From Streptomyces sp. CA-210063 (GTDB taxonomy: Bacteria > Actinomycetota > Actinomycetes > Streptomycetales > Streptomycetaceae), in contig NZ_CP102512.1 of the NCBI RefSeq assembly GCF_024612015.1, positions 9,796,001 to 9,860,000 of the forward strand: a DNA stretch of 64,000 nucleotides, in the 5' to 3' direction. A program made the position numbers and the translations under genes. The notes beneath the pieces were generated by a model. The model had not been told where the DNA came from. It did not search any database and worked only from the letters and a program-made list of their open reading frames with translations. Shown piece after piece: positions 1-64,000 of the stretch. Each line of letters starts with the position of its first letter. Within the stretch, counting starts at the first letter, position 1.

Positions 1-2337
<2,337 letters not shown>

Positions 2338-2382
2338 GAGTCCCTGCTGCGGTGAGGGCGTCCGGCTTCCAAGTGCCGGGCC

Positions 2383-2411
2383 ATATTGTCTCAAGCCGCT
2401 TATTAGTACAA
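2383..2411 (-). promoter_or_regulatory. Sigma-70-like promoter of the aconitase-family gene
   Basis: On the minus strand TTGTAC (2411-2406) and CAATAT (2388-2383) are separated by exactly 17 bases, about 46 bases before the aconitase ATG. The region also contains inverted TTGT and ACAA half-sites, which could be bound by the adjacent GntR/FCD regulator. Seen in sequence; the function is inferred. Confidence 0.45.
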
Positions 2412-2457
2412 CCGTGCCGGGCGTGGCCAAGCGTCTTCTCGGCGCGCGCTGTTCCGG

Positions 2458-3348
2458 CTACGCCTCCGGCGAGGCTCCGGTCTTGATCGACCGCACCTTG
2501 TTCAGGTGCTCGTGGAGGAAGGCCGATGCCTCCTTGAGGTCGCCGTTCTCGACGAGGTCCAGCAGCCGCAGATGCTCGCGTGCCTGCTGGGTCAGGCGGG
2601 AGCGGTCGAGCTGGTGGCGGTACTCGATCAGCCGACGGAGCCGGTTCTGGCGGCGTACGGCGTCGAGCAGGAACGGGTTGCCGGAGCAGCCGACCAGCAT
2701 CTCGTGGAACGAGGCGTTGACCTGGAACAGTTCGGCGCGCGGCAGCAACAGGATGTCCCCGTGCAGCAGGGCCTCCTGCTGCTGTCGGTGCCGGGCGAAC
2801 GCCGCCGCGTCCACGGTGAAGCCCGGCTCCAGCAGCGCGGCCGGTTCGACGATCATCCGGAAGCGGTAGCTCTGGGCGTGCGCCTCGACGGTGGCCATGA
2901 CGTGCTGGAACTCCCAGCCCCGGCCGCCGGTCTTGCGCCGCACCAAGTCCTCGCCCTCCATCCGGACCAGCACCCGGTCCGCCTGGCGCGGGGTCAGACG
3001 GTAGCGGCGGCTGATGTCGGCCGAGGTGAAGGAGCCGGTGAAGCGCCCACCGACATAGTCGTCGGCGATCTCGAAGTAGGCCGCCTGCTCCACGTCGTCA
3101 CCGTCGCCGAGATCCGCCCGGGCGAGGGCGCTCGCGTCACGGGCGAGGAAGAAACCGCGGTGGGGGACCCGTTCGAGAATGCCGACCTCGGCGAGGAAGA
3201 GCATGGCCTTGCGGACCGGCGTACGCGAGACCTCCAGCGTGTCCGCCGCCCACTGCTCCGTGACGTGCGCGCCCTCCTTCAGCCCGTTGCGGCGGAACAG
3301 GTCCACCAGTCGGGTGGCGAGGGAGGTGGTCAGGTTCGGCCGTGACAT
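2458..3348 (-). CDS. GntR-family (FCD-type) transcriptional regulator
   Basis: A 296-residue DNA-binding regulator. The N-terminal winged helix-turn-helix covers about residues 1-70 (VSRTPVRKAMLFL is the recognition region). A second helix-turn-helix-like stretch (TPRQADRVLVRMEGEDLVRR) follows, then an all-helical FCD ligand domain from about residue 150, with H and R residues typical of metal/carboxylate sensing (FHEMLVG, HEHLNKV). It lies 120 bases upstream of the aconitase-family gene on the same strand, so control of that gene in response to an organic acid is likely. The double HTH arrangement is less common than the single wHTH-FCD form. Confidence 0.85.
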   Translation of the reverse strand: MSRPNLTTSLATRLVDLFRRNGLKEGAHVTEQWAADTLEVSRTPVRKAMLFLAEVGILERVPHRGFFLARDASALARADLGDGDDVEQAAYFEIADDYVGGRFTGSFTSADISRRYRLTPRQADRVLVRMEGEDLVRRKTGGRGWEFQHVMATVEAHAQSYRFRMIVEPAALLEPGFTVDAAAFARHRQQQEALLHGDILLLPRAELFQVNASFHEMLVGCSGNPFLLDAVRRQNRLRRLIEYRHQLDRSRLTQQAREHLRLLDLVENGDLKEASAFLHEHLNKVRSIKTGASPEA

Positions 3349-3393
3349 CGGTGACCGCGCTTGTCGAGTGGAAGGGATGGCGAGGGCGCCATC

Positions 3394-4269
3394 CTAAGAG
3401 CTCCGGCGGTGGCTCTGGGTGGTGGCGCGGAAGACATCGGTGAGGGATCGGGCGGGGTGGCCGGTGAGGTCGGGGACGGCGCTGCTGACGCCGTCGAGTT
3501 CGCCGGCCGCGATGGCCGTGTAGGTGGAGACCCAGGCGTCGAGTTGCCAGGGCGGGGCGCCGTAGGAGGCGCGCGAGGCGTACGCCTCCTCGATGGTCTC
3601 GGGTTGGTAGCGGACGGTGCGCCCGAGCTGCTCGGAGAGGATCGCGGCCGCTTCGTCCAGCGTCACGGATTCGGGGCCGGTCAGGTCGTACGTGATGCCG
3701 GCGTGGTCGGCGGGACGGGCCAGGACCGTCGCGGCGGCGTCGGCGATGTCGTCCTGGGAGACGAAGGCCGCACGCCCCTGCCCGGCGGGGCCCCGGATGA
3801 CGCCGTCCTCGCCGGCCAGGTCGGGGACGATCTCCGCGTAGAGGTTGTCGCGCAGGAAGGTGTGGGCCAGGCCGCTCGCGCGGATGTGTTCCTCGGTGTG
3901 GAAGTGGTCGCGCGCGAGGGTGAACGCGGCATCGGGCGCGGCACCGAAGAAGGACACGTACACCAGGTGCTCGACCCCGGCCGCCACGGCGGCGTCCACG
4001 AAAGCCCTGTGCTGGGAGACCCGGTCCGCGCTCTCCGAAGCGGACACCATCAACACGGTCCGCGCGCCGGTGAGGCCGCGAACGACCGCCTCACGGTCGC
4101 CGTACTCGCCGCGGACCGCCGTCGCGCCGGGCAGTGCGGGAGCCCGCTCGGGACTGCGCACCAGCAGCCGCTGCGCCACACCCCGCTCGGCCAGACGGTG
4201 GGCGACGCGCCCGCCGAGGCGGCCCGTGGCTCCGGTCACCACCACGGTTGATTCGAAAGGTTCGGTCAT
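3394..4269 (-). CDS. NmrA-like NAD(P)-binding oxidoreductase/sensor
   Basis: A 291-residue atypical SDR. The Rossmann motif TGATGRLGGRV is at the N-terminus, and there is no canonical YxxxK pair, as in NmrA/QorB-type proteins that reduce quinones or sense redox state. The ATG at 4269 (MTEPFES) puts the Rossmann strand right after the start, as in the family; a GTG at 4329 would add 20 residues with no family counterpart. It ends 45 bases before the GntR gene and reads in the same direction, but a functional link is not evident. Substrate unknown. Confidence 0.8.
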   Translation of the reverse strand: MTEPFESTVVVTGATGRLGGRVAHRLAERGVAQRLLVRSPERAPALPGATAVRGEYGDREAVVRGLTGARTVLMVSASESADRVSQHRAFVDAAVAAGVEHLVYVSFFGAAPDAAFTLARDHFHTEEHIRASGLAHTFLRDNLYAEIVPDLAGEDGVIRGPAGQGRAAFVSQDDIADAAATVLARPADHAGITYDLTGPESVTLDEAAAILSEQLGRTVRYQPETIEEAYASRASYGAPPWQLDAWVSTYTAIAAGELDGVSSAVPDLTGHPARSLTDVFRATTQSHRRSS

Positions 4270-4359
4270 GGTGCTCTCACGTCCTGGTGTGTCGATGTAC
4301 TTGGTGCCCGATTGTCCGCCCGTCCTCACGAGTCGGCGGGATCTTCGATTCTCCTTCCC

Positions 4360-4602
4360 TCACGCGTGGTGCGACACCTCCGCGATCGTCAGCCGCGTGG
4401 CGCGGCGGACCGGGACGTACGGTCCCCGGGGCCCGGTGGACCCGGTCGCCGACACGCCGGACTGCCTGGCCGCCCGCGCCAGTTGGGCGTCCGAGACCCT
4501 GGTGGGGTCGAACGCGGCGACGACATGCGGTCCGCGCTGCTCGCCGAAGGCCTTGGGGCGGGGCGGTTCGGCGGTCAGTGGTGCGTAGTCGGTGGCTGCC
4601 AA
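4360..4602 (-). CDS. Small hypothetical protein after the SWIM gene
   Basis: An 80-residue frame starting at TTG, overlapping the end of the SWIM-protein gene by 28 bases. Codon third positions are almost all G or C throughout, as in real genes here. The protein is basic at the end and has no membrane segment or known motif. It would be the last gene of the MoxR/DUF4132 operon. No function is recognised; the TTG start and short length keep confidence moderate. Confidence 0.45.
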   Translation of the reverse strand: MAATDYAPLTAEPPRPKAFGEQRGPHVVAAFDPTRVSDAQLARAARQSGVSATGSTGPRGPYVPVRRATRLTIAEVSHHA

Positions 4603-6572
4603 GTCGCCTGTACCAGGGCGCGTTCGGTGCCGGCCAGGTAGACGGCGGTGGTGAGCCAGGCCCGGGCGTAGCGGTCCGGGTCGGGGTCGGTGATGCGGCC
4701 GAAGACGTCACGGGAGCGGCGGTCGGCTTCCGTGGTGAGGGTGGTCGCCAGGTCGGCGGCCGTGCGGAATCCGGTGCGGCGCAGGGCCGCGCCACCGCCG
4801 TCGCGGTCGCCGTCGCGGGCGGGTTCGGCGACCGCGCGGCGGCCTCCGGAGACGGCGACCTCGACCAGGCGCCGCAGCCGCCACAGTGGGGCCTCCGCGA
4901 GGGGGTCGGTCGGGATGCCGGCGAGGCCGTCCACGGTGGGCGGGGCGGACGGTGGTGGGAAGTGCGCGCCCTGGAGACGGTCGTAGCCCAGGTCGGCGTG
5001 GCCCTGCCAGTCGGCGGGCAGCCGCAAAGTCGCGTCGGTGTCCGGGACCGGGCCGACCGCGAGGGGGCGGAGGGTGGCGGCGCGGTCGGGGTCGAGGCGG
5101 CCGATCACGCGCAGCCGTAGGCCGGGCCGCGAGGCGAGCTGACGGAAATTGGCGGTGTGGGCGAGATCGGGGTGGCCATGGGCGGGGGTGAGTCGGACGA
5201 GGAGGTCGCTCGCGGACTGCTGCCCGGTGGGGGACAGCTCGCGGGCGAGCAGGTGGTCGCCCGCCGCGCCGACGAGGACCAGGTCGCAGCCGATCAGTCG
5301 GCGTGCTGCCTGCTCGGCCTGTTCGGGGTCGGCTCCGGGAGTGCCCGTGAGCCGTTCGGCGACCGCTTCGGCCAAGGGCCGCGCGAACAGGGCGGCGAGC
5401 GGCCCCGACGTCCAGGAGAGACCGGCGAGCGGAGTGGCCCGTACGCCCTTGCCGGAGCCGAGGCGGCCGTCCGGGGAGAGCGTGGCGCCCGAGATCAGCA
5501 GTCCGCCACGGGCGAGTTGAGCGTGGTTGAGGGTGCCGGAGCCGAGCGCGACGGTGGCCGTGGCGGCACCCCGGGCGCGGGCCGGGCCGCCGGGCTTGAC
5601 GTCGGCCACGGAGAACCAGCGCCCGTCGTCGGAGACGAGATGGGTGACGACACCGCCGTAGCCGGTGGCCGCGATCACCGGCTCCCGGCAGACGCCGTGG
5701 ACCCGCAGGCCGCCGCCCGGCCGGTAGGCGCGGCGGGCCGTGCCGACCAGGGCTGGATCCGGGTCCGCCGCCGACAACAGACCGGTGGTGAGCAGCAGTT
5801 CGCGGACGTTCGCGACGAGGTCGGCCAGCCGGTGGCCGTCCTGCCGGGCCCGGGCACCGCGCAGCCCGCGTACGACCCGTAGGGCGGCCGTCTCGGCGCG
5901 GTGCAGCCCGGCGAGCCGGGCCGTGTGCGCGGCCCGCAGCAACTCCGCCTGCGGCACCGCGCCCGCAGCGGGGACTCCGGCGGCGAGTACGGCCGCGGTG
6001 GCCGCCCAGAGACCGGTGGCTGCGGCGACCTGGGCCGGCGTGGGGCCGGTGGGCTCGGGGGCGTGGGGAGTACTTGGAGTACTTCTGGTGCCGGTCCGCG
6101 AGGGGAATTCAGCGCGACCCGTGCCTTCGGTGGACCGGGCGGTATCGGTCGGCCCGGCGCTTGCCGGAGTGTCGGACGGGCCTGTGGACCGGGGTGCTGC
6201 CCTGTCTGATGGCGCGTCCTCTCCCCCTGTGCGGGCGCCTGTCGCTGTGCCGGATGGCTCAGGCGCCGTCTCCGTGTCGGCGTCGGCTACCGGACAGGCG
6301 CTCAGGACGGCGGCGCGGTGCAGGCACCGGGGTGCGAGCAGGCAGCCGCACACCACGTGTTCGGCGTCCGTGACCGCGCCGGAGGGGTTGGGCGTGAGCG
6401 TGACCTCGGCGTCCTCACCACACCGGATGCGCAGAACGCCGTCGTCGACGGTGATGGGCAGGGCCGCGTACGTCTCGATCGCGGCGTCCAGTTTCTTGCG
6501 CAGCCGGGAGGTCAGGCTCTCGACGGCGGCGGCGACCACGTCGGGTGCCGCCGGGGGCAGTTCGGGGTTCAT
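4575..6572 (-). CDS. SWIM zinc-finger protein of the MoxR/VWA locus (YehQ-like)
   Basis: A 665-residue protein with a SWIM finger near its N-terminus: C75, C77, C83 and H85 form the C-x-C-x5-C-x-H pattern. SWIM domains bind zinc and mediate DNA or protein contacts. A disordered, Thr/Pro/Ser-rich linker follows (about residues 95-185), then a long helical region of unknown fold. Its ATG overlaps the stop of the DUF5682-VWA gene (ATGA), so translation is coupled. In E. coli the SWIM protein YehQ sits in the same kind of locus with an AAA+ ATPase (YehL) and a VWA protein (YehP). The assignment rests on this motif plus the gene neighbourhood; the biochemical role is unknown. Confidence 0.8.
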   Translation of the reverse strand: MNPELPPAAPDVVAAAVESLTSRLRKKLDAAIETYAALPITVDDGVLRIRCGEDAEVTLTPNPSGAVTDAEHVVCGCLLAPRCLHRAAVLSACPVADADTETAPEPSGTATGARTGGEDAPSDRAAPRSTGPSDTPASAGPTDTARSTEGTGRAEFPSRTGTRSTPSTPHAPEPTGPTPAQVAAATGLWAATAAVLAAGVPAAGAVPQAELLRAAHTARLAGLHRAETAALRVVRGLRGARARQDGHRLADLVANVRELLLTTGLLSAADPDPALVGTARRAYRPGGGLRVHGVCREPVIAATGYGGVVTHLVSDDGRWFSVADVKPGGPARARGAATATVALGSGTLNHAQLARGGLLISGATLSPDGRLGSGKGVRATPLAGLSWTSGPLAALFARPLAEAVAERLTGTPGADPEQAEQAARRLIGCDLVLVGAAGDHLLARELSPTGQQSASDLLVRLTPAHGHPDLAHTANFRQLASRPGLRLRVIGRLDPDRAATLRPLAVGPVPDTDATLRLPADWQGHADLGYDRLQGAHFPPPSAPPTVDGLAGIPTDPLAEAPLWRLRRLVEVAVSGGRRAVAEPARDGDRDGGGAALRRTGFRTAADLATTLTTEADRRSRDVFGRITDPDPDRYARAWLTTAVYLAGTERALVQATWQPPTTHH

Positions 6573-9500
6573 CGGGTCTCTCCGCGGAGGCGGTCGCCCA
6601 CCCAGCGGGCGAGGGCGAGGGGACTGAGGGCGGCGACGGGCATGCCGGCCGCGACGAGTTGCTGGGCGACGGGCACCGAGTAGCGCGGGGTGCCGGTGTC
6701 GTCCAGGGCCGCGCAGCCCATCAGATGCACGCCGGAACTCGCGAGGGCCCGCACCTCACCGAGGAGTCCGCCCAGCGGGTAGCCCTCCTCGAAGTCGCTC
6801 ACCACCACCACGAGGGTCCGGCTCGGCACGGTCACCAGGGAACGGGCGTGCGCGAGCCCCGCCGCGATGTGGGTGCCGCCTCCGACCCGCACCTCCAGAA
6901 GCAGCGACAACGGGTCCTCCACCTGGTCCGTCAGGTCGATCACCTCGGTCGAGAACGCCAGGAAGTGCGTGGACAGGGTGGGCACCCCGCCCAGGACCGC
7001 CGCGGTCAGCGCCGACCAGATGACGGACGCCTCCATCGACCCGGACACGTCGACGACGAGGATCAGCCGCCAGTCCGCCTCCCTGCGGGACCGGGTGCTG
7101 AACACCGGCCGCTCCGGTACGACCACGGTCCGGCCGTCGGCTGTCCGGCGTGTGTGGGCCAGGTTGGCCCGCAGGGTGCGTGGCAGGTCGAGCCGACCGC
7201 CGGGGCGACGGGTCGGGCGCGGGGTGGCCAGACCCGTGAGTGCGGGGCGCATACGGGTGGCGAGTTCCCTGGCCAGTTCGTCGACCAGGCGGCGTACCAG
7301 CGGGCGCAGCTTCGCCAGTTGCTGCTCGGGCATCCCTCCGGCGAGGGACAGCACGGACGTCAGCAGGTCGACCGAGGGGCGGACCGCCTTGGGGTCCAGC
7401 TCGGCCAGTACGTCCGTACGGCCCTGGTCGGCGGCCCGTGCCAGCACTTCCTCGCGGACCTCCGTGCCGAACAGCGCGTCCAACTCCTCAGCCCACTCCC
7501 TGGCCGTGGGGAACGACGCGTCCTGGCCGCCGCCCTGGCCCTGGCCGCCGCCCCGGCCGAGATCCGAGGAGCCCTCGCCCCGGCCGGTGCCGTACAGCTC
7601 GTCCAGCGCGTGCGCGTAACGGCGGGCGCCCTGCGGCAACTTCTCGCTCTCCCGGCCGAGGAGGAGCCGCCAGCGGTCGGTGGGGGAGAGGTGGAGGGGG
7701 GAGGGGGCCGTGGGGGCGGGGGTGGGGGCGGGCGTTTCCGGAGGGCGGGGGGCCGTTGGGGGCGCCGGGGGCGCTGGGGGAGCCGGTTCGGCGGGGCGGG
7801 GTGTCCCGGCTGAGCTCGGAGCGTTGGTGGCCTCGGTGATCACCGTGACCTCGGTGGTCTTGGGCAGCCCGGTGGCGTCCGTTCCGATCGTCAGTCGCAG
7901 GGCGTTGACCGCCGCCAGGCCCGCCGTGTCCGCCGCCGTCCACAGGGCGAGGAGCTCCGGCGAGGCGCTCAGCGACAGGTCGAGGCGGTCGCCCAGGCGC
8001 TCGGTGACGGTGTCGAGCAGGCGGTCGCGGCCCGCCGGGGTGAGTGTGTCGAAGCCGCCGCGCAGCGCGGGGAGCCGGTCCAGGAACCCCTGGTCGGTGA
8101 GTGTGTCGATCCGGTCGAGCAACGGGTCCAGTGCCGTCGGCGCCGACTGGAGCAAAGGTGCCGCGCCGCTGAGCAGCCCGGTGAGGCGGCGGGCCAGCCC
8201 GAGGCGGCCGTCGGGGCCGGTGGCCGTGTCGATCCAGCCGGCCGCACGTGCGCCGAGGGTGTCGGCGTCGTCGAGGTCGAGCATGACCCGGGCGGCCAGG
8301 GCGGCACCCTGGACGAGCGGGGAGCCGGTGCGGGCGAGGGTGCCCAACGCGTCGTCCATCCGCAGGCCGAGGTGGTGTTCACCGGCCCGCGAGGCGAGCC
8401 CGATGAGTGCGGTCGCGTCCTCCGGCTGGTCGCTGCCCGCCAGGCCGGGCAGGGCACGGACCGCCGCCTCCAGCAGGTCGGTGGTGAGTTCGGCGGCCTC
8501 CTGCCTGCCTTTCGGCGTGGTGCCGGGCAGGTGACCCCGGCGCAGTGCCTCCAACAGGTCCAGGGCTTCGAGGAGTTCGGGGAGTGTGGCCGCGGCGGGG
8601 AGCACCGCGGCGGCGTCGGCCAGGCGGTCGGCGACCAGCGCGGGCAGGTCGCAGCGGGCGGCCGCCCGGAGCCCGGCGAGGACGAGGGCGCAGGTGGGCC
8701 CGCCGTCCGCCGACTCCCTGCGGAAGGTCTCCCGCAGGCTGCCTTCGGCGGCCAGGGCCGCGGTCACGCCCCGTATTCCGGCCAGGTCGAGCCGTACGGG
8801 AACGGCGGGCGTCCACGACAGCCGCCACCGGGTGGTGAGCGCCGTGCCATCGCCCGTACCGGCCACCTCCACGGCCTCGCCGTAGCCCGCGCCGCACACC
8901 GCGAGGCGCTGGAGCAGGATCTCGCGGCGGCCGTCGAGGGCGGAGCGGAGCGGGTCGAGTCGGAGCTCGCGCGAGGCGGGGTCGTCCGGGCCGGGCAGCC
9001 GCAGCACGGCCAACTCCGCCTCCACGGACGGGCCGAGCCCGGAACGTGGTGTGCCGGGTGCGATTCGGCCGCGCTCGGTGCCGACCAGAACCACTTCGAG
9101 GGCCCGCGCGAGGGCCCGGCCACGGCCGAGGGGTTCGCCCTGGCCCATCACGGTTGTCAGCGCCTCCAGCACCTCCCCCCGGCCCGGGGCCGCGAGTCCC
9201 CGGAGACTGGCCAGGTCGCACGCCATCCGCAGGGTCTCGGTGGCCTCACCCGTCCCCGCGGTGTGCCCGGCCGCGCGCAGCTCCCGGCACACATCGGTGA
9301 TCGCCCGGGCGGCGGCAGCGTGCAGCCGCTCGGGGTCGCCCCCGGCCGTGAACACCGCCTGCTGCCAGCGTGGGTCGCGGATGCCCGCCGGGTACCCGGA
9401 ACGGGAGTCCAGCAGATCGAAGGCGTACGGGACGAGTGAGGTGACGACAGGCGGGTGCTCCCCGACGAGGCCCGCTTCCCGGCCCCCGGACGCCGCGTCG

Positions 9501-10711
9501 GCCGCGTGCGGGGACGGCACCGAGCCGCCCGTGTGGGCCGCTTCTGTGTCGGCTGTGTCGGTGCCCGCGTGGGCCGCTTCTGTGCCGGCCGTGTCGGTGC
9601 CCACGCCTGCGACGTCCATGAGCGCCGGGGCGTGGAACGCGCCGATGACGGCCGCGACCCTGCGTCCGTCCGCAGCCGCACGGGCGATCGTGTCGCGCAT
9701 ATGGGCCTCACGGGCCAGGTCCACCGGCGGTACGCCGCCCGCCGACTCGGCGTCGCGGCGCAGCGCCCACCCCACGCCCAGGGCGGCGCGCCGGATCGCC
9801 TCAGGAGCGCAGCCGGGAGCGAGCACTTCCACACAGCGGTCCCACAGGTCGTCCCCCTCGCGACCGGTCCCGGCGGCGGTGAGCGCGTCCGCGAAGGCGG
9901 TGGGCGTGGCGACGGGAACGGCTTCGGCGAGCGCACTCCCTGTTTCCCTGTCCGGGGCGGAACAGTCCGCCTCCGACTCCGGCCGACGCGTGTCCGACTC
10001 CGGCCGGTCGGTGTCCGACTCCGGCTGGCCCGCGCCCGACTCCGGCCGACGCGTGTCCGACCCCGGCTGGCCGGTGCTCAACCCCGGCTGGCCCGTATCC
10101 GATCCCGGCCGGTCTGTGCCTGAGTCCGGCCGGTCCGCGTCCGTGCCCGGCCGGAGCGTGATCAAGCCCGGCCGATGCGAGCCCGCTCCCGGCCGATGCG
10201 AGCCCGCTCCCGGCCGGTCCGAGCCCGACTCCGGCCGGTCCGCGCCGGCTCCCGGGCGGCCCGCGCCGGCTCCCGGGGGGCCCGCGTCCGCTCCCGGGCG
10301 GCCCGCGCCCGCCCCCGGGCGGCCCGCGCCCACCCCCGCAAGGTCCGCGCTCCACCCCGGATCCGACATCGGCAGGTCGCAGCACACGACCTCCGCTCCA
10401 CGCTCCCGTGCCCAGCGGACCGCGGCGAGTTCGGGGGAGAAGTCGGCGAAGGGGTAGAAGCCGAGTCGGCCGCCCTCGCTCGCGCCGGCCAGTGCGACCG
10501 GCGCGAGGGTGCCCGGGGCGGCGAGGTGGGTGAGCCAGGGCTGGAAGTCGGCGGGGAGTTCCACGCAGACGACCTCGGCGCCGGAGGCGTCCAGCAGGGC
10601 GGGTACGGCCGCGGCGAGGGCCGGGCTGTGGTGCCGTACGCCCAGCAGGTACGGCACCGTGGAGTCGGCGAGGGCGGTGACGGCCGCCCGCGGGTCCTGA
10701 GAGAGCGTCAC
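6569..10711 (-). CDS. Fused DUF5682-VWA protein with heptad-repeat insert (YehM-YehP-like)
   Basis: A 1380-residue protein. Residues about 1-125 and 260-950 resemble the DUF5682/YehM component. The C-terminal third is a von Willebrand A domain whose metal-ion-dependent adhesion site is intact: DVSGS at 1221-1225, the GGGTH threonine and the SDFEEG aspartate. VWA proteins of this class work as substrate or partner adaptors of MoxR AAA+ ATPases. Two low-complexity stretches are inserted: 18 heptads at residues 126-251 and a Pro/Ala-rich linker before the VWA part. The GTG start at 10711 overlaps the MoxR stop (GTGA). The frame stays open upstream to about 11509, but that part lies over the MoxR gene and is not coding. 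In E. coli the two components are separate proteins. Confidence 0.8.
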   Translation of the reverse strand: MTLSQDPRAAVTALADSTVPYLLGVRHHSPALAAAVPALLDASGAEVVCVELPADFQPWLTHLAAPGTLAPVALAGASEGGRLGFYPFADFSPELAAVRWARERGAEVVCCDLPMSDPGWSADLAGVGAGRPGAGAGRPGADAGPPGAGAGRPGAGADRPESGSDRPGAGSHRPGAGSHRPGLITLRPGTDADRPDSGTDRPGSDTGQPGLSTGQPGSDTRRPESGAGQPESDTDRPESDTRRPESEADCSAPDRETGSALAEAVPVATPTAFADALTAAGTGREGDDLWDRCVEVLAPGCAPEAIRRAALGVGWALRRDAESAGGVPPVDLAREAHMRDTIARAAADGRRVAAVIGAFHAPALMDVAGVGTDTAGTEAAHAGTDTADTEAAHTGGSVPSPHAADAASGGREAGLVGEHPPVVTSLVPYAFDLLDSRSGYPAGIRDPRWQQAVFTAGGDPERLHAAAARAITDVCRELRAAGHTAGTGEATETLRMACDLASLRGLAAPGRGEVLEALTTVMGQGEPLGRGRALARALEVVLVGTERGRIAPGTPRSGLGPSVEAELAVLRLPGPDDPASRELRLDPLRSALDGRREILLQRLAVCGAGYGEAVEVAGTGDGTALTTRWRLSWTPAVPVRLDLAGIRGVTAALAAEGSLRETFRRESADGGPTCALVLAGLRAAARCDLPALVADRLADAAAVLPAAATLPELLEALDLLEALRRGHLPGTTPKGRQEAAELTTDLLEAAVRALPGLAGSDQPEDATALIGLASRAGEHHLGLRMDDALGTLARTGSPLVQGAALAARVMLDLDDADTLGARAAGWIDTATGPDGRLGLARRLTGLLSGAAPLLQSAPTALDPLLDRIDTLTDQGFLDRLPALRGGFDTLTPAGRDRLLDTVTERLGDRLDLSLSASPELLALWTAADTAGLAAVNALRLTIGTDATGLPKTTEVTVITEATNAPSSAGTPRPAEPAPPAPPAPPTAPRPPETPAPTPAPTAPSPLHLSPTDRWRLLLGRESEKLPQGARRYAHALDELYGTGRGEGSSDLGRGGGQGQGGGQDASFPTAREWAEELDALFGTEVREEVLARAADQGRTDVLAELDPKAVRPSVDLLTSVLSLAGGMPEQQLAKLRPLVRRLVDELARELATRMRPALTGLATPRPTRRPGGRLDLPRTLRANLAHTRRTADGRTVVVPERPVFSTRSRREADWRLILVVDVSGSMEASVIWSALTAAVLGGVPTLSTHFLAFSTEVIDLTDQVEDPLSLLLEVRVGGGTHIAAGLAHARSLVTVPSRTLVVVVSDFEEGYPLGGLLGEVRALASSGVHLMGCAALDDTGTPRYSVPVAQQLVAAGMPVAALSPLALARWVGDRLRGETR
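9959..10336 (-). repeat. 21-bp minisatellite encoding 18 heptapeptides
   Basis: Eighteen consecutive 7-residue units (residues 126-251 of the DUF5682-VWA protein) such as GAGAGRP, GAGSHRP, GSDTGQP and ESDTDRP. Nearly all end in Pro, with Arg or Gln before it. The frame is kept throughout. Units near the start are Gly/Ala-rich and later ones Asp/Glu/Ser/Thr-rich, which suggests duplication followed by divergence. The segment is probably disordered. Confidence 0.9.
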
Positions 10712-11868
10712 CGAAGGTTCTCCCGCAGGTCCCAGAGGCGGCGCCACGTCGCCGAGCCGTCCTCGGCGCGGCGGCGTACCGGACCGTCCCAGTAGCCGAG
10801 CAGCCGGGCGTGGTCGGCCGGGTCGTCCTTGCGGACCACACCCAGCAGGTGGCCGGGGACGAGATCGAGGGCGTCCCCGCCGGGCAGGTAGGCGGCGGCC
10901 ACACCGAGGGAGGCGGCGACCTGCACGGCCTCGGCGGTGGACATCACCGTCCCGGGCCGCTCCACGTCCCAGCCCTCGGCGGACCGCCCTTCGCGCAGAT
11001 CCCGGAAGACGGTGACCAGCACATCGAGCACCGCGTCGTCCACGCCGAAGGCCGCGCCCGCCCGCTGGACGGCCGCCTCGGCCTGCCGCCGGACCAGTGC
11101 CGTCTCGGCGTCGACGTCCGCGATCGGGTGCACCGTCTCGAAGTTGAAGCGGCGCTTGAGCGCGGCGGACATCTCCGAGACACCCCGGTCGCGCAGGTTG
11201 GCCGTGGCGATGACGGTGAACCCGGGGGCCGCCGCCACCTGAGCGTCGTCCGTGCCGGACAGCTCGGGCACGCTCACCCGCCGGTCGGACAGGATCGACA
11301 CCAGGGCGTCCTGCACCTCGGGCAGACAGCGGGTGATCTCCTCGACCCGCGCCACCCGGCCGGAGCGCATCGCGCCGAGCACCGGCGAGTCGACCAGTGC
11401 CTGCGGGGTCGGGCCCTGGGCGAGCAGCAGGGCGTAGTTCCAGCCGTAGCGGAAGGCGTCCTCGGTGGTGCCGGCGGTGCCCTGCACGGTGAGCGCGCTG
11501 GTGCCGCACACGGCGGCCGACAACAGCTCGGAGAGCATCGACTTGGCCGTGCCGGGCTCGCCGACGAGCAGCAGGCCGCGCTCACCGGCGAGGGTGACCA
11601 CGCACCGCTCCACCAGGGCGCGTTCGCCGACGAACTTGGGGGCGATCACCAGCTTGTCGGGCAGTGTCTCGTGCGGCTTGGGGAGCTTCAACGTCTCGCC
11701 GCCGCTGCCGCAGACGAAGGTGACCGCGGCACGCGGGGTCAGGCGCCAGCCGGGCGGGCGGGGGCCCTCGTCGTGGGCGGCGAGGAAGGCGAGTTCGGTG
11801 GCGTGTCGCTCCTCGGCGGGCAGGGTCTGCCGGGCCGGGAGGGCCGTCGCCGTGTCGGTCGGGGTCAT
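10708..11868 (-). CDS. MoxR-family AAA+ ATPase (YehL-like)
   Basis: A 386-residue ATPase. Walker A is GEPGTAKS (103-110), the Walker B-like strand ends in EE (176-177), sensor 1 is ATANLRD (around N224), and an arginine pair follows (ALKRRFNFE, about 236-244). MoxR ATPases remodel or activate partner proteins together with VWA-domain partners, here encoded by the next gene, which overlaps by four bases. The start at 11868 (MTPTDTATALPARQ) has an AAGGA ribosome site seven bases upstream; the frame is open further upstream but has no family match there. The gene order resembles E. coli yehI-yehL-yehM-yehP-yehQ. Confidence 0.88.
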   Translation of the reverse strand: MTPTDTATALPARQTLPAEERHATELAFLAAHDEGPRPPGWRLTPRAAVTFVCGSGGETLKLPKPHETLPDKLVIAPKFVGERALVERCVVTLAGERGLLLVGEPGTAKSMLSELLSAAVCGTSALTVQGTAGTTEDAFRYGWNYALLLAQGPTPQALVDSPVLGAMRSGRVARVEEITRCLPEVQDALVSILSDRRVSVPELSGTDDAQVAAAPGFTVIATANLRDRGVSEMSAALKRRFNFETVHPIADVDAETALVRRQAEAAVQRAGAAFGVDDAVLDVLVTVFRDLREGRSAEGWDVERPGTVMSTAEAVQVAASLGVAAAYLPGGDALDLVPGHLLGVVRKDDPADHARLLGYWDGPVRRRAEDGSATWRRLWDLRENLR

Positions 11869-11879
11869 GAATGTCCTTG

Positions 11880-11911
11880 CTCGGTGGGTCGGTGGGTCGG
11901 TGGGTCGGTGG
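11880..11911. repeat. Octamer tandem repeat before the MoxR gene
   Basis: Four direct copies of TCGGTGGG lie in the 125-base gap between the 1637-residue gene and the MoxR gene, immediately upstream of the MoxR ribosome site. Slippage here would change leader length and not protein sequence. Confidence 0.75.
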
Positions 11912-11961
11912 GTCTGGCTGTCGTTTCGGGGGTGGGAACCGGGGCCCGGGGGGGCGATGGC

Positions 11962-11989
11962 CGGGGGCGCCCGTGGCCGGGCGCCCCCG
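11962..11989. terminator. Hairpin in the gap upstream of the MoxR gene
   Basis: Perfect 11-base arms CGGGGGCGCCC and GGGCGCCCCCG enclose a six-base loop. It lies five bases after the stop of the 1637-residue gene. There is no T-run, so it could be an RNA-stability element or a partial terminator that lowers expression of the genes downstream. Confidence 0.5.
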
Positions 11990-11993
11990 TCGC

Positions 11994-14900
11994 TCAGCGG
12001 CGGCGGCCCCGCCGTACCTTCAGCTCCTCGAACCGGGGAGCGTCGCCGTCCTGGACGCGCTGCCAGGCCCTGCGGTACAGCTCGGCCGCCGGTTCGGTCG
12101 GCACGATCACGCCCAACGTCGGATGCTCGTCGCTCATCAGGTCGCTGAACAGCGGCAGCTTCCACTGCTCCAGCGGAAGGCGCGGAGCCTTCGGGTCGAC
12201 CCAGCCGCCGGGCAGGAAGAGCGAACGCCCGGCCCTGGTCCGGCTGGCCTCGACGACCAGGTCTCCGGCGGCCAGTTCGGCACGGGCCGCCTTGAGCCGG
12301 GCCGGCTTCCACCCCGTCCAGCGGGCCGTCATACGGTCGGTCGGGTCGGGCATGGCGAGCAGCATCAGATAGAGCGTGGCCGCGTCCTCACCGATGCCGT
12401 ACTCCTTCGCCACCTCGGTCACCAGCTCGGGGACCGAGCGGCCCGGGTCCTGCGGCCACCAGGTGCCGTCCTTGTCGCGCTCGCCCGCGAGGGGGTCGCC
12501 CGGGTCGGCGAGCAGGGCCGCGTACCGGGGGTCGCGGGCCATGCGCAGCGCCACCTCGGCCGCGAAGGGCTGTTGGTCCTCGACGCGCAGCGCGGGCAGG
12601 TACGGGTCCTGGCCGGCCTCGTCGAGCAGCGCGACCTTCAGGCCGGGCGCGGGCTGGTCGTCGTGGGTGGCCAGGATGACGGCGCCGTACCGCTCGAAAC
12701 CCTGGCCGACCTCGGTCGGGGCGCCCGCGGTCTTCCGGAATCTGGTGAGCCCGATGTACCGCCCGAGGTCCAGGACCAGCCCGGGATGGGCCAGCCGCTC
12801 CCGTACGGCGGTGAGCGCGGCGGGCAGCGCGGCCCGGAGCGGGTCGCCGGCGGGCAGCCGGTGAGCGAGCCAGGCGGCGAGGCCGACCGAGCCGACCAGC
12901 GTGTCCGCGGTGAACCCGACCGCCTTGTCGCCGACGGGCCGGACCCGGTCGCCGCTCACCGCCCACTCCAGATCCCGCGTGAGCCGGGGCTCACCGGCCG
13001 GGTGCAGCAGCGCGGGCAGCGCGTCCCGCACGCCCCACTGGACATGCTTGATCGCGCGGAGCGCGTCGCCGACCAGTTCCTCGGGGACGGCCGTCCGCCT
13101 GCCGACCTCGCTGTTCCAGACCTCGGCCGCAGCGGCCACGTCCGGTCCCTGGGTCCACAGGAGGGCGGGCTCGGCGGGCAGCAGCGCGGCGACGACCGCG
13201 GCGCGGACCGTCTCGTCGACGCCGCGCAGTTCGTCCTTGGCGACGGCCGCGGGAGCGGACTTCACGCCGATGGCGGCGCGCGCCTCCGCCGTCAGGAACG
13301 TGCGCTCGTAGACGTCGACCCGGGGCAGACCGGCCACGATCAGACGGGCCATCGTCTCGGTGACCCCGGTGCGGCGGGCGAACTCCTCGGCGGCCTCAGG
13401 GAACCAGGGCGCCGGTCCGCGCGCGATCAGCTCCGCGAGGAACGTGCCGAGCCGGGCCGACGCACCCGCTCCGCCCAGCGGTGACGACTCACGGAGCGTG
13501 TAGGGATCCGGTGTCTCGAACCGTCCCGTCGGGTCGTGGAAGAAGCCGGTGAAGACGCAGCCGTCGTTGTCGAGGGAGTGGTGTCCCGTGATCGCGACGA
13601 AGGCGCCGCCGCCCAGCGGCAGCAGTCCGGTCCACTGGCCCTCGCGCCACTCGCCCAACGGGGTGCGGAGCGGGCCGGCGTCCAGGTGCAGGGACACCTT
13701 GCGCCACCGCTCCGACGTGGTGGAGTCACCCAGCCCCAGCGCGTCGAACCGTTCGAGCAGCGCGCGCAGCGCCTCCCGGTGCTCCTCCGTGGTGGTGCCG
13801 GCCGCCGCCCGGAACGCCAGGGCGGTCGCGCGGTCGATCAGCGTCCGCAGTTCCGGGGCTCCGGTCGGCAGAGCGGGCCCGTCGAGGTGGAGACGCACCG
13901 CCGGCTCGTCCGGCACGGGGCTACCGGACAGCCCGGCGGCCCTGCTCATCACGCGCAGGGCGCGGAACGCGGTGTCGGCCTGCTCGTCGCGGTTCCACCA
14001 GTGGCCGCCGGTCCTGCCGAGGCCGTTCATCGCGTCCTGGAGCACGGTGTCCGCCGGCCCGGCGGGGCCCTCCGTCACCTCCGGGCCGCCGTCGAGGGCC
14101 CGGGTGAGCCGGGCGGCCACCGCGTCGAGGACGGCCTGCTGGCCGGCGGCGTGACGCACGACTCCGGCGACGCCCGCGACGAGCGCGTCATGGGTGACCG
14201 GCAGCAGCGCACGGACCGCGTCGGACAGGGCGTCCTTGTCGTCCCGGGCGGCGGCCGCCAGCAGGGCCGCCGATGTGTCCCGGTCGATGCGCCGCAGCGC
14301 GGCGGAGCCCTCCGGATCGCGGGGTGTCATGCACTCCCAGTACTGCACCGGCGGCAGCAGCAGCGTGCCCTCGCCGAAGACGCCCGGGGTGCGGTCCGTC
14401 TTGGCCACGGACGTCACGACGCCGTCCGCGTCGACGACTTGGAGCTGCCAGCCGCTGCGGACGACGGCACGGGCCCGGTCGTCGCCCGGGAACACGACGA
14501 GCACATCCGCCTTGCCGATGTCCGCGGGCAGGGTGACGGTGTGCCCGGCGAGGTCCTGGGTGCGCCAGGAACCGTCGGGCAGCCTGATCGTGCGCAGGCC
14601 GACCACCCCGTCCACGGGCGCGCAGGCCGGTCCGTGACCGATGGTCGGCGAGGGGCCGAGCCGGCCGCTGTCGTAGGCGCTGCCCTCGGGGGCGTCGCGC
14701 AGCGCGTCGGCCAGGAAGGCGGGCTTGCTCATGCGCCCGCGCTTGTTCGTCGCGGGGTCGTACTCGTACAGGCCGCGCGCGTCGACGTCCTCGGACTCCG
14801 CGTGCCACACCCAGTACGAGGTGCCGTCGAAGACGAGCCACCGCTCCTCGGGGATCGTGGTGTCCCCGGCGTGCACGACACCGGCACCGGTGGTCCGGCC

Positions 14901-16907
14901 CCCGCCCGGCACCGGCAGGGTGAGCGGGAAGTTGGCCTTGTACCAGTCCATCTCGGTGCCACGGGTGTGGTGGGCGCCCTCCAGGGCCTGGGGGCGGTCG
15001 GCGCGGGTGTGCCAGTAGCCGCGCAGGCCGTCGTTGCGGGACCGCCAGTAGACGAGCAACTCGCCGTCCACGTGGTGGAAGCCCGGGTCGCCCCAGCGGT
15101 CGTCCGCCGGAATGCGCAGGTCGTGGGTGAGGAGGGTGCCCTCGGCGCCGATCACGCGGGCCTGGGCGGCGCCCGCCACGATGAGGTGCGGCCAGGCGTC
15201 GGCGACGATCAGGTCCTCGACGTCGTCCTTGGGGACGAGGCCGGCGGCCGCCTCCTCCCAGGCGGGCCAGCCCAGTTCGTCGAAGAGCCCGGCCCGCAGT
15301 GTGCGCGACAGGACCGGGGCGAGGTCGGTGGCGACGGCCGCGCGCACCTCGTCCTCGGCCAGCGCCAGCGCCTCGGCGGGCAGCCACTTCAGCCGGGCGA
15401 GCGCGTCGGGCAATCGGGGCAGACCGACGGCGGCGAACCGCCGGACGACCCCGCGCACCCACTCCGCCAGCAGCGGGCGCCCGCCCGGCGACGCCGCCAG
15501 GACGCGGATCGCCCGCCGGCCGGAGTCGTCGTCGCCGAACCGGTCCGCGCCCGCCAGGAAAGCCGGGTGGAAACGGGCGTCGGCGGCCAGTGCCAGCAGC
15601 TCGCGGTGTCCCTCGCCCGGGGCCCACTGCTCCAGCGGCAGCGACCCGTCCTTCTCCGGGGCGGCCACAGGCACGTCCAAGGACAGCAGCCGGTCCATCA
15701 GGTCGATGTCGTGAGTGATCCGCACCTCACGGCCGGACGCGGTGAGTTCGGCCCGCAGCTGGTCCACCGCCCGCTCCACCAGCGGGTACAGCTCCGGCAT
15801 CCGGGTGGAGCCGCGCCACGAACGCAGCCGCTCCCGGAACGTCAGGAACCGCTCCAGCCAGCCCGCCGTACCGTCGTGCGGCCGCTGTTCCGCGGGCAGG
15901 GAGCCGTCCCACAGCCCCGCCGTGGCACCGGACGCCTCCAGCACCTCCAACCACATCGCGGGCATCTCGTCGTCGTGGCAGGAGGGGATCGTGTCCAGCA
16001 GGATGCCCCGTACCCTCGGCTCGCGCGCGGCCAGCGCCACCAGCGCCGTACGGTGGCCCTTCCACCAGCCCGCCGCCGCGCGCAGCGTGGACGGCAGCTC
16101 CAGCAACTCCGCCAGATAGTCCTGCTCGGTCAGATCCGCGTCCCGGCCGGCGGCGCGGGCCAGCCTGCGCAGATCGTTCGCCATCTGCGCCGACGGCGGC
16201 AGACCGCCCGCCGTGCGGCGCAGGCACAGCTTGATGAAGCGCCGCAGCGCCTCCTCGGCCGGCACCCGCGCGGCCAGCTCCCTCGCGTACGCCGACAGCA
16301 CCTTCACCGGGAGCGCGCCGGCCAGCGCGAACTCCAGGAACACGGCGTCGAGCCGCTCCTCCTCGACCGTCAGCCCGTGCTCCGCCTCGGCCTTGCGGGC
16401 GCGGGTGAACAACTGGGCCGCGTACGTGGCGTTCTCCTCGGCGAGGAACACGCGACCGGCCTGCTCGTAGAAGGTCGGCAGGAAGTGCGGCACCGAGGCG
16501 GCCAGCCGCCCGCCGAGCTCCAGATAGGCGTCCATGGCCGCCTTCGGCTTGGTCTTCGCCTGCCGGGCCGCCCGCTCCAGGTCCGGCACGATGCCCAGCG
16601 CGTGATGGCCGTCCGCCGGGTGGTGCACCAGCACCCACTCGGGGAAGCCCAGCGACTGGCGCAGCCCGAGGCCCACCACGGCCGGCTCCGCGTCCTGCTC
16701 CAGACCGAGGAACCCGGCGGCCAGGTCCTCCGCCGCGCCCAGCTCCCCGGCGACCAGCCGCACCACCACCCGGTCGTCCAGACCCGGATGACGGTACGTC
16801 CGCGCCGTCAGCGGCACCGCCCGCTCCCCGGCCCCCTCGGTGTCCGGCGGCAGCACCCCGCCCGCCGCCAGCAGTTCCTCGTACGACACCCGCGTCCCCC
16901 CGCTCAT
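11994..16907 (-). CDS. Large (1637-residue) uncharacterised protein of the MoxR/DUF4132 operon
   Basis: I do not recognise a catalytic domain. The first 550 residues are helical and repetitive in character. A middle section (about 560-840) is rich in Trp, Tyr and Gly with beta-type segments (LVYWRSRNDGLRGYWHT, WLVFDGTSYWVWHAE). The rest is again helical and ends in a basic tail (KVRRGRRR). There is no signal peptide or membrane span. The start ATG overlaps the DUF4132 stop (ATGA), and 125 bases separate it from the MoxR gene. Size and position suggest it shares the role played by the large YehI protein of E. coli, with the DUF4132 domain on a separate chain here. A scaffold or substrate of the AAA+ machine is an inference only. 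Confidence 0.75.
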   Translation of the reverse strand: MSGGTRVSYEELLAAGGVLPPDTEGAGERAVPLTARTYRHPGLDDRVVVRLVAGELGAAEDLAAGFLGLEQDAEPAVVGLGLRQSLGFPEWVLVHHPADGHHALGIVPDLERAARQAKTKPKAAMDAYLELGGRLAASVPHFLPTFYEQAGRVFLAEENATYAAQLFTRARKAEAEHGLTVEEERLDAVFLEFALAGALPVKVLSAYARELAARVPAEEALRRFIKLCLRRTAGGLPPSAQMANDLRRLARAAGRDADLTEQDYLAELLELPSTLRAAAGWWKGHRTALVALAAREPRVRGILLDTIPSCHDDEMPAMWLEVLEASGATAGLWDGSLPAEQRPHDGTAGWLERFLTFRERLRSWRGSTRMPELYPLVERAVDQLRAELTASGREVRITHDIDLMDRLLSLDVPVAAPEKDGSLPLEQWAPGEGHRELLALAADARFHPAFLAGADRFGDDDSGRRAIRVLAASPGGRPLLAEWVRGVVRRFAAVGLPRLPDALARLKWLPAEALALAEDEVRAAVATDLAPVLSRTLRAGLFDELGWPAWEEAAAGLVPKDDVEDLIVADAWPHLIVAGAAQARVIGAEGTLLTHDLRIPADDRWGDPGFHHVDGELLVYWRSRNDGLRGYWHTRADRPQALEGAHHTRGTEMDWYKANFPLTLPVPGGGRTTGAGVVHAGDTTIPEERWLVFDGTSYWVWHAESEDVDARGLYEYDPATNKRGRMSKPAFLADALRDAPEGSAYDSGRLGPSPTIGHGPACAPVDGVVGLRTIRLPDGSWRTQDLAGHTVTLPADIGKADVLVVFPGDDRARAVVRSGWQLQVVDADGVVTSVAKTDRTPGVFGEGTLLLPPVQYWECMTPRDPEGSAALRRIDRDTSAALLAAAARDDKDALSDAVRALLPVTHDALVAGVAGVVRHAAGQQAVLDAVAARLTRALDGGPEVTEGPAGPADTVLQDAMNGLGRTGGHWWNRDEQADTAFRALRVMSRAAGLSGSPVPDEPAVRLHLDGPALPTGAPELRTLIDRATALAFRAAAGTTTEEHREALRALLERFDALGLGDSTTSERWRKVSLHLDAGPLRTPLGEWREGQWTGLLPLGGGAFVAITGHHSLDNDGCVFTGFFHDPTGRFETPDPYTLRESSPLGGAGASARLGTFLAELIARGPAPWFPEAAEEFARRTGVTETMARLIVAGLPRVDVYERTFLTAEARAAIGVKSAPAAVAKDELRGVDETVRAAVVAALLPAEPALLWTQGPDVAAAAEVWNSEVGRRTAVPEELVGDALRAIKHVQWGVRDALPALLHPAGEPRLTRDLEWAVSGDRVRPVGDKAVGFTADTLVGSVGLAAWLAHRLPAGDPLRAALPAALTAVRERLAHPGLVLDLGRYIGLTRFRKTAGAPTEVGQGFERYGAVILATHDDQPAPGLKVALLDEAGQDPYLPALRVEDQQPFAAEVALRMARDPRYAALLADPGDPLAGERDKDGTWWPQDPGRSVPELVTEVAKEYGIGEDAATLYLMLLAMPDPTDRMTARWTGWKPARLKAARAELAAGDLVVEASRTRAGRSLFLPGGWVDPKAPRLPLEQWKLPLFSDLMSDEHPTLGVIVPTEPAAELYRRAWQRVQDGDAPRFEELKVRRGRRR

Positions 16908-17812
16908 GCGTCCTTGCCTTCCTTGATCTCACGCCCGGCGTACAGCCCCGCGGCCATCCGCATGCCCTCCGACCAGGCCACCGGGCCCACCTCGCGCAGC
17001 GGCAGGGCACGGCCGTCCTGGCTCTGCCAGGTGAGGCTGCCGGTCTCCACCTCGTCGTCCCAGTACGGCTCCCCGATCCACACCGACGCCTCGACGGTGT
17101 GCTCGCCGTCCCGCACCCGGGCGGTGGCGTACCCGCCGGAGACGCGGTAGCCCAGCGAAGTGGCGCGCGCGGCGAGGGCGAAGCGGGAGCGGAACGAGCC
17201 CCCGGTGAAGTCCCGCACCTGGGTGGCCTTGTGGTCGAAGTCGTCCGGACGCAGCCAGGTCGCCCGGTGTATCTGCTCGACCCGCTGGACGATGCCCAGC
17301 TCGGCGGCGAACTCCCGGATGTCGTCGAGGTCCGGCAGCAACACGGGATGCGGCAGCGTCACCGTGCGCGGGGAGAGGCGGACCGTCTCACCGTCCAGGT
17401 TCACGACGCGCAACTCGCCGCCCTCGGTGGCGCCCCGCAGGAAGCCCACCTCGTCCGGGTCGTCGCCGACCACCGCGAGGTCGCGCAGCGCGGCCTGCCA
17501 CGCCTCGTCGGGCCACACCCGGGCCAGCAGACCGGTGGGTACGGGCAGTGACGACACCATCCAGGCGTCCACCTGTGCGACGCACGCCGCCGCGTGTCGA
17601 TCCAGCCACTCGGTGAATCGCCGCAGCCGGTCCACCTCCGGGTGGTCCTTCAGTGCGCGCGGCAGCGACTTCAACTGCCGTCCCGCCGCCCGGCCCGAGG
17701 TGGCTCGCGCCGCCACCCGCCCCTCCACAAGGGCGACTTCATACCCGTCACCCGCCGACAGCCAACCCACGAGACCCCAGCCCTCCGCGTCAGTTCCACA
17801 AGAAGAAAGCAC
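16904..17812 (-). CDS. DUF4132-domain protein (YehI C-terminal-like)
   Basis: A 302-residue protein. Residues about 20-110 show the DUF4132 pattern: a short beta hairpin ending in GRQLKSLPRALK, then a helix (VDRLRRFTEWLDRHAA) and WMV, a conserved LPxxLxxRVW region, and later AELGIVQRVEQIHRATW. The function of DUF4132 is unknown; it is found with MoxR, VWA and SWIM proteins. The frame begins at a GTG at 17812 directly after an in-frame stop and without a clear ribosome site. A second GTG at 17767 has GGAGG 11 bases upstream and would give 287 residues; either is possible. It is the first gene of the minus-strand operon. Confidence 0.75.
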   Translation of the reverse strand: MLSSCGTDAEGWGLVGWLSAGDGYEVALVEGRVAARATSGRAAGRQLKSLPRALKDHPEVDRLRRFTEWLDRHAAACVAQVDAWMVSSLPVPTGLLARVWPDEAWQAALRDLAVVGDDPDEVGFLRGATEGGELRVVNLDGETVRLSPRTVTLPHPVLLPDLDDIREFAAELGIVQRVEQIHRATWLRPDDFDHKATQVRDFTGGSFRSRFALAARATSLGYRVSGGYATARVRDGEHTVEASVWIGEPYWDDEVETGSLTWQSQDGRALPLREVGPVAWSEGMRMAAGLYAGREIKEGKDA

Positions 17813-18143
17813 AGTTCAGCCCGGAAAACCCGGCCCCAGTGCGACCATGTGCGGAACGCTAGCGGCAGCCACTGACATTCGATCCGGGGCCCCTCCCGAC
17901 AAGGCCCGCCCGCCGTACCGGGAACCCCCGACGACGAAGCAGGCACGCGAGACGATCCCTCCCGCGTCCGGCAGGCCGATCGAAGCGAGAACGCCGACGC
18001 ATCCGTAGACCCGCGTAACCGGAGCACGTATTACCGGCCAGTCACCGATCCCGATGCCGCGCGGCCGGTCCGGTCACCCTCCGCAGTGGCGCGCGGTGCC
18101 GTCATCGCACGGCGCGGTAATCCGGTTGAGGGCCGGCGCGGCC
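17813..18143. other. Intergenic region between divergent DUF4132 and efflux genes
   Basis: About 330 bases with no frame that looks coding by codon bias. It must carry the promoter of the minus-strand operon; no strong -35/-10 pair stands out. Confidence 0.4.
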
Positions 18144-18297
18144 ATGAGTACGGTGCCTCGGGTGATGAGCCCCGAGTCGGACAGAGCGGAGCCGCCGGTC
18201 GCCCGGCGGCGGATCGTCCCTTGACCGACGCAGCCGATCCCGGTTCGTAGGTCGGACTCGTCGCGGGCGGCCGGACACGTGCTCCGTGTGTCCGGCC
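18144..18297 (+). promoter_or_regulatory. Possible leader peptide and tandem hairpins upstream of the efflux gene
   Basis: A 26-codon frame (18144-18224, starting MSTVPRVMSP) ends 129 bases before the exporter gene. Its 3' part overlaps a hairpin with 8-base arms (18191-18198 and 18203-18210). A second hairpin with 10-base arms (18269-18278 and 18288-18297) follows. A short frame followed by alternative hairpins is the layout of drug-responsive attenuators known for chloramphenicol exporters. That this one works that way is inferred. Confidence 0.4.
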
Positions 18298-18352
18298 CCG
18301 TTTCGGCTCACTTCCTCACGACGAGTGACGCTGTTCGACGGCAGGCGCGCGG

Positions 18353-19543
18353 ATGTTCATGCCCGCACCCGTCCACGCTGGAGCCGACTTCGTGCCCGTC
18401 TTCCTCTACGTCCTCGGCCTTGCCGTCTTCGCGCAAGGCACCTCCGAGTTCATGCTGTCCGGTCTCGTACCGGGTGTCGCCCGTGATCTGTCCGTGTCGG
18501 TGGGAGCCGCCGCGAGCCTGACGTCCGCGTATGCCGTCGGGATGATCGTCGGTGCGCCGGTGATGGCCGCGTTGAGCGCGCGGTGGCCCCGCCGTCGCGC
18601 ACTCGCCGGGTTTCTGACGGCCTTTGTCGCCGTGCACGTCGTCGGTGCGGTGACCACGGACTTCGCGGTGCTGTTCGGCACCCGGATCGTCGCCGCGATC
18701 GTCAACGCCGGGTTCCTGGCGGTCGCCATGAGCGTGGCGACCGCCCTCGTGGCGCCGGCGCAGCGGGCCAGGGCCACGGCCGTCCTGCTGTCGGGGGTCA
18801 CGCTGTCGTGTGTCGCCGGAGTGCCGGCGGGGGCTCTGCTCGGTGAGTGGTCCGGCTGGCGTTCGGCCTTCTGGGCGGTCGCCCTCCTGTGCCTGCCCGC
18901 ACTGGCGCTCGTGTTCCGGTCGGCGCCCGCCGACGCGGCCCGTCGGCACGAGATCTCGGTCCGCCGGGAAGTACGCACCCTCAAGTCCCGTGCGGTGTGG
19001 TCGGCGTTGATGCTCGCGGCGATGGTCAACGGGGCGACCTTCGCGACCTTCGCCTACCTGGCCGTCATCGCCACGGAGGTCACTCGCCTGCCGGCGTCCG
19101 CCGTCCCCGGGCTGCTCGCCGCGTTCGGCGTCGGAGCCTTCATCGGCGTGAACATCGCCGGACGCACGGCCGCCGGTCAGCTCCGGCGGGGCATGCTCCT
19201 CGCCCTGTGGTCGCTGCCTGTCGGGTGGGCGGTCATGGCCACCACCAGCGGCGAGACAATGCCGCTGTTTCTTGTGACGGTCGTTCAGGGCGGGCTGTCG
19301 TTCGGAATCGGATCGACTCTCGTCAGCCGTGTCATGCACGTGGCGTCCGACGCCCCCGCCATGAGCGGGTCGTTCGCCACCGTCGCGCTGAACGCCGGTG
19401 CGTTTCTGGGCCCGCTGCTGGCCGGCGCCGTGACGGAGACAACCGGCGACTACCGGGATGCCGTGTGGGTCAGCGCCGCCCTCGCCACCACAGCGGTGGC
19501 GGTCGTCAGCGGTCTGCCCGCCACCCGCCCGGCAGAACGCTGA
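18353..19543 (+). CDS. Cmx/CmrA-family MFS drug exporter (chloramphenicol-type)
   Basis: A 396-residue major-facilitator transporter with twelve predicted spans. The N-terminal signature VLGLAVFAQGTSEFMLSGL and AVGMIVGAPVMAAL are hallmarks of the Cmx/CmrA/CmlR chloramphenicol efflux proteins, and the length matches. It would export amphenicol-like drugs across the plasma membrane in exchange for protons. ATG codons at 18353 and 18359 are both possible, with only a weak ribosome site. It is a single-gene unit: a hairpin follows the stop. The substrate is inferred from family membership. Confidence 0.85.
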   Translation: MFMPAPVHAGADFVPVFLYVLGLAVFAQGTSEFMLSGLVPGVARDLSVSVGAAASLTSAYAVGMIVGAPVMAALSARWPRRRALAGFLTAFVAVHVVGAVTTDFAVLFGTRIVAAIVNAGFLAVAMSVATALVAPAQRARATAVLLSGVTLSCVAGVPAGALLGEWSGWRSAFWAVALLCLPALALVFRSAPADAARRHEISVRREVRTLKSRAVWSALMLAAMVNGATFATFAYLAVIATEVTRLPASAVPGLLAAFGVGAFIGVNIAGRTAAGQLRRGMLLALWSLPVGWAVMATTSGETMPLFLVTVVQGGLSFGIGSTLVSRVMHVASDAPAMSGSFATVALNAGAFLGPLLAGAVTETTGDYRDAVWVSAALATTAVAVVSGLPATRPAER

Positions 19544-19548
19544 CCCCT

Positions 19549-19591
19549 CCCGGGCCCGGCCGGTCGCACCTGCCGCTCGACCGGGCCCGGG
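19549..19591 (+). terminator. Terminator hairpin after the efflux gene
   Basis: The arms CCCGGGCCCGG..TCG (19549-19566, with a four-base bulge) and CGACCGGGCCCGGG (19578-19591) pair across an 11-base loop, starting six bases after the stop codon. Confidence 0.6.
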
Positions 19592-19897
19592 TCACCCCAT
19601 GGAGGATGCCGGCCGTCGCGTCGTGCCCGACCGCCTGGACACCGGAAGCCACTGCGGCGGGGGAGCGGCCCGCCAGGTGCGATACACGCCAATGCGTCGG
19701 CGTCCGCATCATGGGTCGGTCCGGCATCACCAGCCCCCCTCGCACCCCCCGTCACACCCCCGTTACCGTGCGCTTGTGAGGGCCTCCCGATGGCCGCCAC
19801 GGATTCACCACGCAGCCTTCACGAGGCACACACTTCCGGCCGGGTGGCATCCGGTGGGGCAGACGGTGTGCACGCCGGATGCCTAGCCTCCCGGCCC
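19592..19897. other. Intergenic region before the secreted protein gene
   Basis: About 300 bases; no coding frame with the local codon bias, and no clear promoter or repeat seen. Confidence 0.4.
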
Positions 19898-20425
19898 ATG
19901 CGATCACCACTGATGAGACGCTTCGGCCTCGGTGCCGTCCTGGCCCTCGCCCTCGCCGTGTTCGGTATGGCCCCCAGTGCGAGCGCGGTCGACGCGGCCC
20001 CCGCCGAGCTGACGTTCGCCACCGGCAGCGCCACCACCACGCCCGGCGGCACGGTCGACCTGTCGATGACGATCACGAACAACCACACCTATGACATCTG
20101 GTTCATCTACCAGACGATCGAGCCGACCTGGCTGACCAACCAGCGCCCCGACCTGAAGTACGGCTTCACCGGTTGCACCCTCGCCACGGCCGCCGGCGCC
20201 ACCCCCTGCTCCGGGACCGGCCCCGCCAACCTCGGCACCAACTACGGCGCCACGATTCCGCCCGGCCAGAGCCGTACCGTCACGCTGACGCTCCAGGTCG
20301 CCGCAGACTCCGGCTGCAACGGCAACATCGGCTTCTACTCGTACTTCTACGCCGAGTTCAGCGACAGCACGAACATCAGCGGCGGCCCGGTGTACACGCC
20401 CGAGACCCGGGTGCTCTGCGCCTGA
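19898..20425 (+). CDS. Small secreted protein of unknown function
   Basis: A 175-residue protein with a Sec signal peptide (MRSPLMRRFGLG, then a hydrophobic stretch, cleavage after ASA near residue 30). The mature part (about 145 residues) looks like a beta-sandwich of the kind described for CARDB/DUF11-type modules (GGTVDLSMTITNNHTYD; GQSRTVTLTLQV), with four cysteines that could form disulfides (TGCTL, TPCSG, SGCNG, VLC). The ATG at 19898 was chosen over an upstream frame that only adds non-hydrophobic residues; 19913 is an alternative. It lies just before the exopolysaccharide locus and might be a surface partner of it, but this is guesswork. Confidence 0.65.
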   Translation: MRSPLMRRFGLGAVLALALAVFGMAPSASAVDAAPAELTFATGSATTTPGGTVDLSMTITNNHTYDIWFIYQTIEPTWLTNQRPDLKYGFTGCTLATAAGATPCSGTGPANLGTNYGATIPPGQSRTVTLTLQVAADSGCNGNIGFYSYFYAEFSDSTNISGGPVYTPETRVLCA

Positions 20426-20832
20426 CGGTCCACGAGGACATGGGCGGCCGTGACGGGAGTGACCTGAAATGATCTGCGATCAGGCATCCGTCATGGTCTG
20501 GACCACTGGCGATCGGTCCGGCGGACCCGAACGGTCCGCCGGTACGCCCCGCGGGGCCCGGACCAGCGCGCCGGGCCCTCATGGTCGTCGTACGCCCTGT
20601 TCGGACTCTGATGAGAAAAGGTCCAATTCGGTTGCAGAGGCGCCCACTTGGACACCTGCGCTTTTCCGTCATGTTTCGCGGCATGACCACGAAAGCCACA
20701 CACAGACACCACTATGTGACGCGACGGATGCGTCGACGACTGGCTTCTGAGGGGGACGCCGGCGTCACGCAAGGGGGTGCGTCCGCTCAGGAGAGGCGTG
20801 CTCACCCCTGCCCGGGGAGGGGACTTCACCGC
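20426..20832 (+). promoter_or_regulatory. Upstream region of the exopolysaccharide operon with a long 5'-leader hairpin
   Basis: About 400 bases without a coding-like frame. At 20747-20790 CTGAG plus GGACGC pairs with GCGTCC plus CTCAG (11 pairs, GG facing G as an internal bulge), closing a 19-base apical region. The stem ends 42 bases before the ATG of the deacetylase gene, and a GGGGAGGGG ribosome site lies in between. The leader could be a regulatory RNA. It does not show the conserved bases of the c-di-AMP or c-di-GMP riboswitches as I know them. Confidence 0.4.
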
Positions 20833-22962
20833 ATGAAGCGGACTTTACGCACCGCCGTGCTCACGGCGGGCGCGCTGATCGCCGCGCTGGGGCTGCCGGC
20901 CGGTCCGGCCCACGCCGACGACACCACACCCCGTATCGACCTGCGGGTGCTGGTGGTGAGCGACGGTGGCCCGTCCACTGACGCGATCGCCGCCGAACTG
21001 ACCGCGGCCGGCACGCCGTACACCGAGATCGACCTCACGCGGTCCGACCGGACCGTGATCGACGCCGGCTTCCTCGCGGACACCGTCGACGGCCGGCCGC
21101 GCGCCAGGTTCCAGGCCGTGGTGCTGCCCAACGACAACCCGTTCCCGGCCGGATCCACCGAGATGGCGGCGCTCGCGACGTACGAGCAGACATACGCGAT
21201 CCCCCAGGTCGACGCCTACACCTACGCGCGTCCAGAAGCCGGTTTGCAGTACCCGATCCACGGCGGCTACTCCGGCAGCATCGACGGCGCCGAGGCCGAG
21301 GTGACCGACGCCGGGAAGGCGGGCCCCTTCGGCTACCTCGACGGCGCGGTGCCCTTCGAGGACAACGACCCCGCCATCGGCGAGAGTTACGCCTACCTCT
21401 CGAAGCCCGTGACGGGAGCGGACTTCACGCCCTACGTCGAGGCGGCGATCCCCGGGCAGTCCACGCGCGGCACGCTGGTCGGCGAGTACCGGCACGACGG
21501 GCGGCGCGAGTTGGTCGTCACCTTCGTCTACAACCAGTACCAGCAGCAGTTCCGGCTGCTGGCCCGCGGCATCGTGGAGTGGATGACCGGCGGGGTGCAC
21601 CTGGGCGCCTCACGCAACTACTTCGCCGTACACGTGGACGATGTGTTCGCCGCCGACGACCGCTGGAACACCGAGCTCAACTGCACACCCGGCGACGTCG
21701 ACTGCACCGACCCGAGCGTCGAGCCCGACCCGATCCGCATGACGCCCGACGACGTCGACCACGCCACCGCCTGGCAGACCGACAAGGGCTTCACCCTCGA
21801 CTTCGCGTACAACGGCGCCGGCAGCGTCGACCACCGCGAGGACAACAACGGCGACGACCCGCTCACCGACCGGCTGATCGCGGACCGGAACCGGTTCCGC
21901 TGGATCAACCACACCTACTCGCACCCCTTCCTCGGCTGCGTCCAGGACACGAGCGTGGTCCCCTGGAGATGCGCGACCAACGCCGACGGCTCCACCCAGT
22001 GGGTGAGCCGGAACGAGATATCCGACGAGATCGCCACCAACCGGGTCTGGGGCGAGACGGCCGGACTCCCGCTGGAGAACGGCGAGTTGGTCACCGGTGA
22101 GCACTCCGGCATGAGGGTGCTGCCGCAGCAGCCCGAGGACAACCCCAACCTGGCGCTCGCCCTCGACGACAACGACATCACCTGGCTCGGCTCCGACAAC
22201 TCCCGCGAGCCCGCCCAGCGTCAGGTCGGCCCGGCCACGACCGTCCCCCGCTACCCGATGAACGTCTTCTACAACGCGGGCAGGGCGGCCGAGCAGGTCG
22301 ACGAGTACAACTGGATCTACACCAGCCGCGCCCAGGGCGGCAGCGGCATCTGCGAGGACAACCCGGCCACCACCACCTGCCTGTCGGCACCGCTCGACAC
22401 GGCCACGGGATACGACGAGGTCATCGTGCCCCTGGAGAAGCGGATCGCCCTCGGCCACGTCCTCGCCAACGACCCGAAGCCGCACTTCATCCACCAGTCG
22501 AACCTGGCCGAGGACCGCATCGCCTACCCGGTGCTCAGCGGCGTCCTCGACGGCTACGCGGCGCTGTTCGCCGAGAACACCCCCGTGGTCAACCTGAGGA
22601 TGAAGGACATCGGCGCCGAACTGCGGCGCCGGGCCACCTGGCAGGCCGCCCTCCAGGCCGGCGAGGTCACCGCCTACCGCATCGGCGACACCGTGACCGT
22701 CGAGGCACCGGACGAGCTGGCGGTCACCGCGACCCTCCCCACCGGCACCACCCTGGCCGGCGCCGCCTTCGGCGAGGCCTACGCCGGCGCCGTCTCCGGC
22801 TGGACCCCCTCCACGGGCGAGCCCCTCGACCTCACCCTGCCGGCGACCGCCGTGACCTCGGCCGTCGCCTCCAGCGAGTCCGCCGAGGCCACGGATCCCG
22901 CGCCGGACACCCGCGTCCCAGCGGGCGTCGGCGAGAGAGTGCCGTACACCGCGGACAACTGA
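20833..22962 (+). CDS. Secreted polysaccharide deacetylase-like protein (CE18/Agd3-like)
   Basis: A 709-residue exported protein. The signal peptide runs to about residue 32 (ends AHADD). A long N-terminal domain (about 40-250) starts with a Rossmann-like strand (DLRVLVVSDGGPSTD). The catalytic part carries a metal/acid pair D269-D270 (YFAVHVDDVFAADDRW) and H360/H364 in HTYSHPF, the NodB-type H-x3-H metal site. This domain order and length match CE18 deacetylases such as fungal Agd3, which removes acetyl groups from GalNAc residues of galactosaminogalactan. GGGGAGGGG precedes the ATG. It heads a plus-strand run with a PelF-like glycosyltransferase and GH135- and GH114-like genes, which supports an extracellular role on a galactosamine polymer. 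The fold is fairly sure; the polymer is inferred. Confidence 0.75.
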   Translation: MKRTLRTAVLTAGALIAALGLPAGPAHADDTTPRIDLRVLVVSDGGPSTDAIAAELTAAGTPYTEIDLTRSDRTVIDAGFLADTVDGRPRARFQAVVLPNDNPFPAGSTEMAALATYEQTYAIPQVDAYTYARPEAGLQYPIHGGYSGSIDGAEAEVTDAGKAGPFGYLDGAVPFEDNDPAIGESYAYLSKPVTGADFTPYVEAAIPGQSTRGTLVGEYRHDGRRELVVTFVYNQYQQQFRLLARGIVEWMTGGVHLGASRNYFAVHVDDVFAADDRWNTELNCTPGDVDCTDPSVEPDPIRMTPDDVDHATAWQTDKGFTLDFAYNGAGSVDHREDNNGDDPLTDRLIADRNRFRWINHTYSHPFLGCVQDTSVVPWRCATNADGSTQWVSRNEISDEIATNRVWGETAGLPLENGELVTGEHSGMRVLPQQPEDNPNLALALDDNDITWLGSDNSREPAQRQVGPATTVPRYPMNVFYNAGRAAEQVDEYNWIYTSRAQGGSGICEDNPATTTCLSAPLDTATGYDEVIVPLEKRIALGHVLANDPKPHFIHQSNLAEDRIAYPVLSGVLDGYAALFAENTPVVNLRMKDIGAELRRRATWQAALQAGEVTAYRIGDTVTVEAPDELAVTATLPTGTTLAGAAFGEAYAGAVSGWTPSTGEPLDLTLPATAVTSAVASSESAEATDPAPDTRVPAGVGERVPYTADN

Positions 22963-23054
22963 CCTGCGGCACCCGCCCACAAGGTGTCCCGGCCGCCCAA
23001 CGGCGGCCGGGACCGGCAGGGAACCACCCCACACCACGGCCGTGGAGCACACCG

Positions 23055-24563
23055 ATGCCTGTTCCTCACGACGCGCGCGGACTCGGCGCGACGCGCGTCA
23101 CCCTCCTCACCGAAGGCACCTATCCCCACAGTCACGGCGGCGTGAGCGTCTGGTGCGACCAGCTCGTCCAGGGCATGCCCGACCTCGACTTCGACGTCAT
23201 CGCCGTCACCGGCACCGGACGCGAACCCGTGCTCTGGGACCTGCCCGCACACGTCACCCGCGTACGGTCCGTCCCCATGTGGGGCGACCCGCCCGAGGGC
23301 CGCCCGCCCCGGGGCCGCGCCTGCCACCAACTCACCACCGCCTACGAGCAGTTCCTCACCGCCCTGCTCGATCCGGGTGCCGAGGACGGGTTCGCGCCCG
23401 CCCTCTACGCCATGGGACGGGCCGCGGCGGACGGAACGCTGAGCCCCTTTCTGCGCTCGGACCGGGCGATCGCCCTCCTGACCGCCGTCTGGAACCGCCC
23501 CGGCGTGGCCGTGCGCGAGTCCCGGCCCACCCTGCACGACGCGCTCACCGCGACCTCCCTGCTCGAACACGCCCTGCGCCCACTCGCCGCACCACCCCCC
23601 GAGACCGGCGTCGCGCACGCGGTCAGCGGCGGCGTCGCCGTCCTCCCGGGCCTCACCGCCCTCGAACGGCACGGCGTGCCCCTGCTGTTGACCGAACACG
23701 GCGTCTATCTGCGCGAGCGCTACCTCGGCTACCGCACCGCGCCCTACCGCTGGCCCGTCAAGGCCGTCGTCCTCGGCTTCTTCCGCCTCCTCGCCGAGGA
23801 GACCTACCGCCGGGCCGCCCTGATCACCCCGGGCAACCGCTACAACCGGCTCTGGGAGGAACAGGGCGGCGCCGACCCCGAGTCCATCCGTACGGTCTAC
23901 AACGGCGTCGACCCCACCGCGTTCCCGCCGGCCGGGCCCGAGCCGGACACGCTCACCCTCAGCTGGGCGGGCCGCGTCGACCCGATCAAGGACCTGGAGA
24001 CCCTCATCCGGGCGTTCGCCCTCGTCAGGGCCCAACTCCCGGCCGTACGGTTGCGGTTGTTCGGCGGCACACCGCGGGGTGGGGAGGCCTACCGGGAGCG
24101 GTGCGAGGCACTGGCCGCCGAACTCGGGCACGGGGACGCCGTCACCTTCGAGGGGCGCGTCGACGACATCAAGGACGCCTACGCGGCCGGGAACGTCGTG
24201 ATGCTCTCCAGCATCAGCGAGGGCTTCCCCTTCACCCTGATCGAGGCCATGTCGTGCGGCCGGGCCACCGTCTCCACCGACGTGGGCGGCGTACGGGAGG
24301 CCGTCGGCGACACCGGGCTCGTGGTGCCGCCGCGCGACCCGGAGGCAATGGCCAGGGCCGCGCTGGACCTGCTGGGCGACCCGGCGCGCCGCCGGACGAT
24401 GGGAGAAGCGGCACGGCTGCGGGTCATCGAGCAGTTCACCCTCCGCCAGACCATCGACACCTTCCGGTCCATCTACCTCGAACTGCCCACGCTGAACCGG
24501 AAGTCGAAGGTCACGGCGGCCCCGGTGGAGGCGCTGTCCCCGATCAGCACGGTGGCCGGATGA
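23055..24563 (+). CDS. PelF-like family 4 glycosyltransferase
   Basis: A 502-residue cytosolic GT-B enzyme. PelF features are visible: LLTEGTYPHSHGGVSVW near the N-terminus, LLLTEHGVYLRERYL mid-protein, WAGRVDPIKDLETLIRA at the start of the nucleotide-binding half, and EGFPFTLIE with the two acid residues E389 and E397 of the GT4 EX7E motif, followed by STDVGGVREAV. PelF builds the GalNAc-rich Pel polymer from a UDP-sugar in the cytoplasm. ATG at 23055 has GGAG eight bases before it. It overlaps the next gene by four bases (ATGA), so the membrane protein is co-translated, just as PelF pairs with the membrane protein PelG. Confidence 0.85.
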   Translation: MPVPHDARGLGATRVTLLTEGTYPHSHGGVSVWCDQLVQGMPDLDFDVIAVTGTGREPVLWDLPAHVTRVRSVPMWGDPPEGRPPRGRACHQLTTAYEQFLTALLDPGAEDGFAPALYAMGRAAADGTLSPFLRSDRAIALLTAVWNRPGVAVRESRPTLHDALTATSLLEHALRPLAAPPPETGVAHAVSGGVAVLPGLTALERHGVPLLLTEHGVYLRERYLGYRTAPYRWPVKAVVLGFFRLLAEETYRRAALITPGNRYNRLWEEQGGADPESIRTVYNGVDPTAFPPAGPEPDTLTLSWAGRVDPIKDLETLIRAFALVRAQLPAVRLRLFGGTPRGGEAYRERCEALAAELGHGDAVTFEGRVDDIKDAYAAGNVVMLSSISEGFPFTLIEAMSCGRATVSTDVGGVREAVGDTGLVVPPRDPEAMARAALDLLGDPARRRTMGEAARLRVIEQFTLRQTIDTFRSIYLELPTLNRKSKVTAAPVEALSPISTVAG

Positions 24564-25978
24564 GCGGGCCCATGTCACTCGAACCCGGCGGTGCCGAACA
24601 CGACACCCTCGCCATCCGGCTGGCCGACCGGCGCCGCCCGCGCCGCCGCCCCAGCTGGGCCCTCGGCGACGACACCACCCTCACCATCCGTCTGCCGGAA
24701 CAGGGCCCGGACGAGGAGGCCGTCAGCGAACTCGCCGCCGAACTCGCCGACCGCGTCGGCCCGGCCGTCCACCCCTACGAAGTGGCCGCCCTGCTGGAGG
24801 CGGAGGGACTGTCCGCCTCCCTCATCAAGGAACGGTACGGCCACCCGAATCTGTTCTCGCTCGCCTCGGCCCTGTACGAACGGGTGCCCCGCACCTTCCC
24901 GGAACCCGCGCCGACGGCCGACCCGTGGCGCCCCGACACCGTGCGCTGCCTCCTGCGGGGCGTGCTGTTCGCCCTGCCGGGGCTGGCCTATCTGCTGACC
25001 GCACCCCTGTGGAACCCGGGCGCGTACGCACCGGCCCTGATCGTGGCGGGACTCGCCTCCTGGGCCTGGGGCCAGGCACTCGGCCACCGCGCCCACCTAC
25101 GGATGGCGACCGGACGGCGCGAGGCGGGCCGTACGCTCCTGACCGGTGCGCCCGTGGGAGCCGTGCTGGCCACGGCGGTCGCGGCGCTGCCCGCCGAGGG
25201 CGGCCCGGTGACACTGGTGGCGGCCGCGCAGTCCGCGTACCTCGCGGCGGCGGGCGTGCTTCTGGTCCTGGGCCGGGAGCGCCAACTGCTCGCCGCACTC
25301 AGCCCGTTGATCGCGGGCGCCGCCGTCCTGCCGTGGTGGGAGCCGGGCCCTGTGCTGAGGGCCGGTCTGCCACTGCTCGCGCTGGCCGCCACCCTCGCCG
25401 TCACCGGCCGGGCGCTGCGGACCGCCCTCGCCGCAGAGGCCGTCCCCGGCGCCACCCGGCCACGCGTGCTGTGGTCGCTGCCGTACGGCCTGTTCGGCCT
25501 GGCCGCCGGAGTGCTGGTGCTGCTGGAGGGGCGGGAGGACCCGTACGCGGTGATCGTGCTGACGTTGAGCATGGGCCCGGCGGAGTGGCTGCTCTACCGC
25601 TACCGAGGGCTGTCGGTCGCCGCGCTGCGCGCCGTCGCCACACCCGCCGGATTCCTGCTGCGCTCGGCCGGGATACTCGGCCTCTGCCTGCTCGCCTACC
25701 TGCTGCCACTGCTACCCGCGGCCCTGCTCACCGACGCCGACCCGGCTCCCCTGCTCCTGCTCGCGGCCGTCCTGTGGACCGCGCTGCTGCTCCAGGCGTT
25801 CGGGGCGGCCTGGCCGTCGGCCGCGATCTGCCTCGCCGCGGCGGGCGGAGCCGGAGCGGTCACCCTGCTGCGCCTGCCACCCGGCGACCTGGCGCTGCCC
25901 CTGTGCTGCGCCGCCGCAGCGCTCTGTCTGTCGGCGTGCGCGCTGCGGCTGCTCGGCCGGCCCGCGCCACACGCCTGA
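24560..25978 (+). CDS. Polytopic membrane protein, possible PelG-like transporter partner
   Basis: A 472-residue protein. The first about 125 residues are soluble and helical (HPYEVAALLEAEGLSASLIKE). The rest has about twelve hydrophobic segments (for example LLRGVLFALPGLAYLLTAPL, APALIVAGLASWAWGQALG, LLLLAAVLWTALLLQAFGAA). Its place directly after and overlapping the PelF-like gene parallels pelF-pelG. I see no diagnostic PelG motif, so a role in moving the growing glycan across the membrane is an inference from position and topology. Confidence 0.65.
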   Translation: MSGPMSLEPGGAEHDTLAIRLADRRRPRRRPSWALGDDTTLTIRLPEQGPDEEAVSELAAELADRVGPAVHPYEVAALLEAEGLSASLIKERYGHPNLFSLASALYERVPRTFPEPAPTADPWRPDTVRCLLRGVLFALPGLAYLLTAPLWNPGAYAPALIVAGLASWAWGQALGHRAHLRMATGRREAGRTLLTGAPVGAVLATAVAALPAEGGPVTLVAAAQSAYLAAAGVLLVLGRERQLLAALSPLIAGAAVLPWWEPGPVLRAGLPLLALAATLAVTGRALRTALAAEAVPGATRPRVLWSLPYGLFGLAAGVLVLLEGREDPYAVIVLTLSMGPAEWLLYRYRGLSVAALRAVATPAGFLLRSAGILGLCLLAYLLPLLPAALLTDADPAPLLLLAAVLWTALLLQAFGAAWPSAAICLAAAGGAGAVTLLRLPPGDLALPLCCAAAALCLSACALRLLGRPAPHA

Positions 25979-26042
25979 GCCCCGCGCTCACCCACGACCG
26001 GCACCCACAGCCCACATCCGACCGACCGGAAGGACACACGAG

Positions 26043-27044
26043 TTGACCTCCGCACCGCTCGCCGCCGTCACCGGAGCCGAAGGCTTCATCGGCTCCCACC
26101 TCACCGAGGCGCTCGTCGCCTCCGGACACCGGGTCCGGGCCATGGCCCAGTACAACTCCTTCTCCTCCTACGGCTGGCTGGAGACCCTGCGCCCGGACGT
26201 CCTGGACCAGGTGGAGATCGTCCTCGGCGACGTCCGCGACCCCGGCTCGGTACGCGGCCTCCTCGAAGGCGCCGACACCGCCTACCACCTGGCCGCCCTC
26301 ATCGCGATCCCGTACTCCTACCAGGCGCCCCACAGCTACGTGGACACCAACGTCACCGGCACCCTCAACGTCCTGGAGGCCGTCCGGGCCCTCGGCACGC
26401 CCCGGCTCGTCCACACCTCCACCAGCGAGACGTACGGCACCGCCCAGACCGTGCCGATCACCGAGGACCATCCCATCAACACCCAGTCCCCGTACGCCGC
26501 TTCGAAGGCTGGCGGGGACCGGCTCGCCGACAGCTACCACGCGAGCTTCGACACCCCCGTGGTGACACTGAGACCGTTCAACACCTTCGGGCCGCGCCAG
26601 TCGATGCGCGCGGTGATCCCCACGGTCATCGGCCAGGTCGCGGCGGGGGAGCGGACCATCACCCTCGGCGATCTGCGCCCCACCCGCGACTTCACCTTCG
26701 TCAAGGACACCGCGCGGGCGTTCCTGGCCGTCGGCACCGCGCCGGCCGAGCAGGTCGTGGGCCGCACCTTCAACGCCGGTACCGGCGGCGAGATCTCCAT
26801 CGGCGACCTCGTCGCGCTGATCGGCAAGGTCATGGACAGCGAACTCGACATACGGGAGGACGAGGCACGCATCCGGCCCGCCCATTCCGAGGTGATGCGG
26901 CTCGTCGCGGACGCGAGCCGGCTCACCGCCGCCACCGGCTGGCAACCCGCCCACACCCTGGAGGAAGGCCTCGCGCACACCGTGGAGTTCTTCCGCGACC
27001 CGGCCAACCTCGCCCGCTACAAGACCGGCATCTACAACATCTGA
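26043..27044 (+). CDS. NDP-sugar SDR dehydratase/epimerase (LegB-like)
   Basis: A 333-residue extended SDR: Rossmann motif TGAEGFIGSHL at the N-terminus, catalytic TSTSETYG and YAASK, and a substrate region RPFNTFGPRQSMRAVIPT. The sequence pattern, including ALIAIPYSYQAP and the ending ANLARYKTGIYNI, closely follows LegB-type NAD-dependent 4,6-dehydratases of UDP-GlcNAc. An epimerase activity such as UDP-GlcNAc to UDP-GalNAc cannot be ruled out and would supply the polymer directly. It starts at TTG (26043) with GGAAGGA about eight bases upstream, in the plus-strand operon. Confidence 0.8.
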   Translation: MTSAPLAAVTGAEGFIGSHLTEALVASGHRVRAMAQYNSFSSYGWLETLRPDVLDQVEIVLGDVRDPGSVRGLLEGADTAYHLAALIAIPYSYQAPHSYVDTNVTGTLNVLEAVRALGTPRLVHTSTSETYGTAQTVPITEDHPINTQSPYAASKAGGDRLADSYHASFDTPVVTLRPFNTFGPRQSMRAVIPTVIGQVAAGERTITLGDLRPTRDFTFVKDTARAFLAVGTAPAEQVVGRTFNAGTGGEISIGDLVALIGKVMDSELDIREDEARIRPAHSEVMRLVADASRLTAATGWQPAHTLEEGLAHTVEFFRDPANLARYKTGIYNI

Positions 27045-27107
27045 CTCCCGTCCGGCACGTCCGCCGCACATCCCCGAAGTCCACGCAGTCCACGAAGGAG
27101 GAGCACC

Positions 27108-27821
27108 ATGCACGCAGTGATCCTGGCGGGAGGCAAGGGCGTCCGGCTGCGGCCCTACACGACCGCGCTGCCGAAGCCGCTCGTCCCCATCGGAGACCAG
27201 CACGCCATCCTGGAGATCGTGCTGCGCCAGCTCTCCACGGCCGGCTTCACCCACGTCACCATCGCCATCGGCCACCTCGGCGAGATCATCCGCGCCTACG
27301 TCGGCGACGGCTCGCAGTGGGGCCTGACCGTCGACTACGCCACCGAGGAGAGCCCCCTCGGCACCATGGGCCCGCTGCTCACCCTGCGCGAGCGCCTGCC
27401 CGAGACGTTCCTCGTCATGAACGGCGACATCCTCACCGACCTCGACTACGCCGACGTCCTGCGCCACCACCGCGAGTCCGGCGCACCGCTCACCATCGCC
27501 ACCTACGCCCGCAAGGTCCACATCGACTTCGGCGTACTGACCACCGACGACAGCAAGGTCGTCGCGTTCACCGAGAAGCCGAGCATCGACTACCGCGTCT
27601 CCATGGGCGTCTACGGCGTGTCCCGCTCGACGCTGGACGGCTACACACCCGGACTGCCGCTGGGCTTCGACGAACTGGTCCTGGACCTGATAAGGACTCA
27701 GAACCAGCCGCACGCCTACGAGTTCGACGGGTACTGGCTGGACATCGGCCGCCCCGACGACTACGACCGGGCCAACGCCGAGTTCACCACCCGCAAGTCG
27801 CTTCTGCTCAAGGGAGCCTGA
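27108..27821 (+). CDS. Sugar-1-phosphate nucleotidyltransferase
   Basis: A 237-residue RmlA/LegF-type enzyme. The nucleotide loop GGKGVRLRPYT is followed by PKPLVPI; the metal-binding aspartate is in VMNGDILTD; the C-terminal GYWLDIGRPDDY closes the sugar site. It activates a sugar-1-phosphate with an NTP, providing the NDP-sugar used by the neighbouring dehydratase and glycosyltransferase. AAGGAGGAG stands just before the ATG, the best ribosome site of the locus. The sugar and nucleotide specificity cannot be read from sequence. Confidence 0.85.
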   Translation: MHAVILAGGKGVRLRPYTTALPKPLVPIGDQHAILEIVLRQLSTAGFTHVTIAIGHLGEIIRAYVGDGSQWGLTVDYATEESPLGTMGPLLTLRERLPETFLVMNGDILTDLDYADVLRHHRESGAPLTIATYARKVHIDFGVLTTDDSKVVAFTEKPSIDYRVSMGVYGVSRSTLDGYTPGLPLGFDELVLDLIRTQNQPHAYEFDGYWLDIGRPDDYDRANAEFTTRKSLLLKGA

Positions 27822-27828
27822 GCACCAC

Positions 27829-28965
27829 ATGCGCATTCTCGTCCTGGGGTTCACCGGATATCTGGGCACCCACGTCGTCGAGGGACTGCGTGCCCTGCCG
27901 GGCGCGCTGGTCCTCGGCGGTGGCCGCGCGCCCACCGCCGATCACCGCATCGACCTCGCCACCGTCGGCCGGGACCAGCTCGCGAAGACCCTGGCGGCGG
28001 TCGCGCCCGACACCGTGATCAACTGCGCGGGCGCGACCGGCGGCGATCCCGTCACCCTCGCCGAGGTCAACGCCCGCGGCCCCGCGGTGCTGTGCGCCGC
28101 CCTGCGCGAGGCGACCCCGGGCGCCCGGCTGGTGCACCTGGGGTCGGCCGCCGAGTACGGCCCCGGCGTCCCGGACGTCCGGGTGACGGAGTCGGCGGCC
28201 ACCCGCCCGCTCGCCCCCTACGGCGCGACCAAGCTCGCGGGCACGATCGCCGTCACCACCTCCGGCCTGGACGCCGTCGTCCTGCGCGTGGGCAATCCGG
28301 TGGGCCCCGGGGCGCCGTCCACCGGCCTGCCCGGCCGCATCGCGGGACTGCTGCGGGCGGCCGGCCCCGACCCCGACGCCGTACTGCCTCTCGGCGACCT
28401 CTCCGCCCACCGTGACTTCGTCGACGTACGCGACGTAGCCCGGGCGGCGGTCCTCGCGGCCACGGCCCCCGGCCCGCTGCCCCCCGTCCTCAACATCGGC
28501 GGGGGCCGGGCCGTACCGGTGCGCGAGGTGGTCCGGGGGCTGGCCGACAAGGCCGGGTTCCGGGGGCGGATCGCGGAGAACGCGGCGGGATCGGGGGGCG
28601 CGGTGGGCAGGACAGGGCCGGCCGGGGCGGCGGGTGCGGGCGGCGCCGCGGGGGCAGCCGGTTCCGCTCGTGTGGTCGGTGGGGCGGCGTCGGCCGATGC
28701 GGCCCATGCGGCCGGCGGCGCCGGGCCGACCGGTTCGGCTCAGGCGTTCGCCTCGGTCCGCTCGGCGGACGTGTCGTGGCAGTGCTCCGACATCACCGCC
28801 GCCGAGGCGGCCCTGGGCTGGCGCCCGACTCACACCCTCGACGACGCGCTCACGGCACTGTGGGAAAGCGGGGAGCGCGGCGGGGGCGGCGAAGGCGGGG
28901 ACGGCAGAGAACGCGGCGGAGGCCGACTGGGTGGGGGCGGTCGGAAGGGCGACGGTGGGTCGTGA
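27829..28965 (+). CDS. NAD-dependent epimerase/dehydratase-family SDR with low-complexity insert
   Basis: A 378-residue SDR: LGFTGYLGTHV nucleotide loop, HLGSAAEYGP and YGATK active-site motifs, RDFVDVRDVARA later. It may act on the NDP-sugar produced nearby, for instance as a 4-reductase or epimerase. Two odd regions: an insert of about 50 Gly/Ala-rich residues (about 260-310) before the final SDR motif (ALGWRPTHTLDDAL), and a Gly/Arg/Glu-rich tail after about residue 345. Neither is usual in the family. The stop overlaps the next gene (GTGA). Confidence 0.75.
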   Translation: MRILVLGFTGYLGTHVVEGLRALPGALVLGGGRAPTADHRIDLATVGRDQLAKTLAAVAPDTVINCAGATGGDPVTLAEVNARGPAVLCAALREATPGARLVHLGSAAEYGPGVPDVRVTESAATRPLAPYGATKLAGTIAVTTSGLDAVVLRVGNPVGPGAPSTGLPGRIAGLLRAAGPDPDAVLPLGDLSAHRDFVDVRDVARAAVLAATAPGPLPPVLNIGGGRAVPVREVVRGLADKAGFRGRIAENAAGSGGAVGRTGPAGAAGAGGAAGAAGSARVVGGAASADAAHAAGGAGPTGSAQAFASVRSADVSWQCSDITAAEAALGWRPTHTLDDALTALWESGERGGGGEGGDGRERGGGRLGGGGRKGDGGS

Positions 28966-29624
28966 GCCTGTTGATCCCGCTGTACGTTCACCCGGCCGAG
29001 GACCCGGGGGCCTGGCACCGGCTGATCAGGGCCGCGACCCGCACATACGGCGTCGTCCTCAACCCCGCCAATGGTCCCGGCGACGGCCCCGACCCCGCCT
29101 TCACCGCCGCGGCCGGAGCACTGCGGGCCGCCGGGGCCCGGCTGCTCGGTTACGTCGACACCGACTACGGGGTGCGCGACCGCGCCGAGATCGCCGACGA
29201 CGTACGCCGACACCAGGAGTGGTACGCGGCCGACGGCTGCTTCCTCGACCAGGTGACGGCCACGCCGGACGGCCTGCCCGCCTGCCGCCGGCTCGTCCGG
29301 ACCGTACGCCGGCTCGGCGCCGGCACCGTCGTCCTCAACCCCGGGGTCCATCCCGCCCCCGGATACGCCCGCCTCGCCGACCTGACCGTCACCTTCGAGG
29401 GCCACTGGTCGACGTACGTGTCGGCGTTCAGCCGGCCCACCTGGGCCGCCCGGCATCCACCCGAGCGGCTCTGCCATCTCGTCTACGGCGTCCCCGAGGC
29501 GCTCGTACCGCTCGCCGTCCGCACCGCACACGACCGGGGCGCCGGGGTCTGCGGCCCCGTGACGGGCGAACCCCCCAACCCCTGGGCGCAGTTGACACCG
29601 GCACTCACCGGGACGCAGCGATGA
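28962..29624 (+). CDS. Spherulin4/Sph3-like glycoside hydrolase (GH135-like)
   Basis: A 220-residue TIM-barrel-type protein: LLIPLYVHP at the start, VVLNPANGPG, LLGYVDTDYGVR, WYAADGCFLDQV and LTVTFEGHWSTY are the landmarks of the spherulation-specific family 4 group. Fungal Sph3 cleaves galactosaminogalactan and is needed to make it. Candidate acids are D96 and E146; the residue after D96 is Gln97, where I recall a Glu in characterised Sph3. No signal peptide precedes the GTG at 28962, which overlaps the previous stop, so the product is either cytosolic or exported by another route. It overlaps the GH114 gene by four bases. Confidence 0.75.
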   Translation: MSLLIPLYVHPAEDPGAWHRLIRAATRTYGVVLNPANGPGDGPDPAFTAAAGALRAAGARLLGYVDTDYGVRDRAEIADDVRRHQEWYAADGCFLDQVTATPDGLPACRRLVRTVRRLGAGTVVLNPGVHPAPGYARLADLTVTFEGHWSTYVSAFSRPTWAARHPPERLCHLVYGVPEALVPLAVRTAHDRGAGVCGPVTGEPPNPWAQLTPALTGTQR

Positions 29625-30415
29625 GGAGGACGACGCTCGCGTACGCGGCCCTGCTCGCCGCACTGGTGGCTTCGACGCTGACGGGCTGCGCCCGCGACGG
29701 CGACACGGACTCCAGGACGCTCTGGAAACCCCGGCCCGGGCTCGCCTGGCAGTGGCAGTTGGACGGAAGGGCCGACCCCTCGGCCGATGTGCCGGTCTAC
29801 GACATCGACGGCTTCGAGAACTCCGCGGCGGACGTGGCCCGGCTGCACCGGGACGGCCGGAAGGTCATCTGCTACATCAACGTCGGCGCCTGGGAGGACT
29901 TCCGGCCCGACAAGGACGCCTTCCCGCGCTCGGTGCTCGGCGAGCGGAACGGCTGGGCGGGCGAACGGTGGCTGGACATCCGGCGACTCGACGTCCTGCG
30001 GCCCCTCATGGAACGACGCTTCGACATGTGCCGCGACAAGGGCTTCGACGCGGTCGAGCCCGACCTCGTGGAGGGCTACGGCAACGAGACCGGCTTCCCG
30101 CTCACCGCACGCGACCAGCTCACCTACAACCGCATGATCGCGGACATCGCCCACGAGCGCGGACTGTCGGTGGGCCTGAAGAACGACCTGCCCCAGATCC
30201 CCCAGCTCCTGGCCGACTTCGACTTCGCGGTCAACGAGGAGTGCGCGCAGTACGAGGAGTGCGCGCGGCTCACACCGTTCATCGAGGCCGGCAAGGCCGT
30301 GTTCCATGTGGAGTACACGGAACCCAGGAGCAGCTTCTGCGCCGAGTCCCGCCGACTGAAGCTGTCCTCCATGGTGAAGCGACTCGAACTCGGAGTGTGG
30401 CGGCAGCCCTGCTGA
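29621..30415 (+). CDS. GH114-like polygalactosaminidase lipoprotein (Ega3-like)
   Basis: A 264-residue lipoprotein: the signal peptide ends in the lipobox LTGC (C23), so it is anchored on the outer face of the membrane. The GH114 core shows WQWQLDG, VYDIDGFEN, VICYINVGAWEDFRPD, D143/E146/D148 in FDAVEPD, and E206 in AVNEECAQY; an Asp and Glu pair at these places is the expected catalytic machinery. Family members such as fungal Ega3 hydrolyse alpha-1,4-linked galactosamine. Next to Sph3-like and CE18-like genes this strongly suggests a deacetylated galactosamine polymer. The last gene of the coupled run. Confidence 0.82.
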   Translation: MRRTTLAYAALLAALVASTLTGCARDGDTDSRTLWKPRPGLAWQWQLDGRADPSADVPVYDIDGFENSAADVARLHRDGRKVICYINVGAWEDFRPDKDAFPRSVLGERNGWAGERWLDIRRLDVLRPLMERRFDMCRDKGFDAVEPDLVEGYGNETGFPLTARDQLTYNRMIADIAHERGLSVGLKNDLPQIPQLLADFDFAVNEECAQYEECARLTPFIEAGKAVFHVEYTEPRSSFCAESRRLKLSSMVKRLELGVWRQPC

Positions 30416-30459
30416 CCGTCATGGGCTGACCGTCATGGGCGCGAAATCAGGAGGACGGC

Positions 30460-30966
30460 ATGGAGTGGCCGACCGGGATCGAAGAACAGGTCGCTCTGGT
30501 GGACGCGGCGCTGCGGCCCATCGCCGAGGCGCCGGTGGACATCGGTGATCCCGACTGGGCGGAGAAGACGCGGCAGCGGCCGGACGCCATGGACGAGGCG
30601 GGTGTCCGGGCGGAGGCCGAGTCCGTGCTGCGCGCCATGCTCACCGCCTACGCGGACGGCGACGAGGAACTGCGTACGTCCATCCGCGGCCTCTTCGATC
30701 GCCACACCGCGTTCCGCTGGGGCGTGCACCTGCCCTTCGAACCCACCCCCGAGGGCTTCCGGCTGCGCCTGCTCCACCTGTCCGCCGTCGACCAGGGCTC
30801 CGACACACGTGACGAACTGCTGGCGCTGGGCGACCTGTGCGAGCAGGCGCGGGAGGCGGGAATCGACCTCGGCCCGCTCCTGCGCGAGGCGGCTGACCTG
30901 TCCAGCCGGGAGGACAAGTACGGCATGGGCTCCATGCGGGACATCCTGCTCCGCACCGCCCGGTGA
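30460..30966 (+). CDS. Hypothetical protein
   Basis: A 168-residue acidic, mainly helical protein with no signal peptide or membrane span. An AGGAGG site lies six bases before the ATG, and codon use is typical. It follows the GH114 gene by 44 bases and may be co-transcribed with it. Motifs such as FRWGVHLPFEPTPEGFRLRLL do not match a family I know. Confidence 0.65.
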   Translation: MEWPTGIEEQVALVDAALRPIAEAPVDIGDPDWAEKTRQRPDAMDEAGVRAEAESVLRAMLTAYADGDEELRTSIRGLFDRHTAFRWGVHLPFEPTPEGFRLRLLHLSAVDQGSDTRDELLALGDLCEQAREAGIDLGPLLREAADLSSREDKYGMGSMRDILLRTAR

Positions 30967-31200
30967 CCGATGGGCGCGAGCGACGTGGGGTGTCAGTGGT
31001 GGCTGCGGTGATCGCCGCTGAGCGGCTGACGGGCCGGCTCACACCCCGTGCGGACGCGCGCCGCACCCGCGACGCCCTGTCCCCTGGCGCACAACCGAGC
31101 GTGACCTGCCTGTTTACCCGCGGAAGAGGAGCGCGCCCCGGTGGCCTCCGGCTCCTATGGTGGAGATCACACGAAGGCGACGGACGCTGAGGCGGCGACC

Positions 31201-32430
31201 ATGGCGGATACGGCGATCGACTACGCGGCGGTGTTCCAGGCGCTGCCGGGCATGGTGGCGCTGCTGACACCGGAGCTGGTGTACGCGGACGCGAACGAGG
31301 AGTTTCTGAGGATGTCGGGCCGCACCCGTGAGCAGGTGGTCGGCCGGTATCTCTTCGATGTGTTCCCCGACAACCCGGCCGACGCGTCCGCGAGCGGGAT
31401 GCGGAACCTGGCGGCCTCTCTCATCCGGGTGGCGGAGAGCGGTGAGCGGGACTCCATGGCGCTGCAGCGGTACGACGTGGAGTCGGTGCAGCGGCCGGGG
31501 GAGTGGGAGGAGCGGTACTGGAGCCCGGTGAACGTGCCGGTCGTCGGCCCCGACGGAAGCGTGATGCTGCTGATCCACAAGGTCGAGGAGGTCACCGAGC
31601 TGATCCGGGGCCGCGAGCGCGCCCCCGACGACCGGGCCCGCGTGCTGGAGGCCGAGCTGTACACCCGCGCCCGTGAGCTGCAGGAGGTCAACGAACGGCT
31701 GCGCGAGGCGCACGCCCATGAGCGTGAGGTCGCGCTCGCCCTGCAGACGGCGATGCTGCCCGCGCCCCATCCGATCGGACACCACCGGGCGGCCGTGCGC
31801 TACCAGCCGGCGACCGACGCGCTGAACGTGTGCGGCGACTGGTACGACCTCGTCGACCTGTCCGGCGCCGACCGCATCGGTATCGCCGTCGGTGACGTGG
31901 TCGGTCACGGCCTGGCCGCCGCCTGCGTCATGGGCAAGCTGCGCAGCGCGCTCAGCGCCGCGTCCCTCGTCGCGGACGGTCCCGCCGAGGCGCTGGACGC
32001 CCTCGGCCTGTACGCCCGCTCCGTCGACGGCGCCGAGAACACCACCGTCGTCCAGACCTGCATCGACTGGGAGACCCACACGATCACCTACAGCAGCGCC
32101 GGCCATCTGCCGCCCGTACTGCTGGGCCGCGACGGCACGGTCGCCTTCCTCGACCAGGCCACCGACCCACCGCTCGGCGCCCGCCCGGAACACATCCCCC
32201 GCCCCGAGGCCACCCTCGGCTTCACCGAGGGCGACACCCTGGTCCTGTACACGGACGGTCTGGTCGAACGGCGCGGCGAGGACATCGACCACAGCCTCGC
32301 CCGGCTGGCCGACGCCCTCACCCGCCACCGCCGATCCGCCCCCGAGCCACTCGCCGACGCCCTCCTCCTCGACCTGCTCCCCTCCGGACGCGCCACCGAC
32401 GACACCGCCCTCGTCATCATCCGGTTGTGA
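31201..32430 (+). CDS. PAS-domain PP2C-type (SpoIIE/RsbU) serine phosphatase
   Basis: A 409-residue signalling phosphatase. A PAS domain (about 5-130; VFQALPGMVALLTPELVYADAN) is joined by a helical linker (about 140-180) to a PP2C-like SpoIIE domain with metal-binding aspartates in GDWYDLV, VGDVVGHG and GRATDDTALV. Such proteins dephosphorylate anti-sigma-factor antagonists and so release sigma factors. The ATG at 31201 was preferred to 31141 because the PAS domain begins right after it. It ends in a GTGA overlap with the AraC-type gene. Confidence 0.85.
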   Translation: MADTAIDYAAVFQALPGMVALLTPELVYADANEEFLRMSGRTREQVVGRYLFDVFPDNPADASASGMRNLAASLIRVAESGERDSMALQRYDVESVQRPGEWEERYWSPVNVPVVGPDGSVMLLIHKVEEVTELIRGRERAPDDRARVLEAELYTRARELQEVNERLREAHAHEREVALALQTAMLPAPHPIGHHRAAVRYQPATDALNVCGDWYDLVDLSGADRIGIAVGDVVGHGLAAACVMGKLRSALSAASLVADGPAEALDALGLYARSVDGAENTTVVQTCIDWETHTITYSSAGHLPPVLLGRDGTVAFLDQATDPPLGARPEHIPRPEATLGFTEGDTLVLYTDGLVERRGEDIDHSLARLADALTRHRRSAPEPLADALLLDLLPSGRATDDTALVIIRL

Positions 32431-33331
32431 GGCGGCGAGGTCCGGACTTGCTCGCCCAGCTGCGGTCGTCCGGATCCGGCTGGGGCTGTGCCGTGGACCG
32501 GCTGGCACCGCGGGGTTCCATCTCATCGCCGAGGGCGTCTGCTGGCTGCGGACCGCCGAGGCGCCACCGGTGTGTGTCCGGGGACGTGGTGCTGTTGCCG
32601 CGCGGCACGCCGCACCGACTGCTCGGGGCCCCGACGAAGAGGCCATCCCGTACGCGGAGTTGGAGGCCGCTCACCCGCCGGGCGGGGAGGGCGTGGTCGA
32701 CCTCGGCGGGGCCGGGCCCGTCGTGCGGGTGGTGTGCGGCAAGTTCCACTACGCCGGCAATACCGACGGGCATCCGGTGCTGTCGGCGCTGCCGGAGGTC
32801 GTCCATGTGCCCGGCATGAGCGCCGACCCCGGGTTGCAGGATGTCGTCCGGACCCTCGCCACCGAGACGGCGGGCGGGCAGCCCGGCTCCCGGGCAGTGG
32901 CCACCCGTCTGACCGAGGTGCTCTTCGTGCTCGCGATCCGCGCCTGGATCGAACGGGCCGACACCGCCGGCGAGACGGGACCGTCCTGGCTGACCGCCCT
33001 GCGCGACCCGCGCATCGGAACCGCCCTGTCACTGATGCACGAAGAGCCGCACCGCGACTGGACGGTGGAGAGCCTGGCCCGCACCGTCACGATGTCCCGC
33101 CCGGCCTTCGCTCGCCAGTTCAAGGAGGTGGTGGGCCTCACCCCGCTGGCCTACCTCTCTCGCGTGCGGATCGACCTGGCCGCCCGCCTGCTGCGCGACA
33201 CCGACAACCCGGTCGGCGACATCGCGCAAGCCGTCGGATACCGCTCCGAGTTCGCCTTCTCGCGGGCGTTCTCCCGGGAACAGGGCATCGCGCCCGGCCG
33301 CTACCGTCGTACGGCATCAGTCCCTTCCTGA
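32427..33331 (+). pseudogene. AraC-family (cupin_6) regulator broken by frameshifts
   Basis: The gene opens with the GTG at 32427 overlapping the phosphatase stop and reads DLLAQLRSSGSGWGCAV. It must then shift frame near 32510 (to FHLIAEGVCWLR), again near 32580 (to GDVVLLPRGTPHRLLG), and once more near 32630 (to IPYAELEAAHPP) to follow a normal cupin_6-AraC protein. From there the frame is intact to the end: two helix-turn-helix units (WTVESLARTVTMSRPAFARQF; NPVGDIAQAVGYRSEFAFSRAF). The shifts fit a base missing, one gained and one missing. This is either a decaying gene or sequencing error; the end abuts the opposing lyase gene with no gap. Confidence 0.75.
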
Positions 33332-34150
33332 TCAGCCGCTTGCTGAAGCTTCGCCTCCGTCGGCAGGGTGCGGCGGTACGGCCCGGTTGTTGAGGTCCAC
33401 CGAGAGGAAGATGTCGTTCGCGACGGGGGTTCGGCTCTCCTCCGCGAGCTGGCCGATGAGTCCGGCCGTGCGGGCGAGCAGGGCGAAGGCGCGCAGCAGC
33501 TCCAGCGGGAGGCCGAGATCGGCGAGCGCGGCGCCGCACGTTCCGGCGCCGTTGAGGGGGAGTGTCCTGCCGAGCACCTGGGGGTGGACACGGCCGATGG
33601 CCGCCAACAGCGACAGGTGCGGGCCGAGCAGGCCTTCCTCGTCAGCGATCTGGAACAAGCGCGGGGTGCGGGGGTCGCCCTGCTTGTGGACGTGGTGCCC
33701 GAGGCCGGGGATCATCCTCCTGGCCTCCCGCGCGGAACGTACGGTGACGAGGGCGAGTTCGTCCCAGTCGGCCTCGTCGGTCGGGTGATCGCCTTCCAGC
33801 GTCGACAGCACGTTGTGCAGGAACAGGCCGCAGTCCTCGGTCACGCCGAGGAAGCGGGAGCCGCCGCCGAGCAACCCGGCGGCGAGGGCCCCCTGGACGG
33901 AGTCGGGGGCCGACAGGTAGGTCAGCCGGGCCGTTATGGCGGTCGGGGTGAAGCCGTGGTCGGCGAGTGCGGCGAGCACGGCCTCGAACACCCGTGTCTC
34001 GCCGGGGGTCGGGCGGCGCTGGGTGGCCAGCCAGAACGCCAGCTCGCCGAATCCCACCTTGCCCATCACGTCCTCGGCGAGGTCCTGCCCGAGCAGGGTG
34101 ATGCTGTGCAGGGACGAGGCGCCGAGCGCGGTCGGGTACTCAGGCATCAC
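33332..34150 (-). CDS. Citrate synthase/citryl-CoA lyase-like protein
   Basis: A 272-residue member of the citrate-synthase fold, shorter than citrate synthase itself (about 370). The C-terminal catalytic signature IPGLGHHVHKQGDPR and an internal TED motif are present. Short members next to class III CoA-transferases are annotated as citryl-CoA lyases, cleaving a CoA ester to an acyl-CoA and a 2-oxoacid. It starts at GTG 34150 or ATG 34147, overlapping the CoA-transferase end, so the two are coupled. Final gene of the dioxygenase-amidohydrolase operon; the substrate is unknown. Confidence 0.75.
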   Translation of the reverse strand: MMPEYPTALGASSLHSITLLGQDLAEDVMGKVGFGELAFWLATQRRPTPGETRVFEAVLAALADHGFTPTAITARLTYLSAPDSVQGALAAGLLGGGSRFLGVTEDCGLFLHNVLSTLEGDHPTDEADWDELALVTVRSAREARRMIPGLGHHVHKQGDPRTPRLFQIADEEGLLGPHLSLLAAIGRVHPQVLGRTLPLNGAGTCGAALADLGLPLELLRAFALLARTAGLIGQLAEESRTPVANDIFLSVDLNNRAVPPHPADGGEASASG

Positions 34151-35318
34151 TGTCCTCCGGTCCGTCCGCGAGCCACTTGCGCAGTTCGGCTCCGTGTTCG
34201 TCCAGCTCCGGTGGTGGCAGCCGGTAGGCGGCGGGGGTCTCGGAGAAGCGGATCGGGTGCCGGGTGGTGGGTACGGCCCGGTCGCCGTCGCCGACCTCGA
34301 CGACCGGGTCGAGCCCGAAGCGTTCGGCCATCGCGAAGCCGCCGTCGATGGTGTTGATCGGTCCGCACGGGACCCCGGCGTCGACGAGCAGATCGAACCA
34401 CTCGAGGGCGGTCCGCGTCCTCAACTGCTGGACCAGGAGCGGCCGGAGCTCTTTCCGCCGTTGGGTACGGTCGGCGTTGTGCCGGAAGCGGGGATCGTCG
34501 GCGGTCTCGGGGATCCCCAGTACTTCGCACAGCTTGCGGAACTGCCCGTCGTTGGCCGCGGTGACGATCAGGTCCTGGTCGGCCGTCGGCAGCGGTTCGT
34601 AGGGGAAGACGCTGGGGTGTGCGTTACCCATCCGGTAGGGAACGGTGCCGCCGGCGACGTAGGAGGAACTGTGGTTGACCAGCCCGGTCAGCGCCGACGA
34701 CAGCAGGTTCACCTCGACGAGCTGGCCCCGCCCGGTGGTGTCGCGGTGGCGCAGTGCGGCGAGGATGCCGATGGTGGCGTGGTTGCCCGCCATCACGTCG
34801 AAGACGGAGATCCCCGCCCGGTACGGCGGCCCGTCCGGATCGCCGGTCAGGCTCATCAGCCCTGATATCGCCTGCACCATCAGGTCGTAGCCGGGTACGT
34901 TCCGGCCCGGTCCGGCTCCGAAACCGCTGATCGACGCGTACACCACGCCCGGGTTCCCGGCGCTCACCGAGGCGTGGTCGAGGCCGTACCGTGCCAGTCC
35001 GCCCGGCTTGAAGTTCTCGATCACCACGTCCGCGCGCCGTGCGAGCTTCCTCGCCAGCCGCGCGTCCGCCTCGTCGCGGAAGTCGAGCGCGAGGGACCGC
35101 TTCCCGCGGTTGATCCCCAGGTAGTAGGTCGACACACCGTCGCGCACCGGCGGCGTCCACGTGCGGGTGTCGTCCCCTTGGGGGCCCTCGACCTTCACCA
35201 CGTCGGCCCCCAGATCGGCGAGCAGCATCGTCGCGTACGGACCGGCGAGGATGCGGGAGAAGTCCGCCACGAGCAGCCCGTGGAGCGGTCCGCGTGAGCC
35301 GGCTGAACCGCTGTTCAC
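34140..35318 (-). CDS. CaiB/BaiF (class III) CoA-transferase
   Basis: A 392-residue enzyme with the family landmarks DFSRILAGPYATMLLADLGADVVKVEGP at the N-terminus, the catalytic-region GYDLMVQAISGLMSLTGDPDGPP, and GVPCGPINTI near the end. It moves CoA between acids, activating or recycling a carboxylate in the pathway. It begins at GTG three bases after the amidohydrolase stop. Together with the citryl-CoA lyase-like partner it suggests that the ring-cleavage product is taken through CoA esters. Confidence 0.85.
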   Translation of the reverse strand: MNSGSAGSRGPLHGLLVADFSRILAGPYATMLLADLGADVVKVEGPQGDDTRTWTPPVRDGVSTYYLGINRGKRSLALDFRDEADARLARKLARRADVVIENFKPGGLARYGLDHASVSAGNPGVVYASISGFGAGPGRNVPGYDLMVQAISGLMSLTGDPDGPPYRAGISVFDVMAGNHATIGILAALRHRDTTGRGQLVEVNLLSSALTGLVNHSSSYVAGGTVPYRMGNAHPSVFPYEPLPTADQDLIVTAANDGQFRKLCEVLGIPETADDPRFRHNADRTQRRKELRPLLVQQLRTRTALEWFDLLVDAGVPCGPINTIDGGFAMAERFGLDPVVEVGDGDRAVPTTRHPIRFSETPAAYRLPPPELDEHGAELRKWLADGPEDSDA

Positions 35319-35321
35319 GGG

Positions 35322-36797
35322 CTACGCCCCCTCGTTCTGCACGGCGACGCCCTCGCCACGGTACTCGCTGTAGGTGTAGGGGTTGGAGATCACCTCGGTT
35401 GTCGGGATCTCCGGCTCCACGGCCTCCCGCCACGCGTCCTCGCCCATGGTGGTCCGCGCGTGGTCCACGGTCGCGGCGACGGCGGTGCGGGCCCGCTCCA
35501 GGTCCACGCCGACCAGTTCGTGCGCGTACTTCACCACGGTCCCGTTGACCAGCACGGTGTGCACGTCGGCGCGGGTGGCCTGGTAGACCACGTGCCCGTA
35601 GGGGTGCAGGATCGGGTACATCGCCGGGCTGCGGTCGTTCTTGAGCAGGACGAGGTCGGCCTTCTTGCCCGGCGTCAACGAGCCGATGGTGTCGCTGAGG
35701 CCGAGCACTCCGGCGCCGCCGATCGTGGCCCACTCCACGACGTCCCGGGCCCGCAGGCTGTGGTGCACCACGGTCTCCCCGGCCGCGTGGGCCGCCATGT
35801 GCTCGCGCGTGCGGTCGGCCGACAGGGTGGCGCGCATCGCCGAGAACAGATCGGCGCTGAACCACACACTGGTGTCCATCGACAGCGACACGGGGATGCC
35901 GTGGCGCCTCAGCCGCCAGGTGGGAGGGTAGCCCTGGCCGGCGTTGTGCTCGCTCTCCGCCGACACCGAGACCGTGCCGCCCGAGGCGGCGATCCGGTGG
36001 TACGAGTCCTCGCTGAGCGTCGCCGAGTGGACATAGGTGACGTCGGGAGTCATGAACCCGTGGTCCCACATCAGACGTATGCCGTTGTCGTTCGTCGCGC
36101 CCCAGACGCCCGCGTGGGTGGTGACAGGGAGGCCGAGTTCACGCGCCGCCTCGAACGCCGCCTTTTCGGGGAACGCGTCGTCACCGGTCACGTCGAAGGC
36201 GAGTTGAAGGCCGAGCATGTCGTCGCGCGAGGCGAAGTTGCGGTCGATGAAGGACCGGAACTCCGGCGAGCTGGTCCACTCCCAGGGCGCACCCAGCAGG
36301 TTGCCGTAGGCCAGTACGAAGCGGCCCGGCACCGCGCGCAGGGATTCGACGGCCGCGTCCCCGTGCTCGGGCGTCTGCAAGCCGTGCGACCAGTCCAGTG
36401 TGGTGGTCACACCCGCGTCGATGGCCTCGATGCCGGACAGCAGGTTGCCGGCGTGGATGTCCTCGGGGCGGAAGATCTTGCCCCAGGTGAGGTAGTAGAA
36501 GACGAAGTACTGCGACAGGGTCCAGTCGGCGCCGAGTCCGCGCAGGGCCGTCTGCCACATGTGGCGGTGCGTGTCGACCATGCCGGGCATGAGGACGCCG
36601 CCGGCGCAGTCCACCACCACCGCGTCGTCCGGTGCCTGGAGGTCCCTTCCGACCTGCTCGATCCGCTCGCCGCGGACCAGGACGTCGCCGCGGTCGAGCA
36701 GGCCGATCGCGGGATCCATGGACAGTACGGTCCCGTCGCGGAACAGGATCGGGCGTTGCGGGGTGAAGTCCTCGTGGCGCGGTTCTTGGATCGTCAT
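35322..36797 (-). CDS. Metal-dependent amidohydrolase (TRZ/ATZ family)
   Basis: A 491-residue cytosolic hydrolase. The metal motif VDTHRHMW, a later THAG, the YVHSATLSEDSY site and SMDTSVWF give the ligand set of the ATZ/TRZ/cytosine-deaminase-like branch. Such enzymes remove amino, chloro or amide groups from (hetero)aromatic compounds. The ATG at 36797 has AGGTGA before it; the frame further upstream is not used. It starts five bases after DoxX. In a dioxygenase operon it may prepare a nitrogen-bearing ring for cleavage, but the substrate is not evident. Confidence 0.82.
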   Translation of the reverse strand: MTIQEPRHEDFTPQRPILFRDGTVLSMDPAIGLLDRGDVLVRGERIEQVGRDLQAPDDAVVVDCAGGVLMPGMVDTHRHMWQTALRGLGADWTLSQYFVFYYLTWGKIFRPEDIHAGNLLSGIEAIDAGVTTTLDWSHGLQTPEHGDAAVESLRAVPGRFVLAYGNLLGAPWEWTSSPEFRSFIDRNFASRDDMLGLQLAFDVTGDDAFPEKAAFEAARELGLPVTTHAGVWGATNDNGIRLMWDHGFMTPDVTYVHSATLSEDSYHRIAASGGTVSVSAESEHNAGQGYPPTWRLRRHGIPVSLSMDTSVWFSADLFSAMRATLSADRTREHMAAHAAGETVVHHSLRARDVVEWATIGGAGVLGLSDTIGSLTPGKKADLVLLKNDRSPAMYPILHPYGHVVYQATRADVHTVLVNGTVVKYAHELVGVDLERARTAVAATVDHARTTMGEDAWREAVEPEIPTTEVISNPYTYSEYRGEGVAVQNEGA

Positions 36798-36801
36798 GCG
36801 G

Positions 36802-37488
36802 TCACCTCGTTGTGGATGCTGGTGTCGTCCGGGCGCTGAGGACCCGGGAGCGGGCGATGAGCGGCACGGCCGCGGCGGCCAGGCCAACGGCCGACGCCGC
36901 GAATCCCCATGCGTGGCCACCGAGTTGGGTCAGGCCGAGGGCGTGGTCGAGGGACCAGGTCCCGGGGCCGGTGAAGGCGAGGACGGCGGCCACCGCGCCG
37001 TACCAGAAGGGCGCCTCGCAGCCGCCCTGCTGGGCCCAGAAGCCGTTCGGCGCGGTCGCCACCGCGGCGACGGTCATCGTGCCGACGGCCACCGCGCAGC
37101 CGCCGGGCGTCAGCAGGCCGGCCGCGACCGAGGCCACTCCGGTTAGGTCCTGTCTCCCCGATCTTCGCGGATCAGCGCGCGGCGTCTGGTGCGGTGCATC
37201 GGCGTGCGGCCGCATCGCCCTCGTACTGGATGTACTTGGGTGATGCGGCCGTGCGGCGAGGTGCCGTGCCAGGCGTCGTGCGCCCGCGAAGACCGGGGAG
37301 ACAGGACCTAGTTCGGCCGCAGCGGCGACGAGCACCATCCGCCGGGCCGGAACGAAGCCCCACCGGTCGAAGACGGCGGCGGTCCCGGCGAGCCCGGCCC
37401 CGCCGAACCAGCCGAACAACTTCTGGGTGCCGTGGCCGAACAGCAGCGCGGCGAGCAGCAACCGCAGCAGGAGCAGCCCCAGGTTCAT
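36802..37488 (-). CDS. DoxX-family membrane protein carrying a 55-codon insertion
   Basis: A 228-residue frame. MNLGLLLLRLLLAALLFGHG-TQKLFGWFGG at the N-terminus and the hydrophobic segments after residue 125 match DoxX-type four-helix membrane proteins, normally about 170 residues. Residues about 62-116 are basic and polar and are encoded by a MITE-like insert (37146-37308 plus duplicated TA) in the short stretch between the first helices and GVASVAAGLLTPGG. Because 165 bases were added, the frame stayed open. Whether the protein still folds is doubtful. ATG overlaps the dioxygenase stop. Confidence 0.75.
   Translation of the reverse strand: MNLGLLLLRLLLAALLFGHGTQKLFGWFGGAGLAGTAAVFDRWGFVPARRMVLVAAAAELGPVSPVFAGARRLARHLAARPHHPSTSSTRAMRPHADAPHQTPRADPRRSGRQDLTGVASVAAGLLTPGGCAVAVGTMTVAAVATAPNGFWAQQGGCEAPFWYGAVAAVLAFTGPGTWSLDHALGLTQLGGHAWGFAASAVGLAAAAVPLIARSRVLSARTTPASTTR
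37146..37308. mobile_element. MITE-like element with 24-bp inverted repeats
   Basis: The ends GGTCCTGTCTCCCCG-A-TCTTCGCG and CGCGAAGA-C-CGGGGAGACAGGACC are inverted repeats with a single mismatch, flanked on both sides by TA. The interior (about 37190-37270) is itself an imperfect inverted repeat, so the whole unit folds into one long hairpin. No transposase is encoded. TA duplication suggests mobilisation by an IS630/Tc1-type transposase. Confidence 0.8.
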
Positions 37489-38366
37489 GGCCGCGGCTCG
37501 TCCGCGGGCCGGGGCTGGAGCACGAAGTCGAACTCGGCGCGCAGAAAGGGCTCGTCGACCGTGCCGCCGTCGGGGGAGGCGCCGGCGGGCTCCTCCGTGA
37601 AGCGCACGATCAGCTCGTCCTTCGTGCCGAACACGACGTCGGTGTCGAGGAATTCGGAGCCCTGCCGGAACAGGTGGGTGATGAGCTTCTCGTAGCCGGG
37701 GTGCTCGATCAGGAAGTGGATGTGTGCGGGACGGAAGTAGCTGATGTCGGTCCCGCTGATCAGAGCTCCGACCGGGCCGTCCATCGGGATCGCGTAGCCG
37801 CGTGGCGCGATGGTGCGCACGCAGTACGTGCCGTCCGCCCGGGTCCGGTACTTCGCGCGCAGCCGCGCCTCGTCGACCTCCGGGAGCTGCGCCTCGTACG
37901 TACCGTCGGCGTCGGCCTGCCACACGTCCAGGACGACGTCCGGGAGCGGTGTGCCGTCGAGGTCCAGCACGCGGCCGGTGACGAACAGCGGGGTGCCCGG
38001 GATACCGTCGGACAGGTCGGCGCCGAACGCCGCCGTGGGCGAGCCGTCGATGTGGAACGGGCCGAGCACCGTCGCCGGAGTAGCGCCTGCCGAGAAGCGG
38101 TGGTTGAGCTGGACGACGAGCGTGCTCAGGCCGAGGACGTCGGAGGCGAGGATGAACTCCTGACGCTTGTCGTCGCTGATCCGGCCGGCGGCCGTGAGCC
38201 ACTCGACGGCCGCCGCCCACTCCTCCTCGGTGAGTCCGACCTCGCGGGCGTACGCGTGGAGGTGCCGCACCAGCGCTGTCATCAACTCGGCGAGCCGGGA
38301 CGAGTGAGCGGTGCCCCACCGCTCCACCGCGAGGTCGGTGAGGTTGTCCTCCGTCACGAAGGCCAT
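37485..38366 (-). CDS. Intradiol ring-cleavage dioxygenase (hydroxyquinol/catechol 1,2-dioxygenase-like)
   Basis: A 293-residue non-haem Fe(III) enzyme. The N-terminal helical dimerisation part (about 1-95) precedes the catalytic beta-sandwich: VLGPFHIDGSP, DVVLDVWQADADG, tyrosine ligands in AKYRTRADGTYCV and GYAIPMDGPVG, and histidine ligands in RPAHIHFLIEHPGY. It opens an ortho-diphenol between the hydroxyls. ATG at 38366 has AAGGAGG upstream, preferred to 38432. It is the first gene of the five-gene minus-strand operon, downstream of a TetR-like palindrome. Confidence 0.88.
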   Translation of the reverse strand: MAFVTEDNLTDLAVERWGTAHSSRLAELMTALVRHLHAYAREVGLTEEEWAAAVEWLTAAGRISDDKRQEFILASDVLGLSTLVVQLNHRFSAGATPATVLGPFHIDGSPTAAFGADLSDGIPGTPLFVTGRVLDLDGTPLPDVVLDVWQADADGTYEAQLPEVDEARLRAKYRTRADGTYCVRTIAPRGYAIPMDGPVGALISGTDISYFRPAHIHFLIEHPGYEKLITHLFRQGSEFLDTDVVFGTKDELIVRFTEEPAGASPDGGTVDEPFLRAEFDFVLQPRPADEPRP

Positions 38367-38395
38367 GGAATCCTCCTTGATTCGTTCCGGCCCGA

Positions 38396-38425
38396 CCGCT
38401 GTGCGGACAATCGTCCGTACAGCGG
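38396..38425. promoter_or_regulatory. TetR-type palindromic operator upstream of the dioxygenase operon
   Basis: CCGCTGTGCGGAC and GTCCGTACAGCGG are inverted arms of 13 bases with one mismatch around AATC. The core CGGAC-AATC-GTCCG is typical of TetR-family sites. It ends 30 bases before the dioxygenase ATG, in position to repress. No TetR gene lies in the window. Confidence 0.65.
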
Positions 38426-38477
38426 TCACCATGGCGCATGGTTGATGCCTAAAACAAGCCCTCGGGACGGGATTGGC

Positions 38478-39437
38478 TCAGAACATGGTGTTGTCGTTGG
38501 CGGAGGTCGCCGGCACGTCCTGCAGAACGTCCCAGTGCTCGACGATCTTCAGCTGTCCGTTCTTCTGCTTCTTGACGCGGAAGATGTCCACGACGGACTG
38601 GCCGCGGTCTTCGGGCGTGAGGCGGTAGTGGGCGTGGATGGCCACCATGTCGCCCTCGGCGATGACCCGCTTGCGTTCGACGATCAGCCCCGGGAACTGC
38701 TGGAAGAACTGGGTGAACTGCTCGCGCAGACCGGCCGAGCCGCTGGGGATGGTGGGGTTGTGCTGGTGGTACTCCGGAGCCAGGTACCGCACCGCGTCCG
38801 GGTTCTTGTCGACCAGGAGCGTGTCGAAGTAGCCGGTCGCCACCTTCTCGCTGAGGGCCGTCTGCCAACGCGGGCCGGGCTGGTTCGTCCGCGGCCTGCT
38901 GACCGTGCCGAACATGTCGTTGCCGTTGACGGTGGTCGCCGGCACGTCCTGAAGGATGTCCCAGTGCTCGGCGATCAGGTGGCTCTTCGGGTCGAAGCGG
39001 AACATGTCGACCAGGGCCACGCCGCGGGTGCCGGGCTCGTTGACCACGTTGCCGTGGACGATGACCATGTCGCCCTGGGCCAGGACCCGCTTGACGTTGT
39101 ACTTCAGGTCCGGGTACCGCGCGGTCTCGAAACGGACGAAGTCCTTGAGCGCCTCCGTGCCGTCGGCCGCATTGGGGTTGTGCTGGATGTAGTCGGGGCG
39201 GATGTAGCGGTCGGCGGCCGACACGTCGCCGTGCTCGAAGAGCTGCTTGAGCACGTGGACGGCGATGACCTTGTTGCGCTCCTGTGTGTGGGGGCTCGTC
39301 TGCCAGGCGCCCGCGGTGGATCCGCCGTGTGAGGGTGCGGAGGCGGTGGCGACGGGGGTGAAGCCGACCATGGCTCCGACGGTCGCCGCGGCCACCAGGG
39401 TGGCGACGGCCTTGCGGGACAGGAGGGTGCTGCTCAT
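38478..39437 (-). CDS. Secreted protein with two tandem SnoaL/NTF2-like domains
   Basis: A 319-residue exported protein. A signal peptide (about 1-33, ending ATASA) is followed by two SnoaL-like domains, about 50-175 and 185-319. They are clear duplicates: each has IxHNP(T/N), a GDMV(A/I)(V/I)H strand and the ending EHWD(I/V)LQDVPAT. Single-domain relatives bind small hydrophobic molecules or act as cyclases/hydrolases. GGAGA lies upstream of the ATG. It follows the YceI gene by 56 bases and may be co-transcribed with it. No specific function is known. Confidence 0.8.
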   Translation of the reverse strand: MSSTLLSRKAVATLVAAATVGAMVGFTPVATASAPSHGGSTAGAWQTSPHTQERNKVIAVHVLKQLFEHGDVSAADRYIRPDYIQHNPNAADGTEALKDFVRFETARYPDLKYNVKRVLAQGDMVIVHGNVVNEPGTRGVALVDMFRFDPKSHLIAEHWDILQDVPATTVNGNDMFGTVSRPRTNQPGPRWQTALSEKVATGYFDTLLVDKNPDAVRYLAPEYHQHNPTIPSGSAGLREQFTQFFQQFPGLIVERKRVIAEGDMVAIHAHYRLTPEDRGQSVVDIFRVKKQKNGQLKIVEHWDVLQDVPATSANDNTMF

Positions 39438-39493
39438 GACGGTGTTCTCCGATGCTGTGCGGCGAAGAGGGGGGTGGGATCTGGTGGTTCGGA

Positions 39494-40207
39494 TCACGCG
39501 GGGGTGAAGGCGAGGAGGAACTCGATGGATCCCTCGTCCTCGACGGTGATCCCACCGAAGTTCGGTGCGTCGATGCCGTAGCCGGCGAAGGTGAGGGGGA
39601 TGGATCCGTTGGTGCGGAAGCCGTCGTCGGTGCGCTGGGCGGTGAGGTCGAACGTGACGGAGTTCGTCTGGCCGTGGATGGTCAGATCGCCCGTGGCCTC
39701 CGCGGTGACCTGTTCGTTCACGGCCGGCGCCGAACCGAAGTCGGCGGGTTCGGTGAGCTCGAAGGTGGCCTCCGGGTACCGCTCGGTGTTCATGATCCGG
39801 CCGCGGAACTGGCCGTCGCGTTGGTCGGAGTCGCTCGTCACCGAGGCCAGGTCGACGGTGATGGTTCCGCTGACGGCGCTGTCGCCCTCGATCTCCAGCT
39901 CTCCGGTGACCTCTTCGGTACGGCCCACGGCCGTGACGTTCTGGCCGAAGGGCACCTCGTCGACGCGGTAGCCGGCCTGTGAACCGCTGCCGACCCGCCA
40001 CGCGCCCTCGACGCTCCCACTCGTCTGCTCGCCGGAGCCGGAGGTGCTCTCCGGCGTGGTCGGTGGACTGTCGAGTGACAGCGCGGCTGGTGGGTCGTCC
40101 TGGATGTAGTTGATGTAGACGTACGGACCTCCGACGCCCACGAGGGCGGCGGCGGAAACGCCGACGATCAGCCAGCGCTTCCAGCGTCTGGGTGTGGTGC
40201 GTTCCAT
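39494..40207 (-). CDS. YceI-family protein with N-terminal membrane anchor
   Basis: A 237-residue protein. One membrane helix (about 12-35, WLIVGVSAAALVGVGGPYVY) is followed by a Thr/Ser-rich stalk and a YceI lipocalin-like barrel (about 65-237; AVSGTITVDLASVTSD, GRIMNTERYPEATFEL, TIHGQTNSVTFDL). YceI proteins bind isoprenoid lipids such as polyprenyl quinones. The domain would face outside. A MarR-type palindrome sits about 36 bases upstream of the ATG. Confidence 0.85.
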   Translation of the reverse strand: MERTTPRRWKRWLIVGVSAAALVGVGGPYVYINYIQDDPPAALSLDSPPTTPESTSGSGEQTSGSVEGAWRVGSGSQAGYRVDEVPFGQNVTAVGRTEEVTGELEIEGDSAVSGTITVDLASVTSDSDQRDGQFRGRIMNTERYPEATFELTEPADFGSAPAVNEQVTAEATGDLTIHGQTNSVTFDLTAQRTDDGFRTNGSIPLTFAGYGIDAPNFGGITVEDEGSIEFLLAFTPA

Positions 40208-40243
40208 TGGTTCCCCGGGGAGGCAGATGGTCGGGCAGTAGAT

Positions 40244-40257
40244 CTTGAAAGTTCAAG
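40244..40257. promoter_or_regulatory. MarR-type palindrome upstream of the YceI gene
   Basis: CTTGAA-AG-TTCAAG, a perfect 6+6 inverted repeat. A near copy (58639-58652) stands upstream of the SMP-30-like gene. Confidence 0.6.
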
Positions 40258-40298
40258 TACTTGGCTGGAAAGCACCCTGGGCCGTGAACTCCATGGGG

Positions 40299-41114
40299 TC
40301 AGCCGTGGGCTGCGAGGGAGACGTGCTCCCACTCGGCCCAGGTGGCCAGCTTGCGCGCGTAGTGGTCCTTGGCCAGCTGGATCGGCGGCCTGCCGAAGAA
40401 CACCCGCAGCGGCGGGTTCTCGGTATCCACGATCGTCAGCAGGGCGGGACCGACGGCCTTCGGGTCGCCCATGTCGGACAGGTCCAGGCCCTCGGCCAGG
40501 GCCTGGCGGACTCCGTCGTAGAGCGGGTCGGGCTCGGAGTTGACCGCGGAGGCGCCGGGCCAGTCGGTGGGGTAGGGGCCGGGCTCGACCAGGGTGACCT
40601 TGATGTTCTGCCCGGCGACCTCGGCGGCCAGGGCCTCGGACAGCCCCTCCACCGCCCACTTGGAGGCGGCGTAGACGCCGAGGCTGGGGAAGGAGAGCAC
40701 GCCGCCGACGGAGGAGACCTGGACGATGTGGCCGCCTCCCTGGGTGCGCAGCAGCGGCAGCGCGGCCTGGGTGACCCAGAGCACGCCGAAGAAGTTCGTT
40801 TCCATCTGGTCACGCGCCTCCGCCTCGGTCAGCTCCTCGACCATGCCGAAGTGGCCGTAGCCCGCGTTGTTGACGACGACATCCAGTCGGCCGAAGTGCG
40901 CGTGGGCCTTGTGGACCGCGTCGAACGCGGCGGTCTTGTCGGTGACATCCAGGGGCAGTACGAGCAACTGCTCGCCGTAGGCGATCGCGAGGTCCGCCAG
41001 GAACTCCGTGTTGCGCGCGGTCGCGGCGACCGAGTCTCCGCGATCCAGCGCGGCTTCGACGAACGAGCGGCCGAAGCCGCGGGACGAGCCGGTGACGAAC
41101 CAGGTCTTGGACAC
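40299..41114 (-). CDS. Short-chain dehydrogenase/reductase
   Basis: A 271-residue classical SDR: TGSSRGFGRSF cofactor loop, NNAGYG, catalytic Ser in VSSVGG and YAASK. NADP preference is suggested by the RG in the loop. GTG at 41114 follows a GGAAGGT site at good spacing. It resembles the broad group that handles small carbonyl compounds; substrate unknown. It lies upstream of YceI on the same strand with 91 bases between. Confidence 0.85.
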   Translation of the reverse strand: MSKTWFVTGSSRGFGRSFVEAALDRGDSVAATARNTEFLADLAIAYGEQLLVLPLDVTDKTAAFDAVHKAHAHFGRLDVVVNNAGYGHFGMVEELTEAEARDQMETNFFGVLWVTQAALPLLRTQGGGHIVQVSSVGGVLSFPSLGVYAASKWAVEGLSEALAAEVAGQNIKVTLVEPGPYPTDWPGASAVNSEPDPLYDGVRQALAEGLDLSDMGDPKAVGPALLTIVDTENPPLRVFFGRPPIQLAKDHYARKLATWAEWEHVSLAAHG

Positions 41115-41156
41115 GAGAACCTTCCAGTGGGAAAAGGGAGTTGATGGAATGGGAGG

Positions 41157-41290
41157 TCAGGCCAGGAGCAACCCGGAGACCTGCCGCAGGAGCGCGGCCG
41201 CCTCCGGGTCCACGGCGTGCGCGGCGACCCCGGTGTTGGTGCCGGGCCGGTGCGGTGTGGGACCCGCAGGCCAACGGTCCCTGATGTGTA
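41157..41290 (-). pseudogene. Remnant of an SDR C-terminus
   Basis: The frame ends GVAAHAVDPEAAALLRQVSG and LLLA, which resembles the C-terminal AxDPEAAARLWxxSE pattern of a common SDR group. Nothing of the catalytic part is present. It lies directly after the start of the intact SDR gene, so the remnant belongs to another lost gene. Confidence 0.45.
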
Positions 41291-41507
41291 CGCCCAGTCG
41301 CGCGGTCACCGCGATGACGTGGGCCGCGACTACACGACCATCAGGAGGACCGTCCTCTACACGGACCCCGGCGGCACGCTCGACGGCTTCGCCGAGGCCA
41401 TGGCCGAGTACGCCGCGCTGGGCATCGACGAAGCCATCGTCGCCCCGGCACGTTGGATCGAGCACCGCGCGGCGCCGGCGGCGAAGGCGCTGGCCGAACT
41501 GGGCTGA
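41291..41507 (+). pseudogene. Remnant of a luciferase-like (LLM) F420-type oxidoreductase C-terminus
   Basis: On the plus strand the sequence reads HRDDVGRDYTTIRRTVLYTD, then FAEAMAEYAALGIDEAIVAP and a terminal AAPAAKALAELG stop. This is the usual end of LLM-class oxidoreductases, but no N-terminal barrel precedes it. It is a truncated remnant opposed to the SDR remnant. Confidence 0.5.
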
Positions 41508-41520
41508 CGGCGTGACACAA

Positions 41521-41553
41521 GGTCCCCTCGTGCTCCACACGCACGAGGGGCCC
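41521..41553. terminator. Terminator hairpin downstream of the extradiol operon
   Basis: GGTCCCCTCGTGC and GCACGAGGGGCCC pair at 12 of 13 positions around a seven-base loop, 86 bases beyond the LigB-type stop on the minus strand. It could also end plus-strand transcription. Confidence 0.7.
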
Positions 41554-41638
41554 GCCGCACGACGGGCACAGGCGCAGAAGGAAGTCACGGGCTCCCGGCG
41601 GTGATGTGGAGAGTGGCGCATGAGCCACCGGACAGCCG

Positions 41639-42493
41639 TCAGCAACGAGCGCTCAGGTTCTCGAACAGCACCATCCCGGCAGCGGTGTTCGACGCGGGCA
41701 CGTGGTACGTCTCGTGCACGCGGCGGATCCGGGGACCCAGCGCACCGCGCATGATCAGCCACATGATGAGTTCGATGCCCTCGGAGCCGGCCTCGCGGAT
41801 GTACTCCTCGCGGGTCAGCGCCGCCAGCTTCTCCGGGGCGTGCTCGATCGCGTCGAGGAACATCCGGTCGAAGTCCTGGTTGATGAGTCCCGCGCGGGCG
41901 CCCGCCAACTGGTGGGACATTCCTCCGGTGCCGAAGACGGCGACCTTGAGGTTCTCGGGGAAGGACCGGATCGCCGCGCCGAGCGCGTGGCCCAAGGCCA
42001 GGCAGCGGGCGGCGGTCGGCTGCGGGTACTGGATGACGTTCACCATGAGGGGGACCACCGCGCACGGCCAGCTTTCACCGGGGTCGGGACAGTACACCGA
42101 CAACGGCACCGTCAGGCCGTGGTCCACGTCGAGTTCCTGGAACACGGTGATGTCGAAGGACGCGTCGACGAGGCTCTCGACGAGGTGGTCGGAGAACTCC
42201 GGGGCGCCGGTGACGACCGGGACGGGGCGGCTGCCCCACCCCTCGTCGGCCACTGTGTACGACGGGGCCGTGCCGACCGCGAAGGTCGGCGTGACACTCA
42301 GATCGACCGCGTTGGCGTGGTCGTTGTAGACGACGACCGCCACGTCGGGGGTGTGCCGGGCCATCCACTCACGCGCCGGCGCGTACCCGTCGAACAGCGG
42401 CTTCCAGTACGGATCGTCGGTCTTTCCGTGGTCCATGGCCGCACCGATCGACGGCACGTGCGAGGTGGCCAGTCCCCAGATCACCTCAGCCAA
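41639..42493 (-). CDS. Class III extradiol dioxygenase beta subunit (LigB-like)
   Basis: A 284-residue catalytic subunit. Iron ligands expected from LigB are visible: H12 (ATSHVPSIGAA), H59 (VYNDHANAVD) and a glutamate in GSEGIELIMW (E238/E241). VDHGLTVPLS, VFGTGGMSHQLAG and ASNTAAGM also follow protocatechuate 4,5-dioxygenase closely. It opens a 3,4-dihydroxybenzoate-type ring beside the hydroxyls, with the LigA-like subunit encoded just upstream (8-base overlap). Gallate or methylgallate is as likely as protocatechuate, given the downstream enzymes present. Confidence 0.88.
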   Translation of the reverse strand: MAEVIWGLATSHVPSIGAAMDHGKTDDPYWKPLFDGYAPAREWMARHTPDVAVVVYNDHANAVDLSVTPTFAVGTAPSYTVADEGWGSRPVPVVTGAPEFSDHLVESLVDASFDITVFQELDVDHGLTVPLSVYCPDPGESWPCAVVPLMVNVIQYPQPTAARCLALGHALGAAIRSFPENLKVAVFGTGGMSHQLAGARAGLINQDFDRMFLDAIEHAPEKLAALTREEYIREAGSEGIELIMWLIMRGALGPRIRRVHETYHVPASNTAAGMVLFENLSARC

Positions 42494-42845
42494 AGCTCCG
42501 CCCTCCCGCTTCGAGCGCCTGTGTGAACTCCTCGGTGGTCATGCCGGTGAAGACACCGCCGAGGTACTGCATGGACTTCTGGTCGACCATGGCGAGCTTG
42601 AAGACGTAGAAGATGGAGCCGCCCAGCTCCATCATCCGGTTCCAGCCCCGGTGCAGGACGGCGTCCCGCTGCTCGGCCGTGAGGCCGTACGCGTCGCAGT
42701 AGGCGGCTTCGTCGGCTTTGAACTTCGCCCGGTTCTCGGCGTGCTTGAGCGAACCGCAGAGCCGGTTCAGGGCCTGTCCGCGGCGGCTTTCCGCGGCGTC
42801 GAAGACGTAGGTGCCGGGGACCTTCGGCGTGCTGCTGGACGACAT
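42486..42845 (-). CDS. Extradiol dioxygenase alpha subunit (LigA-like)
   Basis: A 119-residue all-helical subunit: LNRLCGSLKHAENRAKFKAD, GGSIFYVFKLAMVD and GMTTEEF match LigA of protocatechuate 4,5-dioxygenase. It caps the active site of the beta subunit, with which it forms the heteromer. GGAGAG precedes the ATG. In gallate dioxygenases the two parts are often one fused chain, so separate subunits argue for the LigAB type of architecture. Confidence 0.88.
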   Translation of the reverse strand: MSSSSTPKVPGTYVFDAAESRRGQALNRLCGSLKHAENRAKFKADEAAYCDAYGLTAEQRDAVLHRGWNRMMELGGSIFYVFKLAMVDQKSMQYLGGVFTGMTTEEFTQALEAGGRSFG

Positions 42846-42875
42846 CCCGTTGCTCTCCTTCCGTGGTGGTGTCGG

Positions 42876-43622
42876 TCAGTGAAGGAGTCCGCCGCCGTCG
42901 CAGACGAGCGTCTGGCCGGTGACCATGACCGCGTCCGGGGAAGCGAGATACGAGACCAGCCCCGCGAAGTGCTCCGGGGTGACGAACTCCTTGATCGCCT
43001 GCTGCCGCATGGTCGCGGCGAAGACCTCGTCGCCGGAGTGCGCCCGGGTCCCGGGGGTCGCGACCTGGGCGGGCGCCACCGCGTTGACCGTGATCCGGTG
43101 CTCGCCCAGCTCGCGCGCCATCACCCGGGTCATGCCGATGAGCGCGCCCTTGCCGGCCGCGTAGGCGATCTGGCCCGGCGCGCCGGTGAAGAAGGTGCGG
43201 GACGCCACATTGACGACGCGCCCGCGGTACGGGCTCTCGCGCAGCCACGGCACGCACGCCTGCACCATGAGCAGCGGGCCGACGGCGTTGACGTCGAAGA
43301 AGCGGTGGAGTTCCTCAGGGGTGGTCTCCAACAGACTGGCCCGGCCGGACAGCAGACCGGCGTTGTTGACCAGGACGTCCACACCGCCGTACGCCTGGAC
43401 TATCCCGTCCACCGTCCGGCGGGTCGCCGCCGGGTCGCTGACATCGCAGCGCCAGTCCCGCACCCCGGGGACGACCCCGCTCGTACCGTCCGGTTCGGCG
43501 ATGTCCAGTGCGGCGACGGCGAACCCGTCCGCGGCCAGCCTGTGGACGATGGCGCTCCCCAGGCCACCCGCAGCGCCCGTGACGACCGCGACCCGGGAGC
43601 CGTCGCCGTCCGAACCCGTCAC
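42876..43622 (-). CDS. Short-chain dehydrogenase/reductase
   Basis: A 248-residue SDR: TGAAGGLGSAI loop, LVNNAGLL, NVASRTFF with YAAGK as the catalytic pair, and the ending GQTLVCDGGGLLH. GTG at 43622 overlaps the stop of the isomerase-like gene (GTGA), so it is part of the extradiol operon. It may oxidise a side-chain alcohol or a cis-dihydrodiol feeding the ring-cleavage enzyme. It is too short and of the wrong family for the LigC semialdehyde dehydrogenase. Confidence 0.82.
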   Translation of the reverse strand: MTGSDGDGSRVAVVTGAAGGLGSAIVHRLAADGFAVAALDIAEPDGTSGVVPGVRDWRCDVSDPAATRRTVDGIVQAYGGVDVLVNNAGLLSGRASLLETTPEELHRFFDVNAVGPLLMVQACVPWLRESPYRGRVVNVASRTFFTGAPGQIAYAAGKGALIGMTRVMARELGEHRITVNAVAPAQVATPGTRAHSGDEVFAATMRQQAIKEFVTPEHFAGLVSYLASPDAVMVTGQTLVCDGGGLLH

Positions 43623-43900
43623 GGTGCCTTCTCCTGCGGATGGGTGGCGAGCGCTTCCACAGTGATGTCCATCCACTTCCACATCGGCAGGGAGACCAGG
43701 GCGTCGTGCAGCTCCGCCGGATCGGCCGCCTCGTACAGGCCGATCGTGGCGCCTCGGCCCGGGACCCGCCACAGTCGCTTGAGGATGCCCGCCTCCCGCA
43801 GCTGCATGGCCCGTTCACGCTCGCCCTTGCGCAGGGACTCGCGGACGTCGTCGGGGGTGTCCGGGGGCAGGGTGTTCTCGGTACGGACGAGGAATTCCAT
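43619..43900 (-). CDS. Muconolactone delta-isomerase-like protein
   Basis: A 93-residue ferredoxin-like protein of the CatC/YciI type: MEFLVRTENTLPPDTPDDV at the start, ERERAMQLREAGILKRLWRV and LPMWKWMDITVEALATHP. CatC isomerises muconolactone in the ortho-cleavage pathway. In an extradiol operon the role may differ, for example isomerising an oxalomesaconate-type intermediate, which is inferred. AAGGAA precedes the ATG. Confidence 0.8.
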   Translation of the reverse strand: MEFLVRTENTLPPDTPDDVRESLRKGERERAMQLREAGILKRLWRVPGRGATIGLYEAADPAELHDALVSLPMWKWMDITVEALATHPQEKAP

Positions 43901-43922
43901 ACGGGGCGTTCCTTCACGAGGG

Positions 43923-44639
43923 TCAGGCTGCGGCGATCTCCAGCAGCAGTTCGGTCAGTTCACCGGGGGCCGTGACCATGGCCTCGTGTCCGGTGGCGAT
44001 CTCGTGGACCGGCCAGCTGCGGACGGCGGCGCGTTCGGCGTGCGGGGTGAACACCCGCATCCAGTCGGTGCATTCGACGAAGACACCGGCGACCTGGTCC
44101 GCCTTGCCGGTCAGCCGCAGCGGTTCGGTGTACGTCAGCCACGGGTGCGGGGTGAGCCGGGGGCCGAGCCAGTCGAGGTCCGCCTGGTCCTCGACGCCGA
44201 GCACGCTCAGCGAGCGCACCGGGATGAGCCAGCCGAAGCCGGGCCCGGACACGGAATCCCTGTAGTGCCCGGCGACGCGGTCGGGCAGCAGATCGATCGC
44301 CGCGTCCCCGTCGTCGCCGACGAAGGCGTCGAGATGGACCCGCTTGGCCAGGCGGTCCGGGACGCGGTCCGCGACGCCGGTGACGACCTGACCGGCGTAA
44401 CTGTGCCCGACGAGTACGACGTCCCGGGCGTCATGGGCCTCGATCAGCGCCACCACGTCCTGGATGTGCGTGGTGAGCCCGACCTGGGGAGTGAGGAGAT
44501 GGGCGCGGTCGCTCACCCCGGTCAGTGTGGGCGTGTGCACCTCGTGCCCGGCCGCGCGCAGCAGTGGTGCCACCCGCTGCCAGACCCAGCCGCCGTGCCA
44601 CGCTCCGTGGAGGAGTACGAAGACGTGGCGGCCGCTCAT
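43923..44639 (-). CDS. Alpha/beta hydrolase
   Basis: A 238-residue esterase-like protein: LLHGAWHGGWVW oxyanion region, nucleophile serine in VGHSYAGQ, an acid near VFVECTDW and the final histidine in IATGHEAMV. The pattern resembles plant-type methylesterases/hydroxynitrile lyases and their bacterial relatives (salicylate esterase-like). It may release a methyl- or acyl-ester of a phenolic acid for the pathway. ATGA overlap with the Rieske gene. Confidence 0.82.
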   Translation of the reverse strand: MSGRHVFVLLHGAWHGGWVWQRVAPLLRAAGHEVHTPTLTGVSDRAHLLTPQVGLTTHIQDVVALIEAHDARDVVLVGHSYAGQVVTGVADRVPDRLAKRVHLDAFVGDDGDAAIDLLPDRVAGHYRDSVSGPGFGWLIPVRSLSVLGVEDQADLDWLGPRLTPHPWLTYTEPLRLTGKADQVAGVFVECTDWMRVFTPHAERAAVRSWPVHEIATGHEAMVTAPGELTELLLEIAAA

Positions 44640-45682
44640 GCGGATGCCCTGGTGCGCGGGGCGCTGTCACCCTGCTGTTCGCGGGCCAGCAACTTCGCCA
44701 CCGCGCGGCGTCCGCGCAGCGCGGCGAGGTCGGACCTGATGCTGGACTCGGCCTTGCCGCCCGGATCGGTGGCGTACATCACCTCCTGCGCCTCCAGGGC
44801 GTCGACGTCCTCCTGCATCACCGCGAGCTGCTGCTCGTGCTGGAATTTCGTCAACTCCTCGTCGTGGATGAGGTAGTCGCGGCCCAGGGCGTAGAAGTCG
44901 TGCGTCTCGTTGCCGCGTGCCGGCGTCATCCCGTACAACACTTTCATGTGGAAGCCCTCCGGTTCCTCGGTCCCAGTGGCAGCGACGCGGATGTTGAGGA
45001 CGAAGATGCCCGGCGGGTAGAAGTCGCCGTCCTGCCAGCGGTCCACCGGAGAGGCCAGCCCGCAGGACTTCTCGTAGAACGGCGGGGCCTCGATGCCGAC
45101 CATCCGGCGGCTGAAACCGACGCGGTCGCCGTCCACGGTCACGTCGATCGGGGTGGCGGCGACGGCGGCGTTGCCGATGCTCGTCGGGTGCAGGAACGTC
45201 TCGTGGGTGAGGTCGAGCAGGTTCTCCAGGAGCAGCAGGTGCCGGGCCTTCAGCGGGACGACGCCGTGCACGTGGGTCCAGTCGGGATCGGTGAGCCACG
45301 AGGTTTCGGGAAGCAAGTTCTCATCGGCCAGTTCGGGGGCGCCGGGCCAGATCCATATGACGCCGTCCCGCTCGACCAGCGGGAAGCGGCGCAGGGCCGC
45401 TTTGGGCCGGTCGGCCTGCTCGGCGACCCCGACGCACACGCCCTGGCCGTCGAAGCGGTAGCCGTGGTAATCGCACTGGAGGATGCCCTCGTCGTCCAAG
45501 TGCCCCAGGGACAGCGGGTATTTGCGGTGGGGGCAGCGGTCCTCGATCGCGGTGACGGTTCCGTCGGGCAGCCGGTAGAAGCAGACCGGGAGGTCTGTGA
45601 TCCAGCGCTGCGTGAGGGTCCGGCCGATCTCGTCGGACCAGGCTCCCAGGTACCAGCCGTTGCGGACGTGCTGTGTGGGCAT
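44636..45682 (-). CDS. Rieske aromatic oxygenase (vanillate O-demethylase oxygenase-like, VanA type)
   Basis: A 348-residue oxygenase. Rieske [2Fe-2S] ligands are C50/H52 and C70/H73 (EDRCPHRKYPLS; LQCDYHGYRFD). The mononuclear iron site is in NLLDLTHETFLHPTSIG (H160, H165). Lengths and motifs are those of VanA-type O-demethylases, which use the linked reductase to convert methoxy groups of vanillate or syringate derivatives to hydroxyls plus formaldehyde. This would deliver the catechol for the LigAB-type enzyme. Confidence 0.87.
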   Translation of the reverse strand: MPTQHVRNGWYLGAWSDEIGRTLTQRWITDLPVCFYRLPDGTVTAIEDRCPHRKYPLSLGHLDDEGILQCDYHGYRFDGQGVCVGVAEQADRPKAALRRFPLVERDGVIWIWPGAPELADENLLPETSWLTDPDWTHVHGVVPLKARHLLLLENLLDLTHETFLHPTSIGNAAVAATPIDVTVDGDRVGFSRRMVGIEAPPFYEKSCGLASPVDRWQDGDFYPPGIFVLNIRVAATGTEEPEGFHMKVLYGMTPARGNETHDFYALGRDYLIHDEELTKFQHEQQLAVMQEDVDALEAQEVMYATDPGGKAESSIRSDLAALRGRRAVAKLLAREQQGDSAPRTRASA

Positions 45683-45709
45683 GGCGACTCTCTCCTTTCA
45701 GAAGTCCGG

Positions 45710-46744
45710 TCAGAGGTCCAGGACGAGGCGGCCGCCGCGGGCACGGGAGACACAGATCAGCATGGTGTCGCCGGCGGCCCGCTCGTCATCGGTGAGCAGG
45801 GAGTCCCGGTGGTCGATCTCGCCCGCCAGGACGGCGGTCTCGCAGGAACCGCAGATGCCCTCCTCGCAGGAGGACATGACCGGTGCGCCCGCCGCTTCCA
45901 CGGCCCTGAGCACCGACTGTCCCGGCTGCACGGTGAGCGTCACCCCCGACGAGCGCAGCTCCACCTCGAACGGTTCGTCGCCCTCGACGTCACCGGAGTG
46001 CTGCCCCGGGGCCGCGGCGAACCGCTCCACGTTGAGCGATCCCGCCGGCCAGGTGGCGCAGTGGGCCTCGACCGCGTCGATCAGCCCGGCCGGGCCGCAG
46101 CAGTACACCAGGGTGGTAGGGGAGGGTTCACCGAGGTGACCGGCGAGGTCGAGCAGGCCGTACTCGTCCTGCGGCCGTACGATCACGCGCTCGCCGTAGC
46201 CCTCCAGCTCGGACAGGAACGCCATGGACGCGCGGCTCCGGCCCCCGTACAGCAGGGACCAGTCGGCCCCGGCCGCGGCAGCCTCGGCGATCATCGGCAG
46301 CAGGGGGGTGATGCCGATGCCGCCGGCGACGAACAGGTACCGCCTGGCCTGCCGCAGCGGGAAGTTGTTGCGCGGGCCGCGTATCCGCAGTTCGCTTCCC
46401 TCGCGGACGTTGTCGTAAATCCACTGCGATCCGCCGCGTCCGTCGGGCTCCCGCAGCACCGCGATGCGCCAGCAGTCGGTGACGGCCGCCGGGCCGCACA
46501 GCGAGTACTGGCGGACGGCGCCCGTGGGGAGGACCACGTCGATGTGCGCGCCCGGCTGCCAGCGCGGCAGGGGTACACCGTCGTGCGGTGCGAGCAGCAA
46601 TGAGGTGACACCGTCCGCCGCCGTCCGCCGGGACAGGACGGTGACTGTGCCGTCGTACTCGGTCTCGCGTGGCGCCGGGCTGGTCGCCGCTGCTGCCGTC
46701 CCGAGCGGGAGCGCGTCCAGGGCGGCGGTCGACGAGCTCGTCAT
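45710..46744 (-). CDS. Oxygenase reductase, PDR/VanB family
   Basis: A 344-residue electron-transfer protein: N-terminal FMN/FAD barrel (WQPGAHIDVVLPTGAVRQYS), NAD-binding region (YLFVAGGIGITPLLPM; VYCCGPAGLIDAV) and a C-terminal plant-type [2Fe-2S] ferredoxin (SCEEGICGSCETAVL, later CVSRA). It passes electrons from NAD(P)H to the adjacent Rieske oxygenase. The ATG at 46744 is preferred because GAGGAG is nine bases upstream, while it is too close to the ATG at 46753. Confidence 0.88.
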   Translation of the reverse strand: MTSSSTAALDALPLGTAAAATSPAPRETEYDGTVTVLSRRTAADGVTSLLLAPHDGVPLPRWQPGAHIDVVLPTGAVRQYSLCGPAAVTDCWRIAVLREPDGRGGSQWIYDNVREGSELRIRGPRNNFPLRQARRYLFVAGGIGITPLLPMIAEAAAAGADWSLLYGGRSRASMAFLSELEGYGERVIVRPQDEYGLLDLAGHLGEPSPTTLVYCCGPAGLIDAVEAHCATWPAGSLNVERFAAAPGQHSGDVEGDEPFEVELRSSGVTLTVQPGQSVLRAVEAAGAPVMSSCEEGICGSCETAVLAGEIDHRDSLLTDDERAAGDTMLICVSRARGGRLVLDL

Positions 46745-46866
46745 GTGCGTCATCTCCTCGGCACGGTCGGTGGTGCGGTGGCACGGTCGACGCTAGTCGG
46801 GGGGAACGCGCAGGTCGTCGCGCTAATGACCGGACCCGGACGGCGAAAGGTCACGACCCGCCTACG

Positions 46867-47160
46867 TCATTGGTCGCGCCCGCCGGGCTCCCGCACGTGC
46901 CGCGGGGTCTGGTCGAGGTGGATGTGCAGCGGGTGGTCCGTGGTCCAGAGGGCCTCCACCACGGCGTGCAGATGTTCGGCGTCGACCCGCCACAGAGGTT
47001 CGCCGTAACGGTCGTCCCGCGTGACGCCGTCCGACGGGACGACGTCGGTCAGCAACTCCTGGTGACCCGGGGAGCCGTCCGGGTCGTCGGTCCCCCGCGC
47101 GAACTCCACGAACAGGGACGTGTCGCGGAAAGGCACCCAGATGTGCGTCGCCGACGTCAT
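46867..47160 (-). CDS. Small conserved-looking hypothetical protein of the extradiol operon
   Basis: A 97-residue protein (starts MTSATHIWVPFRDTSLFVEF). The ATG overlaps the stop of the PIG-L gene (ATGA), so it is clearly translated with it. It is acidic, has several histidines (HLHAVVEAL, HPLHIHLDQTPRHV), and has no membrane span. I know no family for it. The 122 bases between it and the VanB-type gene may hold a second promoter and contain a shared motif (46863-46875). Confidence 0.6.
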   Translation of the reverse strand: MTSATHIWVPFRDTSLFVEFARGTDDPDGSPGHQELLTDVVPSDGVTRDDRYGEPLWRVDAEHLHAVVEALWTTDHPLHIHLDQTPRHVREPGGRDQ

Positions 47161-47906
47161 GCCAGCACCCCCGTCGTCTCGGGGTAGAGCCGCACGTACG
47201 CCTCGCCCATGGTCCCGTGCGCGAGGCCGAGGTTGGGGCCGGCGTTGCGCTTCAGCTGTACGCCGCGCCGCTTGGCGAGGTCGGTGTAGTAGTCCCACAT
47301 GTGCTGCTGGGCGGCCAGGCACTCCATGGCCTTGCGCTTCTTGTCGAAGACGGAGGTGATGTCCAGCAGGACGTTGGGCTTGAAGTCGCACTGCTCCGGC
47401 TGGTGCGGTTCGAAGAAGAACACGGGGGGAGCGCCGAGCGGTTCGCCGGGCGCGTCGTAGCCGACCGCCTGGGCGAGCACGCGGGCCTGGAGCGCCATGC
47501 GGGCGGCGGCCGGGTGGTCGCCGTTATAGGGGTCGGCGAGGGTGTGGGTGAGGACGACCGCGGGGCTCACCTCCCGGTACACGCGCACGATACGGTCCAC
47601 CAACTCCGGTGTCTCCAGCAGCGGATAGTCCCCGGCGTCGAGGAACTCGATCTCCGCGCCCAGCGCGGCCGCGGCGTCGGAGGCCTCGGTGCGGCGCAGT
47701 TCCTTGATCTCGTCGAGGCGCAGGCCGTCCCGCCAGGCCCGTGCGGACTCGCCGCGCTCGCCGAAGCTCAGGCAGAGCACCTTCACACGCTGACCGCGTT
47801 CGGTGGCCAGCGCGATGGCGCCGCCGGCCCGCCAGACGAAGTCGCCGGCGTGCGCGCTGACGACCAGCAGCGCGCCCTCGGACGGAGTGGACGTGTCGTG
47901 GGTCAT
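47157..47906 (-). CDS. PIG-L/LmbE-family protein, probable 4-oxalomesaconate hydratase (GalB-like)
   Basis: A 249-residue zinc-dependent fold: LVVSAHAGDFVWRAGG carries the metal motif that is usually AHPDD (here AHAGD), with LTHTLADPYNGDH as the second metal site and FFFEPHQPEQCDF further on. In gallate catabolism GalB, a PIG-L-type enzyme, hydrates 4-oxalomesaconate. The placement beside LigAB-type dioxygenase genes and divergent from a GalC/LigK-type aldolase gene makes this role the best guess; a deacetylase is the alternative. AAGGAG precedes the ATG at 47906. First gene of the minus-strand operon. Confidence 0.75.
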   Translation of the reverse strand: MTHDTSTPSEGALLVVSAHAGDFVWRAGGAIALATERGQRVKVLCLSFGERGESARAWRDGLRLDEIKELRRTEASDAAAALGAEIEFLDAGDYPLLETPELVDRIVRVYREVSPAVVLTHTLADPYNGDHPAAARMALQARVLAQAVGYDAPGEPLGAPPVFFFEPHQPEQCDFKPNVLLDITSVFDKKRKAMECLAAQQHMWDYYTDLAKRRGVQLKRNAGPNLGLAHGTMGEAYVRLYPETTGVLA

Positions 47907-48019
47907 GAGGGGCTCCTTGGGATCGAGTGCGAAGGGGTGCGTCGACCGGTGCCGTACGAGCTCCGGTTCCACAGCGCTGTTTTCGCGCGAGGAGTGCGGG
48001 ACGAAAGAGGTTGGTCCCA

Positions 48020-48075
48020 CAGAGTCACAATATCGCTGACTTTATTGTTGACAATACTGCTGACGTAGGGAATTC
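48020..48075. promoter_or_regulatory. Overlapping divergent promoters with ATTGT-TG-ACAAT operator
   Basis: ATTGTTGACAAT (48044-48055) is an inverted repeat of 5+5. For the plus strand it contains TTGACA (48048-48053). For the minus strand TTGTCA (48054-48049) stands 16 bases from TATTGT. The regulator encoded at 48844 (GntR/FCD) is the natural candidate to bind here and control both directions. Confidence 0.5.
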
Positions 48076-48110
48076 TCTCGACGACGAACCTGGAGAAACC
48101 CGGAGGAGAC

Positions 48111-48795
48111 GTGCCGAACCACCATCTCGTCGTCAGGAACATCACCCGGCCCCCCGCCGACGTCGTCGCGCGGCTCGCGCAGGCTGGGGTGTCCACCGTC
48201 CATGAGGCCATCGGCCGCCGCGGCTTCGCGGGGACCGGTCTGCGGCCGAACCAGCGGAACGTGCGCATAGCCGGCCCGGCGGTGACGGTGAGTTCCCACC
48301 CGGGAGACAACCTGATGATCCACGCCGCCGTGGAGGCCTGCCGGCCCGGCGACATCCTGGTGGTGACGACCACCTCGCCGTCCACGGACGGCATGTTCGG
48401 CGATCTGCTGGCGACCTCCCTCGCCGCTCGGGGCGTCATCGGGCTGGTCACGGCGGCCGGGGTGCGCGACACCGCCGAGCTGAGGGAGATGGGCTTCCAC
48501 GTCTGGGCCCGGTCGGTGTCCGCCCCAGGGCACGGTGAAGGCATCCCCGGGCTCGGTCAACGTGCCCGTGACGCTCGGTGGGGTGTCCGTACACCCCGGT
48601 GACGTCATCGTCGCCGATGACGACGGCGTGGTCGTGGTGCCCCTCGCCGAGGCCGGAGAAGCGGCGGAACTCGCCGAGAAGCGGATCGCCAAGGAGGCAG
48701 CGACGCGCGAGGTCCTGCGCTCCGGGACGCTGGGCGTCGACTACTACGGGCTCCGTGCCAGGCTCGCCGAACTGGGCGTCACCTACCAGGACTGA
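48111..48795 (+). pseudogene. RraA-like 4-carboxy-4-hydroxy-2-oxoadipate aldolase gene (LigK/GalC type) with one frameshift
   Basis: The GTG at 48111 has GGAGGA upstream. The N-terminal frame (STVHEAIGRRGFAGTGLRP, GDNLMIHAAVEACRPGDILVV, GLVTAAGVRDTAEL, FHVWARSVSA) and the later frame (QGTVKASPGSVNVPV, VHPGDVIVADDDGVVVVP, RLAELGVTYQD) together make a complete aldolase of the LigK/GalC family, which splits the final C7 acid to pyruvate and oxaloacetate. They join only if one C is removed from the CCCC run at 48528-48531. As given, the first product ends early (163 residues). Sequencing error and true mutation are both possible. Confidence 0.8.
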
Positions 48796-48843
48796 CCGCC
48801 GGCTTTCTCGCCCTGGACCTGTGGTGGATGGGGACCGCACACC

Positions 48844-49497
48844 GTGAGCACTTCTATGGAAAACGACGTCACCGGTGCGATCCGGGCCGCGCTGCTGCGC
48901 GGTGACTACGTGCCGCGACAGCGCCTGATCGAGGCGGACCTCTGCGAACAGTTCGGCGCCGGCCGCTCCGGGGTGCGGTCGGCACTCCGGCAGCTGGCGA
49001 CGGAGGGCCTGGTCGAGATCCAGCGCAACCGCGGCGCACGCGTCCGGGAGATCTCCTTCGCCGAGGCGGTCGAGGTGACGGAGGTACGGATGGTCCTGGA
49101 GGGCCTGATCGCCGCTCGCGCGGCGGAGCGGGTCAGCCCCGCGCAGGCCGAGGAGCTCCGCGCGATCGGTGCGGACATGGCTCGGGCGGTCGCCGACGGC
49201 GAACTGATGGCGTACAGCGACCTCAACGCCCGTCTGCACCGGGGTGTGCGCGACATCGCCGGCCACGAGACCGCCAACCAGGTCGTCGAACGACTGCGGG
49301 CCCAAGTGGTCGGGCACCAGTTCATGCTGTCCTTGGTGCCGGGGCGGGCTCGGGCGTCGCTGCCCCAGCACCAGCGGATCATCGCGGCGATCGCCGCCGG
49401 GGACCCGGTGGCGGCCGAAACGGCCATGCGGGACCACGTGGCGAGCGTGGGGGAGGCGCTGCGGGCGCTCGAAGCCCGCCAGGAGCGCGCGAGCTGA
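48844..49497 (+). CDS. GntR-family (FCD) transcriptional regulator
   Basis: A 217-residue regulator: N-terminal winged helix (VTGAIRAALLRGDYVPRQRL; GRSGVRSALRQLATEGLVEI) and C-terminal FCD domain (EVTEVRMVLEGLIAARAAE; DLNARLHRGV; LPQHQRIIAAIAAGD; MRDHV), with the Asp/His set typical of acid-sensing members. It lies behind the aldolase gene, so it probably controls the lig/van-like operon through the operator at 48044. GTG 48844 or ATG 48856 may start it. Confidence 0.85.
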   Translation: MSTSMENDVTGAIRAALLRGDYVPRQRLIEADLCEQFGAGRSGVRSALRQLATEGLVEIQRNRGARVREISFAEAVEVTEVRMVLEGLIAARAAERVSPAQAEELRAIGADMARAVADGELMAYSDLNARLHRGVRDIAGHETANQVVERLRAQVVGHQFMLSLVPGRARASLPQHQRIIAAIAAGDPVAAETAMRDHVASVGEALRALEARQERAS

Positions 49498-49507
49498 GGC
49501 ACGGCGA

Positions 49508-49536
49508 GGCGGCAGGGCACGATGTGCCCTGCCGCC
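49508..49536. terminator. Bidirectional terminator between convergent genes
   Basis: A perfect 13-base stem, GGCGGCAGGGCAC with GTGCCCTGCCGCC, and loop GAT, lies 10 bases after the GntR stop and 31 bases beyond the acyl-CoA synthetase end. Confidence 0.85.
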
Positions 49537-49567
49537 GTTCCCGTTCAGGGCTTCAGGCACTCGACTG

Positions 49568-51214
49568 TCACATTCCGCCGCCGGCACCCGCGTCGGCGTC
49601 CTGGACCGTCTTCCTGGCCCAGGCGACTTCGAGCTTGCCGGTGGGGGTGCGAGGCAGGACGTCCGTCAGGACGACGGAACGCGGCACCTTGTAGCCGGCG
49701 AGGCTGCGCCGGACCAGGTCGCGCAGTTCGTCGCCGGTGAGGGTGCTGCCCGGCCGGACCGCCACGACGGCCGCCACCCGTTCTCCCCAGGTCTCGTCGG
49801 GGACACCGACGACGGCACAGTCCGTCACAGCGGGGTGCGCCAGCAGGACGTTCTCCACCTCCTGTGGGTGCACCTTTTCCCCGCCGGTGTTGATCACGCC
49901 GGAGCCGCGTCCGAGGAACCGGATCGCGCCGTCGGCCTCTATTCGAGCCAGGTCGCCGGGGATCGCGTACCGGACCCCGTCGATGGTGCGGTACGCCTTC
50001 GCGCTCTTGTCGGTGTCCTTGTAGTAGCCGAGCGGCATGGGCCCGCGGTAGGCGAGGACGCCCGTCTCGTCGCTGCCGGGTTCGAGGAAGCGGTCATCGG
50101 AGCCGATCACCCGTGTCGCGGGCACGGGGCGGAAACGCGAGGGCAGATCCGCTACCGAGGAGGTGATCGCGAAGGCGAAGGGGCCCCCTTCGCTCGATGC
50201 GATGGCTTCGGTGATCGTGACGTCGGCACGTTCGTGCAGCGCTCTCTTGAGGGGATCGCTGAGTGCGGTGCCGGAGCTGATCATCCTGTGCAACGAGCGC
50301 AGGTCGTGAGGCGTCCCGGCCTTCTCGGCCCGCAGGAGTTCGTCGACGAGCGGGCGGCACACGGCGTTGCCCGCGATGATCGCCGTGTCCACCTGCTGCT
50401 CGGCGATCATGTGCCAGACATGCTCCGGGGCGAGGCCGCCCGATCGTGCCGTGACCGCCCGGCCTCCCGTCATCAGGGCGCCCATGGTGTTGAACAGCCC
50501 GGTGGCGTGCATCAGGGGTACGACGGGCATAGTGGTCGGCGCGCGGCCTTCGTGGCGTGCCTTGACGGCGATGGCCACGGCCTCGTCGAGACTCGCGGGG
50601 AGTTCGGTGACTCCGAGCGGGTGGTAGTACGGGACCACGTGGGCGCGCAGCAGGTCGCTCAGCTGCCAAATGACGCCCTTGGGCTTGCCGGTGGTCCCGC
50701 CGGTGTACATGAACAGCTGGTCCGTTCCGGGCCGTCGTTGCGGCTCGCGCGGCGCGTGCGCCGTCAGTAGCTCCTCCAGTTCGGGCACGGCGGGACCGGC
50801 CGGGCCGTCGGCGGGTGGATCGCCCGCCCTCACCAGCAGCTTCAGCGTGCGTACGTGTCCGGCGGCGTGCGTGACCCGGTCGGCCAGGGCGCCGCTGAAG
50901 ACGAGCGCGGCGGCGTCGGCGTCGGTGAGGAGTTCGGTGAGTTCCTCGCCGGTGTAGCGGTAGTTGGCGTTCACCGGGACGGCGCCGAGCTTGAAGGCGG
51001 CGAAGACCGTCTCCAGGTAGGCGGAACCGTTGAACAGGTAGCAGGCCACGGTGTCGCCCTCGCGCACCCCGGCCGCTTCCAGCGCGGCGGCCAGCCGTGA
51101 CGCGCGCTCGTCGAACTCCCGGTAGGTGGTGTCACGGCCGGGCTCGGTGATGGCGACGGCGTCGGGAAGCGCACGGGAGACCGCCTCCCAGATCGTGCCG
51201 ATGGACACGTCCAT
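49568..51214 (-). CDS. AMP-forming acyl-CoA synthetase/ligase
   Basis: A 548-residue adenylating enzyme. The P-loop-like MYTGGTTGKPKGV, the region SSEGGPFAF, YAIPGDLARIEADGAIRFLGRGSGVINTGGEKVHPQEVE and the catalytic lysine in PRTPTGKLEVAW are intact. It activates a carboxylic acid with ATP and CoA; the family branch is similar to fatty-acid and bile/steroid-acid ligases. It is alone on the minus strand with a 400-base upstream region that contains a 15-base motif shared with the ALDH promoter. Confidence 0.87.
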   Translation of the reverse strand: MDVSIGTIWEAVSRALPDAVAITEPGRDTTYREFDERASRLAAALEAAGVREGDTVACYLFNGSAYLETVFAAFKLGAVPVNANYRYTGEELTELLTDADAAALVFSGALADRVTHAAGHVRTLKLLVRAGDPPADGPAGPAVPELEELLTAHAPREPQRRPGTDQLFMYTGGTTGKPKGVIWQLSDLLRAHVVPYYHPLGVTELPASLDEAVAIAVKARHEGRAPTTMPVVPLMHATGLFNTMGALMTGGRAVTARSGGLAPEHVWHMIAEQQVDTAIIAGNAVCRPLVDELLRAEKAGTPHDLRSLHRMISSGTALSDPLKRALHERADVTITEAIASSEGGPFAFAITSSVADLPSRFRPVPATRVIGSDDRFLEPGSDETGVLAYRGPMPLGYYKDTDKSAKAYRTIDGVRYAIPGDLARIEADGAIRFLGRGSGVINTGGEKVHPQEVENVLLAHPAVTDCAVVGVPDETWGERVAAVVAVRPGSTLTGDELRDLVRRSLAGYKVPRSVVLTDVLPRTPTGKLEVAWARKTVQDADAGAGGGM

Positions 51215-51617
51215 ACCTCAGACCTCCTCGTCCTCGGGGCATGGGCAGACTGCACGGCCGGGCGCGGCCGGAGCGCCCCGTGGATGTCTCGGGGGAGCAG
51301 CGATCCACGGGGCGCTTCTTCCTCACCGTAAGCGGGGCGCACTCCTTGAGGAACGCGTGCAATGACTCGACGGGCTCGGCGCTTCGACAGGGCGGTGAAC
51401 AGGACGAATGACGTAGATCCGCTCCGAATCCGCCGGGCTACGATGCTGGGGCGATCGCGAGTGGCCCCAGTCCGCTCACCGACTGGCGCGTTCTCCTGAC
51501 CCAGCATCCGCGTGGCGAACCGGCACGGCGAATCCAACGCGTCGGATCGGCATCAGGGCGGACTTCGACAGCAGGCTCCAACGCCCGCCGATCACGACGA
51601 CGATGAGGAGGTCGGTC
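51215..51617. promoter_or_regulatory. Divergent control region between acyl-CoA synthetase and histidine kinase genes
   Basis: About 400 bases without a coding-like frame. It holds a long hairpin (51273-51285 paired with 51303-51315, perfect 13-base arms and a 17-base loop) in the leader of the synthetase gene, and the motif AGGACGAATGACGTA at 51401-51415. Confidence 0.55.
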
Positions 51618-53273
51618 ATGTCCGCATCACCCGTGGGGTGGGACGAGGTCGCCGCCGTCGCGCCGGACGGCCTGGCGGTACTGGACTGCGTCGGCCGGTT
51701 CGTCCGCCTCAACCCCGCGGGGGTCGCGATGTGTGGCGCACGCGAGGAGGCCGACCTGCTCGGTAGGACATCGCCGTTCGCGCTGGCGGAAGGGGCCACC
51801 GGCGCGTGCCGGGCAGGGCTGCTGGAGGAGCAGTCGGACGAGAGCGTGGCTCACTGGATGCCCGCCTCCGGGACCCGCCGGGAGTTCGCCTACCGGGCCC
51901 GCGGCCTGCCGGGCGACCCGAAGTTCACGGTGGTGTCGTTCCGCGACGTGACCGACGAGTGGCACCGGCAGCGCAGGATCGCGGCGATAGCCCAGTCGTC
52001 GATCGCACTTGCTTCGGAGGGCTCGCTCGGCTCGACCCTCGACGCCGTGGCCCGGCAGATCGTCCAGACCGACGGCCTGGCCGGCGTGCAGATCCTCATC
52101 CTGGACAGCACGGGCCGCGAACTGCGGCTGATGGGCTCGGCGGGGCTACGGCACTGGGACGCGTTCCTCGACCGGCTGCTGGAGTGCCGCGACCGCGGCG
52201 CCCGGCTGCGCATGCTGGACACCCTGCGGGAACGCAAACCGATCGTCGTCCCCCACCGGTGGGCCCAGATCCGCGAGGATCCGGCCTGGGAACCGCTGCA
52301 CGCCTACCTCGGGGAGCTCAACTGGGACTCCTTCGTCAGTGTTCCGCTGATGGCGCGCGGCCGACCCGAAGGGGTGCTCAACGCGTACTTCGCACCCGGT
52401 CAGGAGATCGGCGGCCGAACGCTGGAGTTCCTGGCCGCCATGGCGGAGCAGGCCGCGCTCGCCGTCGACTACGCCACGCTGCTGCAGCGCGAACGTGAAG
52501 GGGCCCGCCGGAACGAGCGTCAGCGCCTCGCCCGCGACCTGCACGACTCGATCGTCCAGCAGGTGTTCTCCATCGGCATGCAGGCCAACGCCGTCGGAGT
52601 GCTGGGGGCGCGTGACGGGCCGGTGCCGGCGGAAGCGGTCCGGCAGTTCGCGGAGGAGGTCGGGGCCCTGTCGCAGACGGTCCTCGCCGACCTTCGGGCG
52701 ATGGTGCACGAACTGCGTCCCACCTCCTCCACCCGCCTCGGCCTGGAAGAGGCGGTGAGAGCACTCGTCAAGAGCACCGAGAACCGGACGGGTCTCAGCT
52801 TCCGACTGCTGTTCGGCGCGGAGCTGAACGCGGTCGAACCCGACCTGGCGGAGGACATGTACCGGATCGTCGCCGAGGCCATCCACAACGTGGTCAAACA
52901 CGCGGAGGCCACCACCGTCACCATCCGCCTCGGCGTACGCGACCACACCCTGACCGCCGGCGTCCGTGACGACGGTCGCGGACTCGCGGCATCCGGCGGG
53001 CGCGGCGGCTCGGGGCAAGGAGAAAACGACGGGCGGACGACCGGCGCGCACTGGGACCACGGCTACGGACTGACGACCATGCGGGAAAGGGCGGAACGAT
53101 GGGGCGGCGCCATGAGGATCAGATCCGGGAAGAGCGGTACGGCCGTACGGGTCGTCATACCCCTGCCCGTACGGGTGCCGGAGCCCCCGGACACGGAGCC
53201 GGACGGCTCACGGAGCACTCCGCGGGCGGTGCCGTTTCCGGAGACACCGGACCCCGCCCCATCCGGGTCCTGA
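51618..53273 (+). CDS. PAS-GAF sensor histidine kinase (NarL-partner class)
   Basis: A 551-residue cytosolic sensor. PAS domain (about 5-115), GAF domain (about 130-290, GLAGVQILILDSTGRELRL), then HisKA_3 with the phospho-accepting H309 in RDLHDSIVQQVFS and an ATPase domain (IVAEAIHNVVKHAEA; VRDDGRGLA; GYGLTTMRERAERWG). No membrane span, so it senses an internal signal, perhaps an aromatic or redox cue. The ATG at 51618 has GAGGAGG; 51603 would overlap that site. Overlaps the regulator gene. Confidence 0.88.
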   Translation: MSASPVGWDEVAAVAPDGLAVLDCVGRFVRLNPAGVAMCGAREEADLLGRTSPFALAEGATGACRAGLLEEQSDESVAHWMPASGTRREFAYRARGLPGDPKFTVVSFRDVTDEWHRQRRIAAIAQSSIALASEGSLGSTLDAVARQIVQTDGLAGVQILILDSTGRELRLMGSAGLRHWDAFLDRLLECRDRGARLRMLDTLRERKPIVVPHRWAQIREDPAWEPLHAYLGELNWDSFVSVPLMARGRPEGVLNAYFAPGQEIGGRTLEFLAAMAEQAALAVDYATLLQREREGARRNERQRLARDLHDSIVQQVFSIGMQANAVGVLGARDGPVPAEAVRQFAEEVGALSQTVLADLRAMVHELRPTSSTRLGLEEAVRALVKSTENRTGLSFRLLFGAELNAVEPDLAEDMYRIVAEAIHNVVKHAEATTVTIRLGVRDHTLTAGVRDDGRGLAASGGRGGSGQGENDGRTTGAHWDHGYGLTTMRERAERWGGAMRIRSGKSGTAVRVVIPLPVRVPEPPDTEPDGSRSTPRAVPFPETPDPAPSGS

Positions 53274-53908
53274 TCGTCGACGACCACGCCGTCGTACGCC
53301 GTGGGATCCGCGCCTACCTCGAGGTCCTGGACGACATGGAGGTCGCTGCGGAGGCCGCCGACGGACAGGAGGCGCTCACCCGGCTCGACGCGATGGCCGC
53401 CCACCAGGAACTCCCGGACGTGGTGCTGATCGACCTGCTCATGCCCAGGATGGACGGGGCGACGGCGATCGGAGTGATCAAGCAGCGCCACCCAGGTCTC
53501 CGGGTCGTGGTGCTCACCAGCTTCGGCGAGATGGAACGCGTCCACGCGGCGCTCGCCCAGGGAGCCGCAGGCTACCTGCTCAAGGACGCCGAGGCGGGTG
53601 AGGTGGTCGCCGCCATCCGCGCGGCCGCCCGGGGCGAGGTCTTCCTCGACCCCGCGGTCGCCAGGGGACTGACCCAGGAGATCGTTTCGCCACCGACCGG
53701 GCTGGCCTCGCTCACCGGCCGGGAACGCGACGTCCTCGTACTGGTCGCCGAGGGACGGTCGAACCAGCAGATCGCCGACGAGCTGGTGATCAGCGAGCGC
53801 ACCGCCCGCACCCACGTGAGCAACGTCCTGCGCAAACTCCGGCTCACCTCCCGGACCCAGGCCGCGCTGTTCGCGGTGCGGCAGGGTCTGGTCCCGCCGC
53901 AGGGCTGA
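53099..53908 (+). CDS. NarL/LuxR-type response regulator
   Basis: A receiver domain (IRVLIVDDHAVVRRG; phospho-acceptor D112 in LIDLLMPRMDG; VVLTSFGE; LLKDAEAGEVV) followed by a LuxR helix-turn-helix (LTGRERDVLVLVAEGRSNQQIADELVISERTARTHVSNVLRKL). The only ATG/GTG in frame upstream of the receiver is the ATG at 53099, which gives 269 residues and a 175-base overlap with the kinase gene. The first 53 residues have no family counterpart. The true start may be nearer 53255, at a rare start codon such as ATC before CGGGTC. Confidence 0.85.
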   Translation: MGRRHEDQIREERYGRTGRHTPARTGAGAPGHGAGRLTEHSAGGAVSGDTGPRPIRVLIVDDHAVVRRGIRAYLEVLDDMEVAAEAADGQEALTRLDAMAAHQELPDVVLIDLLMPRMDGATAIGVIKQRHPGLRVVVLTSFGEMERVHAALAQGAAGYLLKDAEAGEVVAAIRAAARGEVFLDPAVARGLTQEIVSPPTGLASLTGRERDVLVLVAEGRSNQQIADELVISERTARTHVSNVLRKLRLTSRTQAALFAVRQGLVPPQG

Positions 53909-54033
53909 CCGCGACGGATGTCCTGGGCGGTGCAGGACACAGGTCCGCCGCAGGTGCCGTCATCAGCGGGTTCCTCCCGGGCTCGGAGCGTTCCTACGCT
54001 CAGGGGTACCGAACCCCAGCTCAGGAGGACAGC

Positions 54034-54945
54034 ATGCTCGACGGCAAAGTCGCCATTGTCACAGGTGCGGGCCGAGGCCTGGGAAGGGCCTACGCCCGCG
54101 CGCTGGCGGCGGCGGGCGCCGCCGTCGTCGTGAACGACCTGGACGCCGACGTGGCCGCGGAGACGGTCGACGTCATCACGGACGCGGGTGGAACAGCCGT
54201 CGCCCATGTCGGCGCGGTCGGCGGTTCCGACTTCGCCGACGGGCTGGTGCGGCGCGCGGTCGACGAGTTCGGCCGGCTCGATGTGATGATCACCAACGCC
54301 GGTGCGCTGCGCGACAGGACCCTGCGCAACACCACCGACGACGACTTCGACCTCGTCGTCACCAGCCATCTGCGCTCCACGTTCACCTGCGGCCGCGCGG
54401 CGGCGGCCCGTTTCCGTGAACAGGGAGAGGGCGGTCGGCTCATCCTGGTGGGATCACCGGCGGGGCAGCGTGCGAGCTTCGGCCAGACCGCGTATTCGGC
54501 CTCCAAGGGCGCGATCGTCGCGATGACGCGCACCTGGGCCGTCGAACTCGCGAAGATCGATGTCACGGTCAACGCCATCGTGCCGACCGCGCTGACGCGC
54601 ATGGTGGCGACCATGCCCCGGATAGGTGACCTCGTGGCGAAGGTCGACGCGGGGGAGCCTGTACCCGAGGCCCTCCGGCGGCAGGGTCTCGGTTCGCCGG
54701 ACGACGTGGCGCCGATGATCGTGTATCTGGCGTCGAAGGAGTCGGCCCACGTCACCGGACAGGCCATCGCCGCCGGGGGCGACCGGATCGCCCTGTGGAC
54801 GCACCCCGGTGAGGCCGAGGAGCGATTCCGGCAGGGCGGCTGGACCGCCGAGTCGGTCGCCGAACTCTTCTCCAGTGCCTATGCCGACCGGCTCCAGGAC
54901 TTCAGGCCCACACCCCTCGACTTGGCAGCCTTTGAAGAAGCGTGA
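54034..54945 (+). CDS. SDR (hydroxyacyl-CoA dehydrogenase-like)
   Basis: A 303-residue SDR with TGAGRGLGRAYA, VNDLDAD (the aspartate favours NAD), ITNAGALRD, VGSPAGQ and YSASK. The pattern of the first 250 residues is that of the dehydrogenase part of multifunctional enzymes (HSD17B4-type), and it has a C-terminal extension after the usual end. Probably oxidises a 3-hydroxyacyl-CoA or steroid-like alcohol. CAGGAGGAC precedes the ATG. Confidence 0.82.
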   Translation: MLDGKVAIVTGAGRGLGRAYARALAAAGAAVVVNDLDADVAAETVDVITDAGGTAVAHVGAVGGSDFADGLVRRAVDEFGRLDVMITNAGALRDRTLRNTTDDDFDLVVTSHLRSTFTCGRAAAARFREQGEGGRLILVGSPAGQRASFGQTAYSASKGAIVAMTRTWAVELAKIDVTVNAIVPTALTRMVATMPRIGDLVAKVDAGEPVPEALRRQGLGSPDDVAPMIVYLASKESAHVTGQAIAAGGDRIALWTHPGEAEERFRQGGWTAESVAELFSSAYADRLQDFRPTPLDLAAFEEA

Positions 54946-55001
54946 CGCGCCCGTGGTCGCTCTCCCGGTCCTCAGGCTCGTGCAGGGGCCGGGGCTCCTT
55001 C

Positions 55002-55793
55002 TCAGGTCTGAGGCACCGCGGCGATGCGGGCGAAATCCCCGCTGATGTCTCCCGCGGTCTGCAACAGCGGTGGCAGATACTCCTCGACCAGTCGCTCGAC
55101 CGATGTCTCGGCCGCGTGGCAGTTGACGTTGAGTGCCGCGATGACCTGACCGGAGCCGTCACGCAACGGGGCCGCGACCGACCGGATACCGGGCGCCAAC
55201 TGCTGGTCCGTCAGCGCCCATCCGCGTGCCCGCACCTCGCGCAGGACCGCGTCGCGTTCGCCGGGGGCGGGCTGCCAGCACGGTGTCAGTCCGGAGCGCG
55301 AAGGCTCGGCGAGCACCTGCTTCAGCTCATCGGCCGGCAGGGCCGCCAGCAGTACCTTTCCCAGGGAGGTCTGCAGTGCCGGGAAGCGCGTTCCGATCTG
55401 CACCGACAGGGTCACGAGCTTCGGGACAGCCACCCGGGCCACATAGATGATGTCCGATCCGTCCAGCTGAGCTACCGAGCACGACTCGTTGGTCCGCTCC
55501 ACCAGACGCTCCATGTGGGGCCGTGCGATGTCCCACAAGCCCATGGAGCGCACGTAGGCCACCCCGAGTTCGAGCACCCTGGGGGTCAGCGCGAACCCCG
55601 ACTCGCACGAGCGGACATAGCCGAGTTCTTCCAGGGTCAGCAGAATCCTGCGGGCGGTCGGCCTGGCGAGCCCGGTGGCGCCGGCGACCTGCGCCAGCGA
55701 CATCTGTGGCTGGCCGGGCGGGAACGCGGCAATGACCTCCAGCCCCCGGGCCAATGCCTCGATGAAGTCCGGTCCTGCTCCCTGGCGTGGCAC
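55002..55793 (-). CDS. IclR-family (PcaR/PcaU-like) regulator
   Basis: A 263-residue regulator: wHTH (SLAQVAGATGLARPTARRILLTLEELGYV) and an IclR effector domain (ERTNESCSVAQLDGSDIIYVAR; LSVQIGTRFPALQTSLGKVLLA; GWALTDQQLAPGIRSVAAPL). The start at GTG 55793 gives RGLEVIAAF early as in PcaR-type regulators of protocatechuate use. It may respond to an aromatic acid; it is divergent from the aldehyde dehydrogenase gene at 56083. Confidence 0.87.
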   Translation of the reverse strand: MPRQGAGPDFIEALARGLEVIAAFPPGQPQMSLAQVAGATGLARPTARRILLTLEELGYVRSCESGFALTPRVLELGVAYVRSMGLWDIARPHMERLVERTNESCSVAQLDGSDIIYVARVAVPKLVTLSVQIGTRFPALQTSLGKVLLAALPADELKQVLAEPSRSGLTPCWQPAPGERDAVLREVRARGWALTDQQLAPGIRSVAAPLRDGSGQVIAALNVNCHAAETSVERLVEEYLPPLLQTAGDISGDFARIAAVPQT

Positions 55794-56082
55794 GTGACTC
55801 CTCGGCTGCGGTCGCGCTGCGGGTTCCCACCGATCAGCCTAACGCGTGTCCGTGATGCGGACAGTGGTTCACCGCGAGGCTTCCGCAGCCAAGGGCTTGA
55901 CACCGGCAAGCGTCCGAAGTGACGCTGACCTCAGGCTGTCCGCCATGCGGATGGTTGTCCGCCAGGCGTCACAGATCCTTCCTTCTCGCGCTTCCTGGTC
56001 ATCCCCGTCCTGCACGCTCAGTGGCACGTCACGGCACTGTGGCGCGGAACGGTGGGGCACACCTGATCCTCAGGAGAGTTGT

Positions 56083-57564
56083 ATGTCCGAAAGAATCCCC
56101 ACAGCACCGGCGGAGACCCGGGCGGCGCCGGTCCGGACGGGACTGCTCATCGGCGGCAGGACCGTCGAGACCGACGATTGGACAGCCGTCCACAACCCGG
56201 CGGCCCCTGAGCAGATCGTCGGTCACGCCGCCGCAGCCACCGTCGAGCAGGCCCGGGCGGCCGTAGCCGCCGCGGACGCGGCGTTCCCGAGCTGGGCGGC
56301 GATGCCCGCGCGCCGGCGAGCGGAGATCATCGGCCAGGCGCTCACCCTCCTCGACGGCAGTGAGGCCGACCGGGCAGCGCTGATGACCCGCGAGAACGGC
56401 AAGATCTCCCTCGAGAGCCAGATCGAGATGAGCGTCTTCGTCGCCCGCACCCGGGCGGCCATCGATCTGGTCGACTCCCTCGACCAGGTCAGGCACCTCG
56501 ACGGCCCGCCGCTGACCTCGCGCATCCACCGGCTCCCCGTGGGCGTGGTCACTGTCATCGTCCCGTTCAACTGGCCGATCGCGATCCTCGGCGCGAGCCT
56601 GCCGTACGCGCTGCTTGCCGGGAACACGGCCGTGGTCAAGCCCCCGCCCACCGTGCCGCTGGCCATGGTGCGCACCCTGGAACTGTTCGCGGCGGGACTC
56701 CCCGCCGGCGTCCTGAACGTCGTGACCGGCAGCAACGAAGCGGTCGCCCCGCTGCTCACCGACCCCCGCGTCCGGAAGATCGTGTTCACCGGAAGCACGG
56801 CCGTCGGCAAGCACATCATGGCCGCCGCCGCGCAGAACCTCGCCTCGGTGACCCTCGAACTCGGCGGCAACGACCCCGCGATCGTCCTCGATGACGCCGT
56901 ACTCGATCAGGAGCACATCGGACGGCTCGTCCAGGGCGCGTTCCTGACGAGCGGCCAGGTCTGCATGGCCGTCAAACGGCTGTACGTCCACCGCTCCCGC
57001 TACGACGAACTCGTCGACGCGCTCGCCACTGCCCTGGACACCCAACGCGTGGGTCCGGGAACCGACCCCGCCTCGACCATGGGCCCGCTCAACAGCGCCG
57101 CCCAGCGCGACAGGGTGACCGCCATGCTGACCGAGGCGGCCGACGCCGGAGCCGAGATCCGCGAACTGGGGACCCTGGCCCCCAACGCCGCCTCCTCAGG
57201 AGGACACTTCCTGCGTCCCGCCCTCGTCCTCGATCCCGACCCGGGCCTGAGAATCGTCACCGAGGAACAGTTCGGCCCCGCCCTGCCGATCCTGCCCTTC
57301 GACGACGTCGACTCCGTACTGGACCAGGTCAACAACGACTGGTCGGGACTGTGCTCCTCGGTCTGGAGCGCCGACCCCGCCCGCGCGGCGGGCCTCGCGG
57401 AACGGCTGCGCACCGGCACCACCTGGATCAATCACGCCAACGCCGTCGCATGCGACGACCGAGCCCCCTTCGGCGGCTTCCGCCAGAGCGGCATCGGACG
57501 CGAGATGGGCCCGGACGGCCTGCTCTCCTTCACCGAAGCGCACACCATCACGACGCACGGATAG
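56083..57564 (+). CDS. Aldehyde dehydrogenase
   Basis: A 493-residue NAD(P)-dependent enzyme: FNWPIAILG and FTGSTAVGKHI (cofactor), general-base glutamate in TLELGGNDP and catalytic cysteine in GQVCMAVKR. It oxidises an aldehyde to the acid. The ATG at 56083 follows CAGGAGAG. The other ALDH at 58945 differs in its substrate pocket (GQFCMGG), so they are not duplicates with the same job. Confidence 0.88.
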   Translation: MSERIPTAPAETRAAPVRTGLLIGGRTVETDDWTAVHNPAAPEQIVGHAAAATVEQARAAVAAADAAFPSWAAMPARRRAEIIGQALTLLDGSEADRAALMTRENGKISLESQIEMSVFVARTRAAIDLVDSLDQVRHLDGPPLTSRIHRLPVGVVTVIVPFNWPIAILGASLPYALLAGNTAVVKPPPTVPLAMVRTLELFAAGLPAGVLNVVTGSNEAVAPLLTDPRVRKIVFTGSTAVGKHIMAAAAQNLASVTLELGGNDPAIVLDDAVLDQEHIGRLVQGAFLTSGQVCMAVKRLYVHRSRYDELVDALATALDTQRVGPGTDPASTMGPLNSAAQRDRVTAMLTEAADAGAEIRELGTLAPNAASSGGHFLRPALVLDPDPGLRIVTEEQFGPALPILPFDDVDSVLDQVNNDWSGLCSSVWSADPARAAGLAERLRTGTTWINHANAVACDDRAPFGGFRQSGIGREMGPDGLLSFTEAHTITTHG

Positions 57565-57571
57565 AAACGGC

Positions 57572-57622
57572 GAGTACCGCTGGACCCCGCCGGCTTTGAG
57601 TGGGCGGGGTCCAGCGGTACTC
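57572..57622. terminator. Bidirectional terminator with 20-bp stem
   Basis: Perfect 20-base arms (57572-57591 and 57603-57622) around an 11-base loop, between the plus-strand ALDH gene and the minus-strand SMP-30-like gene. Confidence 0.9.
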
Positions 57623-57632
57623 CGGTCGTACG

Positions 57633-58577
57633 TCACACCAACGGCACGGACACCGCGTTGTAAGGGGTGTTCTCATCCCGGTCCGGGGTGGTGAAGCGGG
57701 AGTTGGGAAGGTACAGCTGACCCTTGTAGGCGGCGGCCGTAGTGGGCAGGTCGAAGCGGTCGTCCCTGATCACTCCGATCGCAGTGCCCCTTGTGCCCGA
57801 CCGGTTGAGCCGGATCACGTCCACCTGGTTGGGGTTGGGCTGGACCACGTAGAGAGTGCGGCCGATGAGCACCAGCCCGTCGCCGCTGGGCAGCGTTGTG
57901 TCACCCAGGTCGACCTTGCTGGTCACGCCGGTGCGGGGGTTGACGCGCATCAGTGAGCCGCCGTCCGCGGCCGCGTTGGTGACGAGCAGGGCGCTGCCGT
58001 CGGGGGTGAGCGAGATGCCGTTGGACGTGAAACCGGACTGCACCCAGTCACCGCTCAGCGTGAGGCTCTCCGGGGCGCCGATGCGGCCCTTCCTGCCCAG
58101 CGGCAGCTTGTAGAGCTGTGCGCTGAACGACTCGGTGAACCAGGCGGCGTCGCGGGTGAGCAGGACGTCGTTGACGAAACTGCCCTCCCCTGCGACGACG
58201 TGGTTGGCGAGCAGCGCACCACTGTGGGCGTCGACGACCCGCAGTTCACCACTGCTGCCGCCCGCCAGGAACAGCCGCCCCCAGGAGTCGGCCTTCAGCC
58301 CGACCGTCATGCGTCCCAGGCCGCGGTGGACCACCTTGCCCTTGCCATTCGTGAGGTTCACCCGGTACACGCCGCCGGTGGCGATCGATCCGAAGTAGGC
58401 GTACGGCGCGGAGCCGATCGCGACTCCCTCCGGCCCCCAGCCGTTGGGCAGCGAGAACTCCTTGGGCCAGGATCTGGCGGTGCCCGGGGCGGCCTGTGCC
58501 GTACCGCCGACCAGGGCGGTCGCTCCCAGGGCGATGCCCGCGCCGAGAACCTGCCTGCGTGCGAGAGAGCTTGTCAT
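57633..58577 (-). CDS. Tat-exported SMP-30/NHL-like beta-propeller protein
   Basis: A 314-residue protein with a twin-arginine signal (ARRQVLGAGIALGATALVGG; cleavage after AQA about residue 29). The mature part shows repeated six-bladed propeller strands (YAYFGSIATGGVYRVNL, LVLIGRTLYVVQPNPNQV, LYLPNSRFTTPDRDE). This is the SMP-30/gluconolactonase-like superfamily; a lactonase or sugar-binding role outside the cell is possible. The ATG at 58577 was chosen as the signal begins there. A MarR-type palindrome lies 62 bases upstream. Confidence 0.82.
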   Translation of the reverse strand: MTSSLARRQVLGAGIALGATALVGGTAQAAPGTARSWPKEFSLPNGWGPEGVAIGSAPYAYFGSIATGGVYRVNLTNGKGKVVHRGLGRMTVGLKADSWGRLFLAGGSSGELRVVDAHSGALLANHVVAGEGSFVNDVLLTRDAAWFTESFSAQLYKLPLGRKGRIGAPESLTLSGDWVQSGFTSNGISLTPDGSALLVTNAAADGGSLMRVNPRTGVTSKVDLGDTTLPSGDGLVLIGRTLYVVQPNPNQVDVIRLNRSGTRGTAIGVIRDDRFDLPTTAAAYKGQLYLPNSRFTTPDRDENTPYNAVSVPLV

Positions 58578-58944
58578 CGATCGTCCTTCCTCGGAAACCA
58601 AGACGGGCCGCCGGTTCGGCTGGGCGCCTGGGCCAATTCTTGATAGTTCAAGTAATTGGGTACGGCGACGAATGTCCTGACTCTCTTCGGTCCATCGGAC
58701 GGAAAGCCGCCGGGTCGGTGCGAGCGCGGACCGTTGAGGCGGGCCATTCGACAGCAGGCCGACCTGGCAAGGCCGAACGTCGTGGCCGGGATACGTCATT
58801 CGTCCTTACTTTCGGCGCTCGCCTCCCGGTTCTCTGTCCAGGCGGTCACCGCTGGGCCATCATCCGAAAACCTGCCGGTCGCAGTGGCGCGACCGGCGTG
58901 AGCACGGTGACGGCCGCGCGCCGCACCGAGAAGGCGAGCGGGCC
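58578..58944. promoter_or_regulatory. Divergent control region with a MarR-type palindrome and shared motif
   Basis: About 370 bases between the SMP-30-like and ALDH genes. CTTGAT-AG-TTCAAG (58639-58652) is nearly identical to the palindrome before YceI. TACGTCATTCGTCCT (58792-58806) is an exact copy of the motif before the acyl-CoA synthetase. Confidence 0.6.
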
Positions 58945-60405
58945 ATGAGCGTGCTGCGACCGCACATCGAACCCGGCAGTCTCTTCATCGGTGGAACCTG
59001 GCGGGACGCGGAGTCCAAGGAGCGGCGCGACGTCGTCGACCCGTCCACCGGCAGAGTCGTCACCACGGTCGCGGAGGCCGACGGGGCGGATGTCGCCGCC
59101 GCGGTGGCCGCCGCCCGCGAGGCCTTCGACGCGGGGCCCTGGCCCCGGACACCGGCCCGCGAGCGCGCCCGCGTGCTGCACCGGGTGGCGGATCTGGTGC
59201 GCGAACGGGCGGACGAGATCGCCGCCGTGGAGAGCCTCGACGTCGGCAAGCCCGTCTCGTTCAGCCGGGGGGTGGACGTGGAGACCGTGGCCGAGACGTA
59301 CGAGTACTACTCGGCGCTGGCGCAGAGCCTCGACGGAGCCACGCGGCAGGTCGCCATACCCGCCCACGCCTACACCCGCAGGGAGCCCATCGGCGTGGTG
59401 GGAGCGATCACCCCGTTCAACTTCCCGTTGATTCTGAGCACGTCGAAGGTCGCCCCCGCGCTGGCGGCCGGCAACACCATCGTCCACAAACCGGCCGACG
59501 AGACCCCCCTCAGCGCGCTGCTGATGGCGGAGATACTCGCCGACGCCGGCGTTCCCGCGGGAGTGGTGAACGTCGTCACCGGCAGCGGCCCCGTCCTGGG
59601 TGAGGCACTGGTGCGTCACCCAGGCGTCGACAAGGTCGCCTTCACCGGGTCGACGAGGGTCGGCCGCCTGGCGGCGAGCACGGCCGGCGAACAACTCAAG
59701 CCCGTCACCATGGAGTTGGGCGGCAACGCGCCGCACATCGTCTTCGAGGACGCCGACGTCGGGAAGGCGATCGGCGCGATCATCAAGGCCTTCGTCTTCA
59801 ACACCGGACAGTTCTGCATGGGCGGACCCCGGCTCCTGGTCCACCGGTCCCTGTACGACACCACGCTGGGCATCCTCGCCGACGCGGTTCCGGCGGTCCC
59901 CGTCGGCGACCCCTTCGACCCGGCCACCGTCGTCGGACCGATGGCCGGCGAGCGGCACGTGGAGAACGTCGAGCGGTACGTGAAAGCGGCCGTCGAGGAC
60001 GGCGGCCGCATCGTCGTCGGCGGTGAGCGCTTGGAACTCAACGGCGGTTACTACTTCAAGCCCACCGTCATCGCCGGCCTGGACAACGACGCCCGCACCG
60101 TCCAGGAGGAGATCTTCGGCCCGGTGCTGACGGTTCAGCCCTTCGACACCGAGGAAGAGGCGATCGCGCTGGCGAACAGCACGCCGTACGGACTCGCCGC
60201 CGGTCTGCAGACCTCCGACCTGACGCGCGCCCATCGGGTCGCCGCGCGACTGGACGCCGGCATCGTCTGGGTCAACGACTGGGCCATGCTCGATCCCGCC
60301 GTGCCCTTCGGCGGCGTCAAGCAGTCCGGCTACGGACGCGAATCCGGGCCGGAGGCGCTGCAGGCGTACACGAGGACCAAGTCGGTCGTTATTTCCCTCG
60401 CCTGA
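58945..60405 (+). CDS. Aldehyde dehydrogenase (betaine-aldehyde/phenylacetaldehyde-like)
   Basis: A 486-residue ALDH: TPFNFPLILSTSK, FTGSTRVGRL, base glutamate in TMELGGNAP, catalytic cysteine in NTGQFCMGGPR, and EEIFGPVLTV. Tetrameric ALDHs of this branch oxidise aromatic and amino aldehydes. GAAGGCGAG precedes the ATG. It is a single transcription unit from the control region shared with the SMP-30-like gene. Confidence 0.88.
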   Translation: MSVLRPHIEPGSLFIGGTWRDAESKERRDVVDPSTGRVVTTVAEADGADVAAAVAAAREAFDAGPWPRTPARERARVLHRVADLVRERADEIAAVESLDVGKPVSFSRGVDVETVAETYEYYSALAQSLDGATRQVAIPAHAYTRREPIGVVGAITPFNFPLILSTSKVAPALAAGNTIVHKPADETPLSALLMAEILADAGVPAGVVNVVTGSGPVLGEALVRHPGVDKVAFTGSTRVGRLAASTAGEQLKPVTMELGGNAPHIVFEDADVGKAIGAIIKAFVFNTGQFCMGGPRLLVHRSLYDTTLGILADAVPAVPVGDPFDPATVVGPMAGERHVENVERYVKAAVEDGGRIVVGGERLELNGGYYFKPTVIAGLDNDARTVQEEIFGPVLTVQPFDTEEEAIALANSTPYGLAAGLQTSDLTRAHRVAARLDAGIVWVNDWAMLDPAVPFGGVKQSGYGRESGPEALQAYTRTKSVVISLA

Positions 60406-60847
60406 CCCCTCGACAAGGCCGGCTCCGAGCGCCCGGCCGCCGCCGGCGGGCCCTCCCGGGCCGGATCGGCCGGGTGAACTCCGTCCCCGGCTCTTGAGAG
60501 CCGGAGGTGAGCCGTGGGCATGGCGGCCTGGCAGTAGGCGTTGTCGCCCGGGCCGTGGACGCCACCGTTGAAGGTGACCCGGTACGGGCGGTTCGGCGCG
60601 AAACGGCGGGCGGTGATGAAGCCGACCGCGTCCTCGTTGTGCATGCCGTTGATGACCCGGGCGCTCAGGTGCCGGCGCAGACCGTGGTCGGTGCTCAGGT
60701 CTGAAGAGGGAACGGGCGGTGAGGTCGGCGCGGGACCAAGGCGGTGGACTGCGGCGGTGGACCGCCCTCGACGGCCTCAGCTCCTGCCTGAGCGGCGTCA
60801 CTTTGCAGGAAGGTGATCCCGCAGCTATCCTCATATTCAACAATGCG
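60406..60847. other. Long intergenic region with a possible gene remnant
   Basis: About 440 bases. On the minus strand a stretch (about 60644-60490) reads MHNEDAVGFITARRFAPNRP, then YRVTFNGGVHGPGDNAYCQA, with good codon bias, suggesting a piece of a former gene; I cannot name its family. GC-rich short inverted repeats follow the ALDH stop. The rest shows nothing. Confidence 0.3.
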
Positions 60848-60861
60848 ACTAGGTGCCTAGT
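60848..60861. promoter_or_regulatory. MarR-like palindrome upstream of the GDSL gene
   Basis: ACTAGG-TG-CCTAGT, a perfect 6+6 inverted repeat in a locally AT-rich stretch, 60 bases before the GTG start. Confidence 0.5.
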
Positions 60862-60921
60862 TGTTTAGCGATGGCCGTGTGCCACTTCCATCAGCAGCGT
60901 TGACGAGAGGCGGGCGGCCCC

Positions 60922-61728
60922 GTGTCGAGCAGTGGGTATCTGCGCTATGTCGCCCTGGGCGACAGTCACACCGAGGGGCTCGGGGACGGCGACGACGTCC
61001 GTGGTCTTCGGGGCTGGGCGGACCGGCTCGCCGAGCAGGTCGCCCGCCACAACCCCGGCCTGCTCTACGCCAACCTCGCGGTGCGCGGCCGTAAGGCCGG
61101 TCAGGTGCGCGCCGAGCAGCTCGCTCCGGCTCTCGCGATGCGGCCCGACCTCGCCACCGTGGTGGCTGGGGTCAACGATGCGTTGCGCCCGAGCTGCGAC
61201 CTCGACGAGGTGGCCGGCCATGTTGAGGCGATGTTCGCCGCCCTCACCGCGCAGGGCGCCACCGTCGCGACCCTCATGTTTCCCGATGTCGGGCGTATCA
61301 CGCCGTTGGCCCGCCCGATCGGTCACCGTGTTCTCGCGCTCAACGCGCGCATCCGGGAGGCCGCCGACCGCCACGGCGTGGTGGTGGCGGAGACGGCCGC
61401 GCACGCGGCGGCGACCGATCCGCGGTTGTGGAGTGCTGACCGGCTGCACGCCGGCCCGCTGGGACACGCGCGCATCGCGGCTGCCGTGGCCCAGGCGCTC
61501 GGTCTGCCGGGCAGCGACGACAAGTGGACCCTTCCCCTTCCGGCCGAGGGGACAGACATCTCTGTCTGGAGGACCGTGGGTGCCGAAGTGCGCTGGGCCG
61601 GCACCTTCCTCGGCCCTTGGGCCGGCCGCCGCCTGCGTGGCCGCTCCTCTGGGGACGGCCGCCAGGCCAAGCGGCCGGCGCTGCTTCCGGTGGCCGCGTC
61701 CGCTGGGGACACCTCCCCATCGGTGTGA
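60922..61728 (+). CDS. SGNH/GDSL-family hydrolase
   Basis: A 268-residue esterase: block I ALGDSHTEGLGD (serine nucleophile), an NLAVRG block, VAGVNDAL with the block III asparagine, and DRLHAGPLGHARIA with the C-terminal Asp/His. No signal peptide, so it acts in the cell on an unknown ester. The GTG follows GAGAGGCGG. A C-terminal basic tail (about 230-268) lies past the catalytic domain and has no known motif. Confidence 0.85.
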   Translation: MSSSGYLRYVALGDSHTEGLGDGDDVRGLRGWADRLAEQVARHNPGLLYANLAVRGRKAGQVRAEQLAPALAMRPDLATVVAGVNDALRPSCDLDEVAGHVEAMFAALTAQGATVATLMFPDVGRITPLARPIGHRVLALNARIREAADRHGVVVAETAAHAAATDPRLWSADRLHAGPLGHARIAAAVAQALGLPGSDDKWTLPLPAEGTDISVWRTVGAEVRWAGTFLGPWAGRRLRGRSSGDGRQAKRPALLPVAASAGDTSPSV

Positions 61729-61794
61729 TGCTCTGGCTTGCCGCGACGCCGGCGGCTCCTCGTGCTGCACTGCTCTTCACCGGACGGGAGCGTG

Positions 61795-62282
61795 GCAGCA
61801 GACCGACCTCGGAGTGCGGATCGTCCAGTCGATCAAAAGTCCTCCCAGGGTGGAGACAGGATCGACTGGAAGGTGGTGGACGAGAAGGAGATGACGGAGG
61901 AGCTCGGCAAGGGCAAGCTGTTCGGCGCGCTCGTCGCCCCGCGAACACTGTCATCGTCGCCGCACTCACCAGCCCCGAGGCGGCGCGCAACGCCGTCCGC
62001 CCGACACTCACCGTGCTGGCCAGTCGGCCTATGCGCAGGTAGGCAGGGAGCTGACCGCCCAGGGCGACGCCGGACCGCCCCGAGGCTGGGTGATCCTGGG
62101 CTTGGGACTCGCGGTCGCGTGCCTCTTCGGCTTCGGCGTGACCCGGTTCTACGACCCAAGGGACTGCATCGCAATCCCCGACAAGAAGCCGCAGCCGGTC
62201 CTCGCTCGGACACAGACCGACGACCCCTGGGAGGCCGGGCTGCTCACGACCGTCCAGCTCGTCACTTTGTTGACTAACTGTG
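61795..62282 (+). pseudogene. Decayed YhgE/Pip-like membrane protein gene fragment
   Basis: Pieces in three frames read in order as DLGVRIVQSIK, then SSQGGDRIDWKVVDEKEMTE and LGKGKLFGALVAP, then TVIVAALTSPEAARNAVRPT, then AYAQVGRELTAQG, and WVILGLGLAVACLFGFGV. This resembles the periplasmic N-terminal region of YhgE/ABC-2-like proteins. At least three frame changes are needed (near 61846, 61945 and 62030), and both ends are missing. The family call is tentative; decay is clear. Confidence 0.5.
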
Positions 62283-62300
62283 TGGGTGGGACCGCCGCAG

Positions 62301-62876
62301 TCAGCCGTCGGCCCGGAGCGTGGCCGTGCGCTGTTCGAGCCTGCGCAGCGCCATGTCCCCCCACTGGAGGTTCTCCCGCTCGAACGACATCCCGCGCAGC
62401 AGGGTGAGGTACGGGCCGATGCGCTCGGCCTCGGCGAAGTACGCCTCCTCGGAGCGCCCGTCGAGCAGGCGCTGCCGGAGCCGCTCGTAGCGGGCCAGCT
62501 TGGCGGTGGCCCACTCCATGCGCTCGGTGATGGCGGTCCGGACCGCTTCCATGTCGCCCGCGTCCAGGCACTGCACCTTGACAAGCAACTCGTCCCGGAT
62601 CACCGCCGGTTTACCCAAGGGCTCGGCGGTGTAGGCGTGGACGGCCTTCCGCCCGGCCTCCGTCAAGGAGAACAGTCGCTTGTTGGGGCGGCGCTTCTGC
62701 TCGACGACGCGGGCCGTGACGAGTCCTTCGGCCTCCATGCGATCCAGCTCCCGGTAGAGCTGCTGAGGCGTCGACATCCAGAAGTTGGCGACCGTCGCGT
62801 CGAACGCCTTCGCGAGGTCGTACCCGGACGCCTCGCCCTCCAACAGTGCGGCCATCACCGCGTTCCGCAAAGCCAT
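62301..62876 (-). CDS. PadR-family transcriptional regulator
   Basis: A 191-residue regulator: N-terminal winged helix (ALRNAVMAALLEGEASGYDLAKAF; QQLYRELDRMEAEGLV; KRLFSLTEAGRKAV) and a C-terminal PadR dimerisation helix bundle with several charged residues (RLRQRLLDGRSEEAYFAEAE). PadR proteins repress phenolic-acid or efflux genes. It is divergent from the SnoaL-like gene across an AT-rich 125-base region that includes GATTAATC, and may control both itself and that gene. Confidence 0.87.
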   Translation of the reverse strand: MALRNAVMAALLEGEASGYDLAKAFDATVANFWMSTPQQLYRELDRMEAEGLVTARVVEQKRRPNKRLFSLTEAGRKAVHAYTAEPLGKPAVIRDELLVKVQCLDAGDMEAVRTAITERMEWATAKLARYERLRQRLLDGRSEEAYFAEAERIGPYLTLLRGMSFERENLQWGDMALRRLEQRTATLRADG

Positions 62877-63001
62877 GGATGCACGCTAACAGATTAATCA
62901 ACAACGTGAATAATAGTCCCCCCTTCCCTGTAGACAAGCTCTAACGGGCCCTCTAATCTCCATTACACCTATTCGCATTTTTGAATATCAGAGGTGGGCT
63001 C

Positions 63002-63394
63002 ATGCATCCCTTCCGCAAGGCCGTCGAGAGCGGCGACCTGGACGCCGTGGCCGCTCTGCTGGCCGACGACGTCGTCTTCACCAGCCCCGTCACCTTCAAG
63101 CCTTACCCGGGCAAGGCGATCACCGCGGCGATCCTGCGCGGCGTGCTCCGGGTCTTCGAGGACTTCACCTACATCCGTGAGATCGCCAATTCCGACGGCC
63201 GCGATCACGCCTTCGTCTTCACCGCCACCGTCGCCGGCAAGCAGCTCCAGGGATGCGACTTCCTGCACTTCGACGACGACGGAAAAATCGACGAGTTCAC
63301 GGTGATGGTGCGCCCGCTCTCCGCCGCCCAGGCGCTCGGCGAGGCCATGGGCGCCCAGTTCGAGCAGATCGCCCGAGAGGCCGCCGAACAGTAA
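63002..63394 (+). CDS. SnoaL-like NTF2-fold protein
   Basis: A 130-residue cone-shaped NTF2-fold protein: [55 protein letters not shown] and [14 protein letters not shown]. Such proteins act as small isomerases/hydrolases or binding proteins. The ATG at 63002 has GAGGTG at the right distance. Downstream lies a broken oxidoreductase gene that begins two bases later, so they were once an operon. Confidence 0.82.
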
Positions 63395-63396
63395 CC

Positions 63397-63810
63397 ACGA
63401 CGACGGACTTCGACGCGGTGGTCATCGGCGCGGGGCAACGCCGGACTGACCGCCGCCACCCTCCAACGCTGGGACTGCGCACCCTCCTGGCGGAGCGCCA
63501 CAACGTCCCCGGCGGCTGCGCCACCTCCTTTCGACGAGTCCGCTTCGAGTTCGAGACGGCGCTGCACCAGCTGTCCGGAGTCGGCCTGGAAGTCCAGCCC
63601 GTACACGCTGCGCGGGCTGTTCGAGAGGCTGGGCGTCGCTGACTCGCTGTAGTTCGTCCAGGTGTACGACCTGTATCGCGCCGTGGTACCCGGCCGGCAC
63701 GATGTGACCCTGCCCGCCGACTGGGCCGGCGCCGTGGACGCCCTGGAGGACGCCTTCCCCGGCAACCGCGCCCGCGTCGAGCGATTCTTCGCGCTCGCCA
63801 GGGACGTGAC
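63397..63810 (+). pseudogene. FAD-dependent (phytoene-desaturase-like) oxidoreductase remnant
   Basis: Reads [13 protein letters not shown], then after a frame change [13 protein letters not shown] sequence, [31 protein letters not shown], then after another shift [14 protein letters not shown], an in-frame stop at 63647-63649, and [18 protein letters not shown] and [26 protein letters not shown]. It has at least three frame changes and a nonsense codon, and stops where ISL3-type sequence starts. Confidence 0.75.
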
Positions 63811-64000
63811 GGAGCCGTCACGGCACACGACCTCGATGCCCGGATGCTCGCGCAGCCAAGCTTCCAGCGTGTCGGCGGTGCGGTCGGGCAGCACGTCGAT
63901 CCGCTCATAGGTCCCGGCGTCGATCACCACGGTGGCATAGCGGTGCCGCCGGCGCAGAGCGAAGTCGTCGACGCCGATCACGCGGGGCGTCCGCCCGGTG
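63811..64000 (-). mobile_element. ISL3-family transposase fragment, running off the window
   Basis: On the minus strand from the window end: [20 protein letters not shown], then [20 protein letters not shown] and [12 protein letters not shown], a core part of ISL3 DDE transposases including the first catalytic D (VDDFAL). It ends at about 63815 right against the oxidoreductase remnant; no terminal inverted repeat is seen at the junction. The N-terminal part lies beyond 64000. Confidence 0.75.

Follow-up and report, generated by a model that had tools for sequence, protein, structure and literature searches.

Enzymes related to the Pel synthase of bacteria and to the tailoring enzymes of fungal galactosaminogalactan (GAG) meet in one short stretch of the Streptomyces sp. 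CA-210063 chromosome, which raises the question of what polymer such a locus could make and how it relates to known systems. Polymers of the GAG/Pel kind are alpha-1,4-linked, partly deacetylated GalNAc chains, and the galactosaminogalactan cluster of Aspergillus comprises gtb3, uge3, sph3, agd3 and ega3. A sequence-only reading of the window, that is the whole analysed stretch of 64,000 nucleotides, had proposed that the locus makes and trims a galactosamine-containing polymer of this kind at the cell surface. The run of eight genes on the plus strand that it described between 20833 and 30415 was reproduced (Table 1), every reading frame being open in a whole-locus check. Instead of four proposed stop-start overlaps three were found (pelF/mem at 24560–24563, sdr/sph at 28962–28965 and sph/GH114 at 29621–29624), while the remaining intergenic gaps measure, in gene order, 92, 64, 63 and 7 bp. 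The gene of a possible associated small secreted protein lies 288–593 bp upstream of agd on the same strand in 25 of the 33 loci with full agd. The Rfam scan of 18000–31200 gave no match at gathering scores, and conserved runs in the region upstream of agd were limited to three, each of 6–7 bases.

Table 1. Genes of the locus and their predicted products (positions in the window)
Gene	Position	Strand	Product and features
possible associated small secreted protein	19898..20425	+	175 aa, upstream of agd
agd	20833..22962	+	709 aa, predicted secreted CE18/Agd3-like deacetylase; Sec-type leader judged by eye
pelF	23055..24563	+	502 aa, GT4 glycosyltransferase, PelF equivalog
mem	24560..25978	+	472 aa; N-terminal helical block (about 50–110) and ~12 membrane helices; predicted MOP/MATE flippase fold
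legB	26043..27044	+	LegB-like NDP-sugar 4,6-dehydratase (putative); TTG start; motif TSTSETYG
ntp	27108..27821	+	sugar-1-phosphate nucleotidyltransferase (putative); best kin in PDB mannose-1-phosphate guanylyltransferase beta
sdr	27829..28965	+	extended SDR; best kin in PDB GDP-6-deoxy-D-lyxo-4-hexulose reductase
sph	28962..29624	+	220 aa, Spherulin4/GH135-like, without leader
GH114 lipoprotein	29621..30415	+	Ega3-like endo-alpha-1,4-galactosaminidase by sequence; lipobox LTGC

The glycosyltransferase was recognised directly, since the pelF product scores 170.9 bits against the NCBIfam PelF equivalog NF038011 (cut-off 100) and 210 bits against PF11997; in the PDB it finds general GT4 enzymes, the best being 6kih with 90.7 bits. 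For the deacetylase the way was longer. The agd protein alone reaches 19.1 bits against Pfam Agd3_CE, which is below the gathering score of 27.6, and neither phmmer with this protein nor the Streptomyces-only profile A1 found Agd3 in the PDB. A wider profile A3 (8 members) aligned with Agd3 (6NWZ) at E 2e-58 in two stretches (chain 26–315 and 376–682), and Agd3_CE matched all eight members at E <= 0.01 with the best value of 1.4e-37; CBM87_Agd3 was found in six of them and is absent from the match table of the window protein itself. The residues D269/D270 and H360/H364 pointed out by the earlier reading are correct with the start at 20833 and, together with R473 and H554, correspond in the alignments to D377/D378, H510/H514, R613 and H668 of Agd3, for which catalytic roles are described in the portion of PMC7229062 drawn on here. 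The residues of CE18 catalytic motifs CM1–CM4 are present, with Phe in place of the conserved Met of CM4. The AlphaFold2 model had a pLDDT of 45 (alignment of 34 rows, 74–90% identical to the protein). The assignment of agd to CE18/Agd3-like deacetylases is thus confirmed solely through intermediates.

The two proteins encoded at the end of the run match both their family profiles and the fungal enzymes. The sph product gives 121.6 bits with Spherulin4 PF12138 (cut-off 30.2) and 59.1 bits with Sph3 (5C5G); its FLD and TFE blocks align with those of Sph3, so that Asp and Glu of the pair are kept. In Sph3 a Glu adjoins the catalytic Asp, and there is a leader or a membrane anchor. Both traits are missing in sph: the Asp is followed by Gln (Gln or Arg in 38 of 39 relatives, the remaining one being missed by the pattern), and the protein begins at the domain core (start 28962). 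Since this start lacks a leader, the protein is probably cytosolic, a feature that looks new, and the expected set of three extracellular-type activities was not borne out. In relatives leaderlessness depends on starts picked near that of the sph gene in the window, because crude hydropathy separates leaders poorly: in a few of the 39 sph loci, reading in frame ahead of the chosen start gives values as high as 2.32, comparable to agd leaders, which have a median of 2.27 and a minimum of 0.48 on this measure. The GH114 product scores 287.9 bits with PF03537 (cut-off 27) and 189.9 bits with Ega3 (6OJ1). Its PD and VNE blocks align with Ega3, and their residues are taken to be the Asp/Glu pair named in the part of PMC12054363 used here. 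Apart from three short readings that were excluded, 20 relatives were examined for the lipobox pattern, and 18 have it.

The membrane protein matched no family in Pfam or NCBIfam. Its predicted structure has the 12-helix MOP fold, Foldseek alone found nothing at E 0.001, and hhalign against three PelG sequences gave nothing, both profiles being shallow. PelG was also missing among the structures of the fold search, which carries no weight either way. The best PelG (PF16933) score in the source genome, 24.1 bits, is under the cut-off of 29 and belongs to another place. Thus mem is not PelG by sequence, yet it is predicted to combine a MOP/MATE flippase fold and a helical block near its N-terminus, which looks new. 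This block was matched by a regular expression in 2 of 8 cases, while its ungapped score exceeded 200 shuffles in five of seven relatives (two of them Streptomyces); in the other two, L160 and L179, the score was not above shuffles, and the block appears there only with a one-residue shift.

Two locus samples were used to follow conservation. The 36 fetched Streptomyces loci, which were sorted by legB, all carry full-length pelF, legB, ntp and sdr; mem and sph occur in 35, and agd in 33, being absent or reduced to a remnant in three. In 66 named loci, chosen by the deacetylase and long enough to judge, the order agd-pelF-mem-legB-ntp-sdr-sph is invariable. Among carriers of the cluster, Streptomyces griseofuscus DSM 40191 has every gene except that of GH114, and Streptomyces sp. 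SirexAA-E has the full eight. The pelF/mem overlap is kept in 38 of 40 loci, and gaps around legB have medians of 86.5 and 40.5 bp. Co-occurrence of these genes, judged from sequence, is not a matter of chance. Neither a failure of the three tailoring products to match their families (CE18 through intermediates) nor a loss of their linkage to pelF, the outcomes set beforehand against the sequence-only reading, was observed. The GH114 gene is present in 20/35 loci of one sample and 53/66 of the deacetylase-picked one, and since it is absent or a remnant in 15/35 and 13/66, it appears optional, which also looks new, and trimming by its product would be accessory.

The sequence-only reading regarded the link between the fungal set and a Pel-type synthase as unusual. 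It is not unreported: the section of PMC7229062 (2020) on bacterial agd3 operons, Actinobacteria included, describes a CE18 homologue together with genes for a glycosyltransferase of the cytoplasm, a membrane protein with multiple spans and GH114, joined in some Actinobacteria by Spherulin-4, and gene transfer between bacteria and fungi is proposed there as well. The word PelF is absent from the main text of that paper, and its section on these operons mentions neither a fold of the membrane protein, nor a LegB/NTP/SDR trio, nor two systems per genome. Among titles and abstract beginnings in open-licence PMC no other account of a Streptomyces PelF/CE18 cluster was found. The Gram-positive Pel operon pelDEADAFG, as presented in parts of PMC7112168 and PMC13254593, shares PelF, a deacetylase with CE4/CE18-like features and a membrane exporter, whereas the locus studied here has a CE18-like deacetylase and added GH135, GH114 and sugar genes; no PelD or PelE family was seen among the eight products in Pfam/NCBIfam, and PelG was not seen by sequence. 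In two other Actinomycetota (loci L162 and L163) PelF, CE18 and Spherulin4 are adjacent, as here, but they are accompanied by true PelG (PF16933, 470.6 and 459 bits), and their Spherulin4, unlike sph, has a leader and the Asp-Glu pair (by eye). With the Aspergillus cluster the locus shares the joint presence of Agd3, Sph3 and Ega3 relatives, but it has PelF with a separate flippase-fold protein, a LegB-like instead of a Uge3-like enzyme and a leaderless Spherulin4. Thus, this kind of system has been known since 2020, while its own sugar genes and an unrecognised putative exporter distinguish the present version, and for this reason its polymer may differ from known ones.

Among the sugar genes, the expected nucleotidyltransferase and SDR are well above Pfam cut-offs (ntp, PF00483, 135.2 bits against 21.2; sdr, PF01370, 130.5 against 20.9), while the LegB-like enzyme, with 454.6 bits to TIGR04180, stays just under the cut-off of 475. 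The motif TSTSETYG is found in 36/36 relatives, and its Glu aligns with the Glu of the dehydratase 1r66, at the place where 6dnt has Ala. The galE model TIGR01179 gave 140 and 45.7, far below its cut-off of 262.3, so that no Uge3-type 4-epimerase was recognised; this motif and the model scores led us to reject a simple UDP-GlcNAc 4-epimerase as the legB product. The best PDB score of ntp was 109.7 bits (7d72); for sdr, which has a low-complexity Ala/Gly insert close to the C-terminus, 2pk3 (56.6 bits) was closely followed by 6wjb (55.4), and epimerase-like entries score nearly as high. Substrates of ntp and sdr are thus a guess from distant kin. Because galE scores are low and ntp and sdr find their best PDB kin among GDP-sugar enzymes, "galactosamine-containing" is not supported as stated. 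What stands of the original proposal is the association of PelF with CE18, GH135 and GH114 relatives in a conserved locus.

The trio appears to go with one group of PelF, which is apparently new. LegB of at least 81% identity was found in 48 of 199 genomes; in 44 of these a PelF copy of 70–100% identity lies no more than 6 kb away, in three the gene is near a contig end and in one it belongs to a decayed cluster copy. None of the 55 PelF copies of 61–66% identity has LegB within 6 kb. As an exception, genome G028 (1300 contigs) has an 83% PelF copy and no LegB or mem match. In the PelF tree the trio-bearing rows group with modest support (91/62), and trio-less Streptomyces are represented by only four rows. 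The source genome carries one cluster of each kind, the trio-less one having the same core. Across this genome each of the two GH114 genes and each of the three Spherulin4 genes adjoins a PelF-type gene, and one of these PelF-type genes scores under the PelF cut-off.

From the gene content, family matches, linkage, the two PelF groups and the predicted fold we infer the following scheme. That the locus encodes a Pel/GAG-type exopolysaccharide system is very probable, and its full description as synthase-dependent, with a donor made by the trio and mem as exporter in the place of PelG, seems likely. Cytosolic PelF would polymerise a nucleotide-activated N-acetylhexosamine, and mem, its N-terminal block probably docking PelF, would export the chain. 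The Sec-exported CE18 enzyme would then strip part of the N-acetyl groups to give a cationic, adhesive polymer, which the optional GH114 lipoprotein may trim at the cell surface, while leaderless Spherulin4 would stay in the cytosol, where it perhaps handles stalled chains or serves as a binding subunit. The ntp, legB and sdr products would provide a donor specific to this system, with a GDP-linked 6-deoxyhexose or 6-deoxy-N-acetylhexosamine as the likeliest identity; we therefore propose that its polymer and the one made by the trio-less sister cluster of this genome differ in sugar. Entry of the trio-made donor into the polymer is slightly favoured; a 6-deoxy amino sugar in particular is less likely than not. 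The most specific version, "6-deoxy-Pel", is speculative: the polymer would be cationic and built of a 6-deoxy amino sugar (e.g. D-fucosamine or quinovosamine), from a GDP-linked donor that ntp, legB and sdr produce. A donor-switched PelF clade would polymerise it and a MOP-fold protein that replaces PelG and has a new N-terminal PelF-docking domain would export it, while the sister system of the cell would be of the galactosamine type.

A plain galactosamine polymer, as in the sequence-only reading, is the strongest competitor and deserves serious, if not first, consideration. PelF could use housekeeping UDP-GalNAc, and the trio could make UDP-GalNAc, with the LegB-like enzyme as a 4-epimerase, or add a side or end sugar. 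Relatives of CE18, GH114 and PelF with known substrates act on GalNAc/GalN polymers (parts of PMC7229062, PMC12054363 and PMC13254593), and the trio-less cluster has the same core; however, the galE scores, the dehydratase-type Glu absent from 6dnt and the restriction of LegB to one PelF group are at variance with this reading. It is improbable that the trio is no more than a neighbour in the operon and serves a different glycan, such as a polymer of the cell wall or a glycoprotein: the 64 and 63 bp gaps around legB leave room for an own promoter, but the trio stands between mem and sph in all 66 named loci and is present in all 36 fetched ones (a sample sorted by legB), sdr and sph overlap in 32 of 35, and LegB of at least 81% identity away from the cluster is confined to the contig-end and decayed-copy cases. 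Foraging on, or attack against, GAG-like polymers of soil fungi, which the secreted deacetylase and surface GH114 could strip, was rejected as very improbable since the core of the locus is synthesis, the synthase and flippase-fold protein being its steadiest members, GH114 the one most often missing and agd occasionally lost, with no import or sugar-breakdown gene recognised in the run by Pfam/NCBIfam.

Both bacteria and fungi have cationic biofilm polymers of the Pel/GAG kind. Some Streptomyces genomes have two paralogous PelF/CE18 systems, one of them with sugar-nucleotide genes, and this pair would directly test the donor choice of PelF, while mem would offer a new exporter for Pel/GAG-like polymers. 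The presence of galactosamine polymers in the walls of Streptomyces is among the findings cited in the part of PMC7229062 used here, and the old observation of an endo-galactosaminidase together with such polymers in this genus is cited, in the parts drawn on, both there and in PMC12054363; for these the locus supplies candidate genes.

All eight genes of the cluster are read in one direction, in the order agd (deacetylase), pelF, mem (polytopic membrane protein, predicted MOP/MATE flippase fold), legB, ntp, sdr, sph (Spherulin4/GH135-like) and GH114. Firm Pfam or NCBIfam names were obtained for five of the eight products, mem matched no family in either collection, and the deacetylase scored 19.1 bits against Agd3_CE, below the cut-off of 27.6. 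The run contains three stop-start overlaps, not the four counted in the sequence-only reading; the pelF/mem overlap recurs in 38 of the 40 Streptomyces loci fetched.

Location and scores of features in the window and in its own genome, G000
Feature	Position	Strand	Content	Score
Small secreted protein	19898-20425		5' of agd in 25/33 relatives; family unassigned	
Cluster	20833-30415	plus	8 genes	
PelF			NF038011	170.9 bits (cut-off 100)
LegB-like			NAD-dependent 4,6-dehydratase LegB model; GDP_Man_Dehyd	454.6 bits (under cut-off 475); 237
ntp			nucleotidyltransferase	135.2 bits (cut-off 21.2)
sdr			extended SDR	130.5 bits (cut-off 20.9)
Insert within sdr	about 28540-28760		Ala/Gly-rich, low complexity	
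sph			Spherulin4/GH135	121.6 bits (cut-off 30.2)
GH114				287.9 bits (cut-off 27)
Phosphatase directly downstream of cluster	31141-32430		PAS + SpoIIE-type phosphatase	
B-type sister cluster, L074	G000:C1:7799547-7819447, 3706-10444 (G000 7.80-7.81 Mb)		agd, pelF, mem, sph, GH114; no sugar trio	
Third PelF-type locus, L179	G000:C1:3436000-3455900, about 8171-13773	minus		

A profile (A3) made of the window deacetylase and seven further actinobacterial relatives, 27-60% identical to it, found Agd3 (6NWZ) in the PDB with E 2e-58, the match falling in two parts of the chain (26-315 and 376-682). Among the A3 members, 8/8 matched Agd3_CE and 6/8 CBM87_Agd3 with E of 0.01 or better; the match table of the window protein itself lists Agd3_CE alone, not CBM87_Agd3. 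D269/D270, H360/H364, R473 and H554 are the counterparts of the base, metal ligands, arginine and acid of Agd3 as given in the available text of PMC7229062, and all are invariant across the 12 rows of alignment A1; the CM4 methionine is replaced by phenylalanine in the window protein. Judged by sequence, the window deacetylase is a relative of CE18 enzymes; this assignment goes through intermediate sequences, since a profile of Streptomyces rows only gave no PDB match.

Mem was matched in 91 of 199 Streptomyces genomes. Of 40 fetched loci, 36 carry legB (A type, as in the window) and four do not (B type). All 36 legB-bearing loci have full-length pelF, legB, ntp and sdr; mem is present in 35 (short in L068), sph in 35 (L039 ends at a contig end) and agd in 33. 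Among the 35 loci extending beyond sph, GH114 was registered in 20, as a remnant in one, and was not found within the fetched stretch in 14; a length filter counted 18, the start being placed too late in two loci. A second sample comprised 80 named loci chosen by deacetylase (the best 80 of 519, all Streptomyces), 66 of which extend 10.5 kb beyond the agd start: the order from agd to sph was the same in 66/66, and GH114 was present in 53. Presence counts in both samples therefore mark the synthesis and sugar genes as the core, with the trimming enzyme GH114 optional. Copies in decay were also seen, with a GH114 remnant in L053 and a short agd reading (155 aa) in L044. Across the phylum, profile A1 had matches in 13/396 genomes and 7/236 genera. 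The seven loci outside Streptomyces hold a PelF match beside the deacetylase in six cases (L159, L160, L162-L165; none in L161), and mem, Spherulin4 and GH114 in three each. In L162 and L163, from other Actinomycetota, PelF, a true PelG, CE18 and a leader-bearing Spherulin4 adjoin, a composition between the Pel and galactosaminogalactan sets.

The two cluster types behave as parallel systems. LegB of at least 81% identity was found in 48 of the 199 genomes searched, all remaining matches (E 1e-60) being at most 55% identical; some other Streptomyces genomes have a second LegB-like gene of 51-55%. For 44 of the 48, a PelF copy with 70-100% identity lies no more than 6 kb away; three others are near a contig end, and the last (L180, genome G069) is a decayed copy of the cluster with only legB intact. 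None of the 55 PelF copies of 61-66% identity has such a LegB within 6 kb. A LegB in reach is also missing for two PelF copies of 83-85%: G152 carries LegB on a different contig, and in G028 (1300 contigs) the PelF copy, of 83%, stands at a contig start, with neither LegB nor mem matched. G028 is the one exception to the pairing, and a broken assembly could be its cause. A tree built from 47 PelF rows requires one change each for the A and the B rows, with modest support for A (91/62) and only four rows for B. By the LegB and PelF lists, either type occurs in 80 of the 199 genomes and both in 19. The window genome has both. Its third locus, L179, combines a distant PelF-type gene (81.6 bits, below the PelF cut-off) and a polytopic protein with an N-terminal block of the same kind as that of mem. 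L179 also carries a Spherulin4 gene and an SDR resembling sdr at the 40% level; CE18 and GH114 matches were not found there. The two GH114 and three Spherulin4 genes of this genome all lie within the three PelF-type loci. Spherulin4 was found in 7/296 genomes of the phylum, and of the 12 places listed, the 10 compared by coordinates all adjoin a PelF-type gene.

An Asp/Glu catalytic pair is described for Ega3 (GH114), Sph3 (GH135) and PelAH in the available text of PMC12054363. Aligned with Sph3, the window sph retains both residues; the catalytic Asp is followed by Gln, and by Gln or Arg in 38/39 relatives. Sph reading frames begin at the domain core, with five residues ahead of the first barrel motif in 33/39, starts in relatives having been chosen close to that of the window; hydropathy of the frame upstream of these starts is not clean in every relative. 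Fungal Sph3 has both a leader and an Asp-Glu pair, with Glu next to the catalytic Asp, and so, by eye, do the Spherulin4 proteins in PelG-type loci of two other Actinomycetota; in that of L179 the second catalytic acid seems replaced. Leaderless sph may be cytosolic, with altered activity.

The LegB-like protein keeps TSTSETYG and SPYAASK in 36/36 relatives, its motif Glu aligning with Glu of TDP-glucose 4,6-dehydratase 1r66 and with Ala in the epimerase 6dnt. The best PDB relative of ntp is mannose-1-phosphate guanylyltransferase beta (109.7 bits), and that of sdr is GDP-6-deoxy-D-lyxo-4-hexulose reductase (56.6 bits), closely followed by an epimerase/dehydratase (55.4 bits) and UDP-glucose 4-epimerases (47-49). 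GDP-GlcNAc is the substrate of LegB. Legionaminic acid biosynthesis, the pathway to which LegB belongs, includes a GDP-sugar segment, according to the available text of PMC4481668. On these grounds the trio, by its distant relatives, suggests a GDP-linked route in which GDP-HexNAc would be converted to GDP-4-keto-6-deoxy-HexNAc and then to a reduced 6-deoxy sugar. Sdr has 378 aa in the window vs about 300 in four relatives. L159, a more distant locus, combines pelF, mem and ntp (65%) with an SDR, and a further gene there resembles, by eye, a nucleotide-sugar dehydrogenase; sugar genes beside PelF therefore vary.

The link between the fungal galactosaminogalactan set and a Pel-type synthase, which the sequence-only reading held to be unusual, was already known from the available text of PMC7229062. 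The accessible parts of PMC7112168 report Gram-positive pel loci, actinobacteria among them, and those of PMC13254593 CE18-like features of B. cereus PelADA. In the literature text covered we found neither a MOP-fold exporter without similarity to PelG, nor a LegB/NTP/SDR trio tied to a single PelF group, nor paired systems per genome or a leaderless Spherulin4; some of these features may already be printed in figures or supplements. The cluster is real and conserved, its kind was reported previously, and its differences from that kind make the sugar of its polymer a testable question.
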